DNA of 64,000 nt from Bryum argenteum. Its lineage: Eukaryota; Streptophyta; Bryopsida; Bryales; Bryaceae. A model generated the notes under the pieces. It made no database searches, was not told the DNA's origin, and saw only the letters and a program-made list of their open reading frames with translations. Positions 1 through 64,000 of this stretch are shown here, in pieces (position 1 is the first letter of the stretch; every line of letters starts with the position of its first letter). The stretch covers positions 10,933,013-10,997,012 of the forward strand of contig CM073324.1 in NCBI GenBank assembly GCA_037043015.1, read 5' to 3'. The position numbers and the translations under genes are program-made.

Positions 1-149
1 TCTACGATAATCCTCGAGTGACCGATCAATTGAATAAAGATCGCGTACCCTGAATCACAAACTCTACGCCCGAAAGTCTCATCTTCACAACTTCGTGTAC
101 ATCAAGCAATGGACTACGAGAATAGCAATTTGTATATTACAATATTGCA

Positions 150-1775
150 GGCGCCAGTCCTCAGTGCTTGGCGGGCACCATCTCCGTGCCTTCTGGGCGT
201 GGTGCCTCTTTGCCTGCTTTTGGTGGTCCGCTTGTGAAATACTTGTACCCGCTGTAGAATATGGTTCCCCATCCTGCCAGCGACACAAACACAAACTGCA
301 AAACGAACGCACTGTCAGTTCCATTGCCTTCTCTAACAATCTTCTCTGCTCATACCCTTGCACTCCATGACTGCCATCACTATCTCCAGCTCTACTGAGT
401 AACCTCACTACACCGTGTCAACATTCTTGCAAACCTTCCCTCCCCAAACACCATGCATGCTCACTACTGAACCCCAATCCTCACTGCTCCTTTACCAACA
501 CTCCACTCCTGCCGATTGACGACCACAACGGGGAGTTGTAGCTTACGTGCTCTTCCTTCCACTTGGATGGGCTCATCGGGTCCTGCCAAATTGGAACTCT
601 CGCCGGTCCATGCGCATCAGCTGCTCATCAACACCACCACTACCATCAGTTTCGCCACTCGCCTCGTGCCTCTCCATACTTGCCACCCTAACATCACTCA
701 TCTACATGCTCTCATATCCATGACATCTGCACCGTCAATTTTCTTTCACCCAAGAACCACGAGGCTCCAGAACTATCCTGCCAATTCCTCATTTCACCTA
801 CTGCTTCCCACGCTCTGTTCCTGCCAATCCCATCCTGACGCCACTCCTCCATATCCTGCTCCCAAACACAGTAGTCGCAATGTCCACACAAATAATCACC
901 ACGTGCAGGAAATCGGCAATTACCCGCAAAACCACGCGACCATGCCAGCTGAGACGGGGAGCTGCGCAGCAGCCTGCCCGTGGTTCCCAGCTTCTGCATC
1001 ATCGCCATCCTCGTCCTCTCTGCTTCTGCCGCTCTCAGATCACTCGATGGTCAACGCTCCCAGCCGCACTGAGCTACCACACCAAACACGTACCATATCA
1101 AAACGCAAGCACCTTCGGAATCAGACGTGACCTAATGCGCGCTCCCCGACCACATAGCAACGCCATCATGGCATTGCATGCCGTCGGTGAAAACAAAGAA
1201 CAGTAACACAGCGCGAGATCGCAGACAGACAAGCCAGAAATGCCGATCCAGAAACCCTCGTCACGCGGATTTGAGCAATTCACTCACAACCACAAGAACA
1301 GATGGCAATCTAGAATGCCTTGGCTGCGATCTAGAAATGCCTGTGCTGCAGGAGCACGAGTACGAACACAGCAGCTGCGTTACTCCGCACCTAAATCTAG
1401 AATACTGCGAATCTAGTGGCACAACATCGTCCGCTGTTGTACGACCCTAGAGAAGGAATAAGCCCTGCAGTATGCCCTCACGAAAAACGATGCATAACGC
1501 AACAAGAGGTGACAATTCACGCATTGCGGAACTTCCAGTGGCGACCGCCGAAAAGGAAGGAATCAGAAGTCCACTTGCCTCCGGCAGGCGTGCAATTCAA
1601 GCGTAAAGATTGAGGAGCACAACGGGGGTTTGAAGGGGCATGGACACAAGCAAGGAGCAGGAGCCAAGACGAAACTTACATGGAGATGCGGGGCCAGAGA
1701 TGAATCGATCCAGGAGCACAGCCACTGTCGGAGGGAGGGGACGACAGCAATCGAGGTTCTAGGGTTTGGAGCTCG
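150..1775 (+). repeat. Left arm of a 1.6-kb inverted duplication
   Basis: Read on the reverse strand this arm matches 3145-4785. The match is uneven. The core (about 516-1130 against 3803-4380) is about 98% identical by eye, while the outer part (150-500) and the inner part (1140-1775) are roughly 80-88% identical with small indels. The arms flank a 1.37-kb spacer that holds a SINE. No terminal motif or target-site duplication was found at the arm ends, so this looks like a segmental inverted duplication rather than a transposon. Arm limits are accurate to about 20 bp. Confidence 0.85.
924..1008 (-). CDS. Possible first coding exon, mitochondrial-presequence-like (copy A, partial)
   Basis: An ATG at 1008 opens a 28-residue stretch that starts MAMMQKLGTTGRLLRSS. 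It is rich in Arg, Ser and Leu with no acidic residue, which is the composition of a cleavable mitochondrial targeting peptide. It runs into a plausible 5' splice site, GCGG|GTAATT, at 924/923. The same exon occurs in the opposite arm at 3925-4009 with the same 28 residues. I could not find a following exon that gives a recognisable mature protein, so the parent gene is unknown. The frame stays open for 98 codons, but those beyond the donor look like intron. It may be a functional 5' exon with distant partners, or a duplicated gene fragment. Confidence 0.3.
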
Positions 1776-2698
1776 CCTTCTCTCGTCTTTCGCTACTAGA
1801 ATGTGTCCTCTCGGATGTCCGAATCTTGTTCTCCACATTCCAACTTCTCTTCTCACTATTCTAATTGAATTGAACGAATCCTAAGTCCATGACTTGATGC
1901 AATTTTCATGGAAGTCAAAAGAAAAAAAAAATTCATGTATACTACGCCAGAGTTGTTGATTAGTGTTATGTTTCTTGAGAATTCAAAAATCTATGAGTTT
2001 TTTACTCTTAACATAAAATTTACCAATAATGTTGATTTCGATATTGTCAAAAAAATTCCAACTTGACCACTTTAAAGGGTAATAATATTGATCAACACTA
2101 AAAAATATTACTTTTTAAATGTAAATTATTGCATGTAATACTAATCAACAACTTTTTTGTAGTGTTGAGGTGAAATACGCATGATATTCTTGCACTTCAA
2201 TGATTTTAATTTATTCATGGTAAACATATATTGTATCGAATGTGAATAAAATGAATAACGATAATTATAAATGATTTTAATCAATACTAGTCAAATCAAC
2301 AAGTACTTTAGAGGTTGTAACTCTTTACATTATATAAGTTATCTAAAATATGAACCTTTTTGTATTTTCCTCAAATCTACTCATACATACGAGGTAGGAT
2401 GCTCAAAACCACTAATGATAAGAATTGCATAACAAAGCTTCAAACTTACAGTAAAAATTTTGTTTTCAACTTTTAACGAACCCTCTTTGTACATTTTAGA
2501 CAGTTTGGTTTTAGCTACACCCATGGCTTCCACTTCCAAAAAAAAATTAATCAACTCAAGATCAACCCAAAACCGATGATTCCAATTAGTGATATCTCCT
2601 CTACCCTTGGTCATTCCTCAACGAACCTATCAATCGTAATTGAATTGTCGAGCATTTGACCTTGTACATTTGAAGAGCACCTAATGTGATTTTGGAAA
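1776..2698. other. Spacer of the inverted duplication, no gene seen
   Basis: This is AT-rich DNA with short homopolymer runs and no convincing coding frame. A minus-strand open frame at 2381-2614 (77 codons) contains a tryptophan-rich stretch but matches nothing I can name with confidence. A 12-bp sequence at 2687-2698 is the 5' target-site duplication of the SINE that follows. Confidence 0.6.
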
Positions 2699-3064
2699 AA
2701 GGCACCACAAGCCTTGGCTTGGTGGTTAGGGCTTAGGCCCCCAATGAGGAGGTCGTGGGTTCTATTCCCCATGTCGGCGTGGTGCTCACCACTATAGTCC
2801 ACCCAACTATTGTGGGGGGTCTTTGGACGTTGTTGTATGGGTACCTCAAAGGCCTTTGGGGGGATACTATGTCAAGTATCTTCAAGGCATTAGTAACTAG
2901 GCTAGAAACTAGCGTAGTTATAGTGTCCACCCTCGAGAGGGGGAAGTAGTATTGTTCCAATTTCCCCTTGTCCGGTGGCCATCGGGATATTAGCATTACG
3001 AACGAACACTTCATTCACGCCGGCCCCTTAGAAAGGGACCGGAGTTTCTATCTATCTATCTATC
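2699..3064 (+). mobile_element. tRNA-derived SINE, copy 1, with target-site duplications
   Basis: The element is about 366 bp. Its head resembles a tRNA gene with an internal polymerase III promoter: an A-box-like TGGCTTGGTGG at 2715-2725 and a B-box-like GGTTCTATTCC at 2758-2768, about 32 nt apart. The body ends in a short TCTA repeat tail (about 3047-3064). It is flanked by the 12-bp direct repeat TGATTTTGGAAA (2687-2698 and 3065-3076), the mark of target-primed reverse transcription. Related copies lie at about 25,209 and 45,143. It has no coding capacity and would depend on a LINE in trans. The general layout resembles plant tRNA-SINE families such as Au, but I cannot assign a family. Confidence 0.85.
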
Positions 3065-3144
3065 TGATTTTGGAAATTGAAAGAGGGGGAGGAGAGAAAT
3101 AGAGGAAGTGTGGCTTCATGTGGCTCATGGCCAAACCATCCAAC

Positions 3145-4785
3145 AACCCCAAACCCTAAAACTGCAATTGCTCTCTCTCGTAGCCCGGGACATTTTTTTT
3201 CTCCGTCAGTTGCTGTGCTCCTCGATCGATCCAACTTTGGTCCCGCATTTCCACGTAAGTTGCTTCTTGGCTCTTTCACTACCACATTTTGCATCCTTGT
3301 GTCCGGCAATCTTGCTTGTGTCCATGCTCCTGCAATCCTCCGTCCTGCTCGTCATTCTTTACGCCTGAATTGCACGCCTGGCGGAGGCAAGTCGACTTCA
3401 CATTCCTTCCTTTTCGGCGATCGCCTCTGGAAGCTCCGCAATGCGTGAATTGTCAATCCGGGTGCATAGTGCATCGTTTGTCGTCAGGGCATTTTGCAGG
3501 GCTCATTCGTAGATCAACGGACGATGCTGTGTTGCTGGATTCGCAGCATTTCGGTGTCAGGGACGGAGTGAAGCAGCTGCTGCGTTCGTAGTCGTGCTCT
3601 TGCAGCCGCATTATGGGATTGCCTACTGCTCATGTGGTTGTGAGTCAATTGCTCGAATCCGCATGACGAGGATTTCTGGATCGGCATCGTTGGCTTGTCG
3701 TTCTGTGGTCTTGCGTGGTGCTACTGTTCCTTGCGCGGTTTTTTCACCGACTTCATGCAATGCCATGATACGGTTGCTATGTGGTCGGGAGCGCGCATTA
3801 GGTCACATCTGATTCCGAAGGTGCTTGCGTTTTAATATGGTATGTGTTTGGTGTGGTACCTCAGTGCGGCTGGGAGCGTTGATCATCGAGTGATCTGAGA
3901 GCGGCAGAAGCAGGGAGGACGAGGATGGCGATGATGCAGAAGCTGGGAACCACGGGTAGGCTGCTGCGCAGCTCCCCGTCTCAGCTGGCATGGTCGCGTG
4001 GTTTTGCGGGTAATTGCCGATTTCCTGCACGTGGTGATTATTTGTGTGGACATTGCGACTGCTGTGTTTGGGAGCAGGATATGGAGGAGTGGCGTCAGGA
4101 TGGGATTGGCAGGAACAGAGCGTGGGAAGCAGTAGGTGAAATGAGGAATTGGCAGGATAGTTCTGGAGCCTCGTGGTTCTTGGGTGAAAGAAAATTGACG
4201 GTGCAGATGTCATGGATATGAGAGCATGTAGATGAGTGATGTTAGGGTGGCAAGTATGGAGAGGCACGAGGCGAGTGGCGAAACTGATGGTAGTGGTGGT
4301 GTTGATGAGCAGCTGATGCGCATGGACCGGCGAGAATTCCAATCTGGCAGGACCCGATGAGCCCATCCAAGTGGAAGGAAGAGCACGTAAGCTTCAACTC
4401 CCCGTTGTGGTCGTAAGTTGGCAGGAGTGGAGAGGCAGTGAGGATTGGGGTTCAGCAGTGAGCATGCATGGTGTTGGTGGATAGAAGGTTTGCGAGATTG
4501 TAAACACGGGATAGAGAGGTTACTCAGTAGAGCTGGGGATGGTGATGGCAGTCATGGAGTGCAAGGCATGGTCAGAATAGTGTGTTACGGAAGGCAGTGG
4601 GAACTGATAGTGGGGTTGTTCGCAGTTTGTGTTTGTGGCACTGGCAGGATGGGGAACTGTATTCTACAGCGGGTACAAGTATTTCACAAGCGGGCCACCA
4701 AAAGCAGGAAAAGAGCCACCGTGCCCAGAAGGCATGGAGAGGGTGCCCCCCAAGAAAGGGGAGAAGAAGCACTGAGGACTGCACT
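3145..4785 (-). repeat. Right arm of the 1.6-kb inverted duplication
   Basis: This is the reverse-complement counterpart of 150-1775. The core at 3803-4380 is nearly identical to the left arm and both ends are more diverged. The fall in similarity on both sides of a conserved core suggests gene conversion between the arms or selection on the core. Confidence 0.85.
3925..4009 (+). CDS. Possible first coding exon, mitochondrial-presequence-like (copy B, partial)
   Basis: This is the opposite-arm counterpart of 924-1008. ATG is at 3925 and the same basic, acid-free N-terminus (MAMMQKLGTTGRLLRSS) is followed by a GCGG|GTAATT donor at 4009/4010. About 100 bp upstream the DNA is GC-richer and could be a leader. 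No downstream exon that completes a known protein was recognised up to 4800, so I treat it as a gene start or fragment of unknown identity. Confidence 0.3.
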
Positions 4786-7008
4786 TTCTTATTATCTGCC
4801 ATTTTCATGATTCATGCTTTTGGCACTCGCTGTGTAGATGAGATACGTGGGCAGGTTTGTGAAGTTTTTCAGTCTTCATTGGATTGGTGGAAGCATAGTC
4901 TGCACTTGCACAAAGCACCCCACGCCCTGAGTGTTAACTGTTCCTTTTTGCTCAATTTATTTCTTTGTACCGAAGAGACATTGTGTATGGTTACACTCTT
5001 ATGCCCGAGGACGAAGAAGCGATCTTGATGGCATTTATCCTATTGTTATGTCTTTCTTTGTGCCGTAACGTGGTGGTTTGTGCGTCCTATGGAAACAGTG
5101 TTGTTTGTAATGGAGAGTATTGTGACGTATTGGCATGGGGAACACTCAGTCTGCTGTAAGAGATGATGTCTTTTCCTGGTCTTTTGGAGTTTTAGAAATT
5201 CTCTATCGCCGACTCTACATGTAGTGTTAATTGTGATCATTAAAATTCCTTAGCTTTACTCCTCTAACCAGCACGTATAACAACAGACTTTTTAGGAATA
5301 GCAAACGCAATGTGTTATGAAGAAACAAGAAGTAGACGTGATTTTTAATCTTTAAGACCCTACACTGTCTAACCGATAATCATTCACCTGAAGGTATGAG
5401 AAAACATTTTTCCTGAAGGTATGAGAAAACATTTTTGCACATAACCGATATTGTTTTTTGATTCTTGAGTTCTACAATCTTGAAGTTAGTTTACTGAAAT
5501 GTAGATCATGGGAGGAGAACGTGTTATGAAGAGTTTGAATTCCTCCCAGCAAACGTTGATACAAAAGTATCAAGAAGGGCATCCCTCAAGTATTAGATCA
5601 TGGAGGCTCATAGGTGCACCATAAATTGAACATTCTAGACTTTTCTGTAACTCTTAGATACGTATGCAATTTTTAAACCTAATTTGTTTTCAAGCATCCT
5701 TCTTTATGAAGAGTTCAACTTTCACAGATTTAACATTGCATCACTGAAACACATACGTCATCGAACCTTCATTCACGATGGCCTTCTCCCTGCAACAGAA
5801 GTATTGACTTTGAGTAGATATACAAGTATTATTTGCCTGAACGAAGAACACTATCATAAGATCATTATTGAGTACTGAAATCTGCACCTGGAAGTTGAAG
5901 GAACACGATCTGATTGCCTTTCGTCACTAAATTCATTACGTCCTTAACCATCCACCAAGGATGAAATTCAATTCTTGCTCAGATCTGCAAGCCTACTTTC
6001 AACCTGGGTTGCAGCTACTCTGAAGAATTTAAGACCGACGTATAGAGCCATTAGAGTGACACTTGAACGTCTCTCAAATTCAGATTGTATGTGAAGCAAC
6101 CGATTGCCAATCAACATCATAAAAGTCCAACTGCATCAGAATATGACAAACCTGAAAAACTTTCTCAAGAAGTGTTAATAAAATCAAGAAAACTGGACTG
6201 CCAACGATTTTATAGTTTAGAAACTACTATACCTGCTGAGAATTGTAATGCCACACCCCAAAGCCACAACACATAACCGTAGAGGGTACATCCATCACAA
6301 GGATAGAAACCCATCCCATCACAACCTATCACGAATCGCAGATGAAGTATCATATGATTGCCTTCGTGGATTAAGCATGAGTTCATGACCACTAATCTTT
6401 ATAATAAAGAAGTTGTCTAACATCCGTTTGAGTGATCTCTCGTCAAATGCACGTAAGACTGCGGTAGTATTTTAAGATAAATTTAATTCCTACACTGATG
6501 GTGATCTTTCCCGAGCTTTAAACACGTTCCAAGAACTCACTCCAATGTGTATTGAAAGTGACACTCTGAAGCAACTCACAAGAGAAAAAGGAGGCCCAAT
6601 AAAATGACAGCAAGGGCATTGCGGAGCACAAGAACATCGAGAATGCTCTGAGGCTCATAGAAATAAGGCCTGAAAAATCCACCTTTTCTTCAAGACCCAG
6701 ACAAGCTGTTACAGGATTATTTACTGGGACACTGATCTACATACATATCCAGGGCTCGTGCGTCAGGGATTTGTACCCAATGTCGGACTTCATGAAGAAA
6801 CGAACTCTTCATATATGACAGGGAGCTGTATACACCCTGGAAGTGACGACACATTCTAGTTACCAGTCTAAACTAGTGTATCAACTTCTTGACTTCAACA
6901 TGATCGACAGATAACAAGTACAAACCTTGAATGATAGGAAGGTACTTCCTCAAACTCCTCACGCAGCTTCGAACTTTGAAATCTTCCAAAGTCTGGTCTT
7001 GGCTGTGA
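4786..7008. other. Intergenic region, no gene recognised
   Basis: There are several open frames of 60-75 codons on both strands, none with a recognisable domain. A 25-bp tandem duplication (unit CCTGAAGGTATGAGAAAACA plus five T) lies at 5387-5436. The part near 6840-7008 is probably the 3' untranslated region of the V-ATPase gene that ends at 7009. Confidence 0.5.
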
Positions 7009-7758
7009 TCAGAAGAAGATGTCTTCGTCTTCATCTGGCTTGGCTTGGCTAGGACTTGATCGAGCCGCATTCTCCTCCATGTATGCCTTATTTTTGGCCA
7101 GTTGCTTGTCCACCTCTTTCTTCTTGTAAGCCTGAACCTTCTTCAACCTAAAAAACTCCTCCCTCTCCAATTCATCAAGCTCGCCTCGAATGTACGAGAT
7201 CGTGTTCTCGAGCTTCGGCTTCACAACATTCTCGAGAGCGTTCACCCTCCGGTTGGTAGTCTTGATAGCCTCGTCCAATGTCAGGAAGGAAGTCTGCAAC
7301 GAAGCAAGTTCCACCAGAACCTCGATAGCTTTCACAAACGCCGATTTAGAGAGCTGGATCTGCTGGCCACCTCGACCCAGGCCTGTGAGGTCGTTCTTCG
7401 ATTCGCCAGCCTCCGTAAAGTGCTCGAATTTAGGAAGCTTCACTCCTGCAACATTATCCTGCCTAGCCCTCACTTTGACCGACGCTTTGTCCACATTCTC
7501 GAACACCACATACTTAATGTTATCCCCGGCTGCGTACTTGGCTTCCGTCAAGGAAAACGCGGACGCCTTCATGGTCTCCCCCATCGACTCCTTTGTCTCC
7601 ACGATCCGCTTCAGAATCTGCCGGAACTGCATGGTGAGCGCATCACTTTTCTTCTTCAACAGTTGATGCCCCTTCGTGGCGCCCACCAGCCGGCCCTTCA
7701 CCATCCCCATCATGGTAATGGTAGGTGCCACATTCAAACGATTCGTTTGCCCCGACAT
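7009..7758 (-). CDS. VHA-D: V-type H+-ATPase subunit D
   Basis: A 249-residue protein encoded by one uninterrupted exon. Subunit D is the central rotor stalk of the V1 sector. With subunit F it transmits torque from ATP hydrolysis in the A3B3 head to the membrane ring, acidifying the vacuole and endomembrane compartments. The N-terminus reads MSGQTNRLNVAPTITMMG and is followed by the conserved KGRLVGATKGHQLLKKKSDAL block (residues 21-41). Two long helical stretches (about 15-70 and 130-215) form the expected coiled coil, with the RVNALENVVKP motif near residue 170 and a lysine-rich stretch before an acidic tail. Length and lack of introns match land-plant homologues. An AG acceptor-like site at about 16 nt upstream of the ATG suggests an intron in the 5' leader. 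The gene looks intact. Confidence 0.97.
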   Translation of the reverse strand: MSGQTNRLNVAPTITMMGMVKGRLVGATKGHQLLKKKSDALTMQFRQILKRIVETKESMGETMKASAFSLTEAKYAAGDNIKYVVFENVDKASVKVRARQDNVAGVKLPKFEHFTEAGESKNDLTGLGRGGQQIQLSKSAFVKAIEVLVELASLQTSFLTLDEAIKTTNRRVNALENVVKPKLENTISYIRGELDELEREEFFRLKKVQAYKKKEVDKQLAKNKAYMEENAARSSPSQAKPDEDEDIFF

Positions 7759-8375
7759 CTTGACTTACCACTTCCTGTACAAAAATATCAAGTCAGGCAC
7801 ACCTCTCTGCAAACCCTAAAAGCGATCAACGACCCCTCGAGCGATTCAAAGCTGACTTGAAATCACCAAAGAGAATGGAAATTCGCAAAGATCTCAGAGT
7901 CTCTCTAAAAACCCTAAAACCAGATCGACCGACCGGCCACTTAAACGCAATATTTCAGACTGTGGACCCAATGCCGTGAAAGTAAAAGTAACGGAGAAAT
8001 TCCATAGCATCTCGAGCAGAGGGAAACCTTACGTGCGCCGATGGATATGAGATTGGTCGATCGATCGTCCTCTTCGCAACAACCCCCGAGGTCGCGGAAT
8101 CGAGGGTATGGTACCAGATTTGAATCGCCTGGAATTCTGATTATCCTCCGATTACGCTTCTCGCACCATCGACCACGGGATCGATGCGTGAAGCCCTGCG
8201 CACTGCATCTGTTAGAGAATCGTAGAGAAGCTCTCGAAGCAAAGCATTGCCACAACCAAGCAACCAGCCAGACTGTCTAGTCACCACTCTGCCAGCTTTA
8301 CTGGAAAATCAGGCTGATTTGGAGCCCTTACGTGTGAACCCCCAATTTGGCATTGTACTCCCTCTGTCCCATTAA
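7759..8375. promoter_or_regulatory. Upstream region of VHA-D (leader and promoter)
   Basis: The sequence reads towards VHA-D on the minus strand. A pyrimidine-rich stretch ending in TTTTTGTACAG just before the start codon looks like a 3' splice site of a leader intron. The GC-richer part at about 8030-8280 may hold the non-coding first exon and core promoter. No TATA box could be assigned with confidence. Open frames here overlap on both strands and look spurious. Confidence 0.4.
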
Positions 8376-8610
8376 CCCTTAAACGTCAGACCCAGCCCGA
8401 GGGGTTGGGATTTTTTTTGGAGAGAATCTTGCTCATAACTTACACTCCATTATACCAAATGGAATTTTTAGAATTCCAAACTGAGCACCTTAAAGAGATC
8501 TATACTTTCTTAGAATAGAGTTCAAGCAAATTAAAAACAAAATAATGCTAAAAATGGAGTTTAAAAGAGATTTTGGGTGTGGTATCAGGAAAGCATATGA
8601 CGTTTAAGGG
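8376..8610. mobile_element. TTAA-flanked piggyBac-type MITE (235 bp)
   Basis: Perfect 13-bp terminal inverted repeats CCCTTAAACGTCA (8376-8388) and TGACGTTTAAGGG (8598-8610) are flanked by TTAA on both sides (8372-8375 and 8611-8614). TTAA duplication is the signature of piggyBac transposases. There is no coding capacity. A hairpin, CCCAGCCC / GGGTTGGG, lies at 8391-8409, 15 nt from the left tip, the same place as in other elements of this window. Confidence 0.9.
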
Positions 8611-8849
8611 TTAACTTTGTCAAGTAGGTTCTTTCAAATCTACCTATTCAGATCAAATTGAGACAACTTACAGGACGTAAATCCTTGCAAATAAAATTTG
8701 CCTTCTTATCGCAGATAGGTTGTGAAGCGTAATCCCTTGTTGTGCAGATTTTCCCTCGTAGTAGGGAATTACGAAAATATTATTTGCTACCTTCCTTCGG
8801 TTTTGAGTTTCATCACTATTTTGGATGATTCATGTAGACCTTTATGTCT
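8611..8849. other. Short intergenic stretch, nothing recognised
   Basis: It lies between the 235-bp MITE and the foldback at 8850. There is no gene, repeat or conserved motif that I can support. Confidence 0.5.
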
Positions 8850-8943
8850 GGCAATCACTTGCGACGTGGGAAGTACGCCAAATAATCCCTCTCCTCCTCG
8901 CCAGGGTACTATTTGGCACATTACCCTGGTCGCAGGTGATTGC
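8850..8943. other. Imperfect 94-nt foldback hairpin
   Basis: Left arm 8850-8890 and right arm 8902-8943 are imperfect reverse complements over about 40 nt with roughly 80% pairing, including the outer blocks GGCAATCAC / GTGATTGCC and the inner block GCCAAATA / TATTTGGC. The loop is about 10 nt. Size, arm pairing and small bulges fit a plant microRNA precursor, but short foldback MITEs look the same, and I recognise no known mature miRNA in either arm. Confidence 0.5.
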
Positions 8944-9768
8944 CTTATACAAAATCATTGCTACAAAGGGAGTGTATATTTGCTTTTGAAGTGGGTTCTA
9001 TTTTCCTACTAATGAATGAAAATGGTCTCACACCACACAAAATTCATATTGTCATAGTCATCGAGGAGTGGTCAAGAAAATCAATTTTGGCTAACATTAG
9101 GAGATTGTACTATTTGGGAACATGAATTTTGCATTGAGTCAATAGGTTTTAGATGTTAGTTTTCCGTAGCACACTAGCAATCTTGAAATAGATTGAACCA
9201 AAGTGTAGTATGATTATTCTCAATCTATATGAATATATCATAAATTTTCAAAGTTTTGTATGCTTGATTACCTATCTATGTGCATACACTCCTCCTAAAA
9301 GCGTGCACAAGGACGTGTCACCTTTTGGTGACTTGTGCAGTTGTGCCAAATCTATGAATGTCTTGTGTTGCATTTATTATGAGATTAGTATCTTGTGTGT
9401 ACAATATTAGGTGAGTTTTTGCTTGAGAATGCGTGCATTTACAGCTTGAAATGCTTCTAGAGGGATGCTTAAGTATGAGTGTTCCTACTCTAGGTGTATA
9501 AAACCCATGCAATCCAAATTGTACATCATGGGTACATTAAAACTTAAAAATTAAAAGCTATAATATAAGTCCTTCTTAAATGTCCATAGTATACAATTTT
9601 TGGTCCTATGCAATTTTTGATCATCCTATAATATACCACCTTTGCAAGAGGAACTTACTGCTTGATTATTTGCAAGGAAAACAAAGAGTTGTATGGACTT
9701 TTACAAATTACAAGGCTTCCAAAGACAATGTCTAAGTTAAACTCAAGCCAACTAAAGTATGCAAAGTT

Positions 9769-9772
<4 letters not shown>

Positions 9773-9862
<90 letters not shown>
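9773..9862. repeat. (AT)n microsatellite, about 45 units
   Basis: An uninterrupted run of about 90 bp of alternating A and T. It creates an apparent Tyr-Ile open frame that is not a gene. Confidence 0.97.
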
Positions 9863-9864
<2 letters not shown>

Positions 9865-11975
9865 ATTGTTCATGTCTCAAATGCTTGTACCAAAAGAATC
9901 ACAGTAATATGATTTGTTAATGACTTCATGACTTAATTAAGTTTCAAATATTGGACTTGTAGGAGAAAAGGTAGAGAATATATATTGTTGGTAGAGTATG
10001 CAACATCCAAGTGAGTATCCTCTTTAAAATTCAAAAAGAAGCAAACAAAATTCAAGGGTTGAGGTTGTGAAGATTTTCAAATGTATTAACAATCTCATAA
10101 TTAATGAGTATACTAAGGGTGATGTTATGAACCACTTTCAAAGATACTGCGAGCACTTTCAAATCTTCTATCAAATCTATTAATTGCAAGGAGAGTAGAA
10201 ATTTCAATGAGGAGGCACGTTGAGACATCATCATAATTTACTTTTTGTTTGTTAAACAACAAATATAGATTGATAATTTCCTCAATCATAAAAGCAAAAT
10301 GGCACATCCATATAGAGAGTAAAATCTACGATAACACACCTCTAGTCTAAGTGCACTACAATCAAAAGTGCTAAGAATTGAAGCCTCTTCCCACCTTGGC
10401 CATGAATGTGGTGATCATCTTTCAGCTACCGTAACTGATATGCGCCAAAGCACAATTTGTAAGAATTCAAGGTCCCTTACAAATTACACAACAACATTTA
10501 CGTTGATCGTAAATACAAGATTTTAGTCATTCACATACTATGCAGAGTGTTCGAGTGCAGTGTTGCGTTCATTATGATGTCAATGCTTACACTTAGTATC
10601 GTTTCAGGGTTACAATGATGAAGTTCATTGTAGGGCTAATTGCTTTAGTTTCACGTTGCAGGAAATTGAATTTTGAAGGTACTGGTTACAAGAATTGCAT
10701 TCACCTAGCTTCGGTGGATTCCGCATACGTTTCCACATCAAGCTTGTGTTGTGGAATGGAGTCACTGAAATTCCCTTTTCTATGTGGAATGGAGTCAACT
10801 GAAATTCCCTTTTCTATGTGGGGACTTCAAGTTGCACTATTTTGAGGGATGATGCCACTAACTCACTCGAATCATTATCCTTCACTTATGATTGTGCTTG
10901 TTGTTTGATTTGGTGTATCAATGATTTTTGAATAGTTTATGTAATTATATAATGGACGCTAGTTCATCAGAACTTAAATGCTGATATTGAGCTTGTAAAA
11001 TGTTTGGATCTTCGTAAGTTCTATTACACCTAATCATACATATGATCAATATTGGCTTTCATCTTTATTCTGATAATAATCATGCTACTTCTCTACATAT
11101 ATTTTCAGGTAGGAAAGCCTAGTAATCCCCCTATATCTTTGAGGGGAGGTCTTGAGAGGTAATCAATGTTGTTTTTGAGGTGTTGGTTCAAGATTTACTT
11201 AACATTTACCGAAAGCTAAGGTGGTGGTGTGATGTAGAGCTCAAATTGTTCTAGTGGTGAAAAGGTCATATTCATTATATCAACACAATTTGAGGTTCTT
11301 GAGACTTACAATTCCACTTTGTACACATAACACTTTGTTGTGCTTTACCTTTTTCACTTCTTCTCTGATTGCAACAACTCCAAACTAAACTGAAACATGC
11401 AAAAAAGTCAATTTAACAAATATGACCCTTCTAAATGTCCATCCATTACTTGAACCATCCATTTGTAAGACGGTGCAGAAGTTGGCTCTTTCAATGAGCG
11501 CCCAACAGATCAATCGCAAGATCCGCTTTAAAACTCCTATGTAATCGAGACGATATGCTAAGCATATTTCTCATTTAACTTCAAAATATCTCTTCATGGT
11601 GCCTTCTTTCCATACTGTTGCACCAAAAACAACTCCCACAAACCCCTAAGAGAATGTGAATAAAAACTTCTGAGACAAAGTGAAGAAATAACTTCTGAGG
11701 CAAAGTGGAGAAAAACCTCTGAGATATCTGAATGAACGAAGAAAATTGAGTCATCAGGATCTCACTTTCGTATGAAAATGACGAGAAATGACAATGAAGA
11801 AAAGGCTTTCATTGACGGAAAACCCAATGAAACTCGATACGTTCCCAAGCCTTCAATCAAATAAAATTGGCTTGCAACCTTTGCCAAGCCATACTCTTTC
11901 CCAAACATCACCTATTGAAGCACTTTTCAAATGATGCTTCACCAAAGAACTTGGTTTTGAACATACAATGTGATA

Positions 11976-12071
11976 GAGAACAACTTTAGAGCTTATTGAA
12001 ATCCATTGAAAGATCACTTTCATGAGAACAACTGTAGAGCTTATTGAAATCCATTGAAAGATCACTTTCAT
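11976..12071. repeat. Tandem duplication, 2 x 48 bp
   Basis: Units 11,976-12,023 and 12,024-12,071 start GAGAACAACT and differ at one position. It is a recent local duplication with no sign of function. Confidence 0.9.
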
Positions 12072-12399
12072 TTTAGGTTTAAAGTCTCGCACTTGTTCTC
12101 ACAGCGAGTCTCAAATAAATGTTCGTCAACAATGGACTCTTCAGTAGAAGCTGCAGTATTGGAGATCGTATCATTTCCATATACAGCACAGAGATTGTGT
12201 GCATGTTACAGGCGTTCAACTCTCGATTGATCAATCTATCAATCACAGATAATAAAGCAGTAGCAGCAGGAATGTCCGGGAGTTGCACAGACAGAGAGCA
12301 AGCCAGGACGCCAAGTGCATGATCTCACACAGTCGTCGGATTGACAGCAACAGGGGAGGTTTATTCCATGGACCTGATCACTGCTCATGTACCCACTGC

Positions 12400-14700
12400 T
12401 TGAAACGCGAGAGTGCATGCATGATGTCATGCAAACAAGCAAACGGAGTCAGGGCACATGCAGAAAAGTTTATTGAATGAATAGTGAATACTGGAAATAA
12501 TAAGCTTCAGTTGGTTAGTCATGGGACTGTCTGCGGTGCATCATCGAGGATCACCATTATCTACCCTACCACACATGCTGCTGCGGTAGCATTGGTTCGC
12601 AGTCCAAAAAATATCATCATCAATGTGCGCTAATCAGTGCATGCTAATCACATACTAATCAGCTTCTAATCAGCTCCAAAAATCTGCTGTACACAGTCCC
12701 CATTTCACTGTCGTCGAAAACCACTCCATTCGACTCCTGTGCTCGGCTGTTTCTGTGGCCCAAGGGTTGCCAACGTAATCGATTGCTCGGATAAATGTTA
12801 ATCAGTTGGTGGCACCCTCCGTTTTCTTCGTGTTGCTGCTATGGTACAGTCAAATGCTTCTAGTTTCTTTGCTTTGTCTACGAGACGGCTGTGTTGCTAC
12901 TTCCCCTCCATCGTCCTCCTCACAACTCCACCTTCAACTTCCCCGGTAAACACATGCTCGACCCTGCGCACATTGCCGTCGGTAAGAACATGCGTCTCAC
13001 ATGGAGCTCCTTGCACAGAGTTGTTGAGGGAAATCTACTCACCATGACTGAGTGGCGTGCCTAGTCCCAGCCCCTGCCTGCCTTGGATGAATCCCATCTC
13101 CACAACACTTTGCAGGTCTCCGTTGCACAGTCCTACAGCCTGCGGATCATTCACCTCTCGGGTTAACACATTTCTCCAAGGAGAACGCGGCGAACAATGT
13201 TGAGTGCAGTGTCCGGGAGTTTACCTGAGAGAGAGGGTCATTGAAGTGATCATCCGACACGAACGAAGCCATGGATGGCACGCTCATAGAGCGCCGTAGA
13301 TACGCATCGCACAGGCCGTCCATGGGCAAGTTGGGCAGCTGCATGGGCAGCTGGCCATGGCCGTTGTGCAGATCGCCATATCCCAGTGGGTCGGGCCCAA
13401 GCAGCGTGGTTTCGGGAGACCGCGACTGCAACAACTCCTTCCCCAGAAACTGGTCGTAGTTGTAATCCAGCCGCGGATTCACAGCGGCCAGTTTCATGGA
13501 CAGAAACTCGATTTGCCTCTGCAATGACTGCACGTAGTTGATGATCTCGTCCAACATCACAGCCTTGCCCGTCACCTGCAATGCCAACGTTCACAACTTT
13601 CTGAGCCGAGGGACAATTCTGCAACATCACCCTTGAAATTGCAGACTAGGAAGAGTGCAAGCTTTGAGAAGTTCAAGCTCTCGAGGTGCACTTCACTACA
13701 CAAGCTTTTCAGTTGTGTGATATTATTGTACCTTGCTGCAGCCTGGCACTAGATCTTGTAGAAACTTCATGCGCTCGCTTATCTTTTCCCGACGAACCTG
13801 AGAGGCGACATGCATGCAATGTTAACACTTTGTACCGCAGAAAAGTGCAAGTGAAGATACAATCAGCTGCATTGCACTTTTTGTCATTTGTAATGTGTTG
13901 GGATGCTTTACCCGTTCGGCAAGGCTGTGACTGTCGGTGGCCTGGCCTCGGCGGGCCCGGACATGGATGTAGTCCTGCTTCGGGACCTGGTCGGGCTGGG
14001 GAGCTTTGGAGGTGGCGCCCTTCAAGGTGGATCGGGGGCTGGAGTCGCCGGAATTCTCACTGCCACTGCTCTCGGCCTTGACTTTGCCGTCGGATCGCTG
14101 CCGCTTCAACCCGGACGACTGCTCTGGGGCTTCCACCGACTCAGTGCCAGTGGAAGTCGTCATCTCGCTGCCATTGGAAACAGCGGACTCCTTGCCTTTG
14201 CCCTCCACGCTCCCTTTCCGCTTCCGCTGCGGAGCCCCGGAGTTCTCCTTCGACGTCGCAGCGTCGCCGGACGCCTCCCGCTTCGCTCCCTCAATGGCTT
14301 CCACACCAGGACTCCCGCGACGCACTGCCGCCTTGGCCTCGTCCTCCGAGTACTGTGACCCCGAGAAGCTGGCGCTCCTGGGGATGGCGCGCATGTTCTC
14401 AGTGTCCAGCACGTCTCGCAGCCTCCCAGTGTCGAACGACGAGTATCCGTGAGACGCGTAGCGCGCGTTCCCGAACGTTGAGTACTTGGCCGCGCGCTCT
14501 GCGAAGCTGGGGTCATGCGACAATTGTTGCAGCGAGTGCTGTGTGCTGGCCTCTTGCAACGCCAGGCCGCCCTTGGACGGATCCAGTGTGAGGCTGCAGT
14601 AGTGGCCCCCCAAGCCCCGCAAGTTGTTCTCCATTGTTGTGCCCCACTATGATACTACTAGAAAATATGAACACGCTACTGAGTGCAGTCTTCGATGTCG
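12400..14700 (-). repeat. Left copy of the 2.3-kb inverted bHLH duplication
   Basis: In reverse complement this matches 40,735-43,035 through exons, introns and about 400 bp of 3' flank. Coding differences amount to three residues. Similarity fades about 70 bp upstream of the ATG, so the promoters of the two copies are unrelated. Limits are approximate. Confidence 0.9.
12920..14634 (-). CDS. bHLH transcription factor, CIB-like (copy 1)
   Basis: Five exons read on the minus strand: 14634-13912, 13797-13732, 13575-13225, 13139-13043 and 12963-12920. All junctions are GT-AG and give 426 residues. The basic region and helix 1 span exons 1 and 2. The contact residues His236, Glu240 and Arg244 (HSLAERVRR) are the H-E-R set that binds G-box and E-box DNA. 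Helix 2 follows [20 protein letters not shown] in exon 3 (about 267-286). The long N-terminus (1-220) is Ser- and Gly-rich with basic patches (QRKRKGS near 140), typical of low-complexity regulatory regions and a nuclear signal. The family assignment (CIB/BEE-type bHLH) rests on the bHLH core. It is intact and differs from copy 2 at residues 148 (Lys), 214 (Pro) and 334 (Asn). Confidence 0.92.
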
Positions 14701-17700
14701 ATCCTCTGGCTTAGGTCCACTGGTCAAGCCTGAATATGATACCTGACACACACGAGTACAGTAATGGCGTCAGAAATAAAGCTAGCTTTATTCAATGGCT
14801 TCATCATCAATAGCTGAGTAGACTGCTACATTCCCTGAGAGACGATCAAATACTTGAAGCACCGCATTACACTTGATGACTCATTTCCCGATCGTGTGCA
14901 TAGTGTCGTCATGACGTTTGGAAAGATTGACTATCGCACAACCCTCGCTGATATTTAAGTATCGGGATATCAGTCTGCACTGTCGCTGCATTTGGCGCAC
15001 CTGATGGAATTTTTTGGCACTCCTCTCTGAAGGTTCTGCTTACCAAAAACAACTACACTCATGGGGTGATTGGGACTACGAGACTACATGAGATATGGCA
15101 GAGTATGGATCACATTGGTTGCGGTTGATTGCGTGCACACAGTTTCCGGAGCAGAGTACGTGAAGGCGAATGCTCTCAAAGCAAGCGAGCTTGAAGCAAA
15201 TTTATCAAGCCGGCTTGCAGCTGAAAAGTCAGTGAGGGCACCTACTACCACTAAGGTCGCTATCACCTTACGAAGAGGTACAACTCCCACGACGACTAGA
15301 AGCGGGAGGGAGACTTAATCAGGACGCCAACCAGGTTGAGTAACAAAACTTTCACCAAACCAATGTTGACGTGATCCTGGAAACAGGGGTAGACTGAGTA
15401 CGAACCACAGACCGGGAAACCATTAAGGCGACTGGAGCGAGGCTAAAAAGCTGGGATGACATTGAGTGCGATCAGTGCAATCTAGGTGAGGAGGATTGGA
15501 GAGCGATGCAGGCAGGCTGTCGAAGTTTGACAGGCAATGGGTATCGACGCAGTTCAGTTACCAACTGACAGGTCCAAAGACTGTTGAAAAAAGAGGCTCT
15601 GCACCTGTCACCCGAGACGGCGATGCGCGCACTGCTGGACAGAGGTAGCAAGACTGAGGGATACGACTAAGTTAAATGGTAATGCCATCCCCACACTCTC
15701 ACACACACGGTCGTACTCACTTAACTAAGACTCCTCAATTACACAGCAAGAGAAAAGGGAAACGGCTTCTCGAGTGCGCACGAAAGACAGCATCCATCAA
15801 TGCAGCCAACACAAGGACAGACCTGGGGGCATGGCACACCACTTATTGGCCGACCTTACACGGACCAAGCAGCAGCGCGCACATCGATCAATATTGACCC
15901 CCGCCAGTGATGACAGACATCAAACCTGCCTGCCTAGGTAAGCTCGCATTGTGTGCCCAGAAGTCCAAGCACCTGGCGCGCATCCCAATCTCACAGACAC
16001 AAGCTCACACGAACTGACTTTCCGTTACCTTGGCGTTGCTGCTGCTGCTCCTTGCGACTCGTGCGCATCATAATATCATCGTCACCAGGCTTGATATGGA
16101 GTACATGCTACACTCCAGTGATCAGACTTGACTCTCGATAGATCGTGTCAGTCGATCAGGTGCTAGCTAGCTACACTAAACTGGGGAGGACAAGGAGACA
16201 GGCCCATGATAGACGTAAAGAAACTGATGCCTGATTGATTGCCATCCAAGGGGACGGGGGTCCAGGGGGGTGGGAAGCGGACATGATCGAGCGATGGAGG
16301 TATGGATGATGGCAGCGGCAAGTGGTGAATGGGCTGGGTTGAGTTGGGTACGGACAGTTGCAGTGCGGGAGTGCGGGGGGGCGGCGTAGAAGCGATGATC
16401 GGAGCGCAGAAGCGAGCAAGCGCGGGGTGGCAGGGCTGCAGGCGTGGACTGCGGCCGTAAGTTTGCGAGCAGATCGGCTATGTTTATACTGCCCCGGAGA
16501 TGCAGGGCCTTCCATCCTTGCTCACTTGCTGCTGCTGCTGCGACTGCCGCCTGCGCGTGCACTTCGATTACTGTGCCACTCCCCCACCCGCACTGTCTAT
16601 GTCTATTTTTACGTTCTGTTTCTCGGATTAACGCGCCCTTAATCACCTTCATTACGCTAATCGGCAGCCCTGCTCATCACCCGTGCATCTCCCCCTAACC
16701 TGCATTCCGGCACACCCTCCCTCGTCCCTATTTGGAGCCTACTTAATTATGATCCATTAAGGTTCTCCATCCTCCCACCTAATTTACAGTCATGTTCGAC
16801 CAATTCAGAGCTTCTTCACATAATACAAATCAATCACTCACTAATTCAGTATTAAATGACCCCTCTCTTCCAATCCTCAAAGGTTCATTCCCTTCAGATG
16901 GTCTTCAATAGTGTTTGTCTTAATGCTCATGACGGCTTTACATAAAGATAGTATTGAACATACTCGAATCCTTCATCAGGCAATTTTCCAAATCACACAA
17001 GGAGTCAAGGTCAATTTCATGAAAGTACTTTTTAGCTCATAGGAGACAAAGCATGAGTTGATGTTCCAAAGATTGAGTGCTAGAAGAATAAAAGACAAAT
17101 TATTGATCTTAAAGTTGTTGCATGAATTGGTTTCAACTAAATGTTTTATTTTGATGCAATTAAGATCATTTGATATAACAAAAAACCCAAAAATGGCCTC
17201 ACGGATAATTTTATTACTTTTTACAACGTGGCCTTAAGGCCTTTACCCACGGGAAGAATTGACTAACTTTAATACTAAAACATTGCATTTATTGAGCAAC
17301 CTTTCAAGCCAAATTAGGCTCAAATTGAAGGTAAAAGGGCTTGGTGATTTCATGACCTCAACTACCATGTAAAATAACCTTGTCGATACTTTTGGTGGTT
17401 TCATGACCTCAAACTTAACTTCCATTCTCTAATCCGAAACAAAAAACTTAAAGAAAAATTTGTAAAATTTGCTCCTCCAATACTTACCCATGCTAATAAA
17501 ATCTCGGAGAATATTTGTTTTTGAAGACTACCTAAAATCCCCAAACCCAACTTGGAATTTACAAATTTCTTCAACTAAAGAGTTTCCTTTATGACAAGAC
17601 CAACCGTACATGGCAAATTTCCAAAATATTTTATGGAATTATACAAAAGTCTCGACTATGAACAAATTCAAGAGAAGAACAAAGTAAGAAAGAAGCAAAG

Positions 17701-18909
17701 GAGCCAATTTTATAGAACTATAGGGTTTAATAGCACCGCCACCCAAGCTCACAATCCTAGTTGTGGAAACAAAGGATTCCATGCAGTTTTTTGAAGTCAA
17801 GATCCGTGAATACAATTATAGCCCCACCCATCCTTGCAATACTTGTGTACCTTGCAATGTCTTCTACGAAGCTTTTTCGTGACATTCAAAATAGTCACAA
17901 TTAAAGCTTGCAGACATAGGTATGTTGTTCAATCTAATAGTGTGCAACAACCAATTATATTGAGCAAACCTAGAAGCAAAACACCCTTCCGTGCTTGAAT
18001 AGAGACCGTCTTTCTTGAAAGCCAACTCCCAATAGTTGTGTTTGGTGAACATGCTTCCTGTCAACATGTGGCTATGCTATAACACAACGTATTCACAATA
18101 AAGATCATTCAAAGTTTTAAAAATCAGATTTACTTTCACTATTTCAAGTTCCAAATGTGAAGTTCTAGTTCCGACGTCGATCGAACGGAATATTCGCTAA
18201 ACAAAGACTAGTAAGTATACAGCTGCGAAAACATGATGCAAGGAATAAGAATGTATCCTGTGATCCTGTTCTTTGTTTGATAGCGATACGAGAGGCTGGG
18301 GCAAAAGCGGCACTTTCTGAATCCACGAAGCAACTTTTCATTTTTCATTCTGGCACTGGAGAAAGGTGAGAGCACTTTGACCCCATGATGAGACCTGAAG
18401 GGCTGTGGGTTGCCATGATGTGGTTCGGTTTGTGCTAAATCGGGCGCTAGAAAACACAGCCGCAGCGGCAGGGAGCAGGTAATAGAGCCAGACTAGAGCT
18501 TTTCAGAATGGGCGCCTTTTCTCACTTTCTGTTGAAGATCCAATTAGCGTTGTCATGGGACTGGACCAGTGGCTCTCCAAAGGCACGGTAAGTTATATAT
18601 CGCCAAAGCTCGGTTTGCTTGGTTTCGTCCCTGAGTGCTGCTGCAGGTCTGCTGCAGATTTTTCTTTGACTTTTGAATTGGGGTGCGAAAATGGCTGCTT
18701 TGGTGCCATTGTTGTGCATTGTGGAGGAGCTATAGCTGTGAACATGTGGCACCTTTGATGCCACAAAGCTTCGATCATAGCAACAGGCGGCTTCGATTGG
18801 TTGAATTAAGCAAAAAAACATGCGAACAGGCGGCTGTGTTAGAGCTCCCCTCAGCCTGCCCATTGGCTCCCAGCAGCGGCACTTTTGGCCGCCGTCTCAA
18901 ATACGAGTA
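14701..18909. other. Upstream region of bHLH copy 1 and further intergenic DNA
   Basis: About 15.0-16.7 kb is GC-richer than its surroundings, with CTG runs and overlapping open frames on both strands (longest about 158 codons, minus strand, 16,652-16,176). This fits a promoter or long untranslated leader of bHLH copy 1 better than a protein gene, since no motif is recognisable. From 16.7 to 18.5 kb the DNA is AT-rich and featureless. The part at 18.5-18.9 kb has short open frames on both strands without known domains. Confidence 0.4.
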
Positions 18910-18918
18910 CAAGTAACT

Positions 18919-19181
18919 GGGAGTGTCTAAATATCCTCTACGAGCGTGGCTTGGATGCCAGGCTCGGGTGGGGTAAAATCTGCCCCTATTTTTTAATTTG
19001 TGTAGGCCCCATTTGAACACGGAGGGGGCTTCCAAGGGTAATTTGGGGCCCCAGGCCCCAAATTTTGCAAAAAAAAATTCAAAAAATGGCTCCAAATGGG
19101 GGAAACGGGAAGGGCCAGAAAATTGATCCCCACCGAGCCTGGCATCCGAGCCACGCTCGTAGGGGAGAAATAAAGAGACCC
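18919..19181. mobile_element. Mutator-like MITE (263 bp) with 9-bp target-site duplication
   Basis: Flanked by the exact 9-bp repeat CAAGTAACT (18,910-18,918 and 19,182-19,190). Long imperfect terminal inverted repeats of about 60 bp begin GGGAGTGTCT on the left and GGGGTCTCTT on the right strand, and include the well-paired block CTACGAGCGTGGC. A 9-bp duplication with long TIRs points to the Mutator superfamily; if only eight bases are counted, hAT is the alternative. It has no coding capacity. Confidence 0.85.
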
Positions 19182-19337
19182 CAAGTAACTTGCGTCAACT
19201 CACCTTGAAAGCTCACAAACTGTCCAAATTAGCAAGTTTCTTAGCCAAGTACGTGGTCCAATGAAGCATATTCGGGAACATGCAAAGTTTGTGGAAGACA
19301 TGGGATCCTGTAATGTATATTTTATTAATTTTGTGAA

Positions 19338-19363
19338 TTTTTTTTTTTTTTTTTTTTTTTTTT
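19338..19363. repeat. Poly(T) tract, 26 bp
   Basis: An uninterrupted T run. It could be the poly(A) tail of an old minus-strand retroposed sequence, but no parent is recognisable next to it. Confidence 0.8.
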
Positions 19364-19470
19364 AGTCAAATGGTGTGATCCATTGCAAATTGAAAATTAA
19401 TTTTGTGAATTTTTCGTGAGTGTTTGTAGGGGTGTTATGTATTGAGAAACATGAACAATGAACAACTTAA

Positions 19471-20286
19471 CCCTTGATGTCGACAAGAGCCCGAAACGGG
19501 TCGTTTGGGGGTATGTTCAGCCTCTTCTTTACTATATTTAGCTCGTATAAGATTGAAACTTTTTGCAGGTTGTAGAGTTTTTTCATACCTATCCAAAAAG
19601 TCCTTACGAGCTTCAAAATTCCTCATACTTTAATAGAATTTATTCACAGTCAAAGTATGAAAACACATGATCCGTATATGCTCGTTTATTCTCAAAATCT
19701 GCCCAAAATCATTTAAATCACAGAAACTTCAAAAATTCACCAAATTTTGATATTGTAATTTTTTTCAAGTTTTGTTTTTTGTACATGTAAATAAGGTATT
19801 GAGGCATAATCTCACCGTTTTGATTTTCAATTCAATAATTCCTCACATTCCATTTTTATTGTCAAAGATTGGCCTTTGTAGTCAAATTGCAGCATACCTC
19901 CATGTGAATGATCAAGCTTTTCTTTAGGTTTTATGGGTTGCATGAGGGTAAAAGTTGTATAGAGGTGTTCCTAACTTACGTAGGAACAAGAATTTCAAAA
20001 GCCTCATACCAAAAAAACCAAATTTTTTGGCCCTCAAAAAACCAGTTGCCCATTCCACAACAAGGGAAAGAAACTTATTTTCCAACTTTGAACATTATAA
20101 TCTCGCAATTGGTAAAGAATTTGAATTTGAGATTTTATATACATGTACACATACAAGTTAGGTACTAGATCCTAAGGTTGCATACCTGAAAGGTCACATC
20201 AAAAGTTATTACCTTGCATCAAAAAATGGTAGGTTTTGGGCAATTTTGAGACTTTTGGTAGGTTTGGGGCTAATTGACCTTAGGGG
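19471..20286. mobile_element. TTAA-flanked piggyBac-type non-autonomous element, family B (816 bp)
   Basis: TTAA lies at 19,467-19,470 and 20,287-20,290. The tips are imperfect: CCCTTGATGTCG on the left against CCCCTAAGGTCA read from the right. A CCCG-AAA-CGGG hairpin lies at 19,490-19,500, 19 nt from the left tip. The interior has no transposase. Parts of the interior recur at 33,712-34,119, 36,840-37,172, 38,705-39,150 (inverted) and 43,330-44,075, and the right subterminal part resembles the right end of the full piggyBac element. A second TTAGGGG-TTAA end at 20,527-20,537 has no clear left partner. Confidence 0.7.
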
Positions 20287-20959
20287 TTAACCATTGTAGT
20301 TGGAGGCCCAGAGGAATTAGTTTGGCACTGAGCAAGCTCCCCATTGACACAATCTTGATTGCACCAAGCTGAAACATTTCAAACACTATGGAGTTTTCCC
20401 AATATTTGAGGCATGAAATGACGTTTTGGAAAGCTATGGAAAAACTCTACGACGCACAAAAGGTTTCATCTTTGTGTAAGTCAAAGGACCAAAGTCTAAT
20501 CGACCCGATATGGGCCTCACTCACCTTTAGGGGTTAATAATATGAAAGTTCCGAGAACGGCAATGGGGGGCGTAAGCGTTAATGGGTACCTCAATAGACT
20601 AATCTTGGTAGGGGTGAGGAGAATATACATATTATTACAGCAACACTATTTTTCGATGCATACCCAATTAGTGTCACTAGATAGATAGAACAGTGTAATG
20701 GTAAATTGGCGCCAATCCAAAATTGGCTATAGAAGGAATAGACTGTTCGCTACTACAGGACAGTAGTAAACCTCGAATACCAGGAATACTAGATTCGTTT
20801 TTTAAAAACAATATAAAACCAAAATTTAATGAATTAATCATTTGAGAAAAATCCATGCAATAACCTCAGTAGCAAAGCTACATAGCAGAGAACATTTTTA
20901 TATATTCTTAAAAATTTCCCGGAATACGTTTAGAGTATTTTTTAAATGGTTCTTTTTAA

Positions 20960-21219
20960 CCCCTAACTCTCCTTGTTGAAAAACGGTCGAAGTCACAAAA
21001 TTTGACCTTCCTTTAGATTCAACTCAAAAAATCTTATTCCAAGCATTATTTGAAAGATTCGACCGTAAGATCTCAAAGTTCACTTGACATTTGTCCCACG
21101 TACCAAATTTGAACCGTTCATTCTTCCCAATTTGTGAGATTATAATGGTCAAAGTTGGCTGAGTTTTTCTACTGTGGGAACCTCCAAAACCCATTTCGGG
21201 TTTTAAGGAGAGTTAGGGG
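20960..21219. mobile_element. TTAA-flanked piggyBac-type MITE (260 bp)
   Basis: Perfect 13-bp TIRs CCCCTAACTCTCC (20,960-20,972) and GGAGAGTTAGGGG (21,207-21,219), with TTAA at 20,956-20,959 and 21,220-21,223. A hairpin AAAACCC-ATTTC-GGGTTTT lies at 21,186-21,204, 15 nt from the right tip. No coding capacity. Confidence 0.9.
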
Positions 21220-21689
21220 TTAATTTCTTTTTTAGTGTTGCTGTAAAAATAGTGTTGGGAAACTTCTTCAGGGGGATTTACCAAGTTGCTAGGAAACAAT
21301 AGAACTCATGATTAATTTACTCCTACGACGTGCCCTCATTTTCTGTTTTATGAAAAGAAAACTGAAATATTCGCTTCTGTGTTCCAGGGGATTTTTGTCT
21401 GCTGCCCAAGTTAGGCAAGTAATTTATAGCCCAATGTGATCTGTGCATATGTTTTACCTTATTGTTTTTAAATTCCACCGGCATTCTTCCTTACTTTTCC
21501 TCATTACTTCCTTCTTTTTATCCTATTTATGTAACCAATTACATTCCTGACTACTCTTGTGGTACGTATGAAAAAGACATGGAAAAAGAAGATACTTTGA
21601 CTTAAAAAAAAGAATTTGCGTAGTCAGATTCGAATTTTAGAAGCTTCATCTAGAAAATTAAGGTTTATAGTCGAAAACGGGCAATTGGA

Positions 21690-21870
21690 ATTTAAATTTC
21701 TTGGACTATTTTTTTGAAAAAAATATTCATAACAATACTACTACTCAAATTTCCAAAAATTCCAAGTTGGGAAATTTGACCAAATTTACAACATCAGCCT
21801 TCAAACTTTACAACATTAGATGTCAAATTCTGCCCCCAAAATAAAATTCATCAACTTTGACTTAAAAACA
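21690..21870 (-). repeat. Inverted fragment of the repeat at 27.8-28.0 kb
   Basis: In reverse complement this matches about 27,830-28,000, the DNA that lies immediately left of the full piggyBac element. It is a dispersed non-coding repeat, probably another decayed TTAA element, with no intact ends seen here. Confidence 0.6.
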
Positions 21871-22231
21871 AAGAGAAGAAAGAAGAAGAAGACTACTTTT
21901 CTTATAAAAACTTTTGAATGGAGATGCTTGTCGTTGGTAAAATTGTATGCAAAAGATGGATAGTTTTCATGACATGGAACCGCAGTCTTGTTCGAGGCCT
22001 TTGCCTATTATTCAAATTTGGAGGAGCAGCCGATTTAGTGTGGATTGTTATTAGTGTAGATTGTCCTGAAAAATAATTGAGGGTCTGATTAGAGGCGGAA
22101 AAACTCAAAATTCAAAAAGCCAAGGACCTATGTTTGTGAATAGTTATATTCGCCACTAAGAGTTACTATACTAGTGGCAAAATGTTAAAATTTGAATCAA
22201 GCATGTATATCCACCACATTGGCAACATGAA

Positions 22232-23201
22232 CCCCTAAACGTCCCTAGTGTCGAAAAACGACATTTTGGATGAAGGGCGAAAACTTTGAAGAGCCATAAC
22301 TTCTTCATCCAAACTCCGTTTTTGACGAAATTACTTGGGTTAAATCACAAATCAAGTCTAGTTTATGTAAAAAAATTTCAGACTCATAAAATAAAGTATG
22401 AATAAATGGCATGGATTTTAGTGAAGGCAACTTTTGTTTTTGGGTTTTCAAACATTTGGCATGTTTTACCATTGCAAGCCAATTATGTGAAATCTAAAAT
22501 ATTTTTTCGTGAATTTTTTTTCATAGGTTTGATATTTAGATGCATCCCAACAACTTTGTAGTTGGAAGTTTTTTGATCTAGATAACTTTGGTATTGGCTT
22601 TGCAATGATGTTTCTACGATGAAAAAAGTGAAAAAATGGATGATTTTTGAAGAGCTAGATCTCCTTCATCCAACGTTAGATTTTGACTTTATTTTTTGGG
22701 ATGGATTCCAATTATAGTCTATTTTTAGTGGTAGAAACCTTGACCCAATCGAGGATATATTGAAGAAAAGGCATGGGTTTGAGTGCGAGGGGTTTAGTTT
22801 TGGACTATTTCTCCTTTGTAAAATTTTGGGTAGTTTTCACGACTACAAGGCTACTATTTGAGCCAAGATTGTTTTTTGATGAATTTTTTGGTACAAGAGT
22901 GTCTTTGAGATGAAGATGAACAACTTTTTAGTTACTGATTTTTTGATTGCAAATTTCATGTTGGTAGTATTTTCACTTCAAAGTGGAAATGATGGTATTT
23001 TGTAGCGTGTTTTGCGCACTAATATGTTATGATCTCGCAATCTATGAGGTCCCATGAGTCAAGTTTTGGTCCACATGATCTACTACAAGTCTATTACAAG
23101 TTTGTACGGTTGAGATCTGAATAGCTTATCTTTATTTTCATCTATATCACTTTTTTCGAAAATGAGATTTTGGCTAAAAATACCCCAAGGACGTTTAGGG
23201 G
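22232..23201. mobile_element. TTAA-type piggyBac non-autonomous element, family A copy 1 (970 bp)
   Basis: Perfect 13-bp TIRs CCCCTAAACGTCC (22,232-22,244) and GGACGTTTAGGGG (23,189-23,201). The right flank is TTAA (23,202-23,205); the left flank is TGAA (22,228-22,231), one change from TTAA. The hairpin TGTCG-AAAAA-CGACA is at 22,249-22,263. The interior is AT-rich, without a transposase, and closely resembles 23,691-24,801 and 37,177-38,149. Confidence 0.88.
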
Positions 23202-24343
23202 TTAATACTAAAATTCAAGAGTGGATGAAGGATATATACATTTCCATTGTCATGTGTTTTTTACTTCTATTTATTTAGTACAAGAAACTTCTTGCAGTTT
23301 TTTATATTTTGATATTTTTTTTAACAATGATAATTCTTTCAATCTTTCACTAAATAGTTCTTGAACTCTATATTAATTCCTCTAAGTTTTGATATAGCTT
23401 GGTGAGAATTGCAATTGCAAGGCTAAAGGTAAATTGCAATAGTGAAAATTGTCTCAAAGTTTACAAAGGAAAATAGTTCAAATCTAAACTTGTTGCACTA
23501 ATATTTATGTCATATCTTTAAAAAATCTTCAATGAAAGTAAGCTTTCTACAAAAATAAGTAAACTTGAACTAGGTTCCAACCCAGCAGATCAAATTGAAA
23601 TTCAATGATGGATGAGGAAGATACAATTCTTCAAAATTCATGTGTTCTTTTGGGTTGAGTTTTTGGACCTAGGGGGCGCTTAGGTGTTAACCCTCAAACG
23701 TGCAAAATGTCGAAAAACGACATCGTTGATGAAGGACAAAAAAATTGAAGAGCCAAAGTTACTCACTCAGCAGGAGTCTGTTTTGGATGAAATCGCTTGG
23801 GTTGGGTTCTAAATGAAGTCTAGTTTGTGTGATAAAAATTGCGGACCAAGAAAATGCAATAAATGAATAAATGGTATGCATTTTGATGAAAGAAGTTCTT
23901 ATTTTTGAGTTTTCAAACAAGGGGCATGTTTTACCATGGTAAGGCAATTATCGGAAATCAAAAAGATGTATTATGGATTTTTTTTTACAGATTTATGAGC
24001 TTAATATGAAGGCTTACAACTTTCTAGATGGAAGATTTTTGATTCGAACAACTTTGGAATTGAATTTGCGATGTTGTTTCTATGATGAAAAATTAAATAA
24101 ATGGATGATTTTTGAGCAGCTATATCTCCTTCATCCACCGTTAGATTCTGACTTTGTTTTCTAGGATGGTTCCAATTTGAGTCTTGTTCATGTGGTAGAA
24201 ACCTCAACAAAATCGAAAATAAAACAAAGATAAGGCATAGATTTGAGTGCAAAGGGTTGGAGATGTAGACTATTTTATCTTTGTAAATTTTTTGGCAGCT
24301 TCTACCATTGCAAGGCCATTAATTGCGCAAAGAATTTATTATC

Positions 24344-24373
24344 TTTTTTTTTTCTTTCTTTCTTCTTTTCTTT

Positions 24374-24411
<38 letters not shown>
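24344..24411. repeat. Pyrimidine tract (CTTT and poly-T)
   Basis: About 68 bp of almost pure T with interspersed C, inside family A copy 2. The sister copies have no such expansion. Confidence 0.9.
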
Positions 24412-24584
24412 GTTCAAGAGTGTTATTGAGATGAAGGTAAACATCTTTGTGGTTTGTGGTCTTTTCATTGCAATAGTGATTTTGGTAGCATTTTTACTTC
24501 AAAGTGGAAATACAAAAAAAATATGAGTAATAATATGTTCTAATCTTGTAATCTATAGGGCTCCATGACTCAAGATTTATGGAA

Positions 24585-24722
24585 ATTGTACGATTGAGAT
24601 TTACAAGATTGTACGATTGAAATTTACAAGATTGTACGATTGAAATTTACAAGATTGTACGATTGAAATTTACAAGATTGTACGATTGAAATTTACAAGA
24701 TTGTACGATTGAGATTTAAATA
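24585..24722. repeat. Minisatellite, 23-bp unit, six copies
   Basis: The unit reads ATTGTACGATTGAAATTTAC plus AAG and is repeated in exact 23-bp register six times, the last copy degenerate. In the sister elements the matching site (near 23,100 and 38,046) has a single unit of the form TTTGTACGGTTGAGAT, so the array arose by expansion after this element diverged. Confidence 0.93.
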
Positions 24723-24805
24723 ACTTAACTATGTTTCCATTGCTGACACTTATTTTGAGAATGTGTTCGTTTTTGTACAAATGAGTCAAACCATTGAGGG
24801 GTTAA

Positions 24806-27158
24806 GATTCTTTTGTATAATTAAAATCCAAAAAATAAATCTTGATAATAAATTGGCCTTGCAATATTGAAAGATGCCCATGTTTTAGAAAAATTATTTT
24901 TCCTTTGTTCTTGGCACTATGCATGTTACGAATTCGTTCCATCTTTGTCTGATTATCTTTACTTCAACTACACTTGATTTGACATTAAGTGCAACTTACC
25001 GCATCAAAACTTTTGTCAATCAAGAGAACATGAAACTTCCCAGATGACCCATTAAACTAAATCTAGATTGCCCACAACTTCATGATTGTGTTGCAATGTT
25101 CTTGAATAAATTATTAAAATTTGGAGGGTGACCCGTAAAATTCTCTGATATCAATCACCTCCACATAATAATGGAAAAATATAACATCTTTCTACACGTT
25201 CATATATATGAGTTGGTTGGGGTTATGCACCACAGGCCCTATGAGGAGGTTGTGGGTTCTATTCCCCACGCCAACGTGGTGTTCACCACCATAGTCCACC
25301 CAACTATGGGGAGGGGTCTTTGGACCTTGTTGTGTGGGTACCTCAAAGCCATTCGGGAGATACTATGTCAAGTATCTTTGAGGCACTAGGAACTAGCTAG
25401 AAATTTATGTAGTTACACTATCCATCTTGAAAGGGGGAAGTAGTATTGTTCGAATTTCTCCTTGTCTAGTGAGCATCGAGTTATTAACATTACGGACGGA
25501 CGTTTCATTCACGCCGGGCCCTTTTAAAGGGACCGGAGTTTTTATTGGGGTATAGAATAGGGACAAAGGCTAATTTCCCATCCTTGATGTGAAAAGAACC
25601 CTTGTGACCAGAGTACCATTATCAGTTGGCTTTCAGGTCAGGCAGTTACGCCTCTTACTTTTTGGTACCTGCTCCAGTTGTTACTAATGCCTCACTCCAG
25701 TCAGTCAGGCGATGATTTTTCCATGTTTTGACTTTTATCTTGTCAGGAGTACAGTAAGTGGCGGATGAAAACGGAAATTGGATGAAATATTGGGGACCTG
25801 TCAATCAAACGGATGACATTCGTCGGAGGCTAGGAACCATCTCTGAGCTAGGAGTGTAGAAAAAGTGGTCTCCAGTCAAATTGTGGTGCAGTAACTCAAA
25901 TGATGGACAAAACCAATCATGCTGCCTGGGATCAGTCAAAACTTGTGCAGGACCAATACACAGATAGACTGTTCCATAATGGCACACAGTAAATGGAAGA
26001 ATATAATTACCGTTCGTAGCACACTTTCCGGTTTTGGGCCCGTTCATTTGACCGGAGCTCCCCTCTCCTAATGCCCGCTCTAGAGAGGGGATTACAGCAC
26101 ACCGCCCTCTACAATTCTCACCTTACACAACAAACTGAGGCAACACAAAAGAATTTCATAGAAATGTTGCCGAATGTATAAAAGTGAATTCTACGAATTG
26201 AGTCAAACCGTGCAGCCAAAACCATAAAGTTTCCGTCAAACCGGCCAACCGAAGTTGGAAACGGTGCTACACCGCAGGAGCCCCCGACCCTCCTGGTAAA
26301 CAAACATCTCATGTATGTTGACAATCTCCACTCAAAAAATAAATTTTGCTCCCAGCTATCCTTGTCATGACTATGAAAAAAATAATCTTGGAGCACTTAG
26401 CTAGGGGATGGAATGAGAAATCATGAGAAATTAAGCATATTCTGTAAGCCTTGTGATCCAAACGAAGCTCTTCCTTTGAGGTTTGGATGTTTGAGGATGA
26501 AATTAGAGTCGGATCTTCATTGTAGACTTTGGCTGTGTGGGGGCAGTAGGCAGTAGGGGTATATTGTACGAGAGCGATACATGGCAGTTATCGTTAGTGG
26601 AATACTAATACTAATACACTTGTGCTTCAACTCACGTGATGAGGAATGATGCACTGGACCTGCAAGGACCGGAATCATCATCATCATAATCATCATAAGT
26701 AAACATATGAAGCGTTTACTTACCTCAAGTCAATAAGCTTTCTTCATGCTTTGGTCGGGCAGTTACTACACAACACACCTCAAGTTTGGAAATACCCTTG
26801 AAGAAGATGGTGAATACGGTGTTAGCACTTGCAATCTCTCTCTCTACCTCTACCTAAGCATTGGTGATTTATCTCATTAAACACATATAATGAAATTTTG
26901 TGGGGTGCAACCTTGGTTAGCTGTAAATATTTTGATTAGAACGAACTTGGTTACACTCGTTTTACAGTCTTGGAAGTCCAAGATCCAATTGCACATAAAT
27001 CAGTATGACTTGATATGGTCTACTTTCGAATGCCTTCAGGTGAATTTGAAAAACTTAAGGCTATCAATTACAATGCAAGTGAAATTTTTGTTTGTAAAGG
27101 ACTTTAATTGGTGGCAATGTGTTGGAAGCAACAATATATGTCTAGTCAAGGGATTATA
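24806..27158. other. Intergenic region with a SINE, no gene recognised
   Basis: Apart from the SINE at 25,209-25,541 there is no recognised feature. A minus-strand open frame of 92 codons at 26,396-26,118 has no motif I can name. Confidence 0.5.
25209..25541 (+). mobile_element. tRNA-derived SINE, copy 2
   Basis: Homologous to the SINE at 2699-3064 from the tRNA-like head (B-box-like GGTTCTATTCC near 25,255) to the tail (GGGACCGGAG). The TCTA tail is reduced and no clear target-site duplication was found, so it is probably an older copy. Confidence 0.8.
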
Positions 27159-27170
27159 ATCCCTAAAGAT

Positions 27171-27547
27171 CCTCGAATGAGTTCTTGCGATTTGGAGCAA
27201 CCTAGATGAAGGGGTTAAAGAGTATTATTTTTGCCCAAAAGTTTTCCAAGGTACTCCCCAAGTCCCCATACTGCTAGGTGTATGTGGTAAAATTTTCAAA
27301 GCCACAAGTGCCCAAGAGAGTCAAAATGGGTTTTTTCCTGTTTTGAGCAGCTTAGATGAAGGGGTTGAAATTTATATGTTTGCCTCAAAATTTTACCGAG
27401 TGCTCCCAATACTACAAAATGTATGGGGTAAAATTTGCGAAACTCTACAACATGCCAAAGTAGCAACTTTACATGATCCAGATTTAATAACTGAGAGCCT
27501 AACCGGAGTCCAATGAACCTCAATGTGGTTGATTTTGACTTTAGGGG
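27171..27547. mobile_element. Decayed piggyBac-type MITE, family C
   Basis: The right end is GACTTTAGGGG followed by TTAA (27,548-27,551). A left end TCCCTAAAGATCC begins at about 27,170, but its TTAA is eroded. The interior holds two diverged tandem units of about 150 bp with the phrase TAGATGAAGGGGTT. The same phrase recurs in the left subterminal part of the full piggyBac element (28,083), which ties this MITE to it. Confidence 0.6.
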
Positions 27548-27637
27548 TTAAGTAAAGATTTGCATTGTTTAATACTTTTTAGGTTCAATCACGCGAGTGA
27601 ATAACAACTACTAGGGACAAAATATTGTTGAATTTAA

Positions 27638-28029
27638 CCTTTGAGTGCCCAAGGCATGTCTTCGGTCTCTGAACCTCAAACTGCAATTTTTGACCACCTT
27701 TTAACAATTGAGATATGGTCAAAAACTTTTTAAAAAATTTCTACTTTCAGTTGTAATATTTGAAAGCTTACTACCATCAATACTACCATAAAAAACTTTC
27801 AACAATTGAATTTTTACAATTTGGAAGAATTGTAACGATAAAAGTTGATGAATGTTTTTGGGTGGCAAAAATTTGAAGTCTAATGTTGTAAAGTTTGAAG
27901 GTTGTTGTTGAGAAGTTGGTCAAATTTCCCAAGTTGGATTTTTTAAAAATGTGAGTACTAGTATTATTATGAACATAGTTTTAAAAGATTAGTCCACAAA
28001 TTATATATTTAAATTGCATGTTTTGGACT
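27638..28029. repeat. Possible half of a TTAA element split by the piggyBac insertion
   Basis: It starts with TTAA (27,634-27,637) followed by CCTTTGAGTGCCC, similar to the tip of the MITE at 35,355. No matching right end occurs before the full piggyBac element begins, so the rest may lie beyond 33,711. A related sequence is inverted at 21,690-21,870. Confidence 0.45.
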
Positions 28030-28033
28030 TTAA

Positions 28034-28046
28034 CCCCTAAAGCTCC
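28034..28046 (+). repeat. Left TIR of the piggyBac element
   Basis: CCCCTAAAGCTCC, directly after TTAA. It pairs without mismatch with 33,695-33,707. Confidence 0.93.
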
Positions 28047-28446
28047 AAGAAAGCCGAAATGGCTTTTTGCGTTTCTGGTCAGCCTAGATGAAGAGGTAAA
28101 TTAGAGTATTTAGGGCTGTAATTTGAGGTGGACGTGTGTTATACTACAAGGTATGTGTGGTAAAATTTACAAAGTCATATGACCATTTTAGAATTTTATT
28201 TTAGAAATTTTAGTTTTCAAACCCAAATGGGGCAGTGCGGGCTGGGTGCTCCACCAATTAGAGAGCAACTCGAAAATGGGGCAGCGACCTCGGTCTGCCT
28301 GAAGAATGTGGTGAGGGCAGAGGGTCGAGAGGGGCTCTTGGGGTCGCCGGTGCTTGCCAAATTCAGAACTCTGACAGGGAGCCTGATCTCGCCTTGAAGA
28401 TTTGGAGCCGCCACTAGTAAATGTGAGCAAGGAGGCGGCTCTCAAC

Positions 28447-29631
28447 ATGGAAAGATTTGAATTTCAAACTTTGGATTTGATGAGCAAGCGGCGGTTACAT
28501 TTACAATGCTCTTCAAGCTTTCACAACTTGAACCTCATGAGCTACCTCATACTACAAATTTCACAAATCATCACAATGGAGGGTTCTGTGAACACACATC
28601 TTTTGCCTCAGCTCCCATGTCTATCACAACTTGACATTCTCATAGAATTACATTGCAAGAAAAGAAGCACATCTGAGAACTGTAGATCTGCAAAGCCAAT
28701 ATCGAGTCCACTGAAACTGCAGGGAAGTTGTGGCGAAGAGATTGTCTGTGGCGAGAAGGCTGCCCCTCCGGCGCTGGAGCTGCAGGGAGATAGTGCTCCG
28801 ACAGAGCTAGTCGGGGCAGAGAGGGCTGCTAGAGCAGCGGTGAAGCTGCAAGTGGTCCGACCAGGGGAGGTTGCCGACGCGGAGAGCATCGGAGGTTGGC
28901 GACGTCTGCTCCGACGAAGGTCCACATCGGAGGTCACAGGCGAGTGCTCGGAGGTCACAGGCGAGGTGCTCGGAGGTCCACATCGGAGGTCCACATCGGA
29001 GGTCACAGGCGAGTGCTCCGACGAAGCTGGCGAGGGTGGTTTTCCGGTAAGAGTGGCTGGGCGAGGTGACTGGAAAGTCGCCAGATCGCAGCGGCGGCTA
29101 GATCGCAGCCGGCCAAATAGCAGCGGCGGCCAGATCGCGGCCACATCGCAGTCGCAGGGTGAGTTGCGAAGAGCTGATCACCGGGTAAGGGGAGAGAATA
29201 TCAACAGGTCTGCCGGGGAGTTGCAGCGTTGCTCGAGCCGCCGTCGCCTGTTGTCGCCGGAGCTGCCTGTACGGGCCGATACTGCAGCTTATGCTGTACC
29301 TGCAGCACGTACTGAGTCGTCTAGGACTCGTTTGCATGCTTGGGCGCTGCGGAAACATTTGCATACTCAACAAGTTCATGATCTATTGTTGTTGTTAGAC
29401 CCAAAGCATTTACGTAGCCTAGAGTTGCGCAAGAAATGTAGAGCGTGGCCTCACTCACCACAACCTTGCAATTTCCGCCATCACTTCTACAGGCAGGTTG
29501 CACATGTTTTGGGGTGGGTAGATCAACAAATCTTTGAGGAAGAACTTGTGGACATTGTTAGAAGCACTTGGCCGGATTCTCAAAATGGCACCAAAACGCA
29601 GATCTCACAAGAAGGCAAAACAGGTAAATAA
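28447..29631 (+). CDS. Upstream open frame inside the piggyBac element, unknown
   Basis: 394 residues counted from the first ATG at 28,447; the frame is open further upstream without an ATG. It lies before the transposase and overlaps its first exon (29,585-29,623) in another frame. The middle (about residues 95-230) is Arg-, Gly- and Glu-rich and GC-rich and contains an in-frame 69-bp tandem duplication (units start 28,921 and 28,990, encoding STSEVTGECS twice). The C-terminal part has a more natural composition, with LRKHLHTQQVHDLLLLLD and a Trp- and His-containing tail. I recognise no domain. It may be an accessory protein, captured host sequence, or just the transposase leader. Confidence 0.35.
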   Translation: MERFEFQTLDLMSKRRLHLQCSSSFHNLNLMSYLILQISQIITMEGSVNTHLLPQLPCLSQLDILIELHCKKRSTSENCRSAKPISSPLKLQGSCGEEIVCGEKAAPPALELQGDSAPTELVGAERAARAAVKLQVVRPGEVADAESIGGWRRLLRRRSTSEVTGECSEVTGEVLGGPHRRSTSEVTGECSDEAGEGGFPVRVAGRGDWKVARSQRRLDRSRPNSSGGQIAATSQSQGELRRADHRVRGENINRSAGELQRCSSRRRLLSPELPVRADTAAYAVPAARTESSRTRLHAWALRKHLHTQQVHDLLLLLDPKHLRSLELRKKCRAWPHSPQPCNFRHHFYRQVAHVLGWVDQQIFEEELVDIVRSTWPDSQNGTKTQISQEGKTGK

Positions 29632-32522
29632 GTACTCTAAACTCATAATGCATGACTTCTAAGTTTCATGGAACACACTAAATCTTCAATATTTTTGTGC
29701 AGATGGAGTGGGACGGGATACCGATACGCCGAAGTGCAAGATTGTTTGTGGAACCCGGGCCAAGCACAATCCCTTCCACCCCTCCATCTAGTGAAGACGA
29801 CACTCCTAATCCTCCACGTTATCCTGAACATGAATTGCCTGATCTTGGTCATGGTGTTCAAACTTTTGCTCTCCCAGACACTGAAGTAGATTTCAATATT
29901 GACTACTTTACTTCTCAAGAAAATGCGAGATACTACACAAGCTCTAAAGATCTCATTGACAACGATTCAGACAGTGAAAACGAAAGGGGTGGAGGTCTCG
30001 AAGATCTACTGTGGCCGCCGGAGGTACTGATCCAAGCTCGAAATTACGGAGCTACCGGTTCCAAGGCAAGAGGCGGTCATCGGAGGAGTTCTCTTGCGGC
30101 CGGACTGGCATCAGCGCCGGGGCTCCATCCTGCAGGCGCTTCGACGTCAGGGCTTGCCGGCGGACCAGCATCAGCATCGGAGAAGGCTGCTGGAGGCACT
30201 TCGACGTTGGGGCACGCTGCCGGGAGCAGTCGCTGCCACTCCTCGTTGACGTCGCTGGACCGGGATACTGGGCGCATGCAAGGCGGAGAGCCTGTTTGGA
30301 ACGGCGGGGGAGAGCCTGTCTGCAACGGCAGCACCGAGGCCAACGGTACGGGCTTATTGGCCGTTGCTGAACGGGGCAGCATGGGTCCGGATTGGCCTGA
30401 AGGCGATGCCTCCGAGTTGTTTGCTGACGCAGCGTCGCTGGCAGTAAACGCCGAGATGCTCCATCGGCAGATCCGCTTTTCAAGCCACGCGCCAACTGGG
30501 CAACTCCAGTTTGGGCCAGAGAGTCAACATGATCATGATATGGAGGGTGAGGGTAGAGAGTATATTTTGCCACTGCATGGAGGGGGTGTGGGTAACTTGC
30601 ATAATAATGAGAATCATGATTTATATAACGAAGGTGACCATATTCACATGAATGGGAACGATGGAGGAATCTCACCGTTAGTAAGGAGAAGAGGCAGACA
30701 TGGTATACAAAGTGACTTGAGTGATGACTTGAGTGAGGAGGCTCCGTTGGTTGACAGTGATGTGGAGAGTGATGGTGATGGTCCAAATGTGGGCTCAACC
30801 CACAATCAAACGGGACTAAAGTGGGAGTATAGAGATGAGACTTGGGAAAGTCCCCGTATCATGTATAATCCTCAACCTATCCCGTTTTGTGGTAATAGGA
30901 GAGGCCCTTCAAGAAACTATCGTGTACTTCCCACATTTATGGAGTTGTTTGGTTTATTTTGGACTCCTCAAATCATGTCCAAAATTGTGTTTGAGACAAA
31001 TAGGTATGCTAATACCCCATCGGGTGAAGGTGGACATACTAACGGTGGACCACAATGGTATGATTTGACTATATCCGGTCTACAAGCATTTATGGCATTG
31101 GCTCTTTATATGGGGTTGAAGGTGCAACCCAACAACAAGACTTATTGGATGAGAGATGACTTGTTTCAGTGTAAGCTGATATCTAGCATATACTCAAGAA
31201 ACCGGTTTTGGGATTTGAGGAGATGTTTGCACCTTACTAATATGGAGGGGATGCATAGAGGTGACCCGGGCTATGATAAGATTGGACAAACACGATGGTT
31301 GATAAATAGCATTAGGGAGCGATGCAAAATGGCTTGGTGTCTTGGAAAGCATATTACTATTGACGAAATGATGATCCGGTACAAGGGAACTTATTCCCCT
31401 ATCCGGCAGTATATGCCCAACAAGCCCCAAAAATGGGGCTTGAAAGTATGGTGCTTGACATGTTCTGCTTCTAAGTTTGTGTACAATTTCGAAATTTATT
31501 GTGGCAAGGAGCAAGTTCCCGGTCCTCCTATTCTACCTACTGGGACCGATCCCATAACTTCCAATGCAAATAATGGCTTAGGACCGGGTGCCATAGGCCA
31601 AAATGGAGGAATTCTAGTTAGAGAAGAAGTGGTGGAAGTTTCTAGTACAATTGGGGATGCAAGGTTAGCACACAACGTCGTGATGAGATTACTTGAAGGT
31701 CTTTGGAATGTTGGGCATGTAGTGACCATGGACAATTTTTTCACAAGTGTAGGACTTTTTACAACACTTTTAGAACGTGGCATGTATGCCACCGGTACTA
31801 TACGGGCAAACCGTGTTGGTATTCCTACATGTCTGAAAAATGTCAAAGCCTTCAAAAATGTGCCACAAGGGACAACAATTTCGAAGATGCATGAGTATGG
31901 GAGACTTTCTTGTGTTATGTGGAAAGACAAGAAGCCCGTGCTTCTTCTTTCCACACATGCTATGCCTATTCAAGCACCATGTGAGAAAGTGGTGTGTGTT
32001 CCCCGTCGGAATGGTGCAATTAGAGAGATGGTCCAAACTTCACCGGTTTTGCATGAATACACAACTCACATGCGTGGAGTTGATGTCGCCGATCAACTCC
32101 GTGCATCTTATTCTTGCCAAGTGCGGAGCCACAAATGGTGGCACCGCATCTTTTTCTTCTTGTTGGATGTCACCGTGTGCAACATGTACATTTACTACTT
32201 GGAGTGTGTGAGACATGTCAATTCCCACCGACGTGCGGTGACCCCTATGACCCACTTACAATTCAAGAAGGGGTTGTGTGAAGCCTTACTAGCGGGGTGG
32301 AATATGAGAAGTTCGGAACCAGAGGACTTTGCGCCATTACCGGTCGAACCGGTAATTTGTGTTCCAAGGTATACCACATTACGGCGCAAATGTGTGGTGT
32401 GCAAAGTCCGTGAACCACATTACTTTTGCTCCAAGTGTGGCAATAAGTGGATGTGCCTAAAGCAAGGCTGCTTTGAGCAATGGCACACGGCCCTTGCTAC
32501 ACGGCGCCAACTCCCTAATTGA
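29585..32522 (+). CDS. piggyBac transposase (DDE_Tnp_1_7 family)
   Basis: Two exons, 29585-29623 and 29703-32522, joined in phase 0 across a 79-bp GT-AG intron, give 952 residues. This start was chosen because exon 1 adds MAPKRRSHKKAKQ, a basic stretch that looks like a nuclear localisation signal, in frame with exon 2. Residues 14-400 are variable, with acidic and Ala/Gly-rich stretches. The catalytic domain starts near 405. The metal-binding aspartates expected for piggyBac are present: Asp567 (ITIDEMMIRYKG), Asp690 (VTMDNFFTS), and Asp807 with Asp810 (RGVDVADQL). A C-terminal cysteine-rich zinc-binding domain starts at Cys910 (CVVC, then CSKC, C-x4-C and a final His), as in other piggyBac enzymes, where it binds the ends. 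The enzyme excises and inserts DNA at TTAA without leaving a footprint. There are no stops or frameshifts. Confidence 0.95.
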
Positions 32523-33694
32523 TTACATCTGGAGCGGTGGTGCTGGTGATATGGAGCTGGCCCTTGGCCTTATCCAGTTGGAGTAGCATCCGATGTATGG
32601 GGTGCAACATGCATGCCCCCCTCCAATTACAGGCAGGGACTGTCCATTCTCCTCCCCTTATTGTGGCAGCCGGGGCACGCTGCCTTGGGAACTTCGGGAG
32701 CTCCGCCCCCCCTCCCCTTGCTTTGACCAACGAGCTCACATCAGGGAGCTTCGAGAACCTCGGGGAGCTCCGGTCCCCCTCCCCTTGGTCTGACAGGCGC
32801 TCATCGGAGGTTGGCGACGTGTCGCAGGCAGCTGCCTCGGTTCCCAAGTTTGAAGCTCCAATTTGATTCCCTGACGCGGCCCCGATCTGCTTTGCAAGCG
32901 CCCCCATCAATCTGTCAGTAGCTATATTGAAGGGAACCCAAATGGGAGCTCCGGGAACTATGATCTACTACGTATGATAGCTCACACATATAGCCCTTTT
33001 TAGCTTGCTTTTATGATAGGAGTAATGGCAGCAGGCCTCTGCCACTCTTTTTGTAATGGGTCCATTGTAGTAAAAGGGGGTTCCAACATTGCATTGCTGC
33101 CCCTCCTCCTTTTATATCAATTTTACATGGCTTTACTTCAAAAATTCATAGGAATTTGAGATTTTGGAATTATTGGAAAAACATTTCGTCTAAATTTTTC
33201 TTTCATACAACTCCCTCCATCCACCGTTCACTTTTGTAAGAAGAATTCAGCTTCACGTGGTATTTGATTATGTCCCCAATTTGTACAAGTACATGTCACA
33301 TAGACCATGTTCTACAAATAAAATTAGATGAAGCTTCTAAAAAGTGATGCAATAGTCAAAATTTGGCATGAAGGTGCCCAACTTAGTTACCTACATGGAA
33401 AAAAATATTAGCAAAATGTTTGGGATAATAATCATCAAGTCCCCCCTACGCACCATTTACACCATGCCATTCGGGCAAAGCCAAAAAAAACTTTTCAATC
33501 AACTTTGAACGTTATGATCTCACAAATGGTAAAGATCCAACGGTTGAAATTTGACATGAAAGTTCTGATTGTAGGTACCTACAAGATCTTACGGTTGGAG
33601 CTACAAATAAACTCAAAAAAACTCGACCACATCTCAAAGTGAACAAGGTGTCAAAAAATCGCAGTTTTTGGACTTGGGAGTCCCAAAACATGCC

Positions 33695-33707
33695 GGAGCT
33701 TTAGGGG
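33695..33707 (-). repeat. Right TIR of the piggyBac element
   Basis: GGAGCTTTAGGGG, directly followed by TTAA. Exact reverse complement of the left TIR. Confidence 0.93.
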
Positions 33708-33711
33708 TTAA

Positions 33712-34119
33712 ACCTCAATTTTTTAGATGAGGGTTCTAAAATTTCAGCATACCTCCATGTGAAGATTCAAGCATTTCTTTGGTTTTACAAGCTACATGGG
33801 GTAAAATGTGCATGGACATTTTCCTCACTCACCTAGGAACAGGTCTGTGAAGAGTTTCTGTTCAAATTTACTCTCAAAGTTGGTTTCTTGAGCTCACGAA
33901 AAATTGCATCAAGGAAAAAAAACATTTTTTTTCAACTTTGAATGTTACGATCTTACAATTGGTAAGAAATTTGAAGCTAGGATATGGTACACACATACAT
34001 AGACAAGTTAGGTACACGATCTCACGGTTACATACTTGAGATCATGTCAAAAATTGAAAATTTCCATTTTGCGATGGTTTTAAGGGCGATGGGCAGTTTC
34101 GGGGCCTTTGGACATTACG
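33712..34119. repeat. Truncated family B element, right half
   Basis: It matches the right half of 19,471-20,286, including the phrase CAGCATACCTCCATGTGAA. Its right end, GGACATTACGGGTCAA (about 34,109-34,124), is a decayed GGACGTTTAGGGGTTAA. It abuts the TTAA at the right end of the full piggyBac element. Confidence 0.6.
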
Positions 34120-34665
34120 GGTCAAAACCTTGAATACGAGGAGCACATTCAAACATACATTGCATCGTTCCAAGTTCACCCAACATGACTGTACACAGAG
34201 CTTTACAGTAGAGATCACAAAAGGAATGTAGATGAGCAAAAGAAAGAAAAGAAAGAAGAGTGTCTGTCGTGCAAAGGGGTGGAAAATGACACTGAGAATC
34301 TACGGGAGATGCGAATCAATGGTAATATTCCGCGGACGTTGAGGAAAGAAGGCGGAGCTTAATCGGGGAGGCTAGCTTGCGGGAGTGCGGGGTTGGAGTT
34401 GATCGCGAATTAGAATTTGGCGCTTCAGTGGCCACAATTATCAAAAGTTCAACATATGGAATATGCTGCCACTGTCGGGAACCGCTCCCACTGGTGCTCC
34501 GTGTTCAATCGGGAAAAATATTTTCCTGGTTTACTGTCCAACCACCTATTTCAGGGCTGCACTTGTTATGAGGCAGAATTCACTTTGCTTGAAATTATGG
34601 AATGTGTGGTTTACTAATTTTACACTAATTAGCAAGGATGAAATGCAAATTATAGTTTCACCTAA

Positions 34666-35988
34666 AGGTACGTTCCCACTTGGCCTTAGAGGTGGTGTTA
34701 GAAGGTGGTCTTATCTCCTTAAAAGAGTGTGTGTCCACACCTACATTCTTTAGTAATTACCAATCCTACATGGATGCCCACATGGCACACTCTAAAACTT
34801 GGAGGACAAAAAAAATATTAGCTAGTATTTGGGAGGACAAAAGATAGTTGAGCATTAGTAGGCAAGTGTTAAGGAAGCACCACAATTAGAAATATTCTCA
34901 AGTTTTGAAGACTTAAGAGTGGTTTTAGTTAATGGGGCCTTTGAGGAGCCATTATGTAATTGAGGCTACTTTTCAAGACACTTTTCCAAGCCTCATTGAT
35001 GAGGCCTTCCCTAAGAATAAGGAATTTCCCTAAAATTGTGGAGGTCTTAAGTTTTAATGTATGCTCTTATCAAAGGCCAATGGGAAGGGGCCTTAAACCA
35101 GGTACTTCATGTAAGTATGTGGTACTAAAGGCCCCTTCCCACCTGGCCTTTGATAAGAGCATACATTAAAACTTAAGATCTCCACAATTTTGGGGAAATT
35201 CCTTATTCTTAGGGAAGGCCTCATCAATGAGGCTTGGAAAAGTGTTTTGAAAAGTAGCCTCAATTACATAATGGCTCCTCAAAGGCCCCATTAACTAAAA
35301 CCACTCTTAAGTCTTCAAAACTTGAGAATATTTCTAATTGTGGTGCTTCCTTAACCCTTAAGTGCCCACGGTGTCGTTTTTCGACATTTTGGATGTAAGG
35401 CTCCGTCTTTGGTGCACAACCCCACTTTCATCCCATCGATTTTTCATCCGCCGTTTTTTTTGCTCAACTCCTCGGTGGGTTTACTCTACTCCCTCCTTGG
35501 ATAAATAGCAAAAACTTTGATCCTCAATTTGTGAGAGTGGGCGAAAGAGATTTTTCATGAAAGTTTTGGTGGTGTGATCTTCACCCCTTTTTTGCATGGA
35601 TCTTGAAATCCATACCTCCAAATGGCATGCAACTCAGAGGTCATACTAATTGCCATGCTCCAAAAAAGATCCTACGGTTGGATTTTCCATTTTCATCTTT
35701 TATTTGTTTTTACGCAGTTTTGAAAAAATCAGCATTATTACCAATTGTTAGGAGCTTTACCCCCCCTTGGGCGTTTAGGGGTTAACACTTGCCTACTAAT
35801 GCTCAACTATCTTTTGTCCTCCCAAATACTAGCTAATATTTTTTTTGTCCTCCAAGTTTTAGAGTGTGCCATGTGGGCATCCATGTAGGATTGGTAATTA
35901 CTAAAGAATGTAGGTGTGGACACACACTCTTTTAAGGAGATAAGACCACCTTCTAACACCACCTCTAAGGCCAAGTGGGAACGTACCT
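34666..35988. mobile_element. Palindromic foldback element with nested MITE
   Basis: Two nearly perfect arms of about 430 bp (34,666-35,095, and 35,128-35,988 minus the insertion) face each other across a loop of about 32 bp. The tips read AGGTACGTTCCCACTTGGCC on each strand, and TAA flanks both sides (34,663-34,665 and 35,989-35,991). A 3-bp TAA duplication suggests the PIF/Harbinger superfamily, but the tips are not typical, so the class is uncertain. The right arm is interrupted by a piggyBac-type MITE at 35,355-35,781. There is no coding capacity. The transcript would be a long hairpin. Confidence 0.85.
35355..35781. mobile_element. TTAA-flanked piggyBac-type MITE (427 bp) nested in a palindrome arm
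   Basis: Tips CCCTTAAGTGCCC (35,355-35,367) and GGGCGTTTAGGGG (35,769-35,781) match with two differences, and TTAA flanks both sides (35,351-35,354 and 35,782-35,785). The other palindrome arm still carries the unfilled site CAAGTGTTAAGGAAGC (around 34,863-34,878) with a single TTAA, which proves insertion with TTAA duplication. The family A hairpin occurs at 35,372-35,386 in flipped form, TGTCG-TTTTT-CGACA. Confidence 0.93.
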
Positions 35989-36179
35989 TAAGATCTAGAG
36001 GTTATAGGCAAGGATCTAATGTGGATGCCGGTCGGGGTTGCCCACTTGCAAATGGATTTACCCTCCGGACTATTCTCCTTCATTTCTCATCTTCATTAGT
36101 TCTTCACATACCTAATTTCTATTTTTCTTTTATTGTTATACAGAGTAATCTCTAAAATTTCTTGGATTTCTTAACCAAA

Positions 36180-36480
36180 AATATTCATATTTAATATTTC
36201 ATATAATTGGCTTGAAATGGTAAAACATGCCTCATGTTTGAAAACCCAAAAAAACAGAAGTTGCCTTCACTAAAATGCATGCCACTAGTTTATACTTCAT
36301 TGTATGAGTTCGCAATTATTACAACACACTCTAAACGTGATTTTGGATTCAACCCAAGTGAATCCGTCAAAAAAGAACTCTAGATGAAGAAGATACAACT
36401 CTTCAATGTTAGTGCCTTTCATCCAAAATGTTGGTTTTGACATCAAGGACATATAGGAGTCATCCCCTAAATTTCCTTGT
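36180..36480 (-). repeat. Family A fragment, inverted
   Basis: In reverse complement it matches the left part of family A elements (for example 37,177-37,460), including the phrase CATGCCTCATGTTTGAAAA. The tip has decayed to CATCCCCTAA at about 36,464. Confidence 0.65.
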
Positions 36481-36679
36481 TGTTTTAGGAGCAAGAAGTC
36501 TCAAAAATGCCTTTTCTAAGTCCATGCACTCCCGGTCATGTGATTTTATTTAATTTATTATTAAATTTTTTTAAATTAAAAAAATCTTTTATTATCTAAT
36601 ACTAAACTTCCAACCATAGGATCTTGTACCTTACTCGTTTTTGTCAACACCACAGAGAAAATATTGAAAAATTACTCGA

Positions 36680-36756
36680 TTTTTATTTATTTTTATTTAT
36701 TTTTATTTATTTTATTTTTAAATTTATTTATTTTATTTTTTATTTTTATTTTTTTT
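36680..36756. repeat. Low-complexity T/A tract
   Basis: Irregular repeats of TTTTTATTTAT. No other feature. Confidence 0.9.
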
Positions 36757-36839
36757 GTAAATTTTGGAGGCTGCCCTTGTAAAATTGGTATATTTTTTGA
36801 GTAGGGTCACTTTGGAACTTAAGTAGTGAATTGCTTATG

Positions 36840-37172
36840 AGCATATTTCTCAAAAATTTATCGAAAGACATTTATCTAGATGAAGGTTTAAAAAGTGGAA
36901 CTTAGCTTTGCAAATTTTACCACATACACTTTGTAGTATAAGAAGCACATTGTAGAATCTTAGGCAAATATATTGGAGTTTGAAAACACAATCCAAAATC
37001 TGCCCAAAAACAAGTAGCTCGCACTAACTTCAAAAATTCACCGAAAATTGAAATTATACTATTTTTCAAGTTTTGTTTTCCGTACATGTAGAAGAGGTAC
37101 CAAGGCTTGATCTCACCAATTTGAATATCCAATCCAAGAATTTTCACATGCCTCTTTTATTGTCAAAGTGTA
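36840..37172. repeat. Family B fragment, left part, interrupted by a family A insertion
   Basis: It matches the interior of 19,471-20,286 (phrases TCTGCCCAAAA and CAAGTTTTGTTTTCCGTACATGTA). Directly after 38,153 the family B sequence appears to resume (ACAAGTTTGGTACCAGATCCTAAGG, about 38,211-38,236), so the element at 37,177-38,149 landed inside it. Confidence 0.6.
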
Positions 37173-37176
37173 TTAA

Positions 37177-38149
37177 CCCTTAAACGCCCACGATGTCGAA
37201 AAACGACATTTTGGATGTACATCAGAAACTTTGAAGAGCCATATCTTCTTCATCCAAGGTCCGTTTTGGATGAAATCACTTGGATTAGGTTCCAAATCAA
37301 GTCTAGTTTGTGTTGTAAAATTTTCAAGACCATACAATAAGGTATGAATTAATGGAATGCACTTTAGTGAAGACAACTCTTGTTTTTGGGTTTCCAAGCA
37401 TGGGGCATGTGTTACCATTGCAAGCTAATTATTTGAAATTAAAAATAGTTTTTCATGAATTTTTTTTCATGGCCATGATTTTAAGGTGATTCTTAACAAC
37501 TTTGTAGTGAGAAGTTTTTTGATCCAAATGATTTTGCTATTGGATTTGCAATGATGTTTTGTCAATAGAAAAAGTGAGAAAATGGATGATATTAGAGGAG
37601 CTATATCTCCCTCATCCACCGTTGGATTTCAACTTAATTTTGTGGGATGGCCTACAATTAGAGTCTAGTCTAAGTGGTAGAAACCTTAACAAGATCGAAG
37701 ATGTTTTGAAGATAAGGCATGAAATTGAATGCAAAGGGTCTAGTTTTGGACTATTTTTCCTTTGTAAAATGTTCGATAGTTTTTACCATTGCATGGCTTT
37801 TATTTGAGCCAAGAAATTTTTTTGATGAATTTTTGTTGGTTAAAGGACTTATTAAGATGAAGGTGAACATCTTTCTAATTGGTGATTTTTTCATTGCAAT
37901 AGGTATATTGGTAGCATTTCCACCTCAAAGTGAAAATGATGAAATTTTGCAGTTTGTTTTTGATATTAATATGTTATGATCTCCCCATCTATAAGGCCTC
38001 ATGACTCAAATTTTGGTCCACATGATCTTCGATAAGTCTATTACAAGTTTGTACGGTTGAGATCTTAATAGCTTCTCTTGATTTTCATCTATGACGATTT
38101 TTATAGAAATGTGCTTTTCCTTCTAAAAATATGCTCGGGCGTTTAGGGG
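37177..38149. mobile_element. TTAA-flanked piggyBac non-autonomous element, family A copy 3 (973 bp)
   Basis: TTAA at 37,173-37,176 and 38,150-38,153. TIRs CCCTTAAACGCCC (37,177-37,189) and GGGCGTTTAGGGG (38,137-38,149) differ at one position. The hairpin TGTCG-AAAAA-CGACA lies at 37,194-37,208. Similar length and interior to 22,232-23,201. No transposase. Confidence 0.9.
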
Positions 38150-38153
38150 TTAA

Positions 38154-40734
38154 TACAAAGGCTAGTATTTGACAAGTGTACACCAAATCTTAACCCCTAA
38201 CTTGCACGTACAAGTTTGGTACCAGATCCTAAGGTTGCCTAAAACAACATCACATTATAATCTAATCCACCTTGCATTAATTCAAAGAAAGTTGAAAATC
38301 AAGAAAAGAAAATTGAGGCCCCCATAAGTATTGCGAAGCTCTAGGAGGAGGAATAATAATCCACACCAATACACGCGCACTCTAGCCTTAAAAAAGCCAT
38401 GCGAGAGCATCCAGGAATTCTGAATAGCCCGTTAAAAAATTGGGGCTGTCCCGGGATCTCGAATCTCCCATACAATCTTTGAACGCTCAATTTGGTGTAA
38501 CCGCTCCCTTGCAATAGATTTCACTTGCGGTTTGCTTGCATTTTATTAGCATGGTATTGCCTTTACTTTTATTATTTGTATAATTTTATTACTTTTTAAC
38601 TTTCTTTGGAACACAATTAAAGGATAACCTTTACCGCTTGGGAAAAAGTAGTACAAGGGTCATGGCTCCGCCAAGTTTGGCGAAGCCATACATGTCTAGG
38701 TTAACCCCTAAAGTTGAAAGCCTCCCAAAAGTGTCAAAACTCCTCAAAATCACCCTCTTTTAGTGCAGGATGAAAATTTTCAACTTTTCACATAATCTCC
38801 AGTATGTAACGTTAAGATCTTATACCTAACTTGTCCATGTATGTGTGTACCAAAACTTAGTTTCAAATACTTTACCAATTGTGAGATCACTTGAAAATGA
38901 AGTTTTTTACCCTTGTTGCAAAATGGGTTTAAAGTTTCTTGTGAGCCTAAAAAACCAATTTTTAGAGTAAATTTGAATTGTGGCTCTTCAATTTCTTGTT
39001 CCCAAGTGAGTTGGGAACATGTTTGTGCAATTTTTACCCTCATGAGGCCTAAAAAAATTGCTTGAGTATTCACATGGAGGTCTACTAAATTTCAACTTCA
39101 AAGGCTCCTCTTTGATAATAAAAATGGCATGTGAAGTATAATTGGATGAAAGATCCAATTTATGAGATCATGCCTGAAAACCCTATTTCTAAACTAAACT
39201 GCATCTAGTTTAGTCCCCACACTAAACTGCCAAACTAGATGATCAGTCATCCACTTGGCTACAACCTGATTTTTCACACCATGTTTTTTGAAAAAGGGGA
39301 CATGATGTACTTAGTTACTAGACTGCATTTCTTCTAATAGGCCCAATGGCAAGATAACTCATTATACTCGGAAACATGGCACCTTAGCCATGGCATAAAA
39401 TACGTTGTTGATCAATGAAATGTTGCACTAGTTCTCTCCAAGCGTTAACTGCAACTGCTCTATGCCAAATGGTCCAAATTATACCCACTTCCTTTCGAGT
39501 ATGGGTTTTGTTCCAAGTATTTAGCCATCTAAGTTCATATTCAACAGCGAGGACTCCACTCCATTACTTTTCAACCACTGGAGGAGGCAAGTCATGTTTG
39601 CTAAGAATTTCTCTACCAGATATTCCATAAGAGAGATATAAGTACATGTGCCCTATATTAGAATGTCGCAATCGAGGGAAAAATTTTCAAACTGCGCGAG
39701 CAGAGGGTTCTCTAAAAATGGAAACAGGAATTGAATCATCTTCCCTCGCTTTATTGACAGGACATGGAAACGGGCAGCGCTGCAGCAGCAGTGTAGCTAC
39801 ATTTCACGTCGTAGCGTGTGTCAAGCGTTTCCGGGTTCTCATGCGCCCACTGCTGAATCTAGGATCCTCGGAATGCAGGGTGTACTGTGCAGTCAGGAGC
39901 GAAGCGGTGAACCTCAACAGCAGAGAGACAGTTGATCAATTAATTAGCAATTTCGCAGCTCCAGGCAATAATGGAAAGATGCACCCAGTAAAAACATGTT
40001 GGAAGATTCTCTCTGCTTTAGCAAATGGATCTGACGATTGTTTTTGGTCAGGGAACTGATTGATCGATCGATGCATTGCTACAAAGCACCAAAAATCTTC
40101 CTACAAAGCTCCAAAATCTTCCTCCCCAACTCTGCTGATGAGTTGAACAAGGTCAGCCAACCAGCGTGTCTCCGTCACTGCAACCGAACATGACCTGAGA
40201 GTATGAATGAATAGATTTTTTTTAAACCTTGCTAATAATATTAAAATGGCGCATTCAAATTGTCACCAGTCTAAATAAAGCAATCCAATCACTGTTCGCT
40301 GCAGGCAGGGAAAACCCCACAGCTGACCCTAACATAGAATGTCACAATCAATCAGTTACTGCAGGACTGCAGAAACTCGGCCAGCTCTGCCAACTGTAAG
40401 TTACCCCTGAATAAAGGACAAAGTAACCAGAAGCAACGCAGTCAATAGCTCAGTCATGTCAACATATAACACATCGAGCAACGAATTCTAATGCTAGAAT
40501 GGCAGATAATTGCAGGGACCACAGAATGTACGAGTGGGTGAAGGAGAATATATGTAGAGAGAAATGAGAAAACTAACTTAGTGTGGGCGGCACACCATAA
40601 AAGTCTCGATTGCGTTTGCGTACTTGCGCAGGATTGACTCATGAGGAAAGGGTGGAGGACTGCGGCCTTTTGCCGTATTGTGTAGCATTGACGACGACCC
40701 TGACATGAGGCATTCTCGTGGGGGGAACGCCCAG
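38154..40734. other. Repeat-derived and intergenic DNA upstream of bHLH copy 2
   Basis: A TTAACCCCTAA end is at 38,190-38,200 with no partner found. An inverted partial family B element starts with TTAA plus CCCCTAAAGTTG at 38,701-38,716 and runs to about 39,150. From 39.2 to 40.7 kb I see no gene; a plus-strand open frame at 39,646-40,059 has no known domain. The last few hundred bases are presumably the promoter of bHLH copy 2 and are unrelated to that of copy 1. Confidence 0.5.
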
Positions 40735-43035
40735 TCCCGACAACGAAGACTGAACTCAGTGGCGTATTCATATTTTCTAGTAGTATCATAGTGGGACACA
40801 ACAATGGAGAACAACCTGCGGGGCTTGGGGGGCCACTACTGCAGCCTCACACTGGATCCGTCCAAGGGCGGCCTGGCGTTGCAAGAGGCCAGCACACAGC
40901 ACTCGCTGCAACAATTGTCGCATGACCCCAGCTTCGCAGAGCGCGCGGCCAAGTACTCAACGTTCGGGAACGCGCGCTACGCGTCTCACGGATACTCGTC
41001 GTTCGACACTGGGAGGCTGCGAGACGTGCTGGACACTGAGAACATGCGCGCCATCCCCAGGAGCGCCAGCTTCTCGGGGTCACAGTACTCGGAGGACGAG
41101 GCCAAGGCGGCAGTGCGTCGCGGGAGTCCTGGTGTGGAAGCCATTGAGGGAGCGAAGCGGGAGGCGTCCGGCGACGCTGCGACGTCGAAGGAGAACTCCG
41201 GGGCTCCGCAGCGGAAGCGGAAAGGGAGCGTGGAGGGCAAAGGCGAGGAGTCCGCCGTTTCCAATGGCAGCGAGATGACGACTTCCACTGGCACTGAGTC
41301 GGTGGAAGCCCCAGAGCAGTCGTCCGGGTTGAAGCGGCAGCGATCCGACGGCAAAGTCAAGGCCGAGAGCAGTGGCAGTGAGAATTCCGGCGACTCCAGC
41401 CCCCGATCCACCTTGAAGGGCGCCACCTCCAAAGCTCCCCAGCTCGACCAGGTCCCGAAGCAGGACTACATCCATGTCCGGGCCCGCCGAGGCCAGGCCA
41501 CCGACAGTCACAGCCTTGCCGAACGGGTAAAGCATCCCAACACATTACAAATGACACAAAGTGCAATGCAGCTGATTGTATCTTCACTTGCACTTTTCTG
41601 CGGTACAAAGTGTTAACATTGCATGCATGTCGCCTCTCAGGTTCGTCGGGAAAAGATAAGCGAGCGCATGAAGTTTCTACAAGATCTAGTGCCAGGCTGC
41701 AGCAAGGTACAATAATATCACACAACTCAAAAGCTTGTGTAGTGAAGTGCACCTCGAGAGCTTGAACTTCTCAAAGCTTGCACTCTTCCTAGTCTGCAAT
41801 TTCAAGGGTGATGTTGCAGAATTGTCCCTCGGCTCAGAAAGTTGTGAACATTGGCATTGCAGGTGACGGGCAAGGCTGTGATGTTGGACGAGATCATCAA
41901 CTACGTGCAGTCATTGCAGAGGCAAATCGAGTTTCTGTCCATGAAACTGGCCGCTGTGAATCCGCGGCTGGATTACAACTACGACCAGTTTCTGGGGAAG
42001 GAGCTGTTGCAGTCGCGGTCTCCCGAAACCACGCTGCTTGGGCCCGACCCACTGGGATATGGCGATCTGCACCACGGCCATGGCCAGCTGCCCATGCAGC
42101 TGCCCAACTTGCCCATGGACGGCCTGTGCGATGCGTATCTACGGCGCTCTATGAGCGTGCCATCCATGGCTTCGTTCGTGTCGGATGATCACTTCAATGA
42201 CCCTCTCTCTCAGGTAAACTCCCGGACACTGCACTCAACATTGTTCGCCGCGTTCTCCTTGGAGAAATGTGTTAACCCGAGAGGTGAATGATCCGCAGGC
42301 TGTAGGACTGTGCAACGGAGACCTGCAAAGTGTTGTGGAGATGGGATTCATCCAAGGCAGGCAGGGGCTGGGACTAGGCACGCCACTCAGTCATGGTGAG
42401 TAGATTTCCCTCAACAACTCTGTGCAAGGAGCTCCATGTGAGACGCATGTTCTTACCGACGGCAATGTGCGCAGGGTCGAGCATGTGTTTACCGGGGAAG
42501 TTGAAGGTGGAGTTGTGAGGAGGACGATGGAGGGGAAGTAGCAACACAGCCGTCTCGTAGACAAAGCAAAGAAACTAGAAGCATTTGACTGTACCATAGC
42601 AGCAACACGAAGAAAACGGAGGGTGCCACCAACTGATTAACATTTATCCGAGCAATCGATTACGTTGGCAACCCTTGGGCCACAGAAACAGCCGAGCACA
42701 GGAGTCGAATGGAGTGGTTTTCGACGACAGTGAAATGGGGACTGTGTACAGCAGATTTTTGGAGCTGATTAGAAGCTGATTAGTATGTGATTAGCATGCA
42801 CTGATTAGCGCACATTGATGATGATATTTTTTGGACTGCGAACCAATGCTACCGCAGCAGCATGTGTGGTAGGGTAGATAATGGTGATCCTCGATGATGC
42901 ACCGCAGACAGTCCCATGACTAACCAACTGAAGCTTATTATTCCAGTATTCACTATTCATTCAATAAACCTTTCTGCATGTGCCCTGACTCCGATTGCTT
43001 GTTTGCATGACATCATTCATGCACTCCCCTCTGCG
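40735..43035 (+). repeat. Right copy of the 2.3-kb inverted bHLH duplication
   Basis: Reverse-complement match to 12,400-14,700. Introns and 3' flank are also nearly identical, so the event is recent, or else the copies have been homogenised, or one is an assembly duplicate. Similarity starts about 70 bp before the ATG at 40,804. Confidence 0.9.
40804..42518 (+). CDS. bHLH transcription factor, CIB-like (copy 2)
   Basis: Five exons, 40804-41526, 41641-41706, 41863-42213, 42299-42395 and 42475-42518, with GT-AG junctions throughout, giving 426 residues. Domain structure is the same as in copy 1: low-complexity N-terminus, basic region with His236, Glu240 and Arg244, helix-loop-helix to about residue 290, and a C-terminal tail ending in LPGKLKVEL. 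The three differences from copy 1 are Glu148, Leu214 and His334, all outside the DNA-binding domain. No stop, frameshift or damaged splice site was found. Because the upstream DNA differs from that of copy 1, the two genes may be expressed differently. The likely role is nuclear G-box or E-box binding as a homo- or heterodimer. Confidence 0.92.
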
Positions 43036-43329
43036 TGTCACTTTCTGGCTTGGAGCATTCCTTGTATTTGCCCGTGTATTCAATACAGCGCAGTGAGTAC
43101 TAGTTCGACATTCATGGGCTGAGGTCTGTGAAGAGCCCTTGTCGGGATTAGTAGCTGATTAGTTGATTGTGTGTAAAGGGAATTTAACTGCAACTTCAAT
43201 GACCCTCTGTGTCGAAATGAGCCTACCGAGGTCGATTTGACTCTGGTGGTCAGGTATTAAATACAGATTGTTTGAATGTTTGAAGTCGAAATAGTTAGCA
43301 GATTGTTGAATTTTCCCCTACCTTTCCAA

Positions 43330-44075
43330 GCAGTCATTTCGGGTTTCAAAATTCCTCACACGTTTGGAGTATTCGTGGTCAAAGTTTGAAAACACAATTC
43401 CAAAGGTGCCCAAAAAATTGAACTACTGTACATGCACGTTTATTCTCAAAACTGCCCCAGTACATGCTCGTTTATTCTCAAAACTGCCCCAAATCAAGTG
43501 ACCAGGAGGAACTTCAGAATATACCAAAAATTGAGATTTGTTTTTTAAGGTCTTTTTTCTTTTTTCTTTTTTTCTTTCTTTTCTGATCATGTAGAAGAGG
43601 TACATAGGCATGATCTCACTATTTAGATTTCTAATTTAAGAATTTCTCATGTTTTTTTTTCTATTGACAAAAGACCAATCTTTGTATTAGCATTTCAACA
43701 TACCTCCATGTGAATAATCAAGTATTTCTATAGGTGGCATAGGTCCAATAATGGTAAAGATTATGTAAACGTTATTGTAACTCGCTCAGTAACAAGGATT
43801 TGAGGTGCCTCAATTCAAATTTACTCTTGGAATTGGTAACTGTGGCTTACGTAACACTTCAAACCTATTTTACAACAACTAGTAAGGGATAAATACTTTT
43901 GTTCAACTATGGACATTGTGATGTCACAATTGATGAAGAATTGGAATCTTAGATTTCATACACACACATATATGTACAAGTTAGGTACTAGATCCTCCGA
44001 TTACATACTCAAAAATATCTCAGAAGGTAAAAACTTGCATCCAGGTTTGTTTTGAGGCTTTTGGGCAGTTTTGAG
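43330..44075. repeat. Family B element, decayed ends
   Basis: It resembles 19,640-20,280 along most of its length (phrases GCTCGTTTATTCTCAAAACTG and CATACCTCCATGTGAATAATCAAG, about 43,438 and 43,698). A 35-bp tandem duplication containing CATGCTCGTTTATTC lies near 43,435-43,495. The right end GGACGTACGAGCG is a decayed GGACGTTTAGGGG and no TTAA remains. Confidence 0.65.
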
Positions 44076-45142
44076 GACGTACGAGCGTTCAAATAGCAAC
44101 ACTGTAGAATCTTCCGACAGTTAGTATACTGTATTTAGAATATTGCAGAACCAGTTGACGGCAGTCTGCAAGTTATGAACGTTGATACTGCGGAGGTCGG
44201 CGAATGGCATCTTCAATCGTCAATTGATCCTTTCTTGTGGTGAAAATGCGCATCTTCATGAGTCGATCCTTCGGTAAAAGTGGCATCTTCAGTTGTCGAT
44301 CCTTCGGTGCTTGAAAGGTTGTGTCGACCCCTCCTTGGCTTGCATATAATATTGAGGTTTTTAAAGAGCTGGCTGGAGTTACATGCTCAATTTCTAAAGT
44401 TCTGTTGTTTTATGTAATATTAGTTAACAAGACCTTGCTTGCATAAATCTATGTCCATGCTTTCATTTTTAAAACGATCTGATCAAAATTATGATCATAT
44501 TCATCTTTGATATGTTGGTTTTATCTGATATTTTACAATCCTTTATTATTGTTGAAAGCGACCTCTCAACTTCAAATATAACATATCTCCATTTATAAAA
44601 TAAGAGTTTCTTCATGATTTGTGATAGTAAAATGAAATGCATATTTGCAGCTCATCAGGAAACAAAAATTTGATGAAACAAAAATGGTCCTTTTGGTCTC
44701 AAAACACTACTTTTACCATTCTACTACAAACACCCATAATTCAATTTCTCCAATATTGGATGTTATGATTACTCAAATGGTGAGGAATTTGAATCTTAGA
44801 TTGACATTCATATACTTGTACTAGATTTTATAATTATACACCTAAAAAATATGCTAAAATTGAAAAATTACACCTTTGCATCAATAAAAAGGAGTTATGA
44901 TGGGTTTTTGGAAATTTTTGTGCTAAATAAATCACAATACTTTTGTAGCAAGTTCGTTCGAAATTGATCTAAATATAGTGAAAAGAAAATTTGAATAATC
45001 CCTACTTATCATGATTAAGAGTTTGTGAAATTAAAACAAGATGATGTGGAAATGAAAATATATATGATTTGCTTTGTTGCGTTCAAGAAACCAAAGTTCA
45101 TAAAGAGTTGCAAACATGATGAGTAGCAATATTAGAAGGTCT
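44076..45142. other. Intergenic region, nothing recognised
   Basis: AT-rich DNA with remnants resembling the TTAA element interiors (for example near 44,740-44,900) but no intact ends and no gene. Confidence 0.5.
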
Positions 45143-45375
45143 GAAGGTCCCTCAAGCCTTGGCTTGATGGTTAGGGCTAATGGCCCCCAATGAGGAGGTC
45201 GTTAGTTCCACTCCCCATGCTGGTGTGGAGCTCACCACCATAGTCCACCCAACTATGGTAGGGGGTTCTTGGACCTTGTTGTATGGGTACCTCAAATCCC
45301 TTTGGGGGTATACCATGTTGTGTATCTCTATGACACTAGTGGCTAGGGAGGAATTAGCATAGTGTTCACCGTGAG
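45143..45375 (+). mobile_element. tRNA-derived SINE, copy 3 (3'-truncated)
   Basis: Matches the first two thirds of the SINE at 2699-3064, from the A-box-like region (GGCTTGATGGTTAGG) past the conserved CACCACCATAGTCCACCC. The B box is altered. The tail region present in the other copies is missing. Confidence 0.8.
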
Positions 45376-48304
45376 TGAAATTAGTAGTCTCCAGATTGGT
45401 GTGATGACCTCCAGGCATACATCTAAGGATAGGCCAAACAAACACTCTAATGAAGATGGCCTCTAAATAGGTTGGAGTTTCTCTTCTTCTTATGAAGGTT
45501 TCCATGATACATGATTGGTAATTCATAACACCGCATTAATTAGATATACATACTCTTGTCACCTTCTTTCTCTTCATATGTAGTATAAAATATTGAAGCT
45601 TTTAATTTTGAGGAATTGTAATTTCAACTAAAATATAAAATGATTGACGAGGGTCACCATATCACTTTAGATGATCATTCGCCATTGAGATGATAAATGT
45701 GCTAGGGAGGTAATGTATGTCTTTCAAAAAATGTAATGTGTTAATAGAAATAAGTGTCGACTTTGGAGATTATGATCTTACAAATGGAGCACACACAACA
45801 ATTGAATTTAAGCATGATACTAGTAATTATAGGTAGCTTAAAAGTTGTAAGTACGTATAGTTGATCCATACCTCCAATCGTGCAAAGAGGTAGAAAATTG
45901 GAGTTACCAGTTTTAACATAAAAAAATCCAAGAGTTTTTAGGGGTTTATCTAAGATAATTATTAAGATAGTTTTCATACATGAGAATGAAGTTGTAAATT
46001 AATTCCAAACAGGAGAACAATTGTTACATACTTTCAAAAAGGGGAAGGAAGTTTTTGTGTAGTGGGATATTTCCCTTTGTTTTAGATTGTCACTCTTTGC
46101 GATCAAAACACAATTTTGAAACACACTTATAAAATAAGTTTAGATAAGGGTAAAATTGTAAAATATTTTCAAAAATGATATTCAAGTACTAGTATATCCA
46201 CGTGTCCTCCCGACATGCAAAAAAAAAAAAAAAAATTATTTGATTAATTTGTGAATAAGGTCCCCCATGTCCCGATGGGAGAGCTCTTTATATGGTGCTT
46301 TTCAAAAACTACCCCCTATCTACGGTTCCCTCGTTGATGGTCTCTCCGCTTTTTAAGATTTATAGCATGTCCTCCATTCCCTTCTTCTCGATTTCCCGTG
46401 CTTTTTGAAATTTATAGCATTCCTCTCTTCCCTAGGTCCCTTGTTCGTAGTTCGCCGTCCTCTGTTCTGGTTTCTCATTCTCTGTTTTCTTGTTCATGGT
46501 TCCCTATCTCCAAACTTCCGTTCGCAGTTCCCATCCTTTGTTTCAGGTTCTTCGTCCCCCAAATCCCCTTCCTGGTTTCCATCAATCCATCATTTGTTCC
46601 CGGTTCCCATCATTTGTTCTTGGTTCCCATCATTCGTTCGTAGTTCCCATCAATCATTCTTGGTTCTCAGTATTTGTTCCTAGTTTCTATCCTCCATTCC
46701 TAGTTTCTATCCTTTCTTCCTAGTTCCTAGTTCCCCTCAGATGTTCCCTTGATCTCCCGTTCACTCCTTCTTTGCTCTCGTTTTCATGTTCCATATTCCT
46801 TGTCCCTTTGACTCCTTGCATATTATTGGGATCTAATAAACTCTTAAAAACAATCAAACACCAATTACAGAGACTCTTCAAAATCTTTTTAAAACTCTTC
46901 ATGCCGTGTATACATGACCAAATTGATGATGACCATGACACGAGGCCGGCGTTAATGGTCAAAATAAATTATTATGAGATGATCAGATTTGCTAATTCGG
47001 TTTGATTTATTGAGATGAACAGGATGATTTTTCCGTTGACATACTGAGGTGAGAAACTCATATGATTTGATTGACAAACCAAGGCGATCAATTAGTACCG
47101 AGGACTTTGATTTTGATGAGAAAAATATAAACGATCAAATTGATATACTGGGAGCTAATGTCAAACATATAATGATCTTACATTTCGAGTTACATATTGA
47201 ATTGTTTGAGCTTCCATTCATGTCGATCATCAAATAGCATCGATTTCTTTGAACTTGTCAATTAATATGAAATCATGAACATTAGACTCATTTTAATGAG
47301 TTCCGTTGTTAATGTTTACATGGCATAGTTGTGCATTCCGTCCCTACATTCCATGTGGAGTTATCTTGTTGATGAGTCCATGAGCTTTATTGTTTTTGCT
47401 ATTCTCTGATCTAAACTATTGTGTTGTCGCTTGGTTGATACGACAAATGCCTTCAAGTCAAGCTCTGCAACCCTTTCTAAGTTGTGATTCATCAACAACC
47501 TCTTCCTATTGCGATCAATAACCTCGAGTGGTCTTCCTATTGCAATCAATAACCTCCAGTGGTAATCCCCCAGCAACACTACATACTACATTTGCTGACA
47601 GCCTCCGCCTCCGAATTTGGCAGATCCGCGGCTTTGGCCACTAGATTTGTCATTTCAAAGAGGTTCATGAACATTCTACTCCAACCCACTACTCATCCCA
47701 TCTAATTTCCTTTCTCAATCTATGAACTATGCCTCAATTGAACACGACGGTAGTATGGCATGGAGCCAACAACAAGAGGAAAAAGGACATGATCCACATA
47801 AGAAATAAGAGGCAATCAACAAGAAATAAGAAGCGTTTAGGAAGCAATGAAACAAGAACATTGTTGGAGATGTAGACGATCGTTACCAGAACACAATCTA
47901 AATGATTTAGGAGCCCCTTGTGTTTTTATTTTGATCTACCAAGACCTCTTTATACACCTTTGTTACAATGGTTACCTTTTACAACTATTTGTGTGCTCTA
48001 CAATCGCCCTTCTTAAGCTTTTCAGAGCTTCACTTCTGTCTCCTTCCGGAAACACCCTTGCACAATTCTGTGTGGACAAGGGGGCATCTACGAGCTGTCC
48101 TCCTTCTTTTGAAATTATCTATTCACTCAAAAATTCCAATTTTTGAAGGACCATATTCAAGCGGTTTCTGAATTCGAGCAGTTTCTGAGCTAACTACTAT
48201 ATTTCCAGTCAGAAGGCATTGCGTTGAGATGTGGGCAAAGCGAATGCGGGACACAGTAAGCAATGAATGGGTTAAGAGCATGAAGAAGCAGAATAGTAGT
48301 ATGA
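45376..48304. other. Intergenic region with minisatellite, no gene recognised
   Basis: Contains a TTTTTAGGGG end at 45,936-45,945 that may be the remnant of another TTAA element, a pyrimidine-rich 20-bp repeat (46,430-46,740), and a 31-bp tandem duplication (47,501-47,562). The last few hundred bases probably include the 3' untranslated region of the lipase gene. Confidence 0.5.
46603..46722. repeat. Minisatellite, 20-bp unit, six in-register copies
   Basis: Units begin GTTCCCATCATTTGTTCTTG and diverge gradually over six copies in exact 20-bp register. Looser copies extend the array to about 46,430-46,740. The strand is almost purine-free except for G at unit starts. Apparent open frames here are products of the repeat. 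Confidence 0.85.
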
Positions 48305-51239
48305 TCACCCAATGAATGTGGCCAGGCCTTGCATTAAAAGAATCCGAGCTGAAACGAGCAGCAGCATGCCAATGTGGACATGCTTGGAAGCAATCAATCT
48401 GCTGTACCTACTGAGCCGGTCCATTGTAGAGCCGGAGGTGGTGGAGTCTCTTGAGGAGGACATGCTGAGCCCTTTGGCCATCAAGGGCAAGCTGCCGGAT
48501 CGACGCAGCACCTGGTGCGCGGTCCCCATTCCCGAGCTGGCAGCCCCAATGGCGCCACATTCACCTGTATTTGCACTGTTTTCCGAGTCGGCCAGTCCCT
48601 TGAGCACGACACCCTTGATGAATCCCACGCCACTGTCCGTCGAGCGCAACGGCCACCACACCGAGCTCCGCTTCTGCACCGGCATACTTCGCCTCACTTT
48701 CTTCTGTTCCTGCCTCAGCACGTACTTTACCGCTTTCATGTAGCTGCGCGGGTCATGGTCTCGGGAGATTCCGCCCCCGGTGCCATACGACGATCGGTCC
48801 CTCAGAATCTCCAGAGGGTGGGGGTTGTTTAGGAACGCCCTGTGTGCAGACCGAAGCTCAATTGACAACGCCTTCGCATCTGCTGTCTCCCGCTTGGCCG
48901 AGCTCGGATGAATAATGTCGTAGATGCCGCTTCCTACAGGCAGCAATGGATGCCCCGGCGATTGAGCTGGGGCTGGCTGAATCACACGCATCACGCCCAT
49001 GGGGGCATATAGCAATTTCTGCACACACGATGGACGCATTCAGCACTCTAATTCAATTGGTGTGAAGGAGCAGAGCTTGATAGATATTTGAGCAGTGGGA
49101 TCAAGTAACTACCTGCTTCTTCAGGCAAGCGTAATTTCTGAAAGTGCCATTCACGCGCCTCAAAACCTCAGCGACATGATCGGGATAATCACAGGTGAAG
49201 CTTCGCGGGACGATATCGCGGTGCATGACCACCATCTGTACATGGTTATGAGGGAGGCCTAACTGCTGCAGCAAGTAGTCACCGCCGCACAATACATACG
49301 GAGACCCAAATGTGGTTACTGGTAACAAGGAGCTCAATGGTGCAGTATCGCGGGCTCGAAGCAGAAGTGAAAGAAGAATGGCTAAGCTACCTCCTAATGA
49401 ATGACCAGTAAAGCGAAATCGGGCTTCACTACCGTGTTTCCGTACATGCTCTAAAACATGAGGTAAAACCTCGTCGTACAACAATTGTGCTGCCTCGTAG
49501 ATACCTCGGTGTACCATAACACCCAACTGCGGATTCTCAAATTGCGTTGGCTCGAACATTAGATTAGCTTGCCATGATGCTACCGAATCGGAGCCCTGCA
49601 AATACAACGACTCTCGTTTAGCATCTTAACACATCAGGAAACACTGAAAGGAGAATGTTGGTCCATACAGAAAGGCCACATGCGATTACGAATGAATTGA
49701 GTAAAATTTTCTTAGGTACCTGAATGACGAAGTTGCGGATCTTCGCAAGCTCATCATCACAGATGAACCACTCACAAGGACAGCTACACGATGGCTGCGC
49801 ATCAGTTGGCTTAGTCTCCTCGTTACCTGTTGATGTTGTAGGGGCCACTGGCGTGGTCACACAATCATCAAGTACTTCAGGTTTTGATTTGCACTCCATG
49901 CACACCTCATCTGTGTCATCCGCCAGAACCACCTTGCAGGGCGTAGACCCTAATTGATAAGCTGTCGACTCCGTGGGAGTTTTAGATCTTTTCATGAATG
50001 AGAATCTACTTGTCCACTTTTCGGCATCGGCTTTCTTCGTGCTGCTACTCGCTTCTGCAGTCGGCAACGGATCTTGCGGCTCGCCCACTTCTAAAATTTC
50101 TTGACCAGCTGATTCCTCTTCAGCTGGCTTCTCTCTCGCTTCCTTCTCTCTTGCTTCTTTCTCTCTCGCTTCCTTCTCCAGTGCTGCCTTCTCTTCCGCA
50201 GCTTTTATATGCACAGATGACGTGATAAATCGCAAACCATGGTGCCGCAATAAATCTCCTGGCTGTGTGGAACAGAGTAAAAAAAGCGTCAGATTTAGAG
50301 AGGATACTAATAATCCTAGTACCAACAACAGTTGACTGATCTCAATTATCAATAACAAATCCTCTCAGTTGGCCTCTCACTCACCTTGATAGAAGGAATC
50401 GAGTAGGCTAAGTTCGAAAGGAAGGCAAGATGGGAGACGGTCTTGAGCTCAGCCACGGAAACAGATTGCAAGAATTTGGAGAACGACGCACGGTCATGGA
50501 CGATCTTGACATGGGCGATCTCCTTTGTTTCATCATCAGTAAGGGCAGTCTTCACATCCTCGGTATCTACATGGCACTCCTCACACACACAGCTCTGCGC
50601 ATCCTCTCCTACAACAGATTTGACTAGGTCATCGCCTTCTTCGATCTTCTTCTCAGTGACCACCGCCTCCAACACCGACGCCTTCGGAGCCTGTTTCCTT
50701 GGAGCTGAACTAAACTGCAAGTTGTTCCACAACCTGATTCTCATAAAGTTGTGCAACCAACTCTTAGCAATCTCAGCCTCAGCTTTCGCGAGATCGACGG
50801 AATCATCCGTGCCCAGACTCGCAACCTCCAACGCTGTGAGCTCAGTGGGAGCTGATTGCAAAGTAGTCAAAACCTCGTGCACGGTCCGCTTGTCCTCGTC
50901 GCTCAATGTCAAATTCGTGACGTCGTCATGAGCTGACGACAATGCTAGCGACGCCACGTCCCTCGCAACATCCACATCCTTCTTGCTGGCTTTGAACCAG
51001 GGAAACTTGAGAGGGAAGCCAGGGAGCGGCACCAGCGGTCGAGACGATTGCGGATGGTTCCCACTACTCGAGCTTGCTGCTGCTGTGACCGTCGAAGCCA
51101 CCTTCGTGGGATTAGCAGTCTCAGTGGGCGACGATGTCAGAAGCTTTTGCGCTCGCGCTTTCTCCGATGGCTCACCGGACTTTTGCGATCTCCGGGGACA
51201 GGGGAAAGGTACGGCGGCCCTCACCAACAACACTTCCAT
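48305..51239 (-). CDS. Plastid lipase, class 3 (PLIP-like)
   Basis: Four exons on the minus strand: 51239-50385, 50262-49720, 49595-49113 and 49018-48305. Every junction is GT-AG in phase 0, giving 864 residues. The start is the first ATG of the frame. The N-terminus (MEVLLVRAAVPFPCPRRSQK) is basic and acid-poor like a chloroplast transit peptide. The region around SHLAFLSNLAYSIPSIKPGD (residues about 267-287), the lead-in CPCEWFICDD and the lipase core match Arabidopsis PLIP1-3, which release fatty acids from plastid membrane lipids. The nucleophile is Ser532 in GHSLGG and the acid is Asp593 in MHRDIVPR, 61 residues apart as in PLIP1. His715 (SRDHDPRSY) is a candidate third member. Exon 2 holds EAREK repeats near a likely linker. 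It is longer than PLIP1 (about 650 residues). Confidence 0.93.
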
Positions 51240-53422
51240 CTTCCTAAATCTCACAAAGCGCACTCAAAGAATACCGTTACAACCTCAATTCTTGAAACCT
51301 CTACCACTTCGATCTGTACAGCCCGTTACTGTAACGGCCAATGCTCTCAACTACCTCCCTTGCTTCCGAAAAAACCAATCGACCTTGCGAAGCCAGCACT
51401 GAGGACAGCTCCCTCTTAGACAGCTCCACTCGTAGTGCGTTCCAGGCAGCTTCGCTGAGACAAACCTGTGACAGAACGAATCAGATCACGAAATATTTCA
51501 GACGATAAACATCCGTGACCGACGTGCACGCAAACATAGACGACAAGACTGGTAAACTCTCTCAATTCGAATTCTCCGACATTACCTTCCATCTACTGCA
51601 GTAACAGGCTAGCAACCAATGAGCAAGACGACATTGCGAGACACCTTTCTGCGGCCATTTGACCTAGTAAAGAACCATCAATGCAAAAGCTCAAAAGCTG
51701 CAAACAGAATCGATGGAATCGACAATTTTGACTTACTCAGGGTGATCGAATGCAAGTAGCAAAAACGGCAATCGCACGATCGATCGATCGCTCGCTCGCA
51801 AGGGCGATTTCGAACGACGCCACTGGAGGAGCAACCAAAGCTGTGAGATCGGAGGAGGCAGGGTGGCGGGGGCGGAGTGTCGAGGTAGGTGTAAGTTTCG
51901 CACCCGAGTGGGCCCGGTTGGTAAGTCCGGACGGTACCTACCTACCTGTCATTGCGTCCAAGGTACCTGCTTCGCTGGATGAACCAGCGACTGTGGATGA
52001 CAATTAGAACATTCATCGCCTGGCTGCCTTGACTACGTCACCGAGACACCGACGGATGCTTGAATTCTACATCCGGCGTTCATTTCCCATACGTGTGGTA
52101 AATTGGTGGCGAAGTAAGTTCAGGATTTGAGTGATGGACATTCCTTCTTTATTCCTGTTTGCACTTTTCCTTTTTGGAAGCAAAAAACATGTGAACTCAT
52201 TGTTTCTCGTTATTTTCGCCTTCCCTGAAAGAGAACGCACGAGTGTCAAATATCTTCTCTTGTCCCAAATAAACAATAGGAAAAGTCTTTCATGTACAGT
52301 AATATGTATTTTTAAATGCACGAATGTAAAACACTCCATCGTACAATTTGCATGCATCGTGAATGGACGAGGTAATAGTTGATAGGAACTTCGTATTAAA
52401 GCAACTGTTTTTGGTGCTCAACTTGATTACTGTAGATGTACTCAGTACCTGAAATTTATGTAACAACAACCACATGGTGATTATGGTTTAATGTAACTCT
52501 GATTAGTCTGTGATGAGGAGCCAAGTTATGTCTGGTGTCAGCATGATTCATGAGGATGAATGCCCATATCAATCAGGGACAGAGATCCTTTGGTGGAATG
52601 TCAATCATGCATTGGAAAGCAGCATTATTGACCAGAATTAACTTCTAAATCTGTAAGAGTCCGGTCCAGTCTATGTGAATTGACAACAACCCACTTTGAA
52701 ACCTAAAACCCCTGTCATTTACGTCGACGGAAAAGGAAGAAAAAGAAAAAGAAAAAGAGAGAGAGGCAACTCAAATCTGTATTTTTGGTCAATACATCAT
52801 TGTAAATTTAGAGAGAGAAAAAATAAGAAAAATTAATAAAAACGAAGAAAAGTGTTGAAGCTGAAGTGAGGGTTTTTATTAGGATTTGCTTTAAATTTGT
52901 ATGGATTAAGAGTAGTGAAAACATGTGGAGTTTTCACCAAGTTTCTTCGTCTCTTATTCCACAAGGATTTAGTAGAATAAAACATTCTTGGTGGAGATTG
53001 TGGTGAAAAGCTTGGTCGAAACTCCACATCTTTCCATTAGTGTAGGATTAGAGCAGTTTGATCCAAATATTGTGTAGCTCGTAATTGGCATATCTAAAAC
53101 ATATGTGCATGGTTGTATAGATTTCCAATGCGCAAGACATCCGGAAAGTTTAGCGTGTCAACTACCTCCCTTTCTGCACACAAAATTCTAAAGTCTCTTC
53201 TATTACATAATGGCCTCCTCCTTTTTGACATCCCATGATAATTAGCTGAAAGAAACATTTCTAAGGGCATTCCTTACATTCAACGCACGTGCTCCCTACA
53301 ACGGCCATAGGCGGAAAGGCTAGGCAACAAGGGCTTTCTCCCCGAGCAACAAGGGCTACTCCACGCCTACTGTCAGCAAAGCGACCTAATTTGATGGGAG
53401 CAATAACCATGGTTTGAATTCT
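51240..53422. other. Upstream region of the lipase gene and intergenic DNA
   Basis: 51.24-52.0 kb probably holds the lipase leader and promoter; a GATC-repeat palindrome (ATCGATCGATCG) lies at about 51,780. From 52.0 to 53.4 kb there is a GAAAAA-rich tract (52,730-52,770) and no recognisable gene. Confidence 0.45.
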
Positions 53423-53786
53423 AGGTAACTTAATGGTACAATTAACCTTGGTCTAATCTATGAAGGAAATATAAGCCTAGAGGTGGTTGGATTTTGTGAT
53501 GCACACTGGGCACGAGATTCGATAAAAAAAGTAAAAATCAATGGGGTTTTCTCAAACAAGCCATTCAAAAATATAATGTGATAGTCAAAGTTGTTTCACT
53601 AGGATTAAAAATCCTAGCATTCCTAGAAGGATGAAAGACATCAAACAGAAATATCAGTTTATCAAATCAAAGGTTGAGTTCAAAGAAGTGGAGTTCAAAT
53701 ATGTGAGGACGGATAAATTGATTGCGGACACGTTTACAAAGAGTCTCCCAAAGGTAAAATTTGATTTTGCAAGAAAAGTATAGGAG
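53423..53786 (+). pseudogene. Ty1/copia retrotransposon relic, RNase H and end of pol
   Basis: Conceptual translation in two frames gives a decayed copia pol C-terminus: LNGTINLGLIYEG, then VVGFCDAHWARD (the copia GYSDADWAGD motif), a frameshift with stops, then KQKYQFIKSKVE and KYVRTDKLIADTFTKSLP (the copia KYVPT..QLADIFTKALP motif). The stop after FDFARKV is at about 53,780. No LTR or primer-binding site was identified nearby, so this is an old fragment. Confidence 0.88.
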
Positions 53787-56700
53787 TGCATCTAGTTAGA
53801 TTGGTTTCGAGTAGTGTAGTGTGAACACCATAAGACGTATGTTTAAGACAGTGGTATAAAATGTAGCTTGAAGGGTGAAGGAGATATAGTTTATTGAAAC
53901 ATTTCGTTCAATATATATCTCCTTCTATGATTAGGTGGCAAGTTAACTTGAACAGTATAATATTGACATCATTATTGTTACACAATTACAACATACAAAC
54001 CATACAATACAATGCTACGGCACATTGGAGGCTCACTACGCCACAGGTGAATGAGATTGATAACTGTCTTGGCAAACACCGTGGCTTTATGAAGCTCCCT
54101 TCGCTTCCGGTTTACACGAGAACAGTTTACGGTAAGGGATGTCCTAATGCATATCAGCGATCTCCTACCCATCATGGATAGTTGGTCAATGATTCAACGA
54201 AATTGTCGAATCCCTTTTAGGGCGAGGATTCAATTTACCAGAAAAGTTACTCGACAACTTGTCATGGAATTTAGGACGTACATCCGCTGCAGACTGAGGG
54301 TAAATGCCAAAATCTGGTATCAAAAGTGATTATACTGTTAATACTTTAAGTTGATGAGAAAAGTGGAATGATAATTGTGCTTTTCTGTAAGCCAGTAACT
54401 TAACCTTGAGTAGCATGATAAGTTTGGGTCCGACTACGCATCTCTGCAGTAACTCAGAATGCCAGCTGAAATTGAAGTTTAATATGACCTTCTCTGGTTG
54501 AAAGTTTCTGAAAGATCAGGTTAGAACCACTACCCTAATCCACGAAAGCAAACCGCAAGTTAAACAGGAAGTGTCATGAATTGACAATGTAAAGGAGCTG
54601 GACTGTGTCATGACTAGAACAGCTGAAAGTGTAGTTTAGTATTATCAAGAAAAGAACCTGCATAACTATCTACATATAGAGCATTTTCGAAGCAAACTTT
54701 GGCGATGTAAAGCTGAAATCCTACACGAAGCAATGGTGATGAGAAGGATGTATACGTGAAAGGCTCTTACTAGCAAACATTTAAACATGTGTTTCCTACG
54801 CTACCGTAGCCGTGCAAGTCAACTCGACGTTCTGATACACATCCAAACTTGAGGTCCTATACAACATCAAAGCACACGGCAACTTCGGATAGGTGCAACT
54901 CACAAACACGGAAGCATGTACCCGGCCGTCTTAGAGAGGATGAAACTTCCAAGTGAGCAGGATTGAGGTGCCACGAGAGCAGCTAGACTAGCTTGCTAGA
55001 CACGTCCACAAGTCACACGTCAAGGCACACCAATTAACGAACACCCAACACTAAATTCTATCTGAAACTGTAGTGGGCTCATATTCCTCGATCACCGAAA
55101 TCGAAAAGTGCGTAACAGTGGGAGTGATTGGTTAGGGGAGGCGCCCAATTTGAAAGAAAAGAGGGACATGGAGCGAATGGAGGGTAATCGCCAATGAAGT
55201 GGGAGTGGGTGACACGCGGGCATTGCGCAACGGCACCTTCCCGCTCTCTGACCTTGCCACCTCCCCGAGAGACCGAGTCCCGGGGAATCGGCCCTGTCCA
55301 GGGTGGATCTTGGGGCCTTCCATATCGGCCCTCCACGTGGATCCGACCGTCCACGACGGTGTGAGGATCCGACCGTCCACGGGCTCTCTGTTACCTCTGG
55401 TGTCGATTGCCTGAAGTTTCGGGAGCGAGTCATGAGGAACCGGACAACCATGGGCGGGAAACGGGGAAATCTTGGGGTCACCGGAATGACCCGCTGCTGT
55501 AAATTACCAAGGAATGTTTTTGGATGAGCTGAATTGGATGTAATGTACTTAAATTGCATCCAAGATCCGTTCCGTTTGAATATTGGTTAGCTACTGAGGT
55601 AACAAAGTTTAGTATGGTAAACTTGTAGTGAAGTTAAGCGTGTGAGCAATTTGTATGTATGGAGAAGAAAAGTGGAAGATTGGACGGATTGGAATCATCA
55701 TTTTTGAGTTCTTATGAAGTTTGTTGTAAATTTTTGAAGTTGGTTATATATGTGTTTACTATGAGTGTATTGAAATCATGCTCCAGAGGTATTGCACGTC
55801 TTTGGAGTAGTTGATTTTAGCAAGTCATCACTTGTCATGTGCCAACTTTGAGGTCGAGGGAGGGATCCCTGACCATGATTGGATGGTTAACCCTGATGAA
55901 GGTTATAAGCTCCATGCTAACATGGAGAGTAGATCCCACGACGTTCTCATTGGGGCCTATCAACCCTTGCCCCTTAATTATTTAGCAACTATGAATGAGA
56001 ATAGAAGGGTTAAAGAATGACTACCTATGACCACGAAGTAGCCTCCGATGATGTTCGTAGAATGTGGATGATATTAGATAAAAGCCTAATTCAACCACTA
56101 TGGGCACTTGCATTGTGAAGGTGTCATGTTGTCAATAGAATTGGGGGGTCCGTGTGCATAATGGTAAGATTGGGGGATCCGCGTGCTAATGGAGGTCCGA
56201 TGGTGTTAGTAGAATTTGGATTATGTTGAATAAAATGTTAGTTTGAATACTATCGCATGTATGTGCATAGCCGAGGTATGATGTTCTTTGTAGAATCTCG
56301 TTTACATGTTAAATCAGTTACACTATTGAGTGCACTGGAGGCACTGTTAGTACTAAAGGCACTGGAGATCTGGAGGCCCTAGAAGTCCAATGTTGTTTGT
56401 CGAATCTGAATAATGTCGAATAATGTCGGATAAAATGTTAATTCACCTACTATCACGTGCGCCTCCTCCGTACTCGAGGTACTCGAGGTCTTCGTAGTTC
56501 GGTCGTTGCAAACTATTGTCGCATATTGAGGTTGTTGTGGAAAAAGTGGCAAGATCGTTGTGAATAAAATGGCATCCCAATGTCGCGTGGGTATTGGAGG
56601 TTGTTGTAAATTTTATCCATATGTAAGGTCGTTGTGAATGAAATGGCAGTCCGATGTTGTTTATAGAATCTAAATAATGTTGCGTTCGTAATGAGGTCGT

Positions 56701-58697
56701 TGTGAATAGAATGGGAGTCCGATGTTATCCATATTATATAGATATTGTTGATTCAGGCTATTAAAATGTCAATTCAGATGTTATACATAGTATATAGATA
56801 TTGTTGATTCAGGCTATTAAAATGTCAATGCAGCTATTGTTGCGTATAGAGGTCGTTGTGAACTATTGTTGCGTGTATGACAAACATATGTCAAGAATAT
56901 ATAGGGGTTCAATAGAATGGTAATTTAAGAACTATCCATATGTAAGGGGTGACTATAAATAAAATGTGGATTAGATTGAACATTGGTATGGTATTTTGAA
57001 GCAAATGATATGGTTATATAGATTCAACAAAATATAAATTCATCGACAATCTTCATATCACCTGTGATAGTTGATAAAAGGTCAATTGAATTTGCTACCG
57101 GTCAACTCACCTACCACAATCTATATCTAAGGGGTCGCGGTAAATAGAATACCAATTGGAATAAATGTCAATCTGTCAAATCAAAGAATAAATGTCAAAT
57201 AGACTGAACACAAGTCAACCACAATTTTAATGTGGCAAGGTAATAATCAATAGTATGTCTATGGGATTTGCTATCAATTTAAACTTTTATAAAATATAAA
57301 GGTTAGATTTCATGATATGTCATTCCAACCACATTACTTACTAATTTATTTAATTTTACTAGTTACTATACATCTCAATAGTTACTCACTTACTATCGAT
57401 AGAATGTTAGTTAGATTAAAAAAAGAAGAAAAAAAAAGAAAAAAAAAAGAGAAAAAAAAAAAAAAAAAACACGATTTGATAAAATCGAAGTTCAACTCCA
57501 CTTTTTTTTTGTTTGTTTTTTGTCGATTTTGGTTGTATTCGTAAAAAAGAAGGTTTTGCTTCAATGGAATGATACTCCATCCATCTTAGAAAAACACCAT
57601 GATTTGCTAAAAATGGTTGATTGTTGAGATGGTCTAGATTACTCATTGATATAACCCAAGCTCACCGTTCTCATTGGGGGATATAAACCCTTAGCTCCTA
57701 GCCCAAGCTCACCCCTGAACCCAAGCTTCATCGTGCCTACTTTTAGGGTACATATTTGCAAACCTTCAATTTGGACAAAATGATGTTCTACGTGAGACAA
57801 GATGGTGTCAAATTTGAATTTTAAGTTCCCATATGAAATTATGAACCAAAATTGGAGCGACCTTGTAGCAAGGAAGTGGTATTGCAAGTGCGACATGCGC
57901 CACTCAAAATTGAGCTGAGATGATTTCGCACCTGCCTTCTGAACACAGATTTTCTCACAAGAAAAGACATCCTGCTTAACGAATCACACGTGATGGACTT
58001 ACAAGAAACAACGCTCGTAAGATGCAAACACAAATTCTAATACTATTCATATGTAATTTTCCTGGTACACAAACTGTTCATGTCATGTCCTCCTTATAAC
58101 AAAGTAGTTCACGCCAAGCTGGGTTCATCACAACGCTCACAAATCAGCACTTCAAAATGTTCCTCCAGGCATCCAAGTTCCACTAAAGAGGCTTTCTTTC
58201 CTGATCGTTTCTTTCGTTCCAGAACTCCACATACTAAGCACAATACTTTCAAGTCATCAAGTCTGGATCAAACACCAACTTCGAACGATGAGTTTACCTT
58301 TCCAGTAACCCTTTCTTCGACACAAAAGACAGCACACACGAAAGCTTCGGATGTTTACAAAAGTCAGAAAAATAAAAGCTCTCCTGATCCTCTTCACGAA
58401 TGTGACCTCCATAATTCGGGTTAGCTGCATTTTCAATGTGAACTCAAGGAAGGGGAACTTCACCGACCAATTAGTCGGAATAAATAAGCATGTTCGATCG
58501 TAAAAAAGTTGGACTTCGGTTGTGGGAGATCAACTCTTGGATCAACCAACTGGACGGTGTTCTCATCTCTGTTTCTACTGCTATAAGCTCGGGTGTTTGA
58601 AAGTTCACCGCAGATACACTTCATTGTTCGATACCTACCAAAACTGATGTTTCAATGGGCAGAAAAAGAGATGACAGCTGACGCGTCAATCACTGAT
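53787..58697. other. Long intergenic region with degenerate repeats
   Basis: No gene recognised. Contents: a GC-richer patch at 55.1-55.5 kb with a repeated GATCCGACCGTCCACG motif and overlapping open frames that look spurious; short inverted SINE-like remnants near 55,930-55,985 and 57,670-57,710 (phrase TTCTCATTGGGG); a loose repeat region at 56.0-56.9 kb with the recurring phrase GAGGTCGTTGTGAA; and a purine tract at 57,418-57,470. The part just before 58,698 may be the 3' end of the GCK-domain gene. Confidence 0.45.
56722..56833. repeat. Tandem duplication, 2 x 56 bp
   Basis: Units 56,722-56,777 and 56,778-56,833 start ATGTTATCC and ATGTTATAC and differ at only a few bases. They lie within a wider field of degenerate repeats. 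Confidence 0.9.
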
Positions 58698-59549
58698 TTA
58701 GAAATTAAGTGGCTGAGATTCGTTGTTACTTGGAGCCTCCTCGGTGCCCGCCTTGGCCTCCATGGTTGCTTGCTCATCCATAGCCTTCTCTGCTTGCAGA
58801 ACAGGTCCGTAATAGTCAGGGTTGGCCTCCATGCACTCTTTGAGGTAGTGTGTCGTCTGTGCACACTTCTCGACCAAGTTGTTGATTCCTGCCGTCTCTG
58901 CACTGTCAACACACGCCTCCCAGGCCGCAAATCGCTTCCCACAAGGACCAGCCTTCATAAACAGGCAGAATCCGCACTCTTCCTCGTCTTCCTGCACGAG
59001 CAAAGAGCATGAATATCAGGACACATGACCTTAGAGACTGACGTACAGAAGTCCAATTGCCTCTTGAGGGAGTGCTACTCAGAATGATATATGCTCAGCT
59101 GTCGGTTCGCTTTAAGCGATACAAAATTCAAACTAAGATTCACGGAAACAAGGATAGTGGAAGCGCGATTCTGTTCCTTTCGAAGCAATTGGCAGTCATC
59201 GTCTTCACGGAGTGTGTTCAAATTAGGTTAGAAAGAGGAGTACGCAAGGAAGATGGATGGCCAAAATGGTGGATCAAGCAGGTACCTTGCCCTCCTGCGT
59301 TAGGCCGTCATCAGGTCCATAGGGCATGGGCTCCTCAGGAGTGAAAGTCTGTTTCACATTCACCTCTTCGTGGCACGTATCCTCGACCTTGCCATCTTGC
59401 GAAACCACCGTGTCCACAGTAATCACAGAATCCACAGTCACTTCTTTCGGTGCTGCACACTGTTCTTCTGTCTGCTCTTGCGGCGGCTCCGGCATTGTGA
59501 CGCCGGCACCCTCGTTCACGCACTCTTCCGCTCTCTCCGCCGCCGTCAT
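58698..59549 (-). CDS. GCK domain-containing protein
   Basis: Two exons on the minus strand, 59549-59286 and 58991-58698, joined in phase 0 across a 294-bp GT-AG intron, give 185 residues. The N-terminal half (1-88) is acidic and low-complexity with no motif. The second exon encodes the plant GCK domain: EDEEECGFCLFMKAGPCGKRF at residues 89-109 with the cysteines of the GFC and GPC signature, followed by WEACVDSAE, VEKCAQTTHYLKECM and ANPDYY. The six conserved cysteines are in CHCH-like spacing. GCK proteins are small eukaryotic cysteine-rich proteins of poorly known function, so I assign none. The C-terminus is Glu-rich. The start is the first ATG of the frame and agrees with the family layout. 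Confidence 0.9.
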
Positions 59550-60329
59550 GGCGCCAAAACTAACTACTTGGCGAATCGATCACGAAACCCTAAATTTCAC
59601 TCCCCAAGAATCTCCAAAACCCAAATCAAAAACCACACAAAATCTCAAAAATCGCACCACACTCATAAACCCTTGCTCGGATCCCAAAACTGTAAAAGGA
59701 ACCGATCTCGGAGAGTGCGGAACTTGAGTGAACTACGTAGAATGACGAGATCGTGAAAGCTATAGCAGCATGGATGGAGTCGCTGTGATGAGCGATGAGT
59801 CAATGCAGCAGCGATGACATGGTGATGTTTCCCGCGATGCTTCCGCTGGGTTCTGGTCTGGATGCGAGGGAAGGTGGGGGAGTGGACGTGCAGCGGCAGC
59901 GGCAGGCGTGGCTCCTGTGCATGCGAACGCCACCGTTGGCTGGCTGCTTCAGTTGGGCCTCACCTTCCTGTACATGCGAAAGAGGAGCGTTAGGGCTTCG
60001 CCACGGCGGTTACCGTCTTGCCCAAGTCTCGCACCTCGCTCTCGTGTGAACGAGAACTCGAAACTTACAATACATCTAAATAATATATCTAGATCTCAAT
60101 CGTACAACCTTGTGATAGACTTGTCCTAGATCATGTGAATCAGATTTAGAATCATAAGGATTCATGGGGGTTGTGAGATCATGATATATTAGTACTCAAA
60201 ATCATATCACAAATTTTCAGTGTGAAGTGAAATGAAATGTTAATTACTTGGGTCAAAAGTCTTCCAACTAGAAACAATATTATATTCATCTTAAGATATC
60301 ATGAATATGCAAAAAAAATAATCCTATAA
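59550..60329. promoter_or_regulatory. Upstream region of the GCK-domain gene
   Basis: 59.55-60.05 kb is GC-richer than the flanks and reads into the gene on the minus strand, consistent with its leader and promoter. Open frames on the plus strand here have no known motif. No clear TATA box was found. Confidence 0.4.
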
Positions 60330-60600
60330 ACTATTTTTGATCTTATATAATAGGCTTGCGATGGTAAACCATGCCCCATGTTTGAAAGCTCAAAAACAAA
60401 AGCTGCTTTCAGTAGAATGCATGCCATTTACTTCATTGTATGAGTTCGGAATTGTTGCAACACAAGCTAAACTCGATTGGGAACTCAACCCAAGTAATTT
60501 CGTCAAGAATAACCCTAAATGAAGAAGTTATCGCTCTTCAAAGTTTTAGAATTTCATCCAAAAATAACAATTTTTGACATTGTGGGCGTTCGAGGATTAT
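60330..60600 (-). repeat. Family A fragment, inverted, far from the main cluster
   Basis: In reverse complement it matches the left part of family A elements; the tip has decayed to GGGCGTTCGAGGATTATAA (about 60,583-60,601). It carries the shared phrase CCATGCCCCATGTTTGAAA. A TTAACCCCTAA end follows at 60,672-60,682 and is another remnant. Confidence 0.65.
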
Positions 60601-60829
60601 AAAAGTAAATGTACAAAAAAAACAAGTTGATTAAATTTCACAAGAAAATCAACGTAAACTTGCTTATACTTTTAACCCCTAATGTTTCACGAAAGTTTTA
60701 TCAAGATTTCGATCATTTTGACTTTTGTTAACTTATATTTTACACCATGAAGTTCTAACCTTCTGAAGTCATAGAGGTTATAGATGACTTTCAACAAGAT
60801 TTTTCATGATTCAGTTTCCCTATATTTAA
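60601..60829. other. Short stretch between repeats
   Basis: No gene seen. It contains an isolated TTAACCCCTAATG end (60,672-60,684) without a convincing partner. Confidence 0.5.
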
Positions 60830-61000
60830 GGGATGCTTTACATGGGGAGTCAAGCCGTACTTAGGGCTGAAAGAGGGGCGAGATCATCTCAACACGATTG
60901 GTTTATTTTTCAAACTTCAAGAAACGGACCAATCACATTGAGAGGATTTTCCCCCTCCTTGAGCCCCGAGTACGACTTGACTTCCCATGTGATGCGTTCC
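60830..61000. mobile_element. Tourist-like foldback MITE (171 bp)
   Basis: Imperfect inverted repeats of about 65 bp begin GGGATGCTTTACATGG on the left and GGAACGCATCACATGG on the opposite strand, with the well-paired inner block GTCAAG. TAA flanks both ends (60,827-60,829 and 61,001-61,003). Size, G-rich tips and a TAA duplication fit PIF/Harbinger-derived Tourist MITEs. No coding capacity. Confidence 0.75.
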
Positions 61001-62423
61001 TAAGAGTTAATCACACCAAGCCTTAAAGTGTCGTCATATCAAGCTGACGTTCACCTAAAAATATAGTACATTCTCAGTTCCTCCACAAAAACAAATAAAT
61101 TGAAGAAATTCCAAAAGTTCATAAAAAAATGTCATTTTTTCTTTCTTTAAGTAAATGAAGTACCAATCATTTGAAGTCAAAGAATCAAACAAGAAACATG
61201 TCACTCAGTAAACAACCTTGTTTTTCAACAAGAAGAACGGTGAGACCGTGATGGCTCTGTCTTTAAAATCAAGAATGATGTACATGAAAATACAATTTTT
61301 CTTTGCATGTTCATTCGATAATTGCTACACATACGGAGTGCTTTAATTGTATATGCTCTACTTTGTTATTTAAAATTGAATTTTCTTGAGTATAATGGAC
61401 ATATTTTGAAAAAGGAAGAAACCTTTTTATAAGTATCAACTTTTAATGATATCATTGAACCATCAAATAACATACAAGAAATCTATCAGTATTCCATAAT
61501 TATGTGAAATCATTAGTTGTGAAAATACTCATACAAGAAGATATCAAATTAACAACTTTTGAAAAGAACTTGCAAATAATTATCCTTGGAAGGAATGCCT
61601 CTTGAAAATTACTTACTAATTAGCATGTGTAATATAATTTGAAAAAATGTCTTTTCAACATAATTATACATTACATTTGAGTAATACACTTTAGGAAAAC
61701 TAGCTTTTGAGCAGATGTCTTAAAAAAATGCCATTTGAGAAATTTGCTCTTATCAAATGCCAATATTTAAACACATTCGAAATAATGTGTATGCCTTGAA
61801 GAAATTGTAAGAAGTGATAACCATAGAAAACATAAATACTATAAATGCTTTCAAGTGAAAGCTGTAAGTACTAACGGAATACATAAAACTGTAAATGCTT
61901 TTGAACTTTGACTTTTGAGTATTCAGGTATTTGAGATCAGGTTTTTGAAATATTTGCATAACTTGAGTATTTGCGTAATTGAGTAACTTGAGTATTTGCG
62001 TAGTTGAGTAATTTGAGTATTTGCATAATTGAGTAATTTGAGTACTTGCGTAATTGAGTAATTTGAGTATTTGCGTCATTGACGGTGCTCCCTTCTTCCC
62101 GCTGGTGAATCTGTGGAGACAACATGATCCTCTGTATAACCCAAAATGCCCTTTATAGATCCTTCCAAAGCAGACCTGCAATCCAATAAATCCAATATCA
62201 ATCTGCTCGTAAGAAACAGTACTGTCAAACTCAAGCATTCAATATAAACGCATCCTTGAGATGCAATATCCTGTCACTTGAGCTTTTGTGCCAGATTTTG
62301 CACCAGATAGATTTGAGTACACAGTAAAAGAACATGTAGTCGTGAAGGGTGTCATAAAGAGAGCATCTTACTTCATTGCAACTTTGATGTTTTTGTATAA
62401 AGCAGGTATCTCCAGTCATACAC
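61001..62423. other. AT-rich region with a 25-bp minisatellite
   Basis: No gene recognised. A minus-strand open frame of 161 codons at 62,238-61,753 runs through the minisatellite, so its repeated segment is an artefact. Its first 55 codons resemble nothing I know. Confidence 0.5.
61947..62085. repeat. Minisatellite, 25-bp unit, about five copies
   Basis: Units GAGTATTTGCGTAATTGAGT plus AACTT or AATTT recur in exact 25-bp register at 61,965, 61,990, 62,015 and 62,040, with partial units on both sides. Confidence 0.92.
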
Positions 62424-62801
62424 ATTTGGAGTCAGCACTCGGAAGAACATGCCGGTGAACTTTCCATTCCGTGCGGGCAACACCTTACCGACAGCCTGCA
62501 AACACAAGTTGCATCGTCAAACCTCAAGATTCAGATCACTATAGTGCAACAAACCTTTTGATCAATTTTACTTGCATACAATGTAAGCAAAACTTGGCTT
62601 ATTATCAATGTTTTACTCTTTGAATGGAAATGCCAACTTAACCTTCCCAGGTTGCTGAACAAATTAGACTATATGATCTACGAAGTGAACTGAATTGAAC
62701 TCACACTCGTTTCATGAATTAAACTCTTCCATGGATTTTTCAGACAATAAGGAAGATTGGTTTACCTTGGCAGCTCGTGTAGAGCTGGGGATGATATTCT
62801 G
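62424..62801 (-). pseudogene. GAPDH gene fragment
   Basis: Two exon pieces on the minus strand: 62801-62766 encodes QNIIPSSTRAAK, and 62495-62424 encodes [15 protein letters not shown] and onward to RVLTPN. Joined across a GT-AG intron they give the glyceraldehyde-3-phosphate dehydrogenase segment that reads [26 protein letters not shown] in normal enzymes, with several substitutions. Further upstream (to about 62,880) the sequence decays into a KDWRGGRAA-like remnant. The N-terminal NAD domain, the catalytic cysteine region and the C-terminus are absent. This is not a working gene. Confidence 0.85.
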
Positions 62802-63241
62802 GACACAACCATCTCCATTTCAGGCTTAAAAAGTGAACTGAGAATCATGACCTTGGTCACGAAGTTCCATATTCTTGATCTACAAGAAGGAAAGCATTCG
62901 ACAAATTTCTGGCTTTGATAACACATCGTGTTCCAATCACAGTAACGTAACGGAAACATTAACAAGAAGTGACTGACCGTACTCACACACTTCAAAAGTT
63001 CAAGCAAAAGAAACGTCTCAACGTTAACTTACCTAAAGTTACAAGAACATTCCATTGCAGGCTCAAAAAAGAAGGGCGCAATTTCGTAGTTCCTTTAACT
63101 CGTCTACTTGGTTGCATACAACCTTGCATTGAGGAACTAAAAGGCTCGCATTGAGGAACTAAAAGGATACTGTCACCAGTATCGTAACTCTTATCTGTGG
63201 GCATGCAGGACTTCAATAGGTTTATGCTTTACTCACATTTG

Positions 63242-63455
63242 GACGGATTGACTTGAGACTTTGTAGTTCCTGCTTTCTCAGAGTGATAACAAAAGAAACA
63301 GCTACGAGAGATCGAGTACATAGCGATAGTAAGGATGATTCAATGACTTTACCATCAGTGTCGTCCCCATGCCTTTGTAAAGCCCCTGATAGCCCTCGTC
63401 GCGCATAATCGTGAGAAGAGCTTGAGTGATGTCTCTGCAATACATTTCATTCGTC
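63242..63455 (-). pseudogene. Mitochondrial carrier gene fragment
   Basis: A piece at 63,455-63,353 encodes QALLTIMRDEGYQGLYKGMG, the matrix-side repeat motif of mitochondrial substrate carriers (R-x-EG-x-x-GLYKG), and ends at a GT donor. A second piece, ending near 63,242, encodes ELQSLKSIRPN after an AG acceptor. The transmembrane segment expected between them is not readable in frame, and the other carrier repeats were not found. It is a decayed or captured fragment, and the substrate type cannot be told. Confidence 0.65.
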
Positions 63456-63731
63456 TGCATCAGAAGAAGAAATCAGTTAAAACTAAGGGTTTGTGATAAA
63501 GTGCACAAAACGACGAAATTGGGCCTCGTGTCATCACACTCTTAAGGTAGGTTCGATTGACGATAAGACTGAAAAAGCTCGTAAGAACAGTATAATTAAG
63601 GTATCGGTATTGTTGCAAACCTCGGATGTCGGATTCTCGTAGTTGTCCAAATCATAGGTAGCTTCAACCTTGCCATTCTGGTTCTCCCACACTTCGACTC
63701 ACACCATCTTGTGCAACCCACAAAGGCGCCA

Positions 63732-64000
63732 TCATTGTTTCAAGACTCTATCACCGATACCCAACGACAACACGAGCAAGTCTTGCTCCCCGCGCACACA
63801 CGAAAACTCACGCTTGTAGTGCAAAACATGCATGAGGGCGGCCACCTTGGGGTTATGCACAACAACTCGTCCATCAATCGCCATGCACGACGTCGTCCGA
63901 CTGACGCCCGCTCATGGAGCAAACACATAGGCGCTACTAGGGAAACCAATGGCTTGCTCGGAGTAAGGTGAGTGATCGGGGCACGCACAGCATCCCAAAA
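63732..64000 (-). pseudogene. Patatin-like phospholipase (pPLAIII-like) fragment
   Basis: An open stretch from 63,884 to a stop at 63,732 encodes MAIDGRVVVHNPKVAALMHV and then HYKREF and DLLVLSLG, matching the catalytic-Asp region of plant patatin-like lipases (normally DGG followed by NNP and later DLLVLSLG). Here the DGG dyad motif reads DGR. Upstream, RTTSC is in frame, but FWDAVRAP (63,977-64,000) lies in another frame, so a frameshift separates them. The window edge cuts the rest. It is probably non-functional. Confidence 0.75.

Follow-up and report, generated by a model that had tools for sequence, protein, structure and literature searches.

PiggyBac, a type of transposon known chiefly from animals, is widely used for scar-free genome engineering, and the element whose transposase is found in PDB entry 6x67, with a chain of 594 residues, is presumably the piggyBac of Trichoplusia ni. 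Its length is given as 2,472 bp, and the animal piggyBacs described in the same source range from 1.23 to 9.51 kb, with long transposases, of up to 1,316 aa, also occurring (PMC10813416). The piggyBat transposase (PDB 9c0f), from the animal host Myotis lucifugus (PMC11707139), has a chain of 578 residues. Natural elements of the green lineage are thinly documented in the literature searched. Plants are mentioned among piggyBac hosts (PMC8086355) and PiggyBac is listed among the superfamilies of angiosperm MITEs (PMC10004981); PMC12732532 describes piggyBac as occasional in plant genomes, with red algae as an example, and its study in plants as limited. Concerning land plants, the fern Ceratopteris richardii has 1,230 copies of a PiggyBac class, totalling 122,417 bp, but this is a repeat-annotation count corresponding to ca. 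100 bp per copy, for which the repeat table (PMC6890710) gives no intact transposase. No description of an intact autonomous piggyBac in a streptophyte was found in the open-access literature searched.

The locus presented here lies in a stretch of 64,000 nucleotides, referred to below as the window. It holds an element (28034-33707, plus strand) filed here as a new piggyBac superfamily member: very probably a cut-and-paste transposon that is, or until recently was, autonomous and that is native to the genome of a streptophyte. In structural alignments, its transposase is 22-23% identical to that of 6x67 and 19-21% identical to that of piggyBat. It differs from the former in its streptophyte host, in its length of 5.7 kb and in its transposase of at least 952 aa, although size by itself is not new, given the range described for animal piggyBacs (PMC10813416).

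Borders, inverted ends and target site

The element spans 5,674 bp between two TTAA copies (28030-28033 and 33708-33711), exactly where a sequence-only reading of the window had placed it. Its inverted ends, CCCCTAAAGCTCC at 28034-28046 and GGAGCTTTAGGGG on the minus strand at 33695-33707, are perfect over the 13 bp which that reading had proposed, and 17 nt are identical when TTAA is included. The piggyBac superfamily is recognised, among other characters, by its TTAA target-site duplication and by short terminal inverted repeats whose start is rich in C; the element has both, its repeats being 13 bp long (CCCCTAAAGCTCC). Beetle piggyBacs are reported to start with CCCT, CCCTTT, CACGTT or CCCATT (PMC12732532), and the start of CCCCTAAAGCTCC is similar, but not identical, to these.

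The flanks of the element were then joined with a single TTAA and aligned within the window, where they matched a site on the minus strand (21858-21633), 6 kb away from the element, in 186 of 227 columns (82%). This alignment is free of gaps through the junction and for 32 bases further, past which the right flank is like other repeats of the window (39092-38935 and 19884-19988). The junction reads ACTATAAACC in the paralogue and ACTTTAAACC in the joined flanks, the unoccupied site having TATA vs. TTAA in the latter. The sequence at 21633-21858 is a diverged paralogue of the insertion site, not an allele. Since the alignment spans the junction at this empty paralogue, the borders of the element are fixed independently of the inverted repeats.

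Related TTAA-ended elements in the window

Within the window, 8 copies of TTAACCCCTAAA (0.01 expected) and 17 of TTAACCCYTAA (0.06 expected) were counted, those at the two ends of the element included. Pairing of the ends yielded six pairs, i.e. the full element, 8372-8614, 20956-21223, 22228-23205, 37173-38153 and 20956-23205, the last being an alternative pairing that was dropped. Likeness to the full element was assessed in twelve comparisons, with the terminal bases removed and 300 shuffles each. In six of them, none of the 300 shuffles reached the observed score: these concern both parts of 20956-21223, as well as 27634-27870, 27290-27551, 38701-38950 and 20060-20290. The first of these, a 268-bp non-autonomous element with TTAA ends (20956-21223, minus strand), is similar to the left 46 bp of the full element and then to its right ca. 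210 bp as far as the terminus, a pattern expected if a related autonomous element had lost its interior. By sequence comparison, 27634-27870 (minus strand) corresponds to the decayed right end of a related element, while left-end-like sequence (27312-27441) is found within a stretch ending in a TTTAGGGGTTAA terminus (27312-27551, plus strand).

The scores of three other sequences were reached by shuffles in both comparisons with the full element: 132 and 14 of 300 for 8372-8614, 3 and 38 of 300 for 35351-35785, and 5 and 3 of 300 for 37173-38153. Apart from its ends, the 243-bp TTAA-ended element at 8372-8614 has no significant similarity to the right end of the full element. The 981-bp TTAA-ended element at 37173-38153 is ca. 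80% identical to 22228-23205, the left end of which is TGAA. As the three sequences share little with the full element beyond their ends, they may belong to other piggyBac families.

As a whole, the decayed related ends suggest a long residence of this group of elements. No second near-identical full copy was found within the window, which counts against the preferred reading as regards recent activity.

Two further structures of the window carry TTAA-type ends. Nested near-perfect palindromes extend over 34662-35992, in which 34864-35359 is self-complementary at 95%, 34662-34872 is palindromic with 35782-35992 at 99.5%, and TTAA-type ends are found at 35351 and 35785. Also, a minisatellite with 23-bp units (24585-24718) lies between TTAA-type ends at 23687 and 24805, which failed the pairing test.

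Transposase and coding capacity

Splicing in silico from an ATG at 29585 to a stop at 32520-32522 gives a predicted protein of 952 aa without internal stop, in agreement with the two-exon transposase free of disabling mutations that had been read from the sequence. The inferred model consists of a short first exon of 39 nt (29585-29623, plus strand, MAPKRRSHKKAKQ), a putative 79-bp GT-AG intron (29624-29702) and the main exon (29703-32522, plus strand). The latter encodes the transposase domain DDE_Tnp_1_7 (Pfam, E 3.2e-71; 240.9 bits vs. a cut-off of 22.4) and all four of the expected aspartates, D567, D690, D807 and D810, i.e. the predicted DDD catalytic residues and the fourth Asp. The piggyBac transposase fold is predicted for the core; like the Pfam domain and the aspartates, it is characteristic of the superfamily. 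Structural matches span model residues 1-484 to 1-511 and end before a C-terminal cluster of eight Cys/His (C910, C913, H919, C922, C925, C931, C936 and H941). These residues are in the right place for a cross-brace zinc finger, the cysteine cluster having been announced by the earlier reading as zinc-binding, a function that is putative. Together, the TTAA copies, inverted repeats, empty site, DDE_Tnp_1_7 domain, predicted fold and open frame support the description of the element as a complete, apparently intact piggyBac.

Upstream of the transposase, and in a different frame, an open run of 414 codons (28387-29631, plus strand) may represent a longer 5' coding exon or a second ORF. Its length was reached in none of 1000 dinucleotide shuffles (largest run 378) and none of 1000 local block shuffles (largest run 308). 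In a shorter test region (28600-29400), the run of 267 compares with a largest shuffled run of 251. Two donors within the run, GTAAGA (29047) and GTAAGG (29185), keep the reading frame when joined to the acceptor at 29703. Eight spliced models that connect the run with the transposase are free of internal stops, with 1,096-1,185 aa, and candidate start codons for such a longer 5' exon are the ATGs at 28447-28576. That the coding unit is larger than the 952-aa model, with the run as first coding exon (ca. 1,096-1,185 aa in total) or as second ORF, is nevertheless a prospect that we rate at somewhat less than even. No Pfam family matched the run, even at E up to 1; over its whole length the run matches none of 259 other proteins compared, and its C-terminal part gave only seven sub-threshold matches among them (E 0.21-0.93). 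A separate comparison with proteins P0014 and P0016 yielded chance-level matches only. Moreover, codon statistics are flat and do not tell coding and non-coding frames apart, the region contains local repeats, which are lost on shuffling, the opposite strand also holds an open run of 189 codons, and ATG 29585 alone yields a complete frame. A longer first exon, a second ORF and a chance run aided by repeats are all possible.

Relatives of the transposase

A first protein search with the transposase gave 31 matches, the best of which, P0003, is a metagenome protein with 57% identity over 98% of the core. Only five of the 31 carried organism names, corresponding to three fish, a lizard and the oomycete Phytophthora, with 23-28% identity, and none was named as a plant or alga. 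A profile search gave 267 matches at E up to 1e-10; among the 120 listed, none carried any organism name, plant and algal names included, and P0194 showed 69% identity over 69% of the core. The nearest relatives among the proteins listed are metagenome-derived and without organism name. The suggestion of an undescribed plant lineage, made beforehand from the sequence, fits these counts. Because the database holds named streptophyte proteins, it is informative that no relative carries a streptophyte name among those listed, yet annotators often omit transposons.

Two trees were built. The first had 138 rows, i.e. the window and all listed matches of both searches, and was obtained with a quick method in which the outgroup does not form one side of any branch. 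In this tree, the window joins P0194, P0209, P0256, P0250, P0224 and P0003 with a support of 99, the next fork outward having 22; these six metagenome transposases are known from proteins alone, and five of them cover only 41-69% of the core. In the second tree (32 rows, FastTree, long branches flagged), the window groups with 18 unnamed relatives in a single fork supported at 99; the five named rows, together with eight other unnamed rows, all fall outside it.

The sequence-only reading had also raised horizontal transfer. If a piggyBac from an animal or fungus had recently entered the plant lineage, this would be in line with the occasional nature of plant occurrences (PMC12732532), and with the fish, lizard and oomycete being the sole named relatives among the 31 matches of the first search. 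However, these share just 23-28% identity with the transposase vs. 57% (core) and 69% (part of the core) for metagenome relatives, the window row sits among unnamed rows in both trees, and the decay of related ends in the window points to a long residence. A recent horizontal transfer is improbable, whereas an older one could have occurred.

Host of the element

A gene for V-ATPase subunit D was found 20 kb from the element, as a single uninterrupted ORF (7012-7764, minus strand). Its closest listed proteins are unnamed metagenome entries (96, 88, 87, 87 and 86% identity), followed by Marchantia (86% over 90% of the query) and Riccia (84% over 90%); an entry that we take, from its identifier, to be Spirogloea has 83% over 89% of the query. 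No moss or hornwort name occurs among the 120 matches listed. A first tree comprised 45 proteins, among which P0084 and P0143, there within the window's open group, were flagged as long branches; the later trees comprised 43 of 121 proteins, P0063, P0084 and P0143 being left out and P0120 added. When rooted on a mammalian sequence added to the 43 proteins, the tree supported the window's group of seven well (100/98), but not the position of this group relative to Spirogloea, the liverworts and the vascular plants. Without the outgroup, the window group, P0039 and the liverworts came together in the best tree at 63/12, i.e. without support. A grouping of the window group with Spirogloea was not rejected by topology tests (p-AU 0.181, or 0.345 when P0039 was included); the same holds for its grouping with liverworts (p-AU 0.070) and for a clade that unites the liverworts and vascular plants sampled and excludes the window group (p-AU 0.422). 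By its V-ATPase D gene, the host is a streptophyte. Of the earlier claim that the element resides in a plant genome, the streptophyte part holds, while the trees give no supported placement inside or outside the land plants.

The streptophyte gene also bears on contamination of the assembly or sample, by which the element would come from another eukaryote. This is very improbable, because the empty site and the related ends are in the same DNA: both flanks match one paralogous site of the window across the junction, and related ends and a deletion derivative are found around the element. Surrounded by its shrunken relatives, the element looks like a long-term resident rather than a contaminant. 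A weak additional point is that neither prokaryote genome contigs (0 of 51 pattern matches) nor viral contigs (no pattern match in one search, 0 of 58 in another) yielded a confirmed relative. Least probable of all is a domesticated, piggyBac-derived host gene, which would agree with the intact reading frame and the large protein but would not typically keep inverted ends and TTAA copies, here perfect and both retained, respectively.

A Pfam scan of 20 other ORFs of the window gave two confident matches, the V-ATPase D gene and a class 3 lipase domain (PF01764, 3.3e-27) at 49104-49625 on the minus strand; the latter and the ORFs next to it (48305-51263) probably make up one gene of several exons. 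Scans for tRNAs and Rfam families found nothing in the window. Two inverted copies of a 2.3-kb sequence (12411-14700 and 40738-43026), 26 kb apart and 99% identical, each contain an ORF of 270 codons, for which one copy scanned gave no Pfam match; a search of one copy for terminal inverted repeats was likewise negative. A large foldback (167-4754) has arms of ca. 1.6 kb that are 85% alike overall and 98% over 646 bp. Finally, a dispersed repeat (2699-3051, 25237-25545 and 45144-45363), with 78-84% identity between copies, contains GGTTCTATTCC, which resembles a tRNA-type box B, so that the repeat is possibly a SINE.

Discussion

The preferred reading of the locus remains that of a piggyBac transposon at home in a streptophyte genome and autonomous now or until recently. 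By homology, it would transpose by cut-and-paste at TTAA. Hairpin chemistry and seamless excision are known from work on piggyBac, and along this pathway the transposase would bind both ends and cut at TTAA through hairpin intermediates, after which the element would reinsert at another TTAA, its excision restoring the TTAA without a scar. Given the perfect ends and the intact frame, activity of the element is plausible, and some or all of the internally deleted elements with TTAA ends that surround it may have been mobilised by the element or by close relatives.

On a broader scale, we tentatively propose, at a little under an even chance, that the element represents a major undescribed piggyBac lineage long resident in streptophytes (algae and/or early land plants), whose autonomous copies would have unusually long transposases, owing a further 5' coding exon or a second ORF to their upstream part, and which would have seeded swarms of TTAA-ended miniature elements in its hosts.

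The surprise lies in where the element lives and not in its mechanism, as it looks to work like known piggyBacs. Intact elements of this superfamily would gain a wider known range from a complete copy in streptophyte DNA that is accompanied by its empty site and by a deletion derivative; the element also supplies a candidate plant-lineage transposase and draws attention to numerous metagenome relatives without a name.
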